Origin: Dromaius novaehollandiae
Lineage: Eukaryota > Chordata > Aves > Casuariiformes > Dromaiidae
DNA: 64,000 nt
Direction: 5' to 3'
Assembly (NCBI RefSeq): GCF_036370855.1
Contig: NC_088112.1
Location: forward strand, 16,546,469 to 16,610,468
Below, piece after piece: positions 1 through 64,000 of this stretch. The translations under genes and the position numbers were made by a program. A model generated the notes under the pieces. It did no database searches and was not told the origin of the DNA. It worked only from the letters and a program-made list of their open reading frames with translations. Every line of letters starts with the position of its first letter. Position 1 is the stretch's first letter.

Positions 1-240
1 CGAACCTGCGGGCCGGGGGCGGGAGAGGGAGCTGGGAGGCGGGTGGGGAAGGGCGGCCGAGGAGCGGCAGGCGGCTCTCGCCCTTGGCGGGTCGCGAGGG
101 GCCGAGGCGGGATGCAGCCCCACGAGCCGCCCCCGGCCCGTGCGGCTCCGGGCAGCGGGGAAAGGACCGCTGCCGTCTCCTGCCTTCGCGGCACTGCTGC
201 TGAGGTCGGGTGTTTCGTTTGCCGAGGCATGTAGCAAAAT
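1..240. other. CpG-rich stretch at the left edge
   Basis: The first 240 bases are very GC- and CpG-rich, unlike the AT-rich DNA that begins near 240. This looks like the edge of a CpG island, possibly a promoter of a transcript whose body lies outside the window. No start codon with a convincing product and no recognisable exon is present. By synteny the upstream neighbour would be AFAP1L1, but nothing here proves that. Confidence 0.45.
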
Positions 241-1417
241 GGAGCAAAGGGATGTTTTAAAAAAGAAAAAAAAAGTGCTTTCAAACTGGAGGACTGAGAA
301 AGGAAATAGTGGAAGGTAATTTAGCACAGGCAGAAGAAGGGATAGGAATAAAAAGGGAAAGCGCAGGCTTTTGTGGGAGCAGGCCCTTGCCCTGTTCATG
401 CCAGCTGCTGCCACAATTAGCCTTTGGTGCTCACTGCTTCGAGGCACATTTTTTCAGTGACCGGGTAAGTGGGTTTTAATAAAAGCGCTGGTACCAGAAA
501 ACCCCTTCCTCTGGCTGTAGCGAGCAAACAGCTTAAGTTACTCCTGGTCCTGAAGCGATAGGGCAGCGCTTGTAGGTGCGAGGGGAGCGGGTATGTGAGT
601 TTTGCATCTTCATCAGCGAAGATGGGTGGTGGCGGATGCCTGGAGGAACCACTCTGCCTTCAGCAGAGATCGTCAGCGACGAAGTTTTGCAGCTTGCTCG
701 GGGTCAGGGGCTGCGGCCCGACCCGGAAGGGCTTCACCTCCTCCCCCTGCTGCATCCCGGCGCCGGCTGCCAACGTGCGGGGCAGCTTGTGCTTTGGGAA
801 TGGGCAAAAGCCTCTTCCCCACGGCATGTCCCCCCCGGGAAAGAAGGGGTGAGGCTGCGCCGCTGAGCAGCGGAGTGGGTTCGCCGGCGCTCCTGGAAGT
901 CCCCTCGCTGCCCGGAGCCACTTCGGAGGCAGTCCTCAGCTAAAGCACGCTCGGCCAGCGGCGCTGGGGGTTTTTCTAACCTCAGAGTGAACAAACACAG
1001 GAAAAAAAAACACTTCCACCTTAGATCAGCCCTCTTTGCTCTTTATTAATCAAGAGATAAAACCGGCTCACTGTCACACCGCTTCTCTTAAAAAACCAAA
1101 CCCCCTCTTCTGTTGCAGCTGAATTTTGTTGCTGTAAATCGGTGTGTGCCAGGCATTGGTGTCGACTGCTTAGAGCAGGGGGCTAGGGCTACTTCTGGTG
1201 TTCACAGAGGAATAAATGATGTGCAGCGAGCTGCCCCAACGCGCTGGGCGCAGGGCTGGTCGTTGCCGCAGCTCTTGGCTGGCGGGAGCAGCGACACGGG
1301 ACCCCGCGGGCCAAGCAGCGGTCACGGCCATGGCTGTGGTGACGGGTGGTCTCTGAGCTGCCCTCTTGGACCGTGGGCGGGTGGATGAAGGCTGCCCCGG
1401 CCACGTGCTGCCCGTGT
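241..1417. other. Intergenic, no gene recognised
   Basis: Mixed-composition DNA with a second CpG-rich patch at about 560-950. There is a good-looking splice acceptor (pyrimidine tract then TTGCAG) ending at 1119, but the sequence after it has no long open frame and resembles no known protein. It could be a noncoding upstream exon or chance. Confidence 0.4.
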
Positions 1418-2030
1418 GCTCACTGTGGAGAGCCGCCTGTGCTGCACGAGGCCTCCTTCCCCTCCATCAAGCTGCAGCGTGCCCCCTGAGCCATGCACTC
1501 CCCAGCACTGGGGCTGTGCAACCCCCCGGGCCGTGCAACATTTCCCCTACCACCACCACGGGCTGTGCATCCCTCCAGGGCTGTGCAGCCCCTGGGCCAC
1601 ACAGTATCCCCCTGGGGCCGTGCACCCTACTCCAGGCCATGCAATCCCCCCTCCCCGGCTCATGTATCCCCCCAGGGCTGCACCCCCTGGGCCATACAGT
1701 TACTCCTGGGCCTGTGCACCCTACTCCAGCCCGTGCAATTCCCTCGAGCCATACAACCCCCCCCCCCGCCCGGGGCTGTGCAAACCCCTTCCCTGGGTCC
1801 TGCATCCCTCCGGAGCTGTGCATCCCCTGGGCCGTGCAATAACTCCTGGACCTGCGCACCCTACTCCAGGCCATGCAATCACCTCGAGCCATACAAACCC
1901 CCCACTCTGGGGCCATGCAACCCCCTTCCCCGGGTCATGCATCCCTCCAGGGCTCTGCAGCCCCTGGGCCATGCAATTCCCCCCGGGGCTATGCACCCCA
2001 CTTCAGCCATGCCAAGCAACCGCCCACCCG
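1418..2030. repeat. Degenerate minisatellite upstream of GRPEL2
   Basis: C-rich tandem array built on a variable unit of roughly 20-25 bases with the core GGGCYRTGCA followed by C-rich spacer. The phrase CACCCTACTCCA recurs near 1622, 1718 and 1857, and CATCCCTCC recurs near 1567, 1802 and 1939, so a higher-order period of about 96-139 bp is visible. The array ends about 30 bp before the first ZNF143-type box. Long open frames cross it on both strands but encode only repeat-derived peptides. Confidence 0.8.
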
Positions 2031-2058
2031 GGCTGTGCAGCCGTCGCCGCCGCGGTGC

Positions 2059-2075
2059 CTGCCGGGACTTGTAGT
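2059..2075 (-). promoter_or_regulatory. ZNF143-type box 1, GRPEL2 promoter
   Basis: The reverse complement reads ACTACAAGTCCCGGCAG, matching the vertebrate promoter element ACTAYRNNNCCCR known to bind ZNF143 and co-factors. It lies 114 bp upstream of the GRPEL2 start codon in CpG-rich DNA with no TATA box. Confidence 0.7.
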
Positions 2076-2110
2076 CGCCGCGGCGCCCGCGGGCCCGCGC
2101 GCCGCGGGGG

Positions 2111-2128
2111 CTGCCGGGAGCTGTAGTT
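2111..2128 (-). promoter_or_regulatory. ZNF143-type box 2, GRPEL2 promoter
   Basis: The reverse complement reads AACTACAGCTCCCGGCAG, a second copy of the ACTAYRNNNCCCR element. It starts 52 bp after the first copy and has the same orientation, about five helical turns apart. Such boxes usually sit within 100 bp of the start site in housekeeping promoters, which fits the start codon at 2189. Confidence 0.7.
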
Positions 2129-2188
2129 CTCGGGCGGCGCCGCGGCGCGCCGCTCCCGCCCGCGAGCAGTCGGCGAGGCGGCGGGAGG

Positions 2189-5100
2189 ATGGCGGGCCGC
2201 TCCCTGCGGGCGGCGCGGCAGCGCTTCGGGCCCGTCCTCTCCCTCGGCGCGCGGCGGCCCGGCAGGTAGGTGAGGCGGCGGCGGTGAGGCGCCTCTCCTC
2301 GCTGTGCGTGTGTGAAAGTGTGTGTGTGTGAGGGGCTTCCCCCCCCCCCGCAACGGCCGCCGCTGACCCCTCCTCCTGGCCGGCTCGGCGCGAGACGTGG
2401 CACCGCGCCGCCGCCCCGCGCCGGACCGGACCGGACCGGACCGGACCGGACCGAACCGAACCGAACCGGCTCGGGCTGGTTCCGTGGCGCGGCGCTGCCT
2501 CCGTGCGAGGCCCCGGCCGAGCTCGCGGCCCGCCGGGCGCAGAGGCCGCGCGGGCGGCGGGAGTTGGCGCTGCGGGCGCAGCCGTGCCCGGCGCTCGCCG
2601 CGGGAAAGGCGGGGGGCGGCTTCTGCCGGGGGCTTGCGGCTCTGGGTCTCCCGGGAGGCGCCTCGGGGGCGCGTCCGAAGGCCTCAAGCGCCTTCTCCTG
2701 CTCCCGGCCACCTGGGAGAAACCTGAGGTGCGGAGCGGGCAATGTCAGTCCTGGAAGCAGATCTTTGCCTGGTGGCAGGAGTCGGAGCTCTGTTAGCGCC
2801 GGGGACTTGCCGGTGCCGCTGGAAGAGGTGTAATCACGTTGTTTCCAAAGGGAGCCAGGGAAGGCCTGCCTGTCCCGGGGCTGGGCCCTCCAGCACATCC
2901 TCCTTCCCTGGATGCGGGGAGCCTGACGCTGCGCAGCCTGTTCAGCTGACCGATAACTTGGTATAGAAGAGGGAAGGGAGCTGTGCTCTCAATCAGCAGG
3001 CTCTTCCCTGGAAGGGTGAAATTTTCTTTTTGGGTGAAAGTGTTCCTGTGGTAAATGCAGCAAGTCACATTCTGCGCTTGTTTCCTGCCATTTCATGTAT
3101 CTACAGATAACTTACCCTTCTCTTTAAGGAGCCCTTAGTTGATCATAAGAACTCCTGGGCCTTTGATGAATAATGATAGAGCTTTGTCCATTTTTCATGT
3201 ACTAATGTACCATACATTAAACATGCTCTTCAGGGTTTATTTTTGGTAATGATACAATGCCTATACCATAGTAGTGGTTTTAATGTGTTTTCGATGGTCA
3301 AGGAAAGAGAGACAACCTAATTTTTCAATATTTAGACAGAAAGAAGAGTCCAGTCATATTATCAGACCATGTGGAATATGGCTTATAAAAGAGCAATGCA
3401 ATCCATGACAGCTGTTTTGGTTATTTGAGTGAAATTCAAGCAGCTGAAAAGACACAAAACGCTTATTAATTTATTCTAGAGTTTTATCTCTGAAAGAAGC
3501 TAAAGAGCATTTAAATACAACAAAATAATCCTGGAGCACATAATAGAAGCAACTGTGTTTAGGACTAGACATAAAGATGTGTATCTGAAATCTTTCCTCT
3601 TTCATACGATCTGTATTTGTGAAAACTGATCTAAACATGTAGACCTTCTCTAAATATGCAGCAAGTCTGAAATAGATTTGACTTTGTCTGACGGAAGCTG
3701 AATAAACATAATTCATGAAGGACAGACAAATCTACCACTGGTGTGAAACGAATCTTTGTATATAAGTACTCTCTGGATGTGCCTGCATTACAATAGGAGC
3801 AGGTCTCTATAGCAGAACAGTCAGTTGTGAGGACCAAACATCCATGCTGCGCATGTTTCAGAGACTTCTTACTTCAGACTAACTTTGATCTGGGTCACTG
3901 CCCATTTACAGCCATCATGCGTTGAGGTGTGCTCCTGAAGCTTGTTCTCCAGTTTGGTTTCATGCGCAGGGAATCCACATAATATTCTCTGACATCCTTC
4001 AGTGATGAAAGTGGAGGTAATTAGGCGATTCCCCTCTAAAGCACACTCCTGATCAGATCTAAAACACCAATGTAGGTGTTTCTGTGTATCTCAGCAGTTG
4101 TATGGTTTGTCATGCTGATTGGGAGGAGAAGCAGGGAGTGGTATAGGAGGAGCTGAGATAAAATCTTGTGTTCGGAGAGTACATGAAAGAGTGAGTTTGG
4201 GGTTTTGGGGCATCATTCCTGTGCTCTAGAAAGAGAGATGATACTCTGGTTCTGACTACAGACCTGTTTTTCTTATCATTCTAATAATATTAAAGGACAG
4301 CTGTTTTAAACCATATGGCTGCAATCAGGTTTTCTCCTACTTCTATTTATTTGCCCTCTTCTGACATTAGTTCATAAATTTCTTTGAATCACCAGCTCAG
4401 TTTATAATCCCTTCACACCCTCTGGGACTTCCCCATGTCTGTCACTTCAGGATGTCTCGACTTCCTCCAGGGGGATTTCTGTCTATTTTTAGGACAGCTG
4501 TTATCAAGACTGTGTTTAGAAGCTACAGCACAGTGCAGTGGACAGACTGTAAATAGTGCTTGCCCTTTTTAGCAGAGTATTTCTTTCATCTTTGAGGAAG
4601 GAGTAAATTGGCATTTTCAATTCTGTCTATTAGTCTTTCTTAAGGATTTCCTTTGGAGTCAGTCTGCAGTTCTCATTTCTTGTCAGCAACATTTAAAGCA
4701 GGCTAGTTTAAACAACACATGATATCCAGGGGGTTTTATTGCATGGAGGAGTGTTTTGTGACTTGGTTTCACTAGCTGGAAAAAGGAGTCCATGCAAGCA
4801 ACTCTTTGCTTCACGTAGGCAGGTCCCTGTAGCTGAAGCACCAGCTTGTCCATGCCCCTCTCCTCCTACACACTAAAACACACCCATTCGTGTAGTGTAA
4901 ATCACTTGCAAAGGGAAATGACTCACTAAGCTCTGCTTCTTGGATGCAGAAGAGTTAACTCATTTGTGTAGTTTTCTAAAACTGCAGATGTCTAACCTGT
5001 GAGGTGCCTAGCAAGGTTGCTTTCTCAGCTGTGTTTCAGCTTGTTGCATCTGTAGCATGACTAATTTCCATTGCTGCAGCTCTTTAAATGAAAAGGGAGA

Positions 5101-8100
5101 TGATTAAGTACAAAGTTTGTGGTTGATTCTTACCATGGACTTTTTTTTACAAAGAAACTTTACAGTTCTTTAAGGCTTCATTGATTGATTTTTTTTGAAG
5201 GCTGGGTGAAGGGAGACTTTCCCTTTCCTCATCTGTGGTTTAATCTCCTTTTATAGCTTTGGAAAAGTACTATGTTAACAAATCAACAAACCAAAATTTA
5301 TTTTTAGAAATTAATCTGTGAATAACAGCTGCCTGTTTGTTGATTTTAATTCCAAAATAATGAGCCACTGCTATTTAGAAGTATTCCCTTTTGCCTCGTA
5401 ACTAATTCATTTTTGTGATGTTGCTGGCAGGATCAGTGGTCATGATCTGCCTTCTTATCTGTCTTTTACTGAGATAGTTTCCAATGCAGCACAAAGTCCT
5501 TGAGTTTCTTTTATCCTAACAGTTCATGTTACTGAAATTGTTACTCAGGATGCTTGCATGAGAAAAATAATATGACACTTCCTTTAGAAGCATATAGTGA
5601 AATTAAAACACTTACCTGGGAGTACAGTAACTTATGACTAATAACTGAAGTTGAATCAGCCAGCTAAACCTAGTCAGTGTATCTAGACAATTACATCATA
5701 CTAGCAGAATGAGAGATTTAGCTGGCATGTGTTTTGTTTTTTTTTTAAAGAATTGTTTAGTTTTAGCATTCTGTAACTTTTAAGAAATACAAAACCCAGC
5801 ATGTTCTCTTTTCTTTAAACCACCATTGATAGTATGTTCAGTAAAGTTTCAGTTCAGTGAAGCAAATGAAACCTCTACAGTGAGCAGTCCTGAACATACT
5901 GTGTAAGTTTTTGATTCCCTATGCAACATTTATTAAAGCTTAAGCTATTGTATGTTGATGATAGTTTCCAGCAAATCTATATTTAGGAAGCACATAAAAT
6001 GCCACAGTGACAGGCATCTTAAAAATCATTCAAGATGGGGTGTTGTGCCCTGAACAAATCTCTGCAGCAGTGGTTAAAATGTAGTATTTTCTTCTGTGTC
6101 GGCATTCCTGGAACTGCAATGGTGGGCCCAGTTTTTTACAACAGCCTAGTTCTTTAAAGATTAGTGTAAGGAACATCCTACTTCAGAGTAAATGGACTTA
6201 GCAAAAGTACCATCTGATTTGTAGTTGGTGTGTTATGTGTTGAAAAGGTGTGGTTTGACAAACAGAATATGTTTTAAGTACCTACTTAATACATAATTGT
6301 ATGCAAATATACCTCAGGTGGGAAAAGGAAGTTTGTCATTAGGGTCATGGGACTTTTAGCAGCCTTGTATTAAAGATAAAATGAGGAAACACCTGGGCTA
6401 CTTAAGCAGGGAGTGGTAAGATATGCTTGGTGGTCTTCGGGCAGATACAAGTCTCTTAGACTGGACTTTGGCCAACCAAATAAAGCAGTCTAAGCCCAGG
6501 TTATGAACCGAAAGAGGTGTCAACACTTCTTGCCTTCTGCTGCTCTCCCTCCTGCATCTCTCCAGGCTTCGCATGCTTGTCTTCTCTTTTGTGCTGGCAT
6601 TTGCACTCATCTCTCAGCAAACCTACTCAGGGATATAGACAGGAAACTGTTTTCTTTGTTTTGTAGGGTTAGTTTTATGCTGGTTTAGCTCCCTGAACCT
6701 TCGTTCTGCAGAAACTGCCCAGTTCCGGTACTGGAATAAAGGGAGCAACCCATCCGTTGGAGCTGTTAGGTCAGCTTAGCTGGATTGTTGAACTGCGCTT
6801 AAGCCTCATGACCGGTTTGATAGATCCAGAAACAAAAGTAGTGCACTTTGCAATGATGTACCCAAGCAATATAGCTTCCCCCAAAAGCAAGAAAGCTTAA
6901 TGGTGCAGGCTCGGTAACATGAACTCAGTTGTACTGATAGAGGCCCAGCTTAGTATCTCCATGCAGTGTTGAATTGTGCTGTATAAACATAAAAGTTTGC
7001 ATCAGTGCCAGTGCAGTAATTTCTGTACCATGTTGCATTGTACTTGGTAGAGGTATGCACTTATATCCAAAACCCTTTTCTTAAAGAGGTTGTTGAAAGC
7101 CCTGCTCTGAGGAAGAGGCCAGGTGTTCCTAAGAAAGGAGACACCCTTCCTTGTTAAGCAGATACTAAAATGTTTCCTAAATGGAGCTGTCTTGGAAGTA
7201 AACTGAACTTTCTTCTGCAAACTCTATGTTTGGTGTAAGGTATGGGAGGGAGGCTGAGGCTTTGGTGTTATTCTGATGTGAATGGGTTTTGTCTAGATCA
7301 GTTCTGTAAAAGCAGGTGGTATCTCTCTGTCTCGGTACCCTGCCTGTAGGAGGGGGAGTAAAAAAATCTTGGTGTGCCTCTTGGAGTGACAGGATTATTG
7401 CTCGTACCCGAGTGCTTTGAGAAAATAAAGTACAGAAAGAAGTGATAAATATTTTCTTTACTTTTCAGAATGTCTAGCCTGCTGGTGTTTCATCATCTTT
7501 TTGACCAAAACTGTTTTCAGCCTGACTTCTATTATCTATTTTGGGGAGAATCTGTGAGATTGTTGCGGTATAGGATAAGAATCTAGGCACCTAGGCAGTG
7601 TTCCTACGCCACAGTCTGATTATCTGACTCCTTGGTTGTTTTGTAATTTCGCCTGCAAGTTCTAGAATCAATCTCCTGGATGACCTGCTTCTGCTCTGCC
7701 AATACGAACCATCGACAAGTATGCTTTTTAGCTGAAAAATATACTTGGGATGAAAATGTCATTGGAAACAAAGCTAGGCTTCAGCACTTGAGGTCTGAGC
7801 TTATTTTGTTTTTTGCCTTTAGGACTGCTTTTCACTGCCAGTAGAGATAAAAATAGTTGAAGTGCTTAAAACTGTTGAGCTATATTAGTGACAATTTTCA
7901 GTTGACACATTCCATCCCTTTTTCAAACTCTAATGGAGTTGTGAGGATTCTGGCAGAAGGCTCCAGAATAAATGCAGCAACATCTAGAATACACAAAACT
8001 TGATCATGTACTGGATAATTCCTTTCTCTCTCTCTTTTTTTTTGCTTTTCTTTTTTTATTAAAACAGTTCTTTGTGCAGTGGACATGGAAGCTGGGTACA

Positions 8101-11100
8101 GTCTAGCAGTTGTTACTTTGTAAAAGAAACTGCTTGGCAAAAGCCTCAAACTGTCCTCCTCTTCACTCAGGGGAAGAGAACTGAATACACCATGTATTAT
8201 GTCTGTGTGTACGCAGGCGAATAAACATAACAGAGCATCCCAGAATTGAATCCTGTTAGTTAGCAGTTTGAGACTCTGGTATGTCCATCCTAGCTTGTTA
8301 AATTGCTTCACTGACTTCCACAGCCACTCTATCAGTGTGTTACCTTTTGCAGTAACCATACCTTCTTAGAAAAGTAGGCTAGGCTCTGCCCATGTATCTT
8401 AGAGAAGTGCTGTGGGTTCGCAGATCTTGCTGAATTTTGCTTGGAATGTTTGTTTTTCAAAAATCATTTTTAAAGCAACTCTATGCTATCTGCCTCCTTT
8501 TCAAGACTACTTTGCAAAAATGTTTCTGGAATTTGCTGTCCTGTATTGACCACCTGTATTGGGATGTTACTTAAAAGGCCACGGATAAGTTATTTTCCTG
8601 TCAAAATCTGACAAGGACAAATCTTTTCAAGGTATGTCAGAGAAGTGACATACAGCTTCTTCAGTGACATGAGAGTGTTAAAAGAATTTTTCAAAACATC
8701 CATCTTCTGCGTTTTTGTGCTAGTTGCCTGTCTTTACTGATAAGAGCTGAAATTTTACTGGCAATCCTACCTACCTATTTAAAGAGATCCTACTATTAGT
8801 GATGACACTAAACTGGAATTCTTTTTGACCCATTGTTACTTTTTTTTCCTTCTTTTTGTCACTAGGTTACCTTTGAGGGGTTCCTCATTTGTCTTCAGCA
8901 CCGCAGCTCAGCAGAGAAGTACAGGAGATGAGTGTGGCCCAGAAGATCCCCACGATGAGCCGAAGCATCCCCTTTCTGAACGTGCCTTAGAGCACAAAGC
9001 CATCAAATTGGAAGAACAAGTCCGTGATTTAACTGTGAGTATGCTATCAGAGTCTGTCTGCTGATGGCATCGTTACGCCTTTCGTTCAGTCCTCTTGATA
9101 TAGGAGACTGTCTTTGATCCCAAGCCTCCTCTGTAAGCATCGTAACATGCACCCAGCACCGCTGCACTGTGGCACCGTAAAAGTGGCTGTGCTCTAACTG
9201 TGAGAGGGTGCACTGTGAGAGAAGTACATCCTGCTTTCCCCAGAAACACCATCTGTCAGTAGGAGCAAGGCCCTGACAGTCTGATCCTGGATGGCAAAAC
9301 TGTATGCTCAAGATGGCCTGGTCAAACCTTTCACATCATTGTACAGGGAGAATGGCAGTAGTTTTGTCTTAACTAGCATCACATACTGTGACATACTGGA
9401 TCCAGATAGCCTGAGAAGGGAAATCATCTTTAGCTACAGTGGTGTGGTGGAAATGGTGGGAATTGTTTTATAGGGACTTTCAAGAATAGGTTTAACTAAG
9501 GAGAGGATTAAATATCGCAGCACTGGACAGTTCTGGAAATAATTGCCCTGAGAGTAATGAGATCTACTGCACTAAGAGATAAATCAGCTGATTGCAGATC
9601 TGTTGCTAAGACTGCCAGCTCTCCTGCTAGAGAAAGGAGCATCTCAATAGCTGCAGAGTGAGTCATGCAAAAAGCAGCAGCCTGACAATGCAGTGTTCAG
9701 CCGAGCTGTGTCCTGAATGCTTCTGGCCTTCACTTGGGCCCTTTGAGGGAGTTGTAGTTGTGCCGATTAATCAGTAAGGAGAGGAGCTTGGGTTTGCATG
9801 TTCTAGTGAGAACTCGTGACCCCTGCACTGTCGTCTTAGTTGAAGCGGATTTTTTTTTAAATAGTTTCTAAGGAATCGCAAACTTGACAGGAAATCAGTT
9901 TTCCTTCCTTGTCTGATACCTCCTCTTACTGTTACGGTTACAGGAGCGATACCGGAAAGCTTTGGCAGATTCTGAGAATGTCCGGAGGAGAACACAGAAA
10001 TTTGTGGAAGATGCCAAACTCTTTGGTAAGCAAAGTGAGGCAGAGCTGTGTTTACTGCAGTGGCCTGCCTGCCTGAGCATAAAATGCTGATCAACAGCTT
10101 TTCTCTCTGCATTCTCCTGGCCTTGTTCATTGTAAAGTCTGGCGTGATGTTTGGCCTGGACTGACGGGTGTCTGGGCTTACTAGCTGTCTTTTTTGTATG
10201 TCCAGCCGTGTCATGTTGGGTTTGTCTCAGTGACTGTTTTGTTACCTTCTTTTACTAAAATAGCTCTGGTACAGTTGAGTGTAGTTCTACTTACTTAACT
10301 GAAATCACAGTTTCTTCTGTATACTAAGAAATGGCACTTGGAGAATATATTCTGTACTCTCAGGTGTGTTAGCGGGTTGTGATCTCCTTTAGTGTGTTAA
10401 GAGCCCCTCCTCTTCTGCTCTGGTTTTTGTAGGCAGGTCCTGCCTGGGACAAAGGTTGTCAGTTCCTGTATCAAATGTTCTTTAAAATTTCCCTAATAAA
10501 TGTTTTGGTATTGATAAAGTGAGACAGATTTGTAGCTTTAGCAACTGATGTACTAAACAGGTGAAGAAGGAAAAAGCTGCTGTTTAATCACTGCACTCTG
10601 CCAGCACCATCTCTGAGAATGAGAAACTTTTATTCTCCATAATGCATTGATCTCAGAGTTTTTATTAGCTAATTCCAGTAGGGTCAGATTAGAACTGCTG
10701 TATTTTTTCTTTCTGTTCCACCCACTGTGCTATAAAATAGCTGTCGAGGTCATCCTAGATGACTTGTCTTGCTGGTTTTGGTTTTTTGAACTGTTTGACT
10801 TTTTTATATGCAATACCCTTTGGATTTGAAGAAAAATGAGGTTCTTTGTTAGAAGTTGCTCATGGGGTGAAGCATGGGGCTCTGTAGAGCATTAAAACAC
10901 TGGTGCTTCTGCTTCTGGCTGCTCCTGTGCAACTTCCTTCTCCTTCATGCTTTTTTCCTTCTATGCATGTTTAAACATGTATATGCAAGCGTAGACAGCA
11001 CCAAGTTATTGTTTCTCTTTCTCTGTTTTCCTTATGTGTTTTTTCCATAAGTTAGCTACGCTGTCTGTGTAATTGAGGGAGGCTGATTTTCTTGTAATTA

Positions 11101-12082
11101 TTGCACTGTGTAACATGCTGCTCCTAGAAATGTGTGCAACCTGAATCCAAAATATTAAAAAACTTTGTTTTCTAATGAAAAAGGCTGCATAACTTGAACA
11201 AACAACACAAGGACCATTTTGTCCAGTCCTTCCACAGTAGTTTTAACTTGTGAATGAATTTGTGGATATACTTTCGAATGGTCATGCATTGTATTTGCTT
11301 CCCCTTATTTGTTTTCTGTGTGCATGGACATTTATGTGAGTTGTTTGGCAAAATATTTTTTTCTTTGGACCTGTGTAAGAGAGTGTTCTGAATCACAAGT
11401 CTTAGTCACAAGAACTTCTTGAAGTGAAATATCAATAATCTTACTCTGCTCTGTCAGGTAGATTATATAATTGTTGTTCTTTATAGATGTGCCTTTCTTG
11501 CATATACTTTGATTTGGGGGGTCTCTAGGATACTATGCATATAATACTAAAGCTTTGGCTACAGGAGAGGCAAGCACCACCTGCTCTCATTGAAGCTGGA
11601 GCTAGGTAACAGCTTTCAAGATGTTTTGAAACTTCTGTGGCTTTGTGCCTGCCATTAGTACTGCAGCTCTGTCTGTTCTGTAGTTAAACTAACTTTCATT
11701 TACTTCTTGCTTCTTTGTGCCTGTAGGGATCCAGAGTTTCTGCAGGGACCTTGTGGAGATAGCAGATATCTTGGAGAAGACTGCTGAGAGTGCTGCGGGA
11801 GAAGCGGAGCCTAGTAATCCAAATCCAACCTTAAAGAAAATCTATGAAGGCCTCTCTCTCATAGAGGCCAAATTGCAAAGTGTATTTGCCAAACATGGCC
11901 TTCAGAAGATGAACCCTGTTGGTGGCAAATATGATCCATATGACCATGAAATAGTCTGCCATGTACCAGCTGAGGGAATGCAGCCAGGCACGATAGCGCT
12001 GGTGACTCAGGATGGCTATAAACTCCATGGGCGCACTATCAGACACGCACTCGTCGGTGTGGCAGTAGAGTCACAGGAATGA
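2189..12082 (+). CDS. GRPEL2: GrpE-like 2, mitochondrial Hsp70 nucleotide exchange factor
   Basis: Coding exons 2189-2265, 8866-9034, 9944-10025 and 11727-12082 join with GT-AG borders into 227 codons (human GRPEL2 has 225). The product releases ADP from mitochondrial Hsp70 (mortalin) in the matrix, supporting protein import and folding. Residues 1-38 are Arg/Ser-rich with no acid, as in a mitochondrial presequence. Residues 62-110 form the long charged helix used for dimerisation. The C-terminal beta domain includes KYDPYDHE (177-184) and GYKLHGRTIR (206-215), the GrpE signature region. GRPEL2 rather than GRPEL1 is shown by FSTA, EDP-DE, LSERAL and AVESQ, which match human GRPEL2. The ATG at 2189 opens exon 1 in frame (MAGRSLRAARQRF) and lies just downstream of the promoter boxes. 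The redox cysteine of human GRPEL2 (Cys87) is Ser92 here. Exon 1 ends inside codon 26, and the borders between exons 2-3 and 3-4 are also phase-consistent. Confidence 0.95.
2421..2470. repeat. Pentanucleotide microsatellite (CCGGA)n/(CCGAA)n
   Basis: Six perfect CCGGA copies (2421-2450) are followed by three CCGAA copies (2451-2465). It sits in the CpG island at the 5' end of GRPEL2 intron 1, about 155 bp after the donor site. Confidence 0.9.
2471..8865 (+). other. Remainder of GRPEL2 intron 1
   Basis: The CpG island fades by about 2750, after which the intron is AT-rich (T-runs, poly-pyrimidine stretches) up to the acceptor at 8861-8865. I see no coding exon, RNA gene or well-preserved repeat inside it. 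A GT-rich tract and a C-run at 2318-2350 lie just before the microsatellite. Confidence 0.6.
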
Positions 12083-12412
12083 CATGGGCTTTTACCCATT
12101 GGCATCTGGGACCTTAATGAGCTGAGGACCCTTTGGCACTCAGTGACAACTGCAGCTGCATGTCTTTATTTATTAACCTAGTTTTGTATTGTATGTTGGC
12201 TTCTTTACGATGTGTGCAGTTATTTTGCCATTAATTCTAAGGTACTTGTATATTTAATGTTCCTTTTTGGAGTATGTGGAGCAGTAGGAGTCGTGCTTTT
12301 TCTGTCATGGATGTGGCACTGTAGTCCCTTTCCCTGTTGCTGATTTCAAGTCTCCATTAAAAGTTTTATGGGGAAGGGGGGATATGAGAGAGAGAGAGAG
12401 AAATTATCAGCG

Positions 12413-12619
12413 AGCTAGGGAATCTTGTCTCCTAATTCTGTCTCTGAGACAGACTCCTCCTGTGGCCTTTAGGCAAGTAACTTCTCTGCCTCCGTTTCCC
12501 TATCTGTATTAAGGGGCTATACTAATACTTATTGACCTACCTCACAGGGATGTGGTGAGGCTTTTTCTTTGCAAGGCACTCAGGCGAGGAAAAGCTCAAA
12601 GTGCTAAGTGTTATTATCA
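12413..12619 (+). repeat. MIR-family (amniote) SINE fragment
   Basis: The stretch follows the MIR consensus in order: a tRNA-derived part with CTAGGGAATCTTG, then GGCCTTTAGGCAAGTAACTT, then TTTCCCTATCTGTATTAAGG, then CCTACCTCACAGGGATG, and a 3' part ending TGCTAAGTGTTATTATCA. The order and spacing match MIR1-type elements shared by turtles, crocodilians and birds. It lies about 330 bp after the GRPEL2 stop codon, probably inside the 3' UTR. Confidence 0.8.
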
Positions 12620-14710
12620 GGCTGGTTTTGGTTTCTTCGCATGTCCCCAGATCCCTCAGGTGGGGATGAAGATGATCACTTGAAATGGCATTTAGAGCCG
12701 AATTTTTCTTTTCTCTTTTCAGGAAAACAGTCCTGAATGAATGATATTTCTTTTATACTATAGTTGAATATTGATGGGGTTTTAAAGAGAATTCAGGTGT
12801 CATGGTCATGTCAAACTTTAATGTGTACATATTTGTTCTCCAGCTAAAATTTCAGCTTGCCTCCCTCTTTCAAAGGGTAAAATTAGGGAGTGGTCCTTGG
12901 TGGAGCATAGAAAGCTGTTTTCAGATCTCTCTTTCTCCAACCAAAAAGTATATTTTGGAGGAGAGTAAGATCTCTTCCTTGATGAATATTTGTGCAGCCT
13001 CCAAGTATGATAAACTGTATACTCTTTGATGCTGCTGGCAGAATGTAGATAGGCCCTTAAGAAAGAAATCTGGACTTATTTTATTTTCTCAAGCTCTCCA
13101 ATACCAGTACTCAAATAACACAGTTCACATTCAGATTCTGCTTTTGCCTGATTGTGGTTTTTTTGTTTTTTTTGAAAGAAAGGAAGGACAAAAGTCTTTT
13201 CTACTAAAAGTCTCAAGTGTCCTTGAACCAATTTTAGCAACAGTGACAAGAAAGCAAAGAGAAGCAGAAGGCTGAGAAAGTGAAAGCTGACCTGAAGCCA
13301 TCCTCCTAGTTAGAGGCATGTTGTTGTCGCAGTGTGGCATATGTGTTTCCCAGTGGTCCTCTTGCCTTGGGAGTCCATTCATCTAAACTGAAAGGATTCA
13401 ATGTCACTGAGTAAAGTCAGAATTTAACCCTTTGGAGAGTAATGAGCAGTACAATGACAGAAGAATTGTACAAACCTGACTATGGTCTGCATTATGCAAA
13501 ACCAAGGCCGGAATGGTTGTGTTTTCAGATTGCTTCTTACTGATTCATTAATTCTTGCCTTTTCACTTCCTGGAACTAGATCTGTAGCCTGACAAAGCTA
13601 TTTGAGATCTGCTTCTAAAACCTCTTTCTTTATGGTGGATGCCAGCACTGGTTTGGAAGGAAGCTTATTCTTCACCTGTTCCTTTGCAGGCTTCAGTTGC
13701 ATAATCCTTGTGATGGACTTCAAGAATAAAGCAGCCTTCAGTTAGCACTGAAGGCTGAACGATCTTTCATGTGGGGAGATTGTGTAGAACACATGCAACC
13801 TATTGATTGTCATTCCAGGATTTTAGGAAAGATGGACATTTCTCTTCTCATATGCCTAGTGCAAGCTGCTTTAGTGGCAATTGTATGTGGGTGACTCAGA
13901 GCACCCTGCATTCTAATTTTGAAGTGTAGTTTTGTGCCGCTGAGTAGTTAGGTTTTCATGTGGGTGCCTGAGACTTCAACCCTGGAACAGTGCTTCATGG
14001 CAGCATTAGGTCACTTTGAGCAAGTCTCCAGTTCAGTGCTCATTTTACTACATTGTTGGAAATTTTAGAGAAATACTGGACTTCCTGTTCTTTTCTTTCT
14101 TTTTGCTGGTCATACATGGTGACTGGGTAACCAGGTGATGCTGCTACTCAAGACAGAGAATAGGTACAATATGAAAAGTGGCAGTGCAAGCCTTGCCGTA
14201 CTGCTCGATGACCGTCTGCAGCCTGTTCTGAGGAAACTGCATCTTGGGCTGGAAAGAGCAATTTGATTCTCTTCCGCCTCTTCCATCCCTGTTTATCAAC
14301 TGAGTCTTTTTGCAGATATGAGGGGAGAGCTGGTTATGGAAATTAACTTGTAATGTGAACCTTTATATGTAAGGAACTGAGCAAAAACAGTCATTTCATG
14401 TAACAAGTGGTTTTCAGTTATAAAAAGATTGCAACTAATTGGCTCTAGACTTGTAGTGTGCAGCTAAAAGTGATCAGATCCAAAGCCTCCCTAACACTGA
14501 CCCGCTCAGCCACTTGACTCTTAAAGTGTAGTACATCTACTTAGTTCATCTTTGGACTATTTACCAGGCCTTCCTATCACCTCGACTAGTAATCACCCAT
14601 TTTTTGCCTTAAGGAAATACCCTAAAATGCACTCTGAAACACCTTCTATCTGTAGTGAGAGGTTATTGATTTAGGGTCTGTCTCTGGGATATGCATTCAT
14701 TGAGGTGCTG

Positions 14711-14830
14711 TTGTGTGGCTAGAACAGAAATCTAAGGGTCAGGGTTCCTGTGCACTCTTCCTTACCCTCCCACAGGTCCTGTTTAATTATGGACAAGCTG
14801 TTTTCCCAATTTATGCCCCAACTTTATAAC
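14711..14830 (+). repeat. Probable second, more decayed MIR fragment
   Basis: It contains GTGTGGCTAGAACAGAAATC, then AGGGTCAGGGTTCCTG, then ATGGACAAGCTGTTTTCCC and ATTTATGCCCC. These follow the first half of the MIR consensus (GTGGTTAGAGCA, AGTCAGGACTCCTG, CTTGGGCAAGTCACTT, TTTCCCCATCTG) with many changes. The match is suggestive, not secure. Confidence 0.45.
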
Positions 14831-16060
14831 CCTATGAAACTTCTACAGGATCTTAACAGGCTTTTATGATGGTTACTGTAAGATTTACCCATTACTTAAA
14901 GACTCTTTTACAGAAACTACCAAAGAGAGAAATGCTGTTGCTGCTGTTTGTCCTAGTTTTCTGCTTCCTTTCAATTGTGAAGTGAAAATGAACTAACCAA
15001 ACCTGTATTCCATCACAGAATTTAGACTTCCCAGACAAAATTTGATCCTCTTGCCTTTCAAGCACACTTAATGATCCCTTTTATTGTGGATAAGATTGTC
15101 TAAGGATGGATCAAATTTCTCTTTTCTAGATAGCAGTTCCCTTGTTGTCTTCCATGTTTGTGTAAAGCTTGCACAGTGGAACAGGTTCCTTGTTGCACTC
15201 TCCAGAATTACACCAGAGAGGAATCTGACCCATAAGCTTTTTCTCTCCAGTCACTTTATTCAATGACTATTTAATAAATCACAGGAGTATGTTAGAAGGG
15301 ACAGAATAACAGAAGAGAGGAAGTTTTGCATACATGTTAGTCATTTCCACTCAGTTAGGCCAGCCATGAACTGAAGAACTTGAGCTGGGAATGCAGGCAA
15401 CTAGATAAATGCATGCAGTGATGCGTGGAGATACATTGCTGCTCTTGGAAAACTGGCAGCCATGCTGTACACAGGCATTTGCCTTGTTCTGTGACCTTAC
15501 CATATCCTGTCAGTGGGACATAATTTGAGTTGAACTCTTAGATGAGTCTTCAGCGGCACTGTCTCATGCGTGACAGTGTCTTAACTCTCTGACCATAAGC
15601 AGCAGAGAATGTGAATGTCACTTTGTGAACCTTAAATTCTCAGTGCTTCATCAGCAGAGCTTCTGTTGAAACAGCTGTGATAAATCAATGGCTATTAGCA
15701 GTCCTTTAATTTTTTTTAAAAAAATGTATTTAAGTTTTATTGTGAATATTGTAGTGTTTTTTTATTTTAAAATGCAAGATGGTTTTGCTATTTCTTGCAA
15801 AGTCAAATGAACAAAGTATTGCTTATCTCCAAAAATCAAAGTCCACTTAACTGGTGGGAAACCTGTATATATTGTATGTTTTTGTGTTTCTGAGCTCTTA
15901 TTTACCCAAAGGTTCTGGCTGTATGAAAGAGAAGGACTGAAGTGTGGGAATGGTGCACGTAATTGACAACAACATTTGAGTTAATGTTGGAATGGGCTGA
16001 TTTCTTTTAGACGTCCAGATACTGTCCATTTGCTAATAAAAAAAAATGAAGTTATTTCTT

Positions 16061-18903
16061 TTTTCTTTTTTTCCCCTGCCCCAAACTGTTTCTCGTTCTG
16101 ACTGTCATTTGAGTTGGGTGGGACCGTGGATTGTTTCTACCTATTGCAGATCTGGCTGCACTGTCTAGGGCAGCAGACACCTCTCCTGAACATTTGGTTA
16201 GAAAACCTTTAGCTCGTCCCCAAGAAAGGTGCATATGCACACTTGGGTCATCTTTACTTCCACAGGTAAGTTGCCAGGGATTTCTGCACTGATAAACTGC
16301 CCATAGGATGTTTCTCTGACTTCCTTGCCTGCTTTCATTTCTGTTCCTAACAAGTCTGCTCATAGACCGTTGTGTAGAGTGATGCTCTCTGCCAGCATTT
16401 GATGTTTCATTCTGCAGAATTGTGCTGCAAGTCGAAATATTTGATACCTTGATTTATTTTTACCATTCAGTGCTCTCATAGCTTTACTTTACTGCATTTT
16501 TCTCTTTTTTGTGTATGGTATGTTTTAGCAGGCATACTCTATGGCGGCTCATTTCAGATGGCTTAATATACAGTGTGCATTAAAGCTTATGGTATCCACA
16601 GGTGGGTTATGATTTCACAAATTTCTTGGTGCTCTGTGGGTGTGTGATTGCAACGGACATACTTGATTCTCCCTTTCTTCATTCTCTGAGACCTTTGTAC
16701 GATGCAGTAATAACCAGGCCTTCATTCCTGGTTTTGGTTTTTTCTAATAGCGTTTTTTTCCTGTGTCAGTGGGCCTCACTTTCCTTGTTTTCCTGAAGCT
16801 CTGAATGTCCCTGTGCACTTCTCATTAGAAAAGGCCTTTGCAGTTTGTTTATAAATGGCCTTTTGGGGGTAAGATTATTATTATTTTTTTTTATGTTCAA
16901 CATAGGTCTTTCAAGCAGCAGCTATCTACCTGCCAAACAGAGCCAGAGCGTTCCCCCTGTGCTTGTAGAGGCTGCTTCCCATATATGGGCTTTTTCTCCC
17001 TGAAAGCAGTTGTGATTGGGTTGATGTATGGGTATGCTAACCAGACAAGACCAGGAAATACTGCTACCTGCTACTGCCTTAGTAATATCTGGTTCTTCTG
17101 GTTTTCTCTCTAGCAACAGTGAGAAGTGGAGGTTTTCAAACCAGAGCAACCTCCATCTACAGGAAAGCATCATAGCTCGTGAGCAAGGGGAGATGCGTTT
17201 TGCTTATGGCACAATATTGCAGAACGTCTACAAGAAAGGCGTGATCAGCTCTTCCAGATACGGCTGAAAGGAAGGGCATCCAAAGCTGTACTTAGACACC
17301 TAAGAGCTTTGCTGTTAGTGTAACAGCCTGATTTCTTGTCGCCCACGGCCATGGTGATAACAGGGCAGTTAAGTAACAGCTTGTTAAAATCTGAGGCAGG
17401 CTGTGGAGACGTGTTCTATTTTTTAAGCAGCTTTGGGCAAGTAGTCTCCCTGTCTAGTGGTCTGATACTGCCCAATGTAAGACCTTGGATGAGTGGAGCA
17501 GTAGTTTCTGACTGCATCCCCCACACATTCATGTCTACGTTTCTGGGTTACCTAAGCTATTCTTGCAGGAACTCGGCTGTGAAGCAGCTCCTGCCTGGGG
17601 GAAGGGAGTAGGACTGTGCATGTGGTCTGTGTTTCCTTCTAAGACAAAGCTCTGATAATGGCTTGAACCCAAACTTAATTTCGTCGCTTGATATGGAGCC
17701 AGCCATTGACTACAGTGTGCTCTAGGTGCTGTGATTTGTAATATGTACTAAGCATTTCAGTTTTTGCTCAGTCTTTGCTATCCTTTGTATTCCTAGTAGC
17801 AGCAAACTCCCAGGTGGGATCCCTGTGGCACAAGCTCCTTGCTGTTGGGCACCTTGTTTTGCCTAGGGCAGAAAGTCTTGAAATGCCATTGCTGATGCAT
17901 AAGCCACTGCAGAATCCAGCCTGCTCCCTTCCAGCCAGGTACTAAGCACTGTGTATTTGCAAATGCACAAACAGAGAACATGGGAAAACATGTTCCCACA
18001 GCAGCTTGGCTTGAATATTTGGCTATGGTGCAACCTCCAGCAAGCTTGTAGCAGCAGAGAGGTGAGTGAGTGTGACAGGGAATGAAGAAAGGGAGCTGGA
18101 GCTCCCTTGATGGCTAACTGACCCAGTTGTTGGTGGCAGGGAAGTGCAAGAAAAGCAGATTTTTCCTGAGTTTGAAAGCACAGTGCTTGGGGGGGATGTC
18201 CCGTGTGGGGGGCTGTGCCAGAGGAGGTGGTCCTGAGGTGGCTTGTGTGCAGGCCTGAGCTACCCATTCCAGGCAGCTGCTCTCGGCTCTGGGCCATCAG
18301 TTCAACATCAGATCAGCTGCGAGTTGGTGGTTGCAATGTCTTGGCTGACGGGCAGCTTGTGTGTTAGGACATTGTGCATTGCGGATCCTCTGTGTAACTG
18401 TGCTTAGACATGTTCATGTACCACAGCCAGCACTTCTGAATGCTGAGAGTCTCTGAGCCTTGGTGTCATTCTCAGAGGGAGTACTGGGAGATAAATTATC
18501 ACAAGGCCTGCTTTTGTACTGCTGCCGCAGCTCCAGAATTGTTAGCCTGGCGCTTCCACCGTGGTGCTTTCATAAAAGACAGGGCAAATTTGTGCGCATC
18601 CCTCTGGCTTTGCAGAAACAAAACCCAGTCCTCCCACGTGCCTTGCCCTGAGCCTTCTCGTGTTGCAATCTGCAGCAGGGAGAAGCGCTGGCTCAGTGCT
18701 TTCGTTTTCGGCACTGCAGGCGGTTCTGCCTCTGCTCCCCATGATCCAATTCCCTCCGTGCTGGCAAGCAGCAGCATCTGCATGGGCCTTGTTAACCTTC
18801 CGTCCTCCTCCCCATCCAGGGGAGGCGTAAGGCAGCTAATGTCCCTGCTTTCACGGAGACCTGCTTCAATGCTGGTTCTGTACCCGATGGCACAAAAGGG
18901 CTG
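16061..18903. other. GRPEL2-PCYOX1L intergenic DNA
   Basis: No gene recognised. Composition rises gradually from AT-rich to balanced. Short open frames on both strands resemble nothing known. A weak MIR-like phrase lies near 17430 but is too short to call. Confidence 0.5.
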
Positions 18904-19142
18904 ATGCGGGGCCTGGCCGCGGCCTCCCGGCTCAGACGTGGGTTTGAGCCCCGTGTGCTCCGCCGGGCAGCCCCGGCCCCGCGCCTGCTCCCCGGCGGCC
19001 GCCAGCCCGCGGGGCGCCGAGCCGGGCCGCCCGCGGCTCCCCGCCCGCCGGGGGCCGAGCCTGCTTTAAGGGGCGGGCCGGGGCGGGCGGGCGGTGCTGC
19101 CCGGCCCCGCTCGCCGCGCCGCGCCGCGCCGCCGTCCGCGCC
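18904..19142 (+). promoter_or_regulatory. PCYOX1L CpG-island promoter and 5' UTR
   Basis: Extremely GC- and CpG-rich sequence begins abruptly at about 18900. Overlapping GC boxes (GGGGCGGGCC, GGGGCGGGCG) lie at about 19069-19093, with a TTTAAGG just before them at 19064-19070. This is a typical Sp1-driven promoter immediately upstream of the start codon at 19143. The start site is probably between 19080 and 19130. Confidence 0.7.
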
Positions 19143-21833
19143 ATGGCCCCGCCGCCCGCCGTCCTGCTGCTGCCGGCCCTCGCCGCCCTCCTGGCCGGGG
19201 CCGCCGCCGCCGCCCGCGCCCCGCCGCGCAGCATCGGTAGGAGCGGGGGCAGCGGGGCGGATGCCCGCGGGCGGGGGCGGTTCGTGCCCCGCGGGGGCCG
19301 GGGGAGGCGGCCGGGGCCGGGGCGAGGCCGTCTGTCCGCGGCGGCCGCCCCCTCGGGGGCGCCGGGCTCACGCGCCGCTTCCCCCCTCTCTGCCGGCAGC
19401 CGTGGTGGGCGCCGGGATCGGCGGCTCGGCCGTCGCCTACTTCCTGCAGCAGCACTTCGGGCCGCAGGTGCAGCTGGACGTGTACGAGAAGGCCAGCGTC
19501 GGGGGGCGGCTGGCCACCGTCACCGTCAACAAGCAGCAGTACGAGAGCGGCGGGGCCTCCATCCACTCGCTCAACCTGCACATGCAGGACTTCGTCAAGA
19601 TCCTGGGTGAGTGTGCGGGCACGGCCGGGCCCCCCTGCGAGGAGCAGCCCCCGCTCGCCCGGCGCTGCCCTCCCTCCCCGATCCGAAAGGCTTCTGGGAC
19701 TTGCTTGCCTTGGGGAGGCTGGAGGGTGCTTCCAGGCTGCCGCAGCCTCCCCGGCTGCTTGGCAAACCCCTTTGCTGCCCGGCCCTGTTTCGTCTGTCCT
19801 GTGCTAGAGAAAGGGCTGGGGGTGGCCCAGCAGAGCACCAGCGGTGAGGGGTCCTGGCAGATCCCTGGTGCGGGGGTGGAGGGTCTGCAGGTCTCCATCT
19901 CCACAGGGCTGAGTGTGTGTGTCAGGCGGGTCCTGACCTGCAGCAGGTTGACTCCATGTGATGCCCCAACCTATGGGGATGCCCCATGCCTGAAGAACCC
20001 CAGGGTTTCACACTGAGCACATCCCTGATGTTTGAGGCATTTGTACCTTATCTTGTCCTCAGCTGGTTCAAGAGCAAAGAGCCCTGATGTAAGAGCAGGA
20101 TCTTTTATTTTACCCTCTGACCTACCCCTGTCCCCAGTGTGGAGGTACTTGGCACTGTTTTTTCCCAGCGGTCAGCCCACCCCGAGGTGCAGAGCAGAGC
20201 TCAGATGCTCGGCTGCAGAGGGAGTGCAAGGCAGGGTCCTTCTCCCTGCAGGCCTCAAGCACCGGCGTGAGGTGGCAGGGAAGAGCGCCATTTTCAGTGG
20301 GGAGCACTTCGTCCTGGAGGAGACAGACTGGTACCTGCTGAACCTCTTCCGGCTCTGGTGGCACTATGGGATCAGCTTCCTGCGCCTGCAGATGTGGGTG
20401 GAGGAGGTGATGGAGAAGTTCATGAGGTAGGAGAGCTGCAGGGCGGTGGGGGGACAAGGCCTTTTCTAGCACCGGGACTTCACATTCCCCTCGCAGCACC
20501 GTGCCTGTTCCTCTCGGGGAGAGCTGGGACTGGCTGGCAGCATGGAGGGGACGGAGGTTTCCTGTGCTTCTGTCGCCTCCAGGATCTACAAGTACCAGGC
20601 GTATGGCTATGCCTTCTCCAGCCTGGAGGAGCTGCTGCGCTCACTGGGGGGTGAGGCCTTTGTCAACATGACACAGCGCTCGGTGGCCGAGTCCCTGCTG
20701 GAGGTGGGTGTCACGCAGCGCTTCGTGGACGATGTCATCGCGGCCGTGCTGCGCTCCAGCTATGGCCAGTCAGTGCTGGTGCCCGCCTTTGCAGGTGAAA
20801 CTGGGGACACCCCCCCTTTTCCCTGTGTGACCTTCCGTCCTGGGGTCCCCTCTCCGGGCAGGGTATTGTGCTGGGGAGCCTGAGGCACCCTACTCTTCCT
20901 CTCCCCAGGAGCCATGTCACTGGCAGGGGCCCAGGGCAGCACATGGGCGGTGGAAGGAGGCAACAAGCTGGTGTGTTCAGGTCTGCTGAAGCTGACCAAA
21001 GCCAACGTAATCCCTGCCAGGGTGACGGGCATTTCTCTGCACAGCTCAGGTGAGGCTGGGCATGGGGGGTGGAGGGTGTGGGGTCTGGCCAGCCCCTGTG
21101 ATAGTAAAGGTGGGGGGCTGGAAGGCCAGGGCAATACAGGTAGAGGCTCAGGGCTGCCCACCTTCTCTTTTCAGAAGGGAGAGCCCTGTACCAGGTGCAC
21201 TACGAGGACGGCGAGGGCCAGGGCTCAGGTTTCTACGACATGGTGGTGCTGACAGCTCCCCTGCAACCCAGCAGGAGCAACTTCACCTTTCAGAACTTCG
21301 AACCGCCCATCACCGACTTCCCCGGTGCCTTCCAGCCCTCCGTCACCTCCGTGGTGCACGGCTACCTCAACTCCTCCTACTTCGGCTTCCCCGACCCCAA
21401 GCTCTTCCCCTTCGCCAGCATCCTCACGACTGACACACCCGACCTCTTCTTCAATGCCATGGACAACATCTGTCCTGTCAACATCTCCTCTGCTTTCCGT
21501 CGCAAGCAGCCCCAGGAGGCTGCGGTGTGGCGAGTCCTCTCCCAGCAACCGCTGGACAAGCAGCAGCTGAAGACCCTCTTCCGGTCCTACTACTCAGTGC
21601 AGGTTACAGAGTGGCAGGCATATCCCCACTACGACTCTGCCAAGTCCCTCCCGCCCATCGTGCTCCACGACAACCTCTTCTACCTCAGCAGCGTCGAGTG
21701 GGTGGCCAGCTCCATGGAAATGGTAGCTGTGGCAGCCAAAAATGTGGCCCTCCTGGCTTATAACCGCTGGTATCAGGACCTGGAGAAAATTGACCAGAAG
21801 GACTTGATGCACAAGGTGAAGACTGAACTGTGA
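19143..21833 (+). CDS. PCYOX1L: Prenylcysteine oxidase 1-like (PCYOX1L)
   Basis: Six exons (19143-19236, 19400-19606, 20252-20426, 20583-20794, 20909-21049, 21175-21833) join in phase into 495 codons (human 494). The product is a FAD-dependent oxidase-like protein of the prenylcysteine lyase family. Residues 1-24 form a leucine/alanine-rich signal peptide. The FAD-binding Rossmann motif GAGIGG lies at 35-40, with the ribose-binding acid at Glu61 and GGR at 66-68. Near-identity to human PCYOX1L includes [51 protein letters not shown] and the C terminus [16 protein letters not shown]-glycosylation sites are at Asn187, 312, 342 and 379, as expected for a secretory or lysosomal protein. Introns are short (114-645 bp). 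PCYOX1 itself oxidises prenylcysteine; the activity of the 1-like paralogue is less certain. The ATG at 19143 sits directly downstream of the GC boxes. Confidence 0.95.
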
Positions 21834-22895
21834 TGCGCAGGGGAGCGGGTGGGCCAGGAGCTTCTGCGTGTAGTAGCCTTGGGAGTATTTATTGCCTTGG
21901 GGACGCCATGGGGTTTGGGGCTGGGGGAAGGAGATGTGGGAGGGGGAAGGGCTGTGTCTCAGATGACTTGAACATGCTTTGCCTTCAGGAATACAGTCCC
22001 TGCCCTGTGTTGCTGTGAGTCTCATGCCATATGCTTTGGTTTCCCATGTGTCCTCCTTTCCACCCTGCACTGGAAGGAGTCTGTGCCTTTTTCTCTGATC
22101 TTTGATCATCCCTTTATGGGGGGGAAACTCAGGAGACTTTTAAGGACAGAGCTGTCTGGCATCAACAGCAGATGGTGCTGGCCCTGGGGAGGAGCAGAGG
22201 CTCTGCTCTCCTGGTGAGCTACCCTGGGTCCTGCACAGTGGGGCAGGGGGACGTTTCAACTGCTGCAGTGAGCCCAGCCCAGCAGCCAGGTGGGTTGGGG
22301 GTGACAGGGGTGCTCTGTGGGGACTTTTGCCACCTCCTGCATACTGTTACTTCCTCACTTCGCCCTCTTGCAACTGCATGGCAGGGCCTGGCCCGGGCTG
22401 GACGCAGGAGGCATCACGGCATTTCCCTGTGCTGTGCGTGTAGGTTAGCCTCGCTTGCCTGGCCCCACACCGTGAGGGATGCGTGGGCAGCGTTCGCTGC
22501 AGCGGCTCCTGGCATGCAGGGAGAGGTGCCTGCTGCCTGGGGTACCTCTGTTTCCAAGAGCATCTGAGACTCCCTTGGTGTAGGAGGTAGTCATGCTCGG
22601 CTCTGTTTCTGGGGGACAGCAGATCCTCGCTGGGAGAAAGCCAGGCTGCTCTGGGACAGCACCCTCCTCCTGTATTCTCAGGGCAGGCAGGAGTGCAGAG
22701 GGGTGGCATGGGATGGGCTGAGGCATAGAGCGGCTCAGACGGGGGGCAGTGATGCATTTTATTGAGGAACTCAAAAGCTGTCCCAACCTCCCGAGGGGAT
22801 CAGCAGCCCCCTGCTCTCCCCATGCTGTGCTCCTCTGCCAGGCACTAGGACACGGTATTGCTTCTGCCCTTCCCAATAAAGCTCCCAAGCGGTGC
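21834..22895 (+). other. PCYOX1L 3' UTR with poly(A) signal
   Basis: After the stop codon the only canonical + strand poly(A) signal before the IL17B coding exon is AATAAA at 22875-22880, which would give a 3' UTR of about 1.06 kb. Its last ~150 bases overlap the inferred 3' end of the convergent IL17B transcript. Confidence 0.55.
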
Positions 22896-23652
22896 ACCCA
22901 GCCTGGCAGCAGGGCAGACCCAACTCGCCCCTTCTGCCCCCTCCTCAGCACAGCTAAGCCAGGGAAGCGTGGGCTCAGCTGCGAGGACCTGGAACGCTGC
23001 CCGTGTGAAAGGGGACCTGTCTCCAGCACCCTTTGTGCTTCTACAGCAGCCTTGTGTGCCAGAGGTAGCTTTTTGGGCCCAAATCATGATCTGCTCCCTC
23101 TTTCCCCTGTGCTGCCTGGTCCAGCATAAAAGAGCTTGTATGTGGGTGAAGGAGGGCTTGGGAGAGCTGGGAAGGACTGGACACTTCAGGTGCTGTTGCA
23201 CCAGTGGAGTGAATGAAGGCAAATGGGCACTTTAGAGAGGCAGGAGGCCTGCTCCTACCCAGCCAGAGGGACCTGGGGGTAGCTGCCTTCCTCTCTGCTC
23301 CTCGCTGTCCCCATGCCCCTCCCTGCTGCGCACCCACCCTGTAGGTTATAGGACTCGGGGCTATGTCTCACTGCAAGGCCAGATGTGGGACTGCATAGCT
23401 GGGTTACTTGGAGGGGCTGCCCCAGTGCTGGGTGCCCCCAAAGTGGCTGCTTGGAATGAGGCTGATGGAGTCTGCAAGGGAATTGCAGGGAGCTCTTGGG
23501 TCTAGGCAGCTGCAGTCTCCTTGCTGAGAGGCTCTCCTTGCCCTAACAGTCTGACAACCCTCTCCCAGAAGACTGGGCAGACCTGGGAAGCAAGAGCAAG
23601 CTGGTTAGTTGCCCGTGGGTGCCTGCAGGCTGTAGGGTTTAGCTCTGCAACC
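22740..23652 (-). other. IL17B 3' UTR with poly(A) signal
   Basis: On the minus strand the first canonical AATAAA after the IL17B stop codon is at 22763-22758 (TTTATT on the + strand), giving a 3' UTR of about 0.9 kb. No competing canonical signal was seen between. Confidence 0.55.
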
Positions 23653-24556
23653 TCAGAAGATGCAGGTGCAGCCCACAGCGATGGTCTCCATGACTGTCTG
23701 GTACTTCTTCTGACACTTCTTTATGGAGGGCTTGTGCCCCACCTCACCCGGCACCTGGCAGAGCAGCCGACGGACAGGCAGCCGGCTGTAGATGGGAATG
23801 CTGGCCATGGTGCGATCCTCCTGCATTGTGAAGGGGTTGATGCAGCCAGTGCAGAGGCATCGGGCCTCAGGGATGTCTGCTGGGATCCGTGTTGCATCAT
23901 GGTTTATGCTGGAGGAGAGGAAAAGCAACATGAGGCTGGAGATACGGTGAGCCTGCCAGGTGAGGTTTGGGACAGTGGGCAGCTGGGACAAGCAGGGCAA
24001 TCCCTCCATGGGGTGAAATTGGGCACTGCGTCGCATTGCATCTCACCTCTCTGCAATTACAGCAGCCCTGGGGTGGCTCTATGATGCTGGAGTCATGGCC
24101 ACTGCAGGGCCCTGCTAGCACAGAGCCAGCGCTGCTCAGCCCTGCCCGAGAGAGCTCTGCTCCAAGCTCACCTGTAGGCCCAGGGGGACAAGCTTCTCTG
24201 GTTGGACCTCCAGAGCCTCAGGTTGACCTGGCACTTGGTGTCGCCCGGCTCGGAGCTGTTCTTGAGCTGGCGCACCATGTCCTGGATGCTCCGCTCGTAG
24301 TCCTCCATGGGGGTGTAGGTGTCATCCGGGGCCCAGGCCAGGGCAGAGGCAGCTGTGGGGGACCGTGCTGGCCCCCTTCTCCTTCCCTTCGCTCCCTTGC
24401 TTTGGTCCTTTGCTTCTGGGACCAGGACCATGGCAAAGGTGAAGATGCAGAAGAGAAGCTAAGGAGGAAGGAGGACGGTGCATGACTGCCCAGGCCCAGA
24501 GGGCTGACGTGCTCCCTATCTGGAAGGGCAAATCTCCCTACCTCAAATGGGTCCAT
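23653..24556 (-). CDS. IL17B: Interleukin 17B
   Basis: Three coding exons on the minus strand (24556-24542, 24458-24172, 23908-23653) join into 185 codons (human 180). The product is a secreted cystine-knot cytokine that signals through IL17RB. Residues 1-21 are a hydrophobic signal peptide (LLFCIFTFAMVLV), followed by a basic patch KGAKGRRRG. DYERSIQDMVRQLKNSSE, RSLSPWAYSINHD, INPFTMQEDR and the C terminus VMETIAVGCTCIF match human IL17B closely. Mature cysteines are at 81, 118, 120, 123, 151, 166, 181 and 183, the human number. A sequon is at Asn72. The loop between Cys151 and Cys166 (about residues 152-171) differs from human and is slightly longer. Exon 1 contributes only MDPFE and is inferred from a matching donor (GAG then GTAGGG), a phase-0 junction and the human arrangement MDWPHN then LLF. 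Exons 2 and 3 are certain and exon 1 is likely. Confidence 0.93.
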
Positions 24557-24775
24557 GGGTGATGGCAGGACTGCATTGACTTTGGGGTGGCAAATGCAGA
24601 TTCCCAGAGGGGCAGTGCTGGTTTGCAGGCAGGACAGACAGAAGCCTGCCAGGGGTGGGTTTGGGGGGCTGGTGGGCACACCTTCGTGGTGAGCCTGTAA
24701 CCCAAGCCCCAGCTGACGTGTGTGGCTGGCAAAGCCTCTGGAGAGATAGCTGCTTCCCATTTTATTTGCCCACAG
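24557..24775 (-). promoter_or_regulatory. Possible IL17B 5' UTR and TATA-like element
   Basis: Upstream of the inferred IL17B start codon on the minus strand, an AT-rich AAATAAAAT lies at about 24759-24767 in otherwise balanced DNA. It could be a TATA-type element giving a 5' UTR of about 170 bases. An upstream noncoding exon is equally possible. Confidence 0.3.
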
Positions 24776-27700
24776 TGCCCTCCCCAGCCTTCCCTCGCTC
24801 ACCCTTGAGCTGTGCTGCTGGTTTCTTTCCAGGCCCCACCCCAGAGATGGCTGCATGCTTGGAGGGATAGGTACACATTCAGCTTGGTGTACCTGGGGAG
24901 CTCTGGCTTGAAAGGGGCTTTAGAGATGAGACAGTCAAGAATGGGATCTTTATCCAAAGCCTCCTCTCCCTCCCTCTGTGCTCCAAGGACGGAGAGAGAG
25001 AAAGAAAGATGCTTTTTCCTTTCCTTCTCCCTCTGGCCTCGCCGGGCCGAGCTCCCGTGTGCTGACACCCGGCAGGCTGCCCAGCAGCAAACAAAGTTGC
25101 TTTCTGTAGCTCTGCTCCCTGCTATTCGTGTCCCTGCAGCTGGCTGTAGCTGCCCCCCACCCTGCCTGCAGCCGTGCCTCGGCCGGAGAAGCGCCGCTCC
25201 CGCCTGCGTGACGGCACATGGGGACCAGAGCCGACTGCTCTCCAAAGCACAGGCCAGTTTTTCCCTCCTGTGCTGGACTCTCCCATCTGACTGTCTCTGG
25301 TTTGTTCTCCCAGGCTGTTTTGTCCTGGCTGTGGCAGGCTTGGGAGCAATCAGTCTTGCAGACCAAAGCATGCGTCTCCAAAGTAAACAAACCCGGGCAG
25401 CCATCAATAAGCAAGAGTGTAAATAATTACATTAAAGAAGGAGAATGAGCGAGGGGTGCAGTCACCTACCAGGTTTGGAGTCCGCTCCATCGCAGCGGAG
25501 GGGTTGCCGGACGCCTTCGCTGCAGTGCGGCTGGCACAGGGTGAGCCAGGAAGCTAAAAAGGGAAAGCCCCAGCCCCCGGCTCCGCTTCGCCGGAGGTGT
25601 GTCCCCGAGGTGCCAGCGAGCCTGGGAGCTGGCAGGGCTGGGGGCCAGCGTGGTCTGGGACTCTGCCTCCCTCCTCCTCCTCCTCCTCCTCCTTGGGTGC
25701 TGGCTCCACCTGCGGCTCCAGTGATGGCCGGGCAACTGGGCCGGTGCTCAGACCAGGCAGCCTGGAGGGGGTCGCTCGGCAAAAACCTGGCCTGAGGGAG
25801 GGGATTTTGGGGCTCTGCTGCTGATGCCAGAGTAGTCCTGGCCCTTCGCAGGTCTGGGAGGGAGGTGACTCCTGGGGCTGGAGGATCTGGAGGCTCTGGG
25901 AAGCACTGGGCGTTGTGACCTGTGTCCTGCACCGATGTGGTGGTGTGCTTGTAACCTGGTGCTTCTCCTGCAGATCCCAGAGCGGTCCCCATGTGCCTGC
26001 CACCAGCTCCGCTGTCCCCAGGAGCAACGGTGGCTCGAACCCTTCTGCCCAACAGCGAGGCAATGGCACTGATTGCTTCCAGCTCCTGCGGTGTCTGTGT
26101 CCCCAAACCTTCCCCTTCTCCTGTCCCGGCCCCGGGCAGCCCCTGGCAGTGCCAAGCACGGGCTCAGCCGCAGGCAGACGCACCAGCTCTGCTTCCAGGG
26201 GTCTCCAGGCCAGGGCCCGGGGCTGCAGGGAGGTGGGTGTTATCGGCACGGGTGCTGGCTGCTTGCACGCGCCTGCTCTGGGGAGAGCTGGGGGCTGCTC
26301 TGGCTTCTCGGTGCCAAGTGTTAGCAATGCGGGGAGCTGGGTGCTGCGGTGCGGGAACCAGGGAGTGGTGGATGGTGGCTGTGACACCAGGTCCAGGGGT
26401 GGGGATTGTGCTGCCGGCTGGAGGTGGAAGGGTCTCTGCTAGGAGGGGGCTGGCAAGGGTTTCCAGCAGCCGGGCCTTGCAGGCAGCCCACCCGCCAGCC
26501 CTGGCCTGGGGTGTCCTTGTCCCTGCAGCCCAGGGCCCGTGCGGCCGTGTGCCACACGATGGTGCTGTCCTCCACCCAACCGCACGGGCATCCCTCCATC
26601 CCTGCACCCCGCCATCCCCGCACCCCCCATCCCTCCTCTCCCCTCCCCGTGCCCGGGCAGCCGTCCCACAGCCCCACCTCTTCTTGCACCTTCTGGGGCC
26701 GGGCTGGGGGCTCGGCTGCCCAGCGCACTGCCAGCCCCGCGGCAAGCGCCCAAACCGGCCAGCTGTGCTGCAGGGGAAGCAAGGATGCTTCAAGCTATTC
26801 GCCGTGCTCATGGAAAACAGGTTATTCCCTGCTTCTCTGGAGCTCCCTTTTACGTCTCTTAGTTCATTCCCCGCCAGGGCTATGGCCGGCTGCTGGAGGA
26901 ATGAGCAATGTCTCTCAGGAGTTTTCTGCTTTCCGTCCCCCTGCAATGGTGCTGTTCCCCCCACAGCCCGTCCAAGCCATGTGGAGCTGGGAGCTCCTCT
27001 CCCCATCACGGACAGCACTGGGGTGGCCCCAGGCCAGGCCAGATCCTCTCCCACAGCACCCTCCTCCCCACCAGCTTTCGTGGCTGCACTTCAGCGTTGC
27101 CCAACTCTCCACCTCTCCCCTTCCTGCAGTGGGGCACGTCCCCCATCTCCCTGTGTTAGAAGACCCTCATGCTTTGTAGGGTGGAGGGAGGCTTGTAGGA
27201 ACCCCCCAGAGCAGGGTCAACCTTATCGCATCTCTCCTTTTAGCTTCCTGCCGCTGCAGGGAGCTCAGCCAGGCTGCTCCCAGGAGCTGGGGAGCCCCAG
27301 GCCCTGTCAACGTCCAGGAGGACATTAGCCAGCATGTGTTTCGGGTCCTTGCCGCCCTCTTGGGTGAGGGCTGACACCAGGCACTGAGCACGTGTCCCTT
27401 TTGTCACCTTGGGCACCTGGCAGAGGGGATCCAGCCCTAGTAGCCTGGGCCCTGTGGCCACAACCCAGGAGCCACCCCCAGGCATTTCCAGGGGGCTGAG
27501 CCAGCTCCTTAGCTGCACCCCAACGATTTTGCCCCTATTTTGTGTCCCCACAAGAGGGGACAGCGAGAACCACCCAGGCAGGGCCACGCTGGCAGGCGCG
27601 ACGCACCTCCCGCCTCGACGGGGCTCTGGGCCACGTGGCCCCGTCTCCGGCCGCAGCATCCCGCAGGGGCACCCGCTGGGGCCGGGGCGCCCGGAGGGTG

Positions 27701-28439
27701 CCGGGGCGGCGCGCGCGCGTGTGCCGCAGCAGCCTGCGTTGTGTCAGCGCTCGGAAATGCTGTTTACACATGAGAGAGGCTCAGAGGCATCTGCGCTGGG
27801 AGCCAATTACCCAGTTTTGATCTTTTTTGGTGAAAAGGAAACCAGGGCTTTTCAGACATGGCCAAATTTGATAAGCTGGGGGAGGCGGGGGGCGGGCGGA
27901 GGCGGCCTTTCCCCACCGGCTTGGCGCGAGGGAAGGGGCTGGGTGCCTGTGGGCAGTTGGGCTGCGGCCAGCGCCCGGTGTGGGGGGCAAAGTGGGCTGT
28001 GGCGCCGCCAGAGCTGGGGGGCTCAGCCCCCGTGTCCCAGGCCGGGCAGCAAGGAAGGGCTGGGAAGCAGCAGGGCACATCCTGCCCCGCGGGCTGCCAT
28101 GCAGCGGGGCTGCAGGTGAGGGGGCTTGGACAGCCCTTGCACTGCGGTTCCCGTGCCGGTGCAAAATTTTCACCACCGAAGCATCGCTGCAGGGCTGCAG
28201 CATCGCCCATCTCCGCGCGATCCATGTTTTCCGCCCATCAAACGTAAGCGCAGCTCCAGCTAAGCGGCCTCTCCGCAGCAAGCACCGCGCCAGCATGGGA
28301 GGAGGGTGGTGATGGCCGGCCCGGAGGGGCGTGGGATGCCACCCCGTGCAGGGGCGACACAGAGGCATCCTGGCCATGGCCTGGCCCCATCCTTCGGCAG
28401 GTAGTGCCCGGTCCGGCTGCCGACCCCAGGCCTCTCCGC
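24776..28439. other. IL17B 5' flank, no gene recognised
   Basis: GC-rich DNA with no recognised coding exon. A (TCC)n/(CTC)n triplet run lies at about 25667-25693 and a CpG-rich patch at about 27590-27760. Several long open frames (for example 25991-27328 on + and 25554-26387 on -) overlap each other on both strands, are Pro/Ser/Gly/Ala-rich and resemble no known protein. They reflect stop-poor GC-rich composition. Confidence 0.5.
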
Positions 28440-28680
28440 TCGCGACCATATTTGCACAAACGCCTGCTCAACGCGTGAGCGGCTCCAGAGAAGCCCGGGC
28501 CAAAAAGGCTTATTTTAAGCTTGCTGGAAAAGAACATTGTTTGGTGGGAATTATAACTCCCCGTTCTCAAAAAAGGGAAAAACAAAAAGTGCTTAATTCT
28601 GCCGACTCCTTGAGTTGTATAAACACAGAGACATGTCCCGTCTGGAGAGGGAGGCCAGGAATTCATTACTGGCACCAAGC
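28440..28680. promoter_or_regulatory. AT-rich island, candidate regulatory element
   Basis: A block of A/T-rich motifs stands out from the surrounding GC-rich DNA. It includes CCATATTTGC (one base from a CArG box), GCTTATTTTAAGC, GAACATTGTTTGG (SOX-like), GGGAATTATAACTCC and AAAAAGTGCTTAATT. There is no open frame. It looks like a conserved noncoding element, but conservation cannot be checked here. Confidence 0.35.
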
Positions 28681-31600
28681 GGAGGTCGGCGCCCTCCCTC
28701 CCCCCTGTGCCCCCCCCCCCAGGGCATCGGTCAGTGGGACAGCGCTGGTCCCGTCCTCCGTCCCGTGACTGCTGCGGCGTCCCCAGAGTCCCCACCCTCA
28801 CCGGGAAGGGTTTTCCTGCGGGAGGGCTGGGCGCTGCTGGCTGCCCTTGGCCTGCCTGTCCCCCGGTTCTCGTGCCTGGACAGACGGGGCAGGCCTGGGG
28901 GAGCGGGATGGGCAGGGGCAGCAGGACGCCTGGGTCCTCACCTCCGGGATGCGGCTAAGGAGATGTTGGCAGATTCACCCTGCATCCTGGGCTTGGGTTC
29001 TGTAAAGATAACATGATTTCCATAACCACAACCCAGCTGTCTCGGCAGTACTTCTGCTTTTTGGGGAGGGGAGAGGGGAGATTCGTCACACTCAGGTCTG
29101 TCCGAGGGTGGGAGCGTCCGGCACATCCTGCCGCAGCCCCGCCGGCGCATCCATCACCCGCCGGCGTTTACAGCACGTCACCTGTTACATCTTCCAGACG
29201 TGCAGGTTTCTCCTGCCCGGCTTTTCTCCTGCCTTTTGTTTTCTTTTTCTTTCGGCTCTTGGAGACAGAGCACCTGATGGAAAAAGCCTGCTTGGACTCG
29301 CCTTCCTAGAAACACCCCGTCGCTTCCTTCCGCTTCCCCATCCTGGCGGGCAGAGCTCCCGATCCGGCCAGCTCCCCCGGCGCCGCTGCTGCTGCCGTGG
29401 TCCCATCCCACCCCACAAGCCCTGGGGCCCTCTCCAAGCTGGTCTGCAGATGTCACCTGCGCTGGTGCCAGCTGGGGCTTGCCAGAGGGGCCGCAGGGCC
29501 TCCAGCCTGCCTGGAGGAAGCCCCGGGCTGGTGCTGGCCCTGGCAGCTTATGGAAGGAGGCCACGATTTCTGGCCACCGAAGGAGGTGACAATTGCTCGT
29601 GCTGCCCAGGGTCTATATTGCCCAGTGGTGGCAATGGAGGAAGATGGTTGGGCTTGGTGAAAGGAGCACAGCAGGGACAAACCCTCGTCCCAGCAGAAAC
29701 CCCTCTGCCTTTTCCAGGTTTCCTCTTAGTGGCCCTGCATGAGACAGCACCATAGGATGGTCACAGCTGATCCAAGGCTCTTCTCTAGGCAAGGAGACTT
29801 CAGGGAGAGCCCAGGCACCCACCCAAGCACTGGTCCCGTCAGCCTGCTGACCCTGAAGAGCATCTGGCCCAAAGCCCTGCTCCCTCTCACGCTCCCTGGG
29901 TTGGGCGGATCAGGGCTTTGTGGTGTCTGGGTTGATCCCATGTGGGTGTAGAGAGGTGCAGGGTGTCAGGCTCTTTCTGTCTCCTGTCGAGGATCAGGTC
30001 TGGCTTGCCAAGTGCTGTGGTTCCACCTTTCCTGCAAATAACCAGCTGCTGAAGCACGGGATGGCAACCAGGCCTGGAGCATCTGCTGTCCTTTGGTGAT
30101 CAGCACAGACCCTGCTCTGCTGGACAACCACTGCGTGGAAGGGACCAACACCTGCATGTGCCCTCCTGCAGCACGGCCGCCTCTCACAGCCCCCAGCCCT
30201 TCAGGTGAGCTCCCATCGAGCCAGTGTTTCTTTGTGTCTCCAAACAGTGCCAGACTGATGTGATAGTGGTGCGGGGTGCGTGGAGAGCTTTTGAGCAAAA
30301 GTGACTCAGAAGGAGCTAGAAGAGCCGCCACGCATGGGGCAAAGGCACAGTGGCTGCAGGGTGGGGGACTTGGTCCTCACCAAGGTGCACCAGGTCGTTC
30401 CTGGCGAGAGGCAATGTCCCCACTTGAAGCACTTGCCTGGGCTCCAGCCTGCTGTGAGGAGGCAGATAAAAGCCAGCCTGGCCCTGTTTTGGCTGGTAGC
30501 ACAAGGACACACAACCCACCTCAGTCCTGCCCAGCCAGAGCGGCTGGGTTGGCTGCCTGGCACGGTGGCCTCGCTCTGGCCATGCTCACCGCTGCCTCCC
30601 CGCGAGACAGCCAAGACGCCACCCTAAGTTCAGCCTCCCAGTGGTTATTCCCTAATTGGGCCTGTCTCTGGTGGTCGGCCCAGCCAACGCTCTGCCTGCT
30701 TGCAATTTTATGGGCCATGAACACCCTAACATTTACATCTGTGTCTGTACCCAGCTCCTGCGGCAAAGCATTGCGCTGCCACACAAGCAGCTTCTAGAGG
30801 GGTCATTAAACGCCTCTCTGATTGCCATCCGCTCTCCAGCCCTCTGCGCGCCTCGCCTCTGTCCATACAGGCTGTGCCCATGCTGCCCATCAGTCCAGAG
30901 CATGAGGTCAATTCTGGGCTGCCAAATGGCTAGTTTTTGAGTTTCCCCCATGGCCTAAGCCAGCAAATTTAGTGGTCAGCCACTAGCTGCTGAGCCCTTT
31001 GGAGGAATGGTTGGATTTTATACAGGATGTTCAAAGGCAAGATGCAGGCCTGCCTGTGGTGCCCTCTGAGTCCCGGCTCCCTGCCGTGGGAAAGGTTTGC
31101 CCCCCAGCCCTGATGCTGTACACCACAGACCAGCTTGCAGTGATCCCTACTGCCCTCTCTGCAAGGACACAGGGCTGGAAGGACCTCTCTGAGTTGTTTC
31201 CAGGACAGTGATACCCTCAGGGTCTGTGAGGAGAAAGCATCTTATTTTTAGGGCTTTGGTAACTTTTGCTTGTGGGCAGGCATCCAAGCTGTAGTTTCCC
31301 AGGACAAGGCGTAGGGCTGAGGTAAATGGAAAGTTCTGCAATGCCAATGATGTCTTCTTCTGTGGGTCATTCTCAAGTCAAACCTCTCCTCCCCCAGCAC
31401 CACGTGCCTGCCACTCACCTGCCTGGATGTGGCTTTCTGGGCAGCCGTCTGGCAGGGATGGAGGGAGAAAACTGGAGATATCTGAACCTGGTCCCTGCAC
31501 AGGACCTGTGGGGCGCAGGTGGTCCTCCAGGGAGCACCTTTGCTGTTTCAGGTTGCAGTGGGGGGCACCAGGGAACAGTGGCCACTGCTGGCAGAAAGGC

Positions 31601-31839
31601 CTGGGGAGTGAACACTTTCCTCCCCAGAGATCTCAAGATGGCCCTGGGCAATGGACGGCTGTGGCATGGACAGGGACCCCCAGAAGCTCCCAAGAAGTTG
31701 CCACTGGGTGAAAACGTCTAGTTGCATGTCAGCCTGGGCTGGACTTGAAGTAAGGACAGAAGGTTTCCTGCCCCGTTCCCCATCCCCTGCTCGTATATGC
31801 TGCTGTTTCAGTGGTCTGAGATCAGGGCAGCGGAGGGAA
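28681..31839. other. GC-rich noncoding DNA, no gene recognised
   Basis: No recognised exon, RNA gene or preserved repeat. An RBPJ-type CGTGGGAA occurs at 31085 without other supporting sites near it. Confidence 0.45.
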
Positions 31840-32250
31840 GGGCTTTATAAAAGCAGCGCAGGCCAGTCCTGAAGGTCATCTTCAGAGCTGCTCCGGCCCG
31901 GGCTAACCCATTAATCACGCCGTCCTTCCCGGTGTAACTGAGACAACGCGTGCAACGGGGACGAGGGAGGCAGGTTCTGCCTGCTGCTGGATTTAACAAT
32001 ATATGGGCTGAGAAACTCCAGCCTTTCTCCAACAGCCCCTATCCAGTGTCATGCAGCAGATTAAAAGGCTGTAAATCTGGTGCGTTTGGATATTAGCTCA
32101 TCTCACTGGAGAGGGATTTCTGTTATCGCTGCCTAGGCTCCGGCGTCTCTCCACGAAGCCCAGAGCACACACGCACCCATCCACACGCCATCAGGCAATT
32201 AGCTGGGGTGTTAATTGGTAGACGTGCTTTTGTGAGGGAGGTCTCGAATG
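31840..32250 (+). promoter_or_regulatory. Candidate regulatory element with TATA box
   Basis: A perfect TATA box (TATAAAAG, 31846-31853) is followed by a run of A/T-rich motifs in GC-rich DNA: CCCATTAATCACG, GATTTAACAATATATGGG (one base off a CArG box), CAGATTAAAAGG, GGATATTAGC, GGCAATTAGC and GTTAATTGG. The homeodomain-type TAAT cores and near-CArG suggest an enhancer or alternative promoter of the miR-143/145 host transcript. No open frame is present. Inference only. Confidence 0.35.
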
Positions 32251-32499
32251 GAGAAGCACCCGCCCAATATACCCCCATGCCGGGAGGCAGCGGGGGCTAC
32301 GCCAGGTCCGTCGGAGCCCCCCGACATCCCACAGGGACAGCCCTCCTTCCCCAGGGCCGCTGGGACCCCCCGGGCCTCCGCGGCCAGCCAAGATGGGGCC
32401 GGAGGTCGGGGAGCGGGATGCAGAGGCAGCCGGGCAGCGCTCGCGTGGAGATACTGAAAGCAAAGCTGCCGCGCGGAAGACTCGCTGGGCAGCATCCTA

Positions 32500-32780
32500 G
32501 CGAGGCAGTAACAAAAACAAACCCGCTCCGAGGAATCCTGCTTTGCCCCAAATGTTTTTCTTATGGAGTTGTAATAAGACAAGAGTTGTAAAGATAGTAA
32601 CCTCCTAAACATTACCTTATTAAGGCTTCTTAGAAACCACAGGGCACGACCCTGCCGGGTCATGGAACAAGAGTGCAGCATCCAGCGAACAAACAGAGGC
32701 TAACGTTACATTTTTCACTTCATTTAGGAAACCTGGCTTCTAATTATAGGTTTTGTTTAATGGCAGCATTTAGCCGTGCT
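32500..32780. promoter_or_regulatory. AT-rich island, candidate regulatory element
   Basis: A block of about 280 bases rich in A/T motifs lies within GC-rich flanks, including GTTGTAATAAGAC, ACATTACCTTATTAAGG, TTCTAATTATAGG and TTTGTTTAATGG. There is no coding potential. Together with the block just upstream it may form one enhancer region. Confidence 0.3.
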
Positions 32781-35264
32781 CCAGCAGCAGCCAGCCCACC
32801 GGAGTAAGGGCTGCGTGTCTGCGCGCAGGGGCCGAGGGAGCTGGGGCGGGCGGAAGGGACCCCTGGGCGGCAGAGAACCGGGGGGGCTGGCGACTTGGCC
32901 GGGGATGGCTCGTGCCCCTCAAAGAGACCCCGCGGTCCTGGGGAGCACGCCACGTGCGCTGTCCCAGCTCTGTCCCACGCAGCCAAGCCGTAGCTGAGCA
33001 CCTCACCGCTCAGCACCAGCGGTGATGTGAGGTGGCCCCGCTCCTCCAGAGCAAGACATGGAGAAGGAGCCCGCTCGGCCTCCACAGAGCCCATGCTGGG
33101 CTGATGGGGGGGCCCTGTGCCAGGCCTGTCCCCCCCCAAGGCAGGGGACAAGGAGCACCACAAGGCAGGGCTGTGCACAGTGCAAATCCCCCGGCTTAGC
33201 TCAGGCTCAGCCCTGCTCTCCAGTGATGAGCAACAGGCCTGGTGGGAGCCAGCTGCTGCTGGGACGTGGTGACTTCGAGGTTTATCCTGCCGCGGGGACA
33301 CTGGATGTGTGTGTGTGCGGACAGAGATTTAAACAGGCTTTTTTTTTTTTTTCCCCCAATCTGCTGCCAGCAGCTCCAGCGGATGTCCTCCTCCGTGTCC
33401 TGCCTCTGAGGTCCCTGCTGGGGGACGCTGAGCAACCCAGGGGCTGTCCTGGGCAGTGGTGGGTGCTGGCCACAGTCCACCGGCCATGGCCAACACTGCT
33501 CGCCCTTACTCAGGTCCTCGCGGCCGCCCTGTCCCAGTTCCTGCTCTGCTCCCCCTGCGCCTGGCACTGCAGCAGCATCCCGGACATTTTGTCCCCTCCC
33601 TCGGGTCGAACCCGCTTGTCGGTGCAGCCTCTTCACCCTTGTTCTGCTTTCTGCTCTCTGCATGGTGGCACCCGTGGGCACCACCCCAGCCCTCCCACAA
33701 GACCCGCCAGCCCCCGCTGCCCCCGGCTGGGTGGGGAGCGGGGCAGAGCGCTCTGCTTCCCGCCGCCACCCGCTTGCAGCGTGAAATGACTTGACCCAGC
33801 TCCGTCTTTCCTCCACTCCATTTTCCTGTGCCTCTTTTCAGTGCGGTGGGGAGCGTTGCTCCACCGGCTGAGCAAAACCAGGCCAGCTGGTTCAAAGCGA
33901 GCTTTGCCGCTTTCCTCACGCCTTTCACCTCCTCCGCACGCGCTGGATCAGGCGCTGTGCAGCGCGGCTCTCCGAGAGCGGCAGAGGCCGGCGCAGCGAC
34001 GTCCCCTTTCCAGCCCTGACACCCTGAGACAGGGACTCGTGCAACCGCCCCAGGGGCTGCTTGATTTGCAAAGGCATGTGTGCAGGCAAGACAGGAGCGC
34101 TGCGCATTCGGGGGAGGATCCCACAGCACTGCGGGGAGCAGGGGCTTCGCTGCCAAGGCGGCGCGTGATGCTGGGGCCGGGGCAGCAAACGCCGGTGCTG
34201 GGATGCGGCGCACGATGCCAGAGGGGCCCCGGTGTCGGCTCTGGGGTTGTCCTCAGCTCGGAGGCTCTGGCGGGGACCCATCGCCTCCATTTTCTCTCCC
34301 GCTGGTGCCGGCGCCGTCCCGGCCCACGGGGGACCCTGCTCCTTGGGCCATGCTGCCCCACGGGGTCCTGCTCTGCATTTGTCCCCTCTATGGCTGGGGC
34401 AGCAAGGACGCAGCCACTGTGGCCATGGTGGGACCTTTGCAGGCACAAGACCTCAGAGATGGGCCCTTTGCTCCCCCCCCCGGGGAGCGACACCACCTGG
34501 AAAAACGCGGGGGGAGAAGCTATCGGCGCCTCCCATTTCAGTCCTTTCTGGCCCCCGGCTCCCCCCTGGTTATTGCTTTTGGCGGGGCGGAAGCCAGGAG
34601 CACGATGCGGGGCCCGGCGTGGGGCTCGTGGGCGGCCGGCAGTCCCGGGAGGCGGGTGCCGGGTGCTGAGCGCCCTTGGCGAGCCGTCAGCCGGCCGCCC
34701 ATTGCGGTCGCCCTCTGGGCCGGAGGGATGCCGTACGTGGTGCCACAGCCCCCCAGTCCGGCGCGGGCACCCTGAGGGGGCCCAGCAGTCCGCAGCGTCC
34801 CCGGCCCCGCTGCAGCTCACACGCCTTCATGGGTTTATTTTTTTTCCTTTTTTTTTTTTCTTTTTTTTAGGCCAGATGGAGCTTTTCAAAGTAATGGGAA
34901 TCACAAGCTACCTTCAGCCGGGCCAGGGAGCATCTCCGTTTCCTTCCCCCGGCCGGCGGGCCGGGCGCCAGCGCGTGGTCCCAGCGCGGCCAGCCGTCCC
35001 GCGCCAGCCCGGCGTCCCATGCGCGGCTCTGCCGCTCGGCGCCCGGGCCCGGGCGGCGCGGAGGAAGTCGGCTTTTGCAAACAACTTTCCCCGAGCGCGT
35101 CGCTGGCGTTCCCAGGCCGGGGCTGGCGGCAGCCCCCGGCCCCGCGGCCTCTCCTCCCCCTCTCTCCCCGCCACCCCTCCTTCCCGCGCTCCCTCTCGCG
35201 CTTAATGACTTCCACATGGGCCTCTGGCATCCTGAGCCAAGCCTCCCGGCATTGTCTGAAATCT
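32781..35264. other. GC-rich noncoding DNA upstream of host promoter
   Basis: No recognised gene. It contains T-tracts at about 33339-33352 and 34838-34869, and becomes CpG-rich from about 34560. Long overlapping open frames on both strands here are chance products of composition. Confidence 0.45.
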
Positions 35265-35475
35265 CCAAATTTAGAAGAAATATGAAAATTGTCAAGCAGC
35301 CCTTCCTTAGGGGGTAAAAGCAACACGGGGCCGAGCGGCCGCGGGTCAAGGCGGCGGCGCCACGTGACGGCCCCCCAGCCAATGGCTCCCCTCGGCGCCC
35401 CTGACAGATGCGGCCGTCGGCGGCCTGGCCTCCTTTCGCAGCTCATATAAGGTAAAAAGAAAAAGGTTTTTCCAG
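35265..35475 (+). promoter_or_regulatory. Promoter of the miR-143/145 host transcript (inferred)
   Basis: Ordered elements are a CArG-like CCAAATTTAG (35265-35274), an E-box/CRE-like CACGTGAC (35361-35368), a CCAAT box (35379-35383) and TATAAGG (35446-35452). The TATA box is embedded in TCATATAAGG, itself one base from a CArG box. The CCAAT-to-TATA spacing of 67 bp and the surrounding CpG island fit a real TATA promoter firing near 35475-35482. The strand and position point to the lncRNA that carries miR-143 and miR-145 (CARMN/MIR143HG in mammals), 12.6 kb downstream. The element matches are seen; the assignment is inference. Confidence 0.6.
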
Positions 35476-35477
35476 AT

Positions 35478-35616
35478 CCTGAGCGGCATGGAAGGAGTTT
35501 TCGCCGAGGACTCCCATGCCAGCTGCTTAAAAACCCCCGGCTGGCGCCGCCGGGGTCCCAGCGGCGGGTTATATGGGCAGGAGACGAGGCGGCGGCGTGG
35601 CCCTGGCACCCGGCAG
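35478..35616 (+). ncRNA. Probable first exon of the CARMN/MIR143HG-like host RNA
   Basis: This is the segment between the predicted start site (about 30 bases after the TATA box) and a strong splice donor, CAG then GTAGGT, at 35617. It contains a short open frame that runs on past the donor but encodes nothing recognisable. The mammalian host of miR-143/145 is a spliced, muscle-enriched long noncoding RNA. Downstream exons cannot be placed from sequence alone. Confidence 0.4.
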
Positions 35617-38600
35617 GTAGGTGCTGGCGGGACGGACGGATGGCGGGCCGAGGCGCTGCCAGACCTGGGAGCGGGGAGGTGGAGGAGAGGGCGGGCGGGA
35701 GGCAGGGGACAGCGCGGCCTTTCCAGCGCCCCGGGATGCTCGGCTGCTCCGAATCCGCTCCCCGCCTGGGAAAGGGGCTCCCCGGAGCAGCTGGCCGCGT
35801 GGAGGCAGGGGGAGGAGTTGCCTTTCGCTCCGTCGGACGGAAAAAGCTGGAAGTCCGCGGCCAAGGCTGGCTGCCTGCACGGGAAGCGGCAGCGGGGGCT
35901 GCTCCGGCGGCCGCCGCTTTCTTGGGAGAGGCTCCCCCGGGAAGGGCCGCGGCGGGACGTGCTCCTCGCCAGGCATTGGGGCCGCCGCGGAGCGTCCCAC
36001 CACCACCGGGCAAGGGGGAGCGGCCGGACGCAGGGAGGTCCTCGGGGCCCTCGAGGTTTTTCCTCGAGGACGCAGCCACCGAGAAAAGAGTGCGGTGCCC
36101 CCGGGGCGGCGCGTCCCCCTCCCCTTTCCAGTGCTCCCGCCGGTGCTGGCTGCTCCCGGGAAAGTCCAGCGTCTGGCGGGTGAGATGAGCCACATGGGCA
36201 CGGCGAGCCGACGTTGCGACATTTCCCAGGAAAGGCAGCGGCTGAGGCCCCGGCTCCGGGTGCGGGGAGGCTTGGGCCGCCGGCGGGCTGCGGCGGCTGG
36301 ACCCCATCGCTCCGGGTGTGAGGGCCTCGGCTCCGCCACCACCACCCCGGTGCGTTTGTTCTGCCTGTTTTGGTCTCTCTATCGTGGCCTCGTAGCGTTG
36401 TGCTTGTACGAGGTGTGTGTATGCGCACACCTGCACCGCTGTTATTTTGATATGTGCCAAAACTCAAAACAAAAGACGCTGAAATACTCCTCTGACCAAG
36501 CTCGGCCAGCTCACTCCAGGGTTTTGCCTTCGGACCTATCTGCTCCAGCGAATTTTGGTTTTTTTCCTCATGGAAAACTGAGCTGCCCCCATCCCTCCAT
36601 TCAGCCTCTCCCGGCTCCGTCCCTCCCTGCCAGCATTGTCCCCGCTGCTTTGCCAGTGGGGAAACCGAGGCACAGAGCTGGGCTGCTGCCCAAAGCGTGT
36701 CCTCTTCTCTGGCTGCCAGGGAAGCCAGTGCATTGCTACCGGCCAGACCTGGTGTCCCCATCCCCACGGCAGCACCCCCAGCCCCCCGCCCCCGGCTCCG
36801 GGGCTACCCTGCCCTCGCCTGCCCGGCTCCCCGCTCGGAGCGGCATGACGCTGCCAGGCAGTGCCGTTGCCTCCCCATCCCGGGCCCACAGGAGAGGAGT
36901 GAATTTCCAACAAACACAAAGACGCCTCCGCCAAAGCTTTCCCAAGCAGTTATCAGCAGGAATTTGGGGAAGGCTGTGTCTAGACAGGCTGCAGCTCTGG
37001 GTGGCTCCTGGACGGAGTGGCATTTCCCTCCACGCTTGTCAAGAGACAGTCTGGAGATGATTAAGGGCTCTTTTTTCTCGATCTCCTTTTCTTTTTTAGC
37101 CCTTGCTCCTGCTCAGGGCTTTCTGAGGCTTGTTCAGGCTCACTCCAAGCAAAATCTGCCTTTGCTCGTCCCCAGCTTTACTGGGAGACTCAGCATCACG
37201 GTGCTCTTCTCCTCTTAGGGCTGAGCCAAGCAGAGCCGGGTCTGTTTAGGGACGGCATTGAACTCTCTGGGGGCTTGTGAGAAGGGACCTTAATTATAAA
37301 TAACGCCAATGAGCAGTGCGTTTCGCTCCTTGGGCGAGAGCGGTCGCGTTAGCAGCATTGCTGGACACAGCTAGCTGCAGCATTTGCCGTGGCAGCGCGA
37401 GCTACTTCGGGCGCGGTGCACATGGGAGCTGGCCGGGGGCAACAGCTCCGTGCACACACGGGCGTGTGCTTTGGGCCACGATGGAGAGGCAAAGCCGGTA
37501 TGGGGCATGCTGGTGCAAGGGCCGAGTGCTCGGCCAGGTTTGGCCCAGCGGGTACGTCTGCAAGTGTGGGCCGGGCGAGCACGTGGGGCGCGCGGCGCGC
37601 TGGGGTGGCATGCGTCAGTGTCAGAGCACTCTGCCCGGCGCTTTAACCTGAGCGAGGGAGAAGGAACAAAAACTCGCCTTTGTGAGCGAGCTGGAGTCGA
37701 ATAGCACTCGATGAGGCAAGAGGCTGGAAATCTGAGCTCTGGAGCCATTTCACCATCCTTTGACCTTGGCCGAGAGCGCACACGCATGCACAAAGAGAAA
37801 GCGAGCGGAGCAGATACAGCGCGGGGGGAGGCACCCTGCCAGGGGGATGGAGGCGAACACACTTCCCTGTGGCTGCAGGCCAGCAGGGACTCAGCAAACG
37901 TTCAGGCCACCGATGCTTGGAGCCCTTTCGCCTACCCCGGGGCCGGTGCGCACTCGCGGCATTGGTCTCGGCACTGCCTCTGTACCGCTGGGGCGTGCAG
38001 CTCATGCCTTTTCTGCGGTGGAGGACGTGTCCAGCACCCTCACGATGCCTCCAGAGCCAGGGCGGGTGGGCGCACCGCGAAGCAGCAGGCGCCTGCTCCT
38101 GGGTCCCGCGGAGGCTGGGGCGACCAGTGCTGCGGGGGTGAGTGGGGCCGGACTCCAGGCAGCTCAGCTCGGGCTGCTGGGACCGAGCGTCTTACCGTCT
38201 TTGGGGCCGGGAAGCAAGGATGAGGGATGAGGCCATACGGGCTGGGGAGGGCCACCCCACCGTGCCAGCGAGAAGGTGGCCTCTGCAAGGCCCTGCTGGA
38301 GGGGCAGCTTGCCCCGTGCTGGGAGTCAATCTAGGGATGGTCATGCAGCCCATGGAGATGAGCAGGCACTTCTGGAGGGCCAGAGAGCCCCCGGCGCCAG
38401 CGCTGTGCCTGTGTTCGGGTGTGTGCATGAGTTCCGCGGGGGTACGGACATGCACTCACAGGAGGGCTCTGCATGTCGTTTGGGCGAGCCAGACAGGGCG
38501 AGCTTTCACGAGGCTCCTTCTGAGGTGGCACATTGACACAGCAGGTGCTGAGCATCTATGCCTTTCGTGTCTGGGTATCTCTGAAGCAGAAAAAGGACTG

Positions 38601-40979
38601 CGTCGGGCAGTGACCAGCAGCCCGAGCTGCGGGAGCCAGGCTACCTGCAGCGAGCCGGTGTGCTGGCATGGCTCTCCAGGGTATGGCCAGCCCTCTGCAG
38701 CATGTGCTTCTCTGCAGGGCTTGCTGGCAATGCCATCTCCCTTCGTAATTTGCCTCCTGTGGATCTCAGGAGAGTTTAAACCCTGGCCAAGTGGCCGAGT
38801 TAGCACTGGGATGTGGTGCGATAGCTCTGTGCAAGCCCCTTTCTCAGCAGCAGCTTGCAGGCAAGATGTGCCGGGACAGGGCTGGCAAGCTTGCAGCTCC
38901 CACCTCGAGGTGGCCAGGTCCCGGCTCTGCCAGGACATCCCCGGTTGTGCTGGGCGACATAGAGCTGCCAGGTGAAGGATAGGCTCTGCCTCTTCCTTCC
39001 CTGGCCAAGTTCAGCCTGGAGGTGGGTGAGCAGCTTCCCCCAGGCAAGGCCACTGCGGTGGCCAGGACCTGGGGACCGGTGCTCCAGGACACTGTCCCTT
39101 GTGCACCTTGGAGGCTTTTCTTTGGCCAACAGGTCACCCTGGTGCTCAGTAGAGGACTTACTGATCCTCAGCCTGCACTGGGTAGGCAGGGAAAGGTCTT
39201 TTTCTCTTCCAACTTGGACTTATTAGCTGGGCTCCCTCACCACAGAGTTGCCCTTCCTTTATTTTTCCCCTTTCACCTTCTTTTAAAAAGTTTTTATTAT
39301 TTCCCTTCTCAAGCCTCCGTGTCTCGAGGGAGCACCATGGGACTTGGGTAGGGGGCTGCATCTGGGCTGACCCTGCGCATGCCAAGGGCTCACATGCGGC
39401 TCCGCTGGGGTGAGGAGCTGCTCGTCCTCCCCAGAGACAGCTCCCTTCTGAGATGGCAATGCTTTCGCATGCCGTCAGCCTTCCCATTGCTGTCTGCAGA
39501 TGGGCTGGCCCCACTTGGTGCTCTCATACCCCACTGTGAAAGGAGGGGGTCCCCGATTGCTCGCTGGCTGCACGCGAGGCTGTGCATGGTGCCTGGGGCT
39601 TTTCTCCTGCTTCGGTGGGTGGTGAGCTGTCAGTCCAGCTCTGCTCTCTGCAAACTTGGTGTGGGGGGGATGTGCCTTTCCATCATGGCCCAGGCCACCC
39701 CGGCCTCCCCTGCGCTGGAGCACACGGGGCCGGGAGCCGCACAGAGGCCACGCTCCCTCTGCCAGCCCTGCCTGCCGGGTTCGCTCCGGGACGAGCCGAG
39801 CTCCTCCAGCTCCGCAGGGAAACTGCACTGCAGAGACCACCACCCCGAAGGCAGAGACTCCCAAATACCGGTTGCAATTTCAGTTTTCTGCTAGATCTTT
39901 TCCTACCTCCCGTCTCCTGCTTGCTGGGAGCCTGAACCATTTGGGGCATTTTCTGTGGTTGCTTTACACTGGCAGAGGGCTGGGGGCTGCCTGGTTCTGC
40001 TCAGCAGGCACCAGGCAGGGCTGGGAAAGCAACCCGCTCTGGGAAAGCCGAGCCTGGGGCCTGCTGGGGAAGTGATTTACTAACTGGACGCCTCTCATGT
40101 CCAGGATATGCTGCACACACACACGCACTCCCCCTTTCCCTCGCTCGAGCAGAGATAAGATGATAAAGCCTTGATAAGCAGCCAAGAGCACTGGCAGTTT
40201 AATGAGCTCCAGCCACACCATGGCTTTGCCTCCTCGCGAGGAAACTTGGCCTGCAGCTCACTATGTCCCTTCCTTGCTGCTCCCTGCCCAAGGCCTGCGC
40301 CAGGCATTTTGCTCGCCTTGAACGAGGCCCTGCGGTACCAGTGATGGTCGGGGGCACCTCCTTCGCCCCCCGGGCGGCTCCTCCCAGCTGGTTGAGTGGG
40401 GGGCTGCGGAGGGAGAGGGGTGAGGAGCAGAGCCCCGCAACCCCGGGAGACACGGCAGCTCCACTCCCACCCTGCCCCGTCTGGGACCGCTCCCCGCAGG
40501 GCGTTTTCCCTGCTCTGCCCACCTCGGTGTTGCTCCTCCGCGTTCCCGCCAGCCCTTCCCATCAGCGGGACGGAGGCAGGCGGCGGGGCCGGTGACGTGG
40601 CTGCTTCTCCCGCTGGGAGCTCACCCCTGCACCATTTCCTCCGGCCCGGGAACGTGACGTGGAAACAGAGCAGGAGGGCTGCTCCCAGGGCCCGCTCCCA
40701 CGCTCCGGGCGCCTTGGCGGCCGGAGCCTGGGGAGCCCAGGCATTAGCCCGCGCCCGGGGGCTCGCCTTCCCCCGGTGCGCTGCTCCCCCGAAATGCTCC
40801 GCCGCCCCTCCGGCCTCCGCGCCGGCATGGGGGAGACTGGACTCGAGCACGGGGGGACAGGGATGAGGAGGGAGGCCGGGAGGAGAAGACCCCTGGGGCT
40901 GTGCTCTGCTGGGTGAGAGGAGGGAACAAGATAAGGATGGGGGAGATGGTGGCCGGGCGGTGCGGGGAAGAGCTGCGGC
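35617..40979 (+). other. Presumed host-RNA intron, no protein gene
   Basis: GC-rich DNA lies between the inferred first exon and the muscle-type enhancer. CpG density stays high to about 36330. A MEF2-like TTATAAATAA is at 37294-37303, followed by GCCAAT. A T-rich patch lies at 39250-39305. Overlapping long open frames on both strands (for example 35621-37060 on + and 34901-36460 on -) resemble no protein. Confidence 0.45.
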
Positions 40980-40987
40980 CGTGGGAA
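40980..40987 (+). promoter_or_regulatory. RBPJ (CSL)-type site
   Basis: CGTGGGAA matches the RBPJ/CBF1 consensus exactly. Notch signalling through RBPJ is reported to activate the mammalian miR-143/145 cluster. This site lies 520 bp upstream of a perfect CArG box. The motif is short and also occurs at 31085 and 56673, so by itself it is weak evidence. Confidence 0.4.
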
Positions 40988-41500
40988 AGGCGATGCGCCC
41001 GCGGGGAGGCCTGGTGGCTGAGGTCCTCGGCTCGCTCTTAGCCGTGCTTTTCCCAGTTTCTACCTTGACAAATGCAGGCACGAATCATCTTGCCCGCCAT
41101 TCACGTCCCTCCAGAGGCTCCTTCCCCTCCGCTAAGCTGGGTACTGACATTGCTGGGGGGTTCCGGGCCCCCTCCATCAGCGCCAGCAGGTTGGCAGAAG
41201 CCTTGCATGGTGGCCTGGCACTCAGCGCAGGACAGTACCACTGGAAAGCGGGTAATAGGGGATTTTTTTCCCATTGATGGAGGTTAACACGAGGAGACAA
41301 CATGGACCTGTCCACTCCTGCTCCGGTGCAAAAAAAAAGGGGGAGATGCTAGTTTGCATTTGCAGCCTAGACATGGCAGAGGCCTCGCTGGATGCTGCTC
41401 ACGGCTCGCGTTTGTGTGGGCTCCTTCCCCCGTCCCCATCGTGCCGCCATCTGAGCCTTGACTGGGGTGGGGGAGAAGGCCCGGCTCTTAGGCAGAGACA

Positions 41501-41510
41501 CCAAATTTGG
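41501..41510 (+). promoter_or_regulatory. CArG box 1 (SRF site)
   Basis: CCAAATTTGG is a perfect palindromic CC(A/T)6GG box, followed directly by CTATTTCTCC. SRF with myocardin is the established activator of miR-143/145 in smooth and cardiac muscle, and this box lies 6.6 kb upstream of miR-143. Only one other perfect CArG was found between IL17B and miR-143. Confidence 0.65.
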
Positions 41511-41771
41511 CTATTTCTCCCTCAGTCTGGCAACAGGAGACGGGCTGCGTGCCCGGGGGAAGGAGCGCAAACCAGATGCATCCTTTCCCCTCTGCACCCA
41601 TCCCCTGCGCTAAGACTCCAAAAAAGCCCCCCAAACCTGCTCCTTTGTTCTTGGCATTATAATTTATCCCAGCAAAACCCACAGAGAAAGAGCAGCATCC
41701 CCCTGGGCCCCCTTGGCTCGCCCCCAGCATGGGAGATCTGGGCCGCACCGTCTCCAAATCTGCCTTTTTGA

Positions 41772-41781
41772 CCATAAAAGG
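41772..41781 (+). promoter_or_regulatory. CArG box 2 (SRF site)
   Basis: CCATAAAAGG is a second perfect CC(A/T)6GG box, 271 bp after the first. Paired CArG boxes are the usual arrangement in smooth-muscle enhancers. Confidence 0.65.
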
Positions 41782-41829
41782 GCAGGCATTTTGCAGCCAT
41801 GGCGGGAGGATGGGAAAGGAAAGGCAGAG

Positions 41830-41839
41830 CTATTTATAG
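41830..41839 (+). promoter_or_regulatory. MEF2 site
   Basis: CTATTTATAG is a perfect palindromic MEF2 consensus (YTAWWWWTAR), 49 bp after CArG box 2. The following 110 bases contain more A/T-rich motifs (GGGTTAATCAG, GATTAGGATC, ATGATTTAAAACC). The whole 41500-41950 block looks like a compact muscle enhancer. Confidence 0.65.
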
Positions 41840-41950
41840 CTGAGCATCAGGACCTCAGCCTGAACTCAGGGTTAATCAGCCTGTGACCAGATTAGGATCT
41901 CCCTTGGCCCCTCCATTTTCTCATAAACCTATGATTTAAAACCAGCGCTT

Positions 41951-44900
41951 GCAAGGGAAGGAGGGAGGAGGCACCACTCATCTGCGAGGCCACCAGGGCC
42001 CACGACGGGGACGGGATGGAGATCCCAAGGAGAGATGGCGGGAAGAGCAATGGAGAGTTTCTGCGCTGCCCAGGTGGGAACTGCCAAGGTTGGGTCTCCC
42101 CGCGGATGGTCAAGGAGCTGGTGTTGCAGAGCGATGAAACGCGGCACACCTGTGCGCTCGGTGCGGAGCACGTCCCCCTCCGGCTCTGTCCCGCTGCAGC
42201 TTGTAGAGGTGCTGCAGCGAGCAGAGCCAAGCGAAGGCCAGCATTGGGCACCATGTCCCCCCTCGGCCGGGATTAGAGTTAGGCCCCATCTCCCAGCTGC
42301 CCTTTGAGCTCTGGCTGCATCCAGAGCTTCCTCTTGATGCTGGGGATGACCTCAATGAGAAAGTTTCCAAGCTGCTGCTCAGGGCTCCCCCAGCCAACTG
42401 CTGTGTGCAGGAAAAACCCAACAGGCAGCAGAAGCCGCCCGGAGTCAGTCTGACAGGGCCATGGCTGAAATTCCTGTAGTGCTAGGTGAGTTCTGGGCCC
42501 CTCCAGCGAGATCGAGTCCCCTCCATTGCTGTAGCTTTCTCCAGCTGGGCGAGGGGTACCTGAGAGCCGGCAGGGCCCGTAGGCAGTATTGCCTTGTCTG
42601 ATGTGCCCCAAGTTCATCATCCAGCTGGAGATTGCCCTGGAGTAGGTGATGGCCGAGGCTAGATCCCAGGGAGCAAGCAGCCCGTGCGGGGCATCCCAGG
42701 GTGGGACAGCTTGACTGGAGCTGGGGTCCAAGCCCTGATGGCCAGTGGAGGTCAGACACACGACTTTTCGGGGCTGCAAAGAGGGGAAACGGGGTGCGTG
42801 CACAGCGGTGCTGGGCACCAGGGTCTCCCAGAGCCTCCTGCCCTCCCGCAGAGACCGCAGCTTCCCTCAAAAGAAAGCAAAACTTGAAGCAATACTTGTA
42901 TTTTGGCCCTTACTGCCGATGAAACCGGCCTGAGGAATTTCAAGGAGGAAACAAATCCCAACTGTTATTGAAAAAGGACATTTCCTGAAGAAGCGCCCTT
43001 TCTGGCAAGGGGAAAGGGCGCTGTGTTGTAACCGCGGGGAGGGCTCAAGCGCGGCGCTGGGGGCATGCTCTGACTCATCCCCCCGCGGCCGCAGAGGGAG
43101 GCAGCTTATGTCCAGGGAGCATTTAACTCTCCTTGGCTCCGCTCCTCGCAATCCCTCCAAGCGCCCAAACCCTGTGGCGGGGCGGCCTGGCTCTTCCCGG
43201 CGCAGAGGCGGGTGAGCGCGCTGCTCCGCACGGCAGCCTCGCTCCAGCCTCGGGCAGCTGCCGAGCCAAGCCCCGTTCCCGAAAGCTGGGAGCAGCCGGG
43301 CCGTGGAGGGGAGCCAGCTCTGCGGAGGCTTTGGAGCGAAGGCTGGAGATGAGCACCAGGTAGGGAGGCGCGGGCAGGGCCAGGCAGCCCCAGGGTGAGG
43401 AGCAAGGGACCTTGCCCCACGCCTCGTGGCTGGGGAACGCGGTAACTGCTGGCGGTTCTCCGACATCGGCAGCGACCATGAATGCAGCCGTTTTTATGAT
43501 GATTTCTTTTTCTGCAGCTTTGTGGGTACGTTTCGCCCCGCAATTAGCCAGGGAACAAGCAGGGGCCAGTAGAAGTAATACGGCCATGGCCATTGCGAGT
43601 GGGACCTAAGCGTGGCCGGGTTGTAAATCTCATCCTGGGAGGTGGCACCATGTAAGGGTATCTGGGGACTACAGGAAAGCTGAGAAACGTGCCTCTGAGT
43701 CTTCTCAGAAGTCCGCAGCCCCTCAGGGCCATCCGGGTGCATAAGGATCTGCTGGGGTGATCCCAGCAGCCTAGGGATGGGGCTGCAGCAGGGCTGGTGG
43801 CAGGGACGATGCTGCAGGGCCCTGGGAGTTGGTGGCCCCCAGGGAGGCTGTGGACTCAGTGGAGCCAAGCACTTTGCTTTGCACAGTTCATCGGGGAGAG
43901 GGCTGAGCCCCCGGAGAGCACCGCACTCAAGGGACACAGCTGCCCCATGGGCTCTGCAACGTGGGGTGCTGGGGAGCAGGGGAGTGGCAGCCGCAGCTGC
44001 ACGGCGTGGGGGTGAGCGCCTCATTTCTTCAGGAAACTGGGCCAAAAAGGAGCAGAGACGGGGGAAAGGGCAGGCCTTGCAGCCCTGTGCCGCTTCTCGG
44101 GAGTGGGCTGCTGCGCGGGGGGATGGCGGCAGCAAGCACCGCGGATATTTCCCCCTCGGGCACCGGTGGCCGGGAGGGAGGGAGCATTCCCAGGAGAAGT
44201 CCTCGCTCTGTCGGATGCGCGGCTGGACGCATTCCTCGAGCGTTTCATGGCATTTCTCCCCCTGCCGTTGCCTCCCTGGGGACGGCAGCTGAGGTCTCGG
44301 GCCCAGCGCTGCGGCGGAGGGAAGGCTCCGTCCTGCCTTTTCCCACCGAACCGTTTGGGGCCAGCTGAGGGCTTCAGCCGTGGCAAGGGAGGAGGAGCTG
44401 GTCTGTCCCCAGGGCAAGCGGCCTCTGATGGCCCTCCAGGGCAGGGGACATGCCAGCCGCTCTCTGGGAGAGGTGAACACACCCCTGGGCCCACTGGCTT
44501 TTGCGGCACCCGCGGCTTTGGGCAATCCAGATGCACCTTTCACGGCACATCTGGCTGGAGCTGAAAGGAGGTGCCTTCCCCAAGGGCCAGCTGCCCAAGG
44601 TCCCCCGCTAGCATGGTTTGGTTGGGTCAGGACAAGTCGTTGTCTGAGAGGGAGGCCTTCCCACACCGAATTGTTATTGTAGGGTTGCTTTAAAATACAA
44701 GAGGATGGGAGGAGATGTGTGTCCTGGGTGTTTAGCGTAGGGTTTCTTGTGAGCAGAGTTGTTGGCATTGCTTGGGGAACTTGTCCCCCCACGGGTGCCT
44801 GTTTGGGCGTCCCCACCATGCCAGGCCACCACCAAGCCCCGTCACGGACACATAAGCCATTCCCAGGGTGGAGATGTCCCCGCGGCGTGGTGCTGCTCTG

Positions 44901-47900
44901 TGTGCCTCTGCCCAGGACCCACTGCACAGGGATGTCCCGGCTCCGTGCTCAGCCTGGCTCCTGAGGGCTGGGCTGGGAGCCATGCCCAGGATCTCCACAC
45001 CCTCCATAGGCCTCCCTGCATTTGCACCCCTGTCAGCTTGCTGGGTTTTTAGGGCAGACCCAGGGATGCTCAGGGCTGGAGGAAAGGCACTGCTCCACCC
45101 ACATCCAGGGCCTGGAAGGACCAGGGGTGCTGGGCTCAGCAGTGGGGGCAGTGGGTGTGCTTTGCCCCATTGAGGATGGCCAGCGTTGCAGGCTGAAGCA
45201 GCAGAAGGGCCCTGGAGAGCCCCTGGGGGAGGCAGCGACGGAGCCAGGGTGCCCTCGCGCTAGAATGTGCCGTCCCAGCGGGGCAGCATGGAGCTATGCC
45301 CCCGGCCCCCCGAGCCAGCTCCGCTTGGGGAAGGCACCTATCCTCCCTGCGGCACGACGGGATGCATACCGGGGGCAGATCTCAGGGCTCCCGACCCTGT
45401 TTCTTCTCTTAACACCAAACCTGGGTCCTTTGCAGCTTCCCCGGCCGGGGTCCTGCCCTCGAACGCTGCAGCGTGGCTGGGACCCTGTCCTCAGGCCTCC
45501 TTTGGGGTCTTTGGGGGCCTGCAGGGGAGCTGCCTAGGAAGAGACCCGCGAGCTCACTGCCCAGGGCAGCCCCTAGCTCACGCTCAGCCCGCAGGGACTT
45601 GCCACCAGCCCCGGGCCACCACGCTGACGGCCGTCCTCTGTCCTTACAGGCTTGGCCGTGGGAGCAATGGGGACATCGTCGCTGGAGGCAGCCAGGAGCA
45701 CACGAGGGCCGTACAGCCCCAGAAACGTGGCCAGCGGCGAGAGACGGGCAGAGCCTGCGTGCCAGCACATGCCTTTCCCTGTGCACCGGCAGCCGGCTGC
45801 AGCACCCATCACCCAGCTGCCGAAAGGATGGCCGGGCCCTTCCCAGGAGATGCCCAAGCCGAGCCATCCCCGCCGGGGCCACGTCGGCAAGCCCATCACT
45901 GCCGGCTCTGCTCGCGCCGAGGGGCCGGCTGCGAGGGACAGGGCTTCACTCTGCAAATTTGGGGCGGCTGGGGGGCAGAGCAGCTCCTGCAGGCTGCCAT
46001 GCCCCACTGGCGTCCCTTTGCTCCCGTTCCCTGTAGCTTGTTTCCACACTTGGCCGGGGCTCGCGGCTGGCTGGCCCAGCCAGGTCTGGCGTGGGAGGCA
46101 AACCCGCGCCGGCGAAGGCTTTTCCCAAACCGCAGCCCAGGGTGACTCACGCCGCGACTGGGCACGGCTGTCTGCACCTTGCCGAGCCAGCCCAGCCCTC
46201 CGGAGACGCTGGCCGAAGGCTGCTCTGGAGAAGGGGCTCTGGCCCAGCCAGGGCCGTGTCCATGGGGCCAAGGCATGACGCACGCGTAGGGCAGCACCTA
46301 GCAGGCTGCCGCTGCTCTAGCGAGTGCTGTGGGTGGTGGCTGGCCAGAGCTGTTTCCTTACAAGCTGCCCTGGAGTTTGGGGCACCAGCGGGCTCCTTTT
46401 CCCTCCTTCTCTTTCCTCCCAAGCGATGGGGTCCAGGCAGAGAGGCCTGAGAGCCCTGGCACGGATGCGTGTCGGGGCCATTTCTGTCCCTGGCGTCCCA
46501 GCTGGGCTTGCGCGGCTCCCAGGCAGCCCGGGGGGGCAGGCAGCGTGCCGGATGGAGGGACTCCAGCCCGGAGACATGCCATCTGCTTCTCGTCAGGTTG
46601 TTAGGAGCGCCGAGGCTGCCGGGGCCCGACAGCAGGACGTTGTTATGATAGATGGTCTGTTTATCACGTTTCGGCTCTGCTCAGGATGTTAGTGCTTGCC
46701 TGCAAAAGCCATTTCTGGGCTCAGTCTCTCCCTCCCTCCTCCACCTCCCTCCTGCTCCCCCCGGGCCCGCTCCCGTGGTGCTGCCGGGGCTGCAGTCCCC
46801 AGGGCCGCAGTGCGGGGGTCGGGGGCATCCTTCCCGCAGCACCTGAGCCGGGAAGGGCTCAGCTCAGCCCTGCCGCCCCGGGGAGCGGATCTGGCTGGCG
46901 TCGGAGCTGTGGGAGCCCTTGCTGGGCCCGAAGCCTTCCCACAGGTGGTGTCCAGCTGCGGGCTCTCCCCTGCACCAGCCCAGGCTCAGCGGGGACCAGG
47001 GAGAGACCTCAGGGGCTTTCCAGCGACTCTTAACCCCCTGGAGCCTGAGCTGGAGGGATGCGGTGCTGGGAGCAGCTGCCCGGCCAAGGGAAGGAGCGGA
47101 GGGGAAGGAGCGATGATGCACTGCTCAAGACCCGTGTCTCCCACCCTGTGGAGGCATCCTGGCCCTGCTGCACGTGACTCCTGTGTCCCAGGGCCATCCC
47201 AGCACCTTGGGACCTCCACGGTTCGGGATCCCGCTGGCACTCAGGCTGAGGCCCGAGTCTCCTGGCCTTGGGAAACACCAGCTGCCAGTGTGCCCTGGGC
47301 CAGGCCTTCTCCCAGCACAGGGAGGTTTCTCCTGGACAACACTGCAGCCCTGCTCTGCCCCGTGCTGCTGGTGGGGTCCTGGCTTCTGCAGCCCTCGGGC
47401 AGCCCCGCTCTCCATTAAACCAGAGCCTATGCTATCCTGCAAGGGAAGGGCGAAGCCAAGGAGGGTGCCCAGGCTGTGTCCTGGCTTTCCTCTCTGCCCA
47501 TCCTGCTCCCCATCCCACTTTCTCACCCATCTCTCTTGCAGACCCTCTCTTTCTTGCCTAGTTCTGCCCAGGCCCTGGGCTCTGTGCTGGGATACCTCTA
47601 TTCAGGGACAGAAACCCGTGGGCTCTGTCCCTGCAGAGCTGCTGGCCAGGCTGAGCCGTGGCGCCCAGGTCTGCTCTGTCCCGGGGATGGTGCCATGCAG
47701 CTTTCCTGGCCCAGTCTGTGCCTGCCTCCACTGCGGAGGACGCGAGCACGCTGCTCCTGGGAGGGGACCTCTCGCCTGCACCCCAGCAGGGCAGCCAGAC
47801 CCACAGCCATGCCATGTAAACCCATCCCTAAGCACAGCCTAGGGCATACACACCGCAGCCCTGCTCCTCAGTGCCCAGATGCAGGCACGCGAGGGGCGAG

Positions 47901-48069
47901 ATGCCACCAGCCAGAGGTCCTCTGAGTCTGGCCGGCCATCCCTGCTGAGGGGAAGTCAACCCGGGGTTGGTGAAGCCAACCAATGTCTGCATGCCCCTCT
48001 GTCAGCCCTCGCCCAGCGCCCCGGGCCACCACGTGCTGCCGGCCGCAGCGAAGAGGTGAGAGCGGCCGT
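41951..48069 (+). other. Presumed host-RNA intron or exon DNA, no protein gene
   Basis: GC-rich noncoding sequence leads up to miR-143. Open frames such as 43494-44927 on the minus strand and 45267-46145 on + are Ala/Pro/Gly/Ser-rich, overlap one another and match nothing known. No additional microRNA-like hairpin was recognised by eye. Confidence 0.45.
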
Positions 48070-48171
48070 GCGCTCTTCCATGTCTCCCAGCCCAAGGTGC
48101 AGTGCTGCATCTCTGGTCAATTGGGAGTCTGAGATGAAGCACTGTAGCTCGGGAAGGGAGGAACTCTGCGC
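48070..48171 (+). ncRNA. miR-143: microRNA miR-143 hairpin
   Basis: The stem-loop closes with GCGC at both ends and carries CTTCC opposite GGAAG and CTCCC opposite GGGAG. The 3p mature RNA lies at 48130-48150 (seed GAGAUGA) and the 5p RNA at 48096-48116. As I recall the human sequences, both mature RNAs are identical, with differences only in the loop and lower stem. miR-143 acts with miR-145 to keep vascular smooth muscle contractile and represses factors such as ELK1. Its position between IL17B and the expected CSNK1A1, on the opposite strand to IL17B, matches mammals. Confidence 0.97.
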
Positions 48172-48915
48172 CGTGGGGCAGCCCTGCCAGGAGACCCACG
48201 AGCCGTGGGGTGCCACACCGTGTCATGCCTCACAAGGGAGACAGTTGCAAGCAAAGCACGTGGGGCTGGGCAGCAAGACTGGAAACCAATGCGGCAGCAC
48301 GCACTCATGGAGGCCAGGGCTCAGGAGCATTTCTTAGGGCATCAGTTAGCCAGGAGGGCCTTTGCTAGGGGTCTGCCCCCTTCCTCCTGCCAGTCTCTAG
48401 ACCTATGTCCCCCCCACAGTGGCAGAGCAGGGCTCTCCCAGCCCCGCTCATGCTTTGGACCCCCCCCCCCCCGCAATCTCAGGGTGGGTGGGGGGATGAC
48501 AGAGCACTGAGGAAGTAGCCTGAAGACTACCAGCAGGTCTCCAGGGCATCCTACTGCAGGCTCTTGGGAGCCAAGGTTACCGAGCCCCGGCTATGGGGCA
48601 GGGATCGCCCCATAGCTTCGTGTCGCACAGAGGGGAAGAGGAGGGATTAGCAGGGAGGTGCAGGGTGGGAGGAGGTTCCTCCTTGTGACAGAGGCCTCCT
48701 TGTCAGCTCAGGTCTCACCACGAGAGGTGGGGGGAGGATCCCCACCAGGTGCTGGGCACCAGCAGGAGGGAGGTGCACAGGAGCGTGGGAGCCTTGTGTG
48801 GCGGGGTGCTCCGTGGGGACAGCAGGGACGAGACAGCAGCACCCCCAGCAGCCACACACAGAGCCAGCTGGAGGACAGAATGCTCTGGGACTGGAGCTGG
48901 TGGAGAGCCAAGGTC

Positions 48916-49001
48916 GCCGTGCCCTCAGGGTCCAGTTTTCCCAGGAATCCCTTAGGCACTATGTTGGGGATTCCTGGAAATACTGTTCTTGGGGCCACGG
49001 C
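48916..49001 (+). ncRNA. miR-145: microRNA miR-145 hairpin
   Basis: The stem-loop starts GCCGTG and ends CACGGC. The 5p mature RNA lies at 48930-48952 (seed UCCAGUU) and the 3p RNA at 48968-48989, both identical to the human mature sequences as I recall them. It lies 0.75 kb downstream of the miR-143 hairpin on the same strand, so the two are processed from one primary transcript. miR-145 targets KLF4, KLF5 and myocardin-pathway genes in smooth-muscle differentiation. Confidence 0.97.
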
Positions 49002-49346
49002 TCGGCAGCCGGAGACAGTCTGTCCCTCAAGGGGAGCCAGAGCCTTCAGAAGAGTCGCAGACCAAGGTACGGCACCATTTCTGGGCATTTCTGGGGGCTG
49101 TCAGTGGGAGGTGGGAGCCCGCAGACCTTCAGGTACCCCAAATATGGGGAGCTGCACAACCTGACCCAGAGAGCTCCAGCTCCCCAGGCCTGGGGATGAC
49201 AGATATCCCCCTGGGCCACAGCTCATCACGGGAGGACACCGCTGGCAAGCAGATGGCCTTTTGCTCCTCTTCTGCCCTTTGCTGCCCTCCAAGAGGAGCA
49301 GCTCTCCCCCAGGGCCCTGTCTATGTCACTTAGCCACCATTGTGTC

Positions 49347-49352
49347 AATAAA
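49347..49352 (+). terminator. Poly(A) signal of the miR-143/145 primary transcript
   Basis: AATAAA occurs 346 bp after the miR-145 hairpin, followed by a T/G-rich stretch (CTGTCCTGGCC, TTTCTTTGGGG) suited to cleavage-factor binding. No other canonical + strand signal was noticed between miR-145 and this point. It probably ends the host RNA near 49370. Confidence 0.55.
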
Positions 49353-49379
49353 GGTCTAGACTCAGGAGTAAATCTGTCC

Positions 49380-50171
49380 TGGCCATTTCTTTGGGGCTGG
49401 GAGCAGGGCAGGAGCGACAGCATCGTGAGCGTGGGGCAGCACGAGACACCCAGTACATCGTCCCTGCTGCTGCTCAGCAACACACATGTCCTGGGCAGCC
49501 CCCGCCTTGGCCAGGAGCTGGGATCTCTCCCGAGACCGTGGGGCTCTGCAGCCTGTCCTGGGTGATCAGCATCTGCCCAGCGTTAAACAAATCCCTCAGC
49601 AATACCAGCGTCTTGGCTCCCACCTGGCCAGGGCCGAGCACCGAGTGCTGGGAGAGTCACAGCCTGCAAAGCCTCCTCTTCCTCTGGGCTCTCTCCCCAA
49701 GGCATCTGTGGCCTCCCTCCGGCACCACGGCTGCAGCCCCCCAGCTCGGTTGAGCCCCCCAGCTTGGCTGAGCCCCCCAGCCTTGGAGCATGAACACGAA
49801 GGGGAGCTCCCGGGATTGCAGGAGGGGGGAACAGACCTGGGGGGGGGGGTTACCCCACCCCCGGGCTCAAGGCCACAGTGCACTCAAGGGACATGTCCTC
49901 TCTAGACACCTGCCACCTTTCCACCACTTCTCCCCCCATGCTGGCACCAGGTGGCCCCGGTTGGTGCTGCCAGCCCTGCTCTGCGCCCCCAGGCCACAGG
50001 GCTGCACCCCGTCCCCAGCCCTGCCGCCCCGTTCAGCGGAGCAGAGGCACCCGGCGGGGGCTGCCCGCCACCCCGTGCCCCAGGGCTGGGCTCAGGGGCG
50101 GCAAGGGGAGGGCAGTTAAACCACCACGGTGCCTGCTCTGCCCCAGCGCCCACGGCTGTACAGGATTCAGG
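49380..50171. other. Noncoding DNA downstream of the microRNAs
   Basis: No gene recognised. It contains a short GAGCCCCCCAGC-type repeat near 49735-49785 and a G-run at about 49841-49850. Confidence 0.45.
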
Positions 50172-50945
50172 GGCAGGATGGAGGCGCAGGATGGAGGCAG
50201 GTGCAGCTTGGGGATTCAGCATGAGGCAGGCACGGTTTGGAGGCACAGGATGAGGCAGGCGCAGTTTGCGGGCGCAGTTTGGAAGCACAATTTGGAGGCG
50301 CAGTTTGGAGGCATGTGTAGTTTGGAGGCAGGTGCAGTTTGGAGGTGCAGTTTGGAGACAGGAGCAGTTTGGAGGCGCAGTTTGGAGGCAGGCGCAGTTT
50401 GGAAGCAGGTGCAGTTTGGAGGCGCAGTTTGGAGGCAGGCGCAGTTTGGAAGCAGGTGCAGTTTGGAGGTGCAGTTTGGAGGCAGGTGCAGTTTGGAGGC
50501 GCAGTTTGGAGGCAGGAGCAGTTTGGAGGCAGGAGCAGTTTGGAGGCACAGTTTGGAGGCAGGCGCAGTTTGGAGGCAGACGTAGTTTGAAGGTGCAGTT
50601 TGGAGGCAGGAGTAGTTTGGAGGTACAGTTTGGAATCAGGCGCAGTTTGGAGGTGCAGTTTGGAGGCAGGCGCAGTTTGGAGGCAGGAGCAGTTTGGAGG
50701 TACAGTTTGGAGGCAGGCGCAGTTTGGAGGTGCAGTTTGGAGGCAGGAGTAGTTTGGAGGTGCAGTTTGGAGGCAGGAGTAGTTTGGAGGTGCAGTTTGG
50801 AGGCAGGCGCAGTTTGGAGGTGCAGTTTGGAGGCAGGAGTAGTTTGGAGGTACAGTTTGGAGGCAGGCGCAGTTTGGAGGTACAGTTTGGAGGCAGGCGC
50901 AGTTTGGAGGCAGGACCAGTTTGGAGGCAGGCGCAGGCAGGCAGC
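50172..50945 (+). repeat. GCAGTTTGGAGG minisatellite (30-bp higher-order unit)
   Basis: About 44 copies of a TTTGGAGG core occur. Two alternating subunits, GCAGTTTGGAGGT (13 bp) and GCAGTTTGGAGGCAGGM (17 bp), make a 30-bp unit that is nearly perfect from about 50690 to 50910. The first part is more degenerate. Because 30 is divisible by three and the unit has no stop, several frames on both strands stay open. These yield long false proteins with WRxSLEAG, QFGGxVWRQ or NCTSKLRLPP repeats. Confidence 0.95.
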
Positions 50946-51996
50946 GTGGCCGGGCGGGCGGACGGACGGCAGGTGGCAGTGCTGCCTAGCCCGCAGCAGG
51001 CAGGGCCACGCTGCCCACCCCTGCCAGCCATGCCGGCCCCGGGGGGAGCCAGGGCCGCCAGGAACCCCCAGGGCACCCTCACCACATGCATCTCCGTAGC
51101 CGCACCGTGGCGAAGTTCGGGGTGGCCAGGCTGGGCGCTTTCGCCGGCCGGGGTGCGCGGGGGCCACCTCGGGTGACCCACCGTGGCCGGGGCGCTGCCG
51201 CAGCAGAGCCAGCTTTGCACGGAGGAAGGTGTGAGGCTTGCACAGAGGACTCAGAGCTCTGCTTGGAGAGACAGAACGGGGCACTGGGCTGATGCACTTA
51301 GGTTTCCAGAAGCTCCCAGTTTGGCCCGGCATGCCCGGGCCACGCAGCAACGAGGCACTGGCTCCCTGTCCGGCGTTGCTGGGACGGGGCAAAGCAGACC
51401 CTTGGGCAAACGCGCTGCAGGGGGGCCCTGGCCAGGGGCACGGCTCACCTCCGCCGTCGGTTTAGGAAAGGGGGTCAGCCTCTCCCCCCCCAGCCCTTGG
51501 CGGGCTGGAAATGCCCAGGCCTGAGCTGTCACCCTCCACCAGGACGGTGACCTCCGGACATGGAACACAGCCGGCAGAGACGAGGGCAATGAGATCCCGC
51601 TTGGGGCGACCGCCCCCAAACCCCAGCACACGCTGCTCTGGGGGCGGGAAACGGCAGCTCTCGCCAGGGAAATTCGGGGGACGTCAAAAGTTCTTCCTGC
51701 CCTGAACAGGGAGGAAAAGTGGAAATTGCAAAAACTTTCTGGAAATGACAGGCCAAGAAACCCCCCTGCAATTGCAGCTTTGGTCTGGGGTGAGTCCAAC
51801 TGCTCTGTTTCAACCATTTCCAAGCAGTTTGTTTTGATTTCGATTGTTTGGGGGGGATTACATGACATTCGGTTGCAGGATGGAAAGCCAGTTCTCTCTC
51901 TCACACACACCCAAATTAAAAAAATATGGCACTTAGTTCAGGAAATGCCAACCCAGAGCATTTTGATTGTTTCCTTCTTTATTTTTCCCCTTTTTT

Positions 51997-52062
51997 CAGC
52001 CAGAAAATTCATCAAGGCTGAGCCCTTTTCAGCCAGAAAACTCATCAAAGCTCACCCTGTCA
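51997..52062 (+). repeat. Short direct duplication
   Basis: The phrase CAGCCAGAAAAYTCATCAA occurs at 51997 and again at 52030, a 33-bp tandem duplication with a few differences. It lies in an unusually AT-rich pocket (about 51830-52210) between GC-rich blocks. AATAAA occurs on + at about 52205. Confidence 0.7.
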
Positions 52063-52223
52063 ATAAGAGAGATTTGGTTTGGCCCAAATTGGCAATTTTT
52101 TGCCAAAAAGACCCATTTAATTGAAGAATCCCTGACCCGCCCCCAGCCTACCAGTAAAACAGCTGCCCCAGCAACTGCGGAGAAACAACTGCCTCCTCCT
52201 CGTTAATAAAACAGGGTTGGGTT

Positions 52224-54420
52224 TTGTCTCCCCACGTTCCACTAGCAGCTTTCATCCTGGGCTATTGCAAAGTCTGCCCGGGTGACGGCACCATGAAACG
52301 CAGCCGCCCCTGGGGTGGAGAGCGGAAACCAGGCGGTCAGCAGAATATCGTGGCGGGGGACACTTTGGACTCTCGGTGCCTCCCGTGCTCCGGGTGCACC
52401 GGGTGCGGAGGGTACCTGCCTCTCCCAGCAGCTCTGGGCGTGAAGCCGGGAGCGCTGACCCATTTCCCTGCTAGGAAAACTGAGGCAGAGATGGCACGTC
52501 TGCCCCTTGCCTCGAGACCGTTGCCTTGCTCACAAAACCCGCCCTGTCCTGGTGCAGGAGAAGCTCCAGCACTGTTCTGGTGCCCGCGCCAGCGCAGCCG
52601 AGCGGCGAGGGAGAGGCAGAATGCGGCCAAGCCAGCTCGCCCAGCCGGGGAAAGGCCGCGTGCCCCAGACTTGCGGGCGGCCGCATTTATTTCTCCCTTA
52701 CCCCTCGCAGGACACAAATGCGAGGTTTGCAGCTCGCTAGAAACCCGGAGGGCTCCGGGGGATGTCCCAGCAGCCCCGGCAGGCGAGGCCAAGGGAGGCC
52801 AGCACGCTCCCTTTTTTGGGCAGCTTGCTTCTCCCTCTGCCCCGCCGCGATTCCTGCAGCGTTACCGCCTTTGCAGGAGCTCGGCAGCCGCGAACCCTCC
52901 CCTGCCCGCGGGGGCTGCCCGTTCGCACCGCTCCTGCCTCCTCCCAGGCCACACGTGGGGTGCCGCGACCCCCAAAATGGGGGCCGATCCTGCGGGGGAA
53001 GAGGAAGGGAGCTGGGACCAGAGCAACCGGGCCCCCTGCTCCATGCATGGCCCTTTCTGGGCTGACGAGAGGCTGGCACAGCCCCGGCTTGGGGACGCGG
53101 CCCTGCTGCCCCACGATGGGGATGGGCACGGCAGTGCGTTACGCGGAGGCCAGCACATCGCCAGGGGGGCCGCGTGCCCCCTCCCTCTGGCTCCAGCGGG
53201 GTTTAACAGCAGCCCCACGCTGCGCCCCGCTCCCGCACGTGATCCGCCGGCAGCTGGGGGAACCGCGGGAAAGTATCTCCGCGCTTCCCGAACAGGCAGC
53301 AGCAATCGGCTTAGCGCTAATCCCCCCCACCCATGTCCTCTGCTGGCCTCCGGGGGGGCCCAGGCGAAGCCACCAGAGGCAGCACCCACCACGCTGTCAT
53401 CCCGCGCCAAGGCCTGCGGGGATGTGGGGACAGGGCTGAGCGAGGGCAGCGGTGAGCCAGCCCCGTGCAGGCCGCGGGCTGAGCCGGGCCCCGGGAGTGC
53501 GGGCGTCCCCGGAGGCCTGACGAGGCAAGGATGGGCTCGGGCACCCCTGCCCCAAGCAGCACCCGCCGGAGCGTGGGAATCGGAGGGGCTCCGCGCTGCA
53601 GAGTCAGCGCCCGGGGAAAGCGGTGCCAAGGTCCCGGCGCGTTGCCCCGGCCCGCCCGGCGCGGGAACAGCCTACTCAGGAGGCGCCGGCAGGCGAGGAC
53701 GCCGCCTCGGCGAGGGAGGGGTGCATGGGGCTCCCCCTCCACCGCCGGGGCGCACCCGGCCCCGGGGGGGACACGGCGGCGCGCGCTCAGCCCGTGGGAC
53801 GCACGCATGCCTCAAAGCCCCTCCGTCAGCATCTCCCGGGCCGTCCCACCCCAGCGAACCGGCTGAGCGGCTCGGGGCCCGCGGCGTGGGCAGGCCCGGC
53901 TGGCGTGGCGCTGCCGGAAACATGGGAGAGCAAAACGCACCCAGAGAGGCAGGGGAGGCTCCCGACACCTTTCCCCTCTCTCCTTCCCCCCGGGGCAGGA
54001 GCCAGCTTTGATGCTTCTCCAGCAGCGCTGCCCTGAGAGCAGAGACCGTGCACAGCTCGCTGCACGAGCCCCTAGCTCCTTACCGACGCCAGGGCTGGCT
54101 CAGCCCGGGCACAGGCTCCCCTGCTCCCCTTGCCCAGATCACCTCGGGGCTGCTGCAGATCAATATTGATTCAACGCGCACCTCGGCCGCGGGCCGGGCT
54201 CCGGCCTTATCTCACCACCTCCTCCCTGGAAGGGACCCAAGCTCGGCAGCAGGGCTGAGCGCGCCAGGCCAGGGAGCAGCATTAACCCCTTCCCCAGGCC
54301 GGCCGGGGTCAGCTCCCACAGGCAGAGTGGCTGCGAGGGGGTCGCGCCCACCTGCCGCGGGGGTACCGGGGCTCCCGTCTGCAGCGAGGAGCCTCTCAGA
54401 CCTCTCTGCAACGGGTTAAG
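52224..54420. other. CpG-rich block with long ORF of doubtful reality
   Basis: GC- and CpG-rich sequence with the longest open frame of the window (52224-54011, +, 595 codons). The predicted protein is Ala/Pro/Gly/Arg-rich, has no recognisable domain or signal peptide, and overlaps open frames in other phases. The block could instead be a CpG-island regulatory region. I do not call a gene. Confidence 0.4.
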
Positions 54421-56934
54421 TACATAACCGCATCCATCGGAAGACCGATACGCCTTCCCTCCCTCTCACGTAACAGCCGCAAGACTCCTGCTTTTACTAT
54501 CTTCTTGCAGATGAGCAATGGTCACTCCCGTGCATCACCGCTGAGAAAGAGTTCGTCCAGACCTGCCCTTCCTGGCTCCACGCAGCATCAACCAAAACCC
54601 CGGAGCCAGAGACAAGCATCTGGAGCTGCTGCAGCCAAAACGCGTTTCGTCACTCAGCCTTGCAAAAGACCTCACAGCTCCTGAAATCGGTCTGTCCAGG
54701 CTAAAAGGACTAGGAGAAATTGGAGCAACTTTGTGCTCGCCCTCAATTAGTGAGTGACCTATTTAGCAGAAATCTGGGCTAAGTGAAGAAGGGAGCCAGG
54801 AGTCGTCGCTTAGGGGTGGCGTGGTTGAAAACACTCCAAGTCTCAGCAGAGGAGCTTCAGTTTCACATGGGAGAGAGAAGCCAGTTCTGAGTGTTTTTAG
54901 AAAACCCCTAGAAGTTTTTACAGCTGGGGGAGAAAAATCCAGTCTGGAGACAACTTCATGCTACTGGATATTTCCCTTTTTGCAAAAACACAGCACTGGC
55001 AAAAGTTTGGCTCGTCTCCTACACATTAAGACAAGGACAAGCACTGGCCTGAAGGGCAGCTAGTGGCCACAGTCCTCCTGCAGTACCTTAGCTCTGCTGC
55101 CATGTTGAAATCATCATCCATTCCACAGAGATGGCCCCAAAACATCTCAAAGCTCAAATAGCTGTTTGAGGCCAGACCTTTGCGACGAGGGACAAAGCCT
55201 CACTGCCGCGGCCGCTCCTTCCTGAGCGCTCACAAATCATCCCTCCTGCGGTTTTAGTTTCTACCCTCTCAGCATCTTCCAAACCAGGACGGCAGGTCTG
55301 AGGCAGGATACGTGGATTACAGGCTCAGAAAGCACAACAGGCTTTTCAGTCAGACCTGTCTTCCCCATCACAGCTCCCAAGCGGGCTAGACACGCCAACA
55401 AAGCCCAAGTGGGAGAAGCAGCATTTCCCTCCCAACACCCTGGTACAAATGTCCATCGAGGACATTTCCCTGCCTTCCCAGAGGTACCAACACAGCTTGA
55501 GGCAGGGCTGAGACACACTGAGGAAACCAAAGGGAGTTCAAAACAGTTTTTCTGGGATGATTTTTAACGAGAATGGGTTACCTGGCCTGGTTCACTGCAT
55601 TTGCACCAGTGGCCATCTCAGCACCATGGAAGGGATGGGTCATGGGCAGGAGGAGCTGCCAGGACCCTTCCCAGGAGCACGTACTGACTCCAGCTCAGCA
55701 AGGCTTCTGCTGGCCCCTGAGCATCCCTCCCCAGCATGTTGGTGAGGGCACCGCAGCCAGCCCAAAGCCTCCCTCCGCCACCTCCTCTGACAGCCCGCAC
55801 AGACTAAACCACTCAGCCTGACCACAGCAAAGGGCAACCCTGCCGGGGACAGCTCCAGGTCTGGTGGGAGCGCTGCACTGCAGCATGGACCACTGACCTC
55901 CTCCCAGGGCCCACCAGCACGGGAACGGCCCCCTCCAAAAGCCAGGGCTTGAAGCTGCTCTTTGGGGCTCAGCCAGCCCCAGCCCCACAGGGCAGGTACA
56001 GTGAACAGGGGAGCAGGCAGTCAGGTCGGCTGTGACGCAGAGGCGCTCGACTCCGCTCCTGCAAGAGGCCGTAGAGAACGGCCGCAGGAAGGAGGAGCTG
56101 GGCTGGAGACAGCTCTCCCTCCCCGAGGGACAAGTCACCCTGTGCCACCCGAGCACGAGGCGCTGCGTGGAAAATGAGTCCCCCCCCCAGCCAGCGCTGA
56201 GCCAAAGGCTTCTAATCCTCTTTGCTCTCTACGCACAGCAGGGCGGTGAGGTGAGACAGCGGGGAGGTAGACGGGCCTCAAGCCACCGTGCACTCCTGAA
56301 GGAGCACAAGGCACCTCTGGAGACTAGGAGCAGGCGTTCTCGTTGGACAGAAGAGCTGGAGTAAGCGCTCGCTGGATGAAATCCTGCCAATAGCAGGAGT
56401 GGTGTTTCAACTTGATGGTAGCTTTGAAAGGTAGGTGTTGGTCCTACCCAGCAAATGCATTAGAAGTGCTTATCTAACCAGACATGCGAGTCAGATGTAT
56501 CTCTCCTCCTGGAGAAGGTACTGCCTCCAAGTTGGCAGATTCCCCTTCAGCAGTGGAGCTTGGGAAAGCCAATTGCCCTGGACAAACCTCAACAGGATCA
56601 GAGACTGCACCTGAGGGCCTCTTTGCAGGAAGGAGACTGGGTAGCAGTTCACAAGTTTGAAGCCAAAGCACTTCCCACGCTGCTCTCGGCTTCCCATCAG
56701 CAACACCTCCACACTGCAGCTATCGGGCAAAGCCAGGCTAAAAGCTAGGGATTTGCCATGACAGTTCTGATGCGAACTAAAGCAATGAGCAGCTTATTCT
56801 CTCTTCAGAGCCATCTGAAAGAAAAGCTGTGTGATTTCCTGAGCTGAAGTGCAGGGACGCAGGAACTGGGCAGCGGGGGGTTGAGAAGGCAGCCAGACTG
56901 AGTTACATTATCCAGCAAAGATAAAATAGTCTCT
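54421..56934. other. Intergenic DNA, no gene recognised
   Basis: Balanced-composition DNA between the GC-rich block and the first minus-strand poly(A) candidate. Nothing recognised in coding, RNA or repeat terms. Confidence 0.4.
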
Positions 56935-56940
56935 TTTAAT
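56935..56940 (-). terminator. Candidate minus-strand poly(A) signal
   Basis: ATTAAA on the minus strand sits in an A/T-rich context unlike its flanks. It could mark the distal 3' end of the leftward gene expected beyond the right edge (CSNK1A1 by synteny). The assignment is inference. Confidence 0.3.
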
Positions 56941-58304
56941 ACTTTGCTTTGAAACTATGTGCAAAGCACCACGACCATTTGACTGTGCCCCAGATCACAG
57001 CAGCGGGTTAGCAAAGCAGGCAGAGAGACAGCTGATCTGACAGAGCGAGAGAAGAGGCAACCCTGTAACCCAGATCTGCCACGCTCTGCCCATGCCTCCA
57101 GACCATCTGCATCTCATTTAAGAGCTCTTTCAGTAGAGCTGTTAAAACACTTCAGTCAGCCTTCAGCACATTGCTACCCTGGCACAGCAGCACTTCCAAA
57201 ACCCCCTCCAAACTTGGACAGAAAGCACTTCAGGAAGTCTCTTTCTTATGAAAAAAGGTCACCGCTCACTAGCATCCCTCCCACTTGGGGCATGCATTTG
57301 TGCAGACTGCTACAGATTTGGCAGCATGACACAAAGATGAGCTTAGCTGAACACAAGCAGCTGAAGCCTTAATTTCATCCACATGATTTCAGGAGAATCA
57401 GGGCTTTTCTCATGGAGGCTGCTGGGGCACGGCTGCAGAGCAGGCCCAAGGACGGCAAGGCACGCTCTGCGGGCTGGCCCTGTCCAGGCCTCCCTGCTTC
57501 ACCATCACCCAGGCGTGCTCCCAAGGGCAGGCTGGGAGCAGACCGAGCCACCGCAGCAGGTTCGGTACCATCTCAGCAGCAGCCGCCCCATGCTAACAGC
57601 CATGTCACCAACAGGGAAAGGACCCCCGCCAGGGCAGAGGAAAGCGAGGCACTGGTGAGAACGTGCTCTGGGTTAGGCTAACCCTTTCAGAGCAGGCGTG
57701 CAGGTCCCCAGACCAGGGCAACACCCTAAGATGCTGACAGTCAGCTGTAGGGCAGCTGGAGAGCTGTCAAAAGAGCTGACGTGGAGATGGTGGAGCCTTT
57801 AGCTCCAAGGATGTTGGCAGAGAGACTGAGAGCAGGACTTTAACCCTAGCTCTCGATTACTGTGGCAAGGATAAAAGCAGCCATGATCCACAAAGGACAC
57901 TGCCCTGCCCTTCCAGAAATGGGATTTGGGCAGACACTTCTTTCCTGGAAAGCGCTCCCTGCGGTTTAGGATTTCTTCCTATCCCACAAAACACCCCTTG
58001 CGACACAGATCGCGAGCGCCCCGCATTCCCCCCAGGACCACAGCCCGTCCACGTTAACGAGCATCAGCAGCTGGCAAGCTATTTAGAGGAGCAGGATTGC
58101 TCCCTGCCAGCCCTCAAATAAGTATGCCCTGGTTTCCTCGCTGCCTTCCCCTGCCAAAGGCACAGCCAGCCAGAGTCCGAGGCAACAGCTCCGCTGCAGC
58201 ATAGCACGCTCCAAAACATTGCCAGCCTTGCCACCACGCTCCAGAGAAATCATTGTGTCATGCCTTGGAAGAGCTAAGCATGCAACAGGCTTGTCTGTGC
58301 CGCA

Positions 58305-58310
58305 TTTATT
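58305..58310 (-). terminator. Candidate minus-strand poly(A) signal
   Basis: AATAAA on the minus strand, preceded by AAAGTTTAAATGG. It is a possible alternative 3' end for the same leftward transcript. No proof. Confidence 0.25.
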
Positions 58311-61300
58311 CCACTAACTCTCCATTTAAACTTTTTTCTAGGGGTTGGAGTGGTCACAGAAGTTGCTGCGAAGTGGCTGTCCGAAATGCAACATGGCCCA
58401 AAGGACGCCACGGCTCCGGGACCCCCTTGCGCGAGGCCAGCAAGCACCAGCGAGGGCTCAGCACCACACAGCAGCCAAGGGGGAGCTGGCAGGGGACAAA
58501 CACCCCCAGTTCCTGCAGCCAAAGGCTAATGCTGGTGTGAGAAACAACCATCTGCCACAGCAAACACCGTCACGCTCTTTGGACCCAGCCCGCACACGGC
58601 GAGGCAGGCTGCTCTCACGTGTGAACAAGGGCTACTTGATTTCCCGAGCCCTGGGACGGGCCTTTCGCCCTTCAAAGTGGCTCCCTCACTCCCCCTGCTC
58701 CGCAAGGCTCCTGCCATGGGAGACAACAGATCAGTCCGGAGACAGCTGTGCCCCAGTTCCAGGAAGATGCAATGAAGGCAGGCCCGGGCACCCCTCCATC
58801 CCCTCTGCTGTGTTTACCGGTCGCCCAGCAACCCGGGCCGAGAAGAGCATTGCCAGGCTCCACTTTCACAGCCTGCCCCGGTGCTGAACCCTGCAGGAAA
58901 CACAGCAGAAGGTAGCGGGCCGGGAAGCAGGTGATGCCGGGCTTCCCCCTGCCCCTTGCCAGCGTGCTGGAGCCGAACAGCACCTGAGCAGCAGAAAGGA
59001 GGAAACCAGGGAGGGAGCAGCCTCTAATCCCCCTGTGAGGGAAGCCAGAGTCCTCTAGGAAACAGCAGCTGCCCGGGTGATCTTGGCAGCCGCAGCTGGC
59101 TTGTGTTAGAGCAACCACCTCCTCTCCCTTCTCCCCCGCCCAGCAAAGTGCAATAAATACATTTAAACACACCCTGCAACAAGAGTCCAGCAGACACAAA
59201 GGTGTTTCACATCACCAATATTCAACTCCTTCCTTGGAAAAAACAACCCAAAAAGAGTTGCATGGCCACAACTGAGCTAGTGCTTGCCCAGATGCTGTCT
59301 CTTCTGCAGCCATTGAAGATATCCCCCTAGACAGCTACTCTGCTAACCAACGTTGGAGAGGGCTTTCAGAGATGCAGGATTAGGGAGGGAGAGGGGGCAA
59401 CAGCTGACGTACCCTTACAGCCTTTCACTACGGAAAGGGCGAGCACAGCACAGCCTGGACTGTGTGAGCAGTCTGCATGTCAGGAAGCAAAAACAAGCCA
59501 CTTCCAATCAGCATCAAGTGTCCACGCCTGTGCTTTGCCTTCTGGGAACACACTGTGAGCCTGCACAGAGCACACTGTCTACTGGCACGAAAGCAACCCC
59601 CAGCCCCAGCCCATGGATGGCACAGACGGCTCTGACGCCCAGCTAGCACCCAACCTGCGCTACGCAACAGCTGGGAGGCTCCCTGCAAAGAGATACAGGG
59701 GAGGTCAGCAGATGCAATATAAAGAGCTGTCGGCAAGAGGGGAAAAGGTCATTTAACAGAGTGATTCACAACAATAATCAGTTTATAGGATTTGTTAACA
59801 GTTTCAGGCTGGCTTGCCAGGAACTTACTGCAGCCATGTCAGCTCGGCTTTCGCACAGCAGCACCCTCCCACCCCTGGACTGTAACACAAACAGGGCTTT
59901 TGGATGATGTTCCACTATTACCTAAAACAAGCAAAACAGCAGGGCCATTGTAGCATAAGTCCATCTATTAAAAGCTCAATTAGTATTTCCTGTGCAGCTT
60001 ACATGAAGAATGGTCACAGCTGGTTTACCCTCTGCTTTCCTCCTCAGAAGAAAGGGGTCTCAGAAGGGATGAAGAACACTTCCAGGATGTGACTCAGTGT
60101 GATTTTCTGGCCATACCTACTGTTCAAACAGTGCCATGCAACAGGAGTTTCCTGAGTTTGACTTGCCTAATGCAAGAACCACCCCTGTCCCCTGAAGGAA
60201 CATTAATATACACTATTGTGCAAATATTTCTGATGCTGCTAGCAGGGCTTGCCCTACCAGGTAATCCCAATTCACAGACACGCCTGCTGCACACAATCCT
60301 CCCTGAACACCAGCTGCTGCCATGTGGGGAGCCATCAAGGAGAAAAAATGAGTTCAGCACAAGTCAGAGCGGTCCTGATGGGAAGCCTTTGGCACAAAAG
60401 AGCTCATCTATTTGCTGCCAAGGTGATTTTTCAGTTAGTATGAAGCACCCAATGCAGTTTCTAGTTTTACCTCTAAGCTCCCCTCCCCTCTACCTCTTTG
60501 CTTGGCCTGGGCAACGCCCTACCTACAGTTGCCACCAGCTCAAGTTCATACATGTCCTCTGGACCTATCACTACAGAAACCAGCTCGCTTAGTCCAACCA
60601 CAGGCTGGCAATGCCAAACTACAGTTGAATCCTGGACTCGGTTGCAGACTACACGCTGGTCCTTGGGTCAGCCCTCTGCACTTATCCATGAAACATCAGC
60701 CCTTGTAGCTGTATAAAAAGAGGGTCTCCAGGATCTTTAAGGTTATTCACCCATGCTGCAGAGAAGCAGAGCTACCAGTAGGTGCACAAAAAAACATGGA
60801 AGTTTGTATGGCAGCAGGAAAGGGAACCAGTTAGACATCAGAATAAACTAAGCAGAGAAGACTGACCTCAAAAAATCCTTCTAGGGGTTCTCAGCTAAAC
60901 AAGTTTGATCCAAGTCTCATCTTGAAAAGTCCTATTGCACCTCTCTGCATGTGCCAAAGCTACACGCAAGTGACTCACTCAGGAACAAGGAAGGGAAAGT
61001 CAGAGAAGGCAAGATTTGTTTTGTTCCTTGAGCGACCATGAACTCCCACAAAGCTGAGTCATGCAAGACCACTGCTCCCCTTGAGCTGCTTACATGAATT
61101 CTGTTGCAGCAAGCACATGACTATTTACAGGAACGTAAAGGCTAAGGCTCATATTTATCATTGCACACAGGGACTTTCACAGCAACAAGGAAAGCACAAA
61201 AGCCAGCCTATATCTTAAGACAGCATGTACACTCCTTCAAGACTGACTGATGAGCTCCTTAAACTGCTCTTTTCATTTAAAAAAAAAAGGTTCAATGTCT

Positions 61301-62526
61301 GTAACGTATAAAGTAGCTAAAGCTCACTCTCTTTTCAAGGGGGGAGGGGAGAAGGGGGAGGAAAAAAAGGGAGTAGTGAATGCAAGCCAAGCGCACTGCT
61401 CTTTGAAACACAACCCAATACACCCAGTAGTTCTGAAAAACCTTCCCTGCTATTTATGCATATTGATGCTATTCTTCTAACTCTGCAAAGAGCCAAAGAA
61501 ATGAAGTATAACCAGCTGTGTTTACCACAAAACAATCAGCATTATCAAAAGGAACAAAAGGGATCCATACATTATGGGGAGGGGAGATAAAACACAGGAA
61601 GAGTTCAAACTGAGCTTGGTCAGGTAATTTCAGGAGAAGCCTCTGATAGCTAAATGCCAAGCTGTTCTCTGAAAAAAAAGAGATGCTATGTCACTTTCAT
61701 AGTTAATTATTTTATGAATAAAATATTTGAAACTCTATTCATTCTAATCCGGTGCAGCTGGAGTACTCCTTAGCTTCTCCAGATTTCCAGCCACCTGAAC
61801 TCAGCACTAGCAATAGGTGACTTTGTCATATTTAAGAACATTCTGTCGTATTTAAGAACATTTAAGAACATTTCACATGATGCAAAAAGTCACAAATGAA
61901 CACCTTAATTTAAAACCATTCGCACCTTTAATATCAAGCTTTGCAAAGCATTCGGGCTCACTCAGATTCCCTTAAGAACAAGGACACAGCCTTCCTTTAG
62001 CACACCAGCTTTCCTTTACGGTTAGAAACAAAACAGTTACGGGTCTATTTTGAAATATTTCCCTGCTGCAGCTCAGAACGAAGAACATTCTCCAGGCCTA
62101 GCACAACAGTCAACTTCAATTCTTTGTACACGGACTTTGTACAACCCTCCCCCGCTTCCTGTTTAGTCCTAGATAAGGATTACATTAAAGAGCAATTTCC
62201 ACATTAGAACACGCCATGAACGCAATTGTTCCACTAAGGCCCAATTAGGAGGGTGGGCACTTCCCCTGCTTCAGCCCTTGCCTCAGCTTCCAGAGGCGTT
62301 AGAGCTCCAGACAGCGCTTTCTCCCAGCCCACTTCTTCCTTTTTGTCTGGAGCCTGCAGCACCCATAAGCTTGTATTATGACATCAGGCTGATGTGAAAT
62401 CATGATGATTTCACTATGATTAAATAAGGAGCAGATAGGGCTGACAGAGCTGGCTAAGCAACGAATCTTCTAAATTGGAGAATCTTGTCAGGAGAAATTA
62501 AAGTTTCATGCAAAAACTAACTTACG
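58311..62526. other. Presumed CSNK1A1 3' flank, UTR or intron
   Basis: Composition drifts to AT-rich. No casein kinase 1 alpha coding exon was found on the minus strand: I looked for the C-terminal sequences TFDWTMLKQKAAQQ and KTKSNMKGF. A three-copy TTTAAGAACA repeat lies at 61830-61870. Small open frames resemble nothing. Confidence 0.4.
61825..61870 (+). repeat. Short TTTAAGAACA tandem repeat
   Basis: TTTAAGAACA occurs three times within 46 bp. The first two copies are embedded in a 20-bp unit GTCRTATTTAAGAACATTCT, and the third follows directly. Confidence 0.75.
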
Positions 62527-62600
62527 ATCATAGGAATATTCAGGCCGGAAGGGACTGCAGGAGGTCATCTAGCCCAACCTCCTGCTCAAAGCAGCGTCAG
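62527..62600 (-). mobile_element. CR1 LINE 3' fragment
   Basis: ATCATAGGAATATTCAGGCC, GGAAGGGACTGCAGGAGGTC, ATCTAGCCCAACCTCCTGC and TCAAAGCAG follow in order the reverse complement of the CR1 3' end, the dominant LINE of birds and other sauropsids. This is a 5'-truncated fragment of only about 74 bp with no coding capacity. The ATCATA end is at the low-coordinate side, so the element runs on the minus strand. Confidence 0.85.
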
Positions 62601-64000
62601 CTATGAATTAGACACTTTACCTCTGCTGCAATCCCCGATTTAGGAAAAGGGCCACACACAAAGCCACATGCAAGGTCCTGGAAGTTCTCAGCCAAACACT
62701 TGAACAAGCCAAGTGAAAGAACAGTCAGAACAAGGTGATAGCAGAACAGATCAACAGGTAGGCTTAAAAAAACAAAACTGTACAGGCAAATTTTAATAGA
62801 AACCAGCCTCCCCCCTCCTAAAAAGGGTCTTAAGATAGCATACACTGAACAGGCTTTACAGGATAGCAGACAAATATCTAGCTCTTTTAGAGACAGAAAA
62901 ACATTTTCAGCACCGGTGCTTCCACAGGAGAAACTAGGATATAAATTAATCATTTCTCATTACCAATATCCAACACTCAGCAGAACAGTAGGCAAGCCAG
63001 GACAATGCTCCTCAATGAAAGAGATGCTACTAATAAATGAGACCCAGAGAGCATTCTCCCCTCCTTTCAGAGCCTTTTACAGAAGAACAAAAAAGGCTCT
63101 CAATTGCTTATAATACGGCATGGCTCAAATAGGTTGAAAATAATGAACCAGCATACTGCACATATGAGCCTACCGCATTGCAAATTATGCAGGCTTTTAA
63201 AAGGTGGTGTAAGAATGCCTCTCAGAGTTGCTATAAGGAGGTTAATAATTGCTCTACCGCTGCAGATGCGGCCTGAGAGATGCTGAGAACCTACTGTCAC
63301 AGCAATGTCATTAGCAGAAACCTAGCACTTTTCAGGGAGCATGAGATTGTAGTTCTTGCACTTTATGGCCACTGTTACAACAATTGTTTGCAAAGGGTCT
63401 GGGATCTCTTGTAGAATTTTTTGGCTTTGCATCATAACAGTAGATAAGAAGAAACCTCTCGCTATAAAACCTTTGCAGAGCTGCAACTGGAAGTCAAGAT
63501 CAACATAGTTTTTAATGCTTTTTTTCGTTTTCAATGTCTTTGTTACAAACCAAATGGATTATACAGCAAACAAGTGTTCGGTGTAACAGCATGTCTTTAA
63601 GAAAGGTTGGCATCTTGTTCATTGTTCGGAACGTCTGGTGTAGGCTGGTGTAACGTTTTCTGCAAAAAAACATGACAGCTGACAGCTTCAGCTCATACTT
63701 TTAGGTAAAAGTGAACTCTATGCACATACCACGTTTGAAAGACTAAGTGGCATCCATGCTCTTTTGTACTAAAAGGCTTGCAGTTTTGAGAACTACAAAC
63801 CAATGTATCTTGACACTCCAAGTGCTGGGAAGCTTTCTTGTTTGCACTGCTTATTAAGGACATTTTTGTTTTTTGACTTTGATAACCTACTTAGATGGGT
63901 AATGTGTAAATTTAATGAACAGAGGAAATAATCTCTTCTTCCCAAACCAATGATTTTCTCCCACTTTAGAGCATCACATATCAAGGCAAGAGGACTGGTA
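62601..64000. other. AT-rich right edge, no certain gene
   Basis: By synteny this should be CSNK1A1 intron or 3' UTR on the minus strand. One splice-acceptor-like site (TTTTTTTGCAG, minus strand) precedes a short open frame at 63659-63597, but it matches no known CK1 alpha C terminus. A perfect CArG-type CCTAAAAAGG at 62817 is probably chance. Confidence 0.35.

What the first reader, a model, noticed from the sequence alone, without database searches (positions are those of the whole stretch)
48070..49001. Intact miR-143/miR-145 cluster with apparently unchanged mature RNAs
Both hairpins are present on the same strand 0.75 kb apart. Mature arms (5p and 3p of each) equal the human ones as I recall them, while loops and flanks differ. 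This fixes the locus identity and means the GC-rich 24.6-49.4 kb desert is the host-transcript and control region rather than empty DNA.
Basis: partly seen in the sequence, partly recalled or inferred. Interest (0 to 1): 0.7.

Follow-up and report, generated by a model that had tools for sequence, protein, structure and literature searches.

The report
Ordinary miR-143/miR-145 microRNA gene cluster
[quoted passage not shown] that is expected, and the only extra is a candidate muscle control element a few kilobases upstream.

Summary
Rfam places mir-143 at 48081-48164 and mir-145 at 48916-49001, both + strand, each over the full model (E 2.4e-26 and 3.3e-21). GRPEL2, a PCYOX1L-like exon and IL17B lie upstream; CSNK1A1 coding sequence was not found. 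Unchanged mature RNAs are expected (PMC8306979). The further claim, that the GC-rich 24.6-49.4 kb is host transcript and control region, does not follow from the hairpins and is only partly supported. Two SRF (CArG) boxes and a MEF2/TATA-like site lie within 339 bases at 41501-41839, 6.2-6.6 kb upstream of mir-143; such a triplet occurred in 0 of 300 shuffles in each of three schemes, though the statistic was chosen after a first scan. Ten long open frames, nine in the stretch, had no Pfam match. No RNA data and no second vertebrate genome were available. An ordinary locus: new member of a known kind, with one testable control module.

The parts
48081..48164 (+). mir-143 precursor hairpin
   Evidence: Rfam RF00683, full model 1-84, 107.9 bits, E 2.4e-26; fold z -5.28
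48096..48117 (+). miR-143-5p, identical to the human mature sequence as recalled
   Evidence: exact match, once in the window
48130..48150 (+). miR-143-3p, identical to the human mature sequence as recalled
   Evidence: exact match, once in the window; 2-nt 3' overhang at the Drosha end
48916..49001 (+). mir-145 precursor hairpin
   Evidence: Rfam RF00675, full model 1-86, 96.6 bits, E 3.3e-21; fold z -6.86
48930..48952 (+). miR-145-5p, identical to the human mature sequence as recalled
   Evidence: exact match, once in the window
48968..48989 (+). miR-145-3p, identical to the human mature sequence as recalled
   Evidence: exact match, once in the window; 2-nt overhangs at both ends of the duplex
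41501..41839 (.). candidate SRF/MEF2 control module: CArG boxes at 41501-41510 and 41772-41781, MEF2/TATA-like site at 41830-41839
   Evidence: motif scan, sequence; such a triplet in 0 of 300 shuffles in each of three schemes. Function inferred
49138..49147 (.). third CArG box of the region, 137 bases past the end of the mir-145 match
   Evidence: motif scan; a single site, could be chance
23656..24458 (-). IL17B coding pieces (23656-23907 and 24174-24458)
   Evidence: tblastn with a typed human IL17B, E 8.2e-31 and 5.9e-19; Pfam IL17 for 23656-23907, 3.4e-22; no Pfam match for 24174-24458
19402..19599 (+). PCYOX1L-like exon (dinucleotide-binding domain)
   Evidence: Pfam NAD_binding_8, 3e-9, in the open frame 18796-20013; the gene name rests on recall and gene order
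8876..12076 (+). GRPEL2 coding pieces (8876-9037, 9947-10036, 11726-12076)
   Evidence: tblastn with a typed human GRPEL2, E 9.5e-12, 8.7e-10 and 3.5e-52; Pfam GrpE for 11726-12076, 2.6e-29; no Pfam match for 8876-9037, and 9947-10036 not scanned

Best explanation
This is the orthologous miR-143/145 locus of a vertebrate, most likely a non-mammalian amniote. Both hairpins would be cut by Drosha and Dicer from a + strand primary transcript, the counterpart of CARMN/MIR143HG, transcribed away from IL17B. The products would repress smooth-muscle phenotype-switch targets as in mammals. Expression is probably driven in part by SRF with myocardin at the CArG pair 6.2-6.6 kb upstream. Shown here: hairpin identity, arm identity (against recalled human arms), duplex geometry, upstream gene order. 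Inferred: the transcript, its start, SRF control, targets and the clade. The confidence given is for the identity of the locus and its hairpins; for the SRF module alone I would say about 0.6.
For: Rfam full-length matches. Exact arms and 2-nt overhangs. Possible Microprocessor features (recalled motifs): CNNC starting 16 (mir-143) and 17 (mir-145) bases past the 3p arm, TG at -15 for mir-143. Gene order GRPEL2, PCYOX1L-like, IL17B, then the hairpins; PCYOX1L, IL17B and CSNK1A1 are named as neighbouring genes of the human host gene in the Figure 2 legend of PMC2903500 (parts 1 and 2 of 3 read; their order is recalled). The CArG/MEF2 triplet fits the SRF/myocardin control through a CArG box described for the conserved 4.2 kb promoter region (PMC6395947, passages).
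Against: No RNA reads, no second vertebrate genome and no transcript model could be examined. CSNK1A1 coding sequence was not found in the window with a typed human query at E up to 1, so the downstream neighbour is unconfirmed. The TG nearest mir-145 sits at -10, not near -14. Three or more CArG boxes in the stretch came up in 17, 19 and 11 of 300 shuffles, so their number alone is unremarkable. NKX2-5-type sites are fewer than expected (3 against 7.5) and RBPJ-like sites near expectation (6 against 4.7).
Confidence: 0.95

Rival explanations
1. The hairpins are genuine but the 24.6-49.4 kb stretch is mostly neutral GC-rich isochore DNA, with at most one or two short control elements, and the host transcript starts close to the hairpins. 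(Compatible with the best explanation as to the hairpins; it rivals the reader's view of the stretch.)
For: CpG-rich patches are scattered (12 in the stretch) rather than forming one promoter island. Only one dense CArG/MEF2 cluster was seen. In human a 1.9 kb transcript carrying miR-145 exists besides the 11 kb host transcript (PMC2903500).
Against: In human and zebrafish the hairpins lie in a long noncoding RNA (PMC8306979). The human locus interval given there begins at 149,406,689 and miR-145 at 149,430,646, about 24.0 kb apart; if that start is the CARMN start and the scale were kept, the start here would lie near 25 kb, just past IL17B.
Confidence: 0.45
2. The hairpins are a non-functional relic or a retroposed copy.
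For: None found; expression was not testable.
Against: All four arms intact, Drosha-end overhangs kept, both hairpins on one strand, upstream genes kept. A whole-genome check for other copies did not complete.
Confidence: 0.02
3. The CArG/MEF2 triplet is a chance feature of a local AT-rich patch.
For: The window at 41751 is ninth among the AT-richest 200-base windows listed for the stretch. Two CArG boxes within 400 bases occurred in 11, 4 and 2 of 300 shuffles. MEF2 sites exceed shuffles elsewhere in the stretch too, 5 in all. MEF2 was added to the statistic after the first scan.
Against: The full triplet occurred in 0 of 300 shuffles in each of three schemes. SRF was chosen from the literature on this locus.
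Confidence: 0.25

Closest known systems
Human/mouse MIR143-MIR145 cluster in host gene CARMN (MIR143HG)
   Same: Both hairpins on one strand, all four mature arms (as recalled), IL17B and a PCYOX1L-like gene nearby
   Different: Shorter gap: 751 bases between the Rfam matches against about 1.3 kb stated for human (PMC2903500); loop and outer-flank letters differ from the Rfam consensus; host transcript not shown here
Zebrafish miR-143/145 cluster in BX088707.3 (PMC8306979)
   Same: Clustered hairpins; seeds reported as 100% conserved among the vertebrates compared there
   Different: Zebrafish DNA was not compared here

Membership tests
mir-143 (Rfam RF00683) | full-length match above the gathering score | tested here: met
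   107.9 bits against 60, model 1-84
mir-145 (Rfam RF00675) | full-length match above the gathering score | tested here: met
   96.6 bits against 50, model 1-86
animal microRNA precursor | hairpin more stable than shuffles, with arms paired and 2-nt 3' overhangs | tested here: met
   z -5.28 and -6.86; Drosha-end overhangs of 2 in both, loop-end overhang of 2 in mir-145; in mir-143 the first base of the 3p arm is unpaired, so the loop end is not clear
animal microRNA precursor | small-RNA reads from both arms | not testable with these tools
   no reads are held
miR-143/145 locus | both hairpins on one strand within about 1-2 kb | tested here: met
   751 bases apart, both +
miR-143/145 locus | PCYOX1L and IL17B upstream | tested here: met
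   IL17 and NAD_binding_8 Pfam matches and tblastn for IL17B; the name PCYOX1L and the human gene order are recalled
miR-143/145 locus | CSNK1A1 downstream | tested here: inconclusive
   no coding match up to the window end; the coding part may lie beyond it
CARMN host lncRNA | spliced transcript across both hairpins | not testable with these tools
   no RNA data
SRF-controlled smooth-muscle element | CArG boxes upstream of the cluster | tested here: met
   two within 281 bases at 41501-41781
SRF-controlled smooth-muscle element | SRF binding and CArG-dependent activity | not testable with these tools
   no binding or reporter data

The most novel reading that the evidence does not exclude
The module at 41501-41839 is not only an enhancer but a smooth-muscle promoter. 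The second CArG box ends about 50 bases before a TATA-like palindrome (41830-41839), as in smooth-muscle actin-type promoters (recalled). This would start a + strand primary transcript about 6.2 kb upstream of mir-143, separate from a long CARMN-like start.
Probability: 0.12. Interest if true: 0.35.

Novelty: new member of a known kind. Interest (0 to 1): 0.15.

Why it matters
It fixes the identity of the locus and adds one more vertebrate, probably a non-mammalian amniote, with unchanged mature miR-143 and miR-145. The CArG/MEF2 module gives a concrete place to test whether SRF control of the cluster is older than mammals.

Tried and rejected
Other RNA families: a permissive Rfam scan (E up to 1) of 24400-60000 gave only the two hairpins and their weaker antisense matches, 48.8 and 45.6 bits, below gathering score. 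Hidden protein genes: ten frames chosen from the 40 longest listed (nine within 24.6-49.4 kb, one at 52158-54008) gave no Pfam match at E up to 0.01. The other frames were not scanned, among them the third longest, 49905-51461, which overlaps the minisatellite; short exons would be missed. tRNAs: 0. The PDB search with the IL17B piece returned 3 distinct sequences, all IL-17F, E about 1e-4, so the B identity rests on the typed query and on gene order. A CR1-type repeat tail as clade marker: the motif count was no better than chance (2 found, 1.55 expected; one perfect match at 62560-62572), so turtle or crocodilian origin is recall, not a result. Other motifs in 24501-49400 against 60 random first-order Markov sequences: NKX2-5-type 3 against 7.5, RBPJ-like 6 against 4.7, p53-type 8 (four palindromes counted on both strands) against 22.9, FOX-type 3 against 0.5. 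Primary papers on the mammalian enhancer were not held, so I rest on the review PMC6395947 (passages only). Passages of PMC11006735 speak of SRF binding by CARMN and NRF2 at its promoter, none that I saw of a CArG box in the CARMN promoter. Passages of PMC6868825 said nothing on a chicken CARMN. Paper searches were otherwise seen as listings.

Full report
Observation. The Rfam scan of the whole window at gathering threshold returned two matches only: mir-143 at 48081-48164 and mir-145 at 48916-49001, both + strand and both over the full model. In the minimum-energy folds the 5' end of each 5p arm pairs two bases inside the 3' end of its 3p arm, the Drosha-type overhang. miR-145 also has a 2-nt overhang at the loop end; in miR-143 the first base of the 3p arm is unpaired. 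Stability of the Rfam spans exceeds shuffles: 1 of 200 (mir-143) and 0 of 200 (mir-145) fold as well. The longer mir-143 span is less striking, z -3.20, 2 of 200.

Surroundings. A tblastn with typed human proteins found GRPEL2 pieces on + (8876-9037, 9947-10036, 11726-12076) and IL17B pieces on - (23656-23907, 24174-24458). CSNK1A1 gave no match at E up to 1, and a third, weak IL17B match at 52640-52750 (E 0.70) is taken as chance. Pfam, given five pieces, found IL17 (3.4e-22) and GrpE (2.6e-29) in one piece each and a dinucleotide-binding domain in the frame 18796-20013 (3e-9); two of the five had no match. I read that frame as PCYOX1L from recall and gene order. PCYOX1L, IL17B and CSNK1A1 are named as neighbours of the human host gene in a figure legend of PMC2903500 (parts 1 and 2 of 3 read).

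Is it surprising? No. The mature sequences are described as remarkably conserved among vertebrates, with seeds 100% conserved, from miRBase sets of 30 (mir-143) and 25 (mir-145) species, named as mammals, amphibians and teleosts (PMC8306979, passages, section 3.1). Both microRNAs are reported from soft-shelled turtle gonads (PMC7322844, passages), and miR-145 is among families named for alligators, other reptiles and birds (PMC13290405, passages). The gap of 751 bases is shorter than the 1.3 kb stated for human (PMC2903500).

The desert. From 25 to 49 kb GC is 56-70% per kilobase, with 12 separate CpG-rich patches between 24.6 and 49.4 kb. Nine long open frames in it, and one at 52-54 kb, have no Pfam match. 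In 24501-49400 there are three CArG boxes (0.7 expected; 0.8-1.0 in the block shuffles, where three or more came up in 17, 19 and 11 of 300) and five MEF2-type sites (0.03-0.13 expected; five or more in 0 of 300 in each scheme). Two CArG boxes and one MEF2/TATA-like site fall within 339 bases at 41501-41839. Two CArG boxes within 400 bases came up in 11, 4 and 2 of 300 shuffles for blocks of 200, 500 and 1000 bases; the triplet in none of them. The triplet statistic was chosen after the first scan, so these figures flatter it. Two Smad-type palindromes (36978 and 49354) were also seen; the scan counts each on both strands, 4 against 0.2 expected. NKX2-5-type and p53-type sites were fewer than expected.

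Mechanism. The likely course is the mammalian one: a CARMN-like + strand transcript, SRF/myocardin activation through CArG boxes, Drosha and Dicer processing, and repression of phenotype-switch genes in smooth muscle. The hairpin geometry is shown; the rest is inference from mammals (PMC6395947, passages, and general knowledge).

Clade. The two IL17B pieces are 62% and 44% identical to the typed human protein, which argues against a mammal, and a short repeat tail near 62.55 kb looks like CR1 to me. Both readings are inference. The species was not determined.

Noticed in passing
50168-50936: Minisatellite of about 30-base units (about 25 copies, 76% matches) about 1.2 kb past mir-145.
   Followed up: no
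52176-54825: Three adjoining CpG-rich patches with a 617-residue open frame at 52158-54008 and no Pfam match; a possible unassigned promoter.
   Followed up: partly
34451-36700: Longest CpG-rich patch of the desert; a candidate promoter of a host transcript, untested.
   Followed up: no
36978 and 49354: Two Smad-type palindromes (GTCTAGAC) in the stretch, more than expected.
   Followed up: no
1569-2012: Tandem array of about 94-140-base units near the start of the window.
   Followed up: no
62540-62600: Repeat-like tail resembling a CR1 element as known in turtles and crocodilians (recalled; one perfect 13-base match at 62560).
   Followed up: partly
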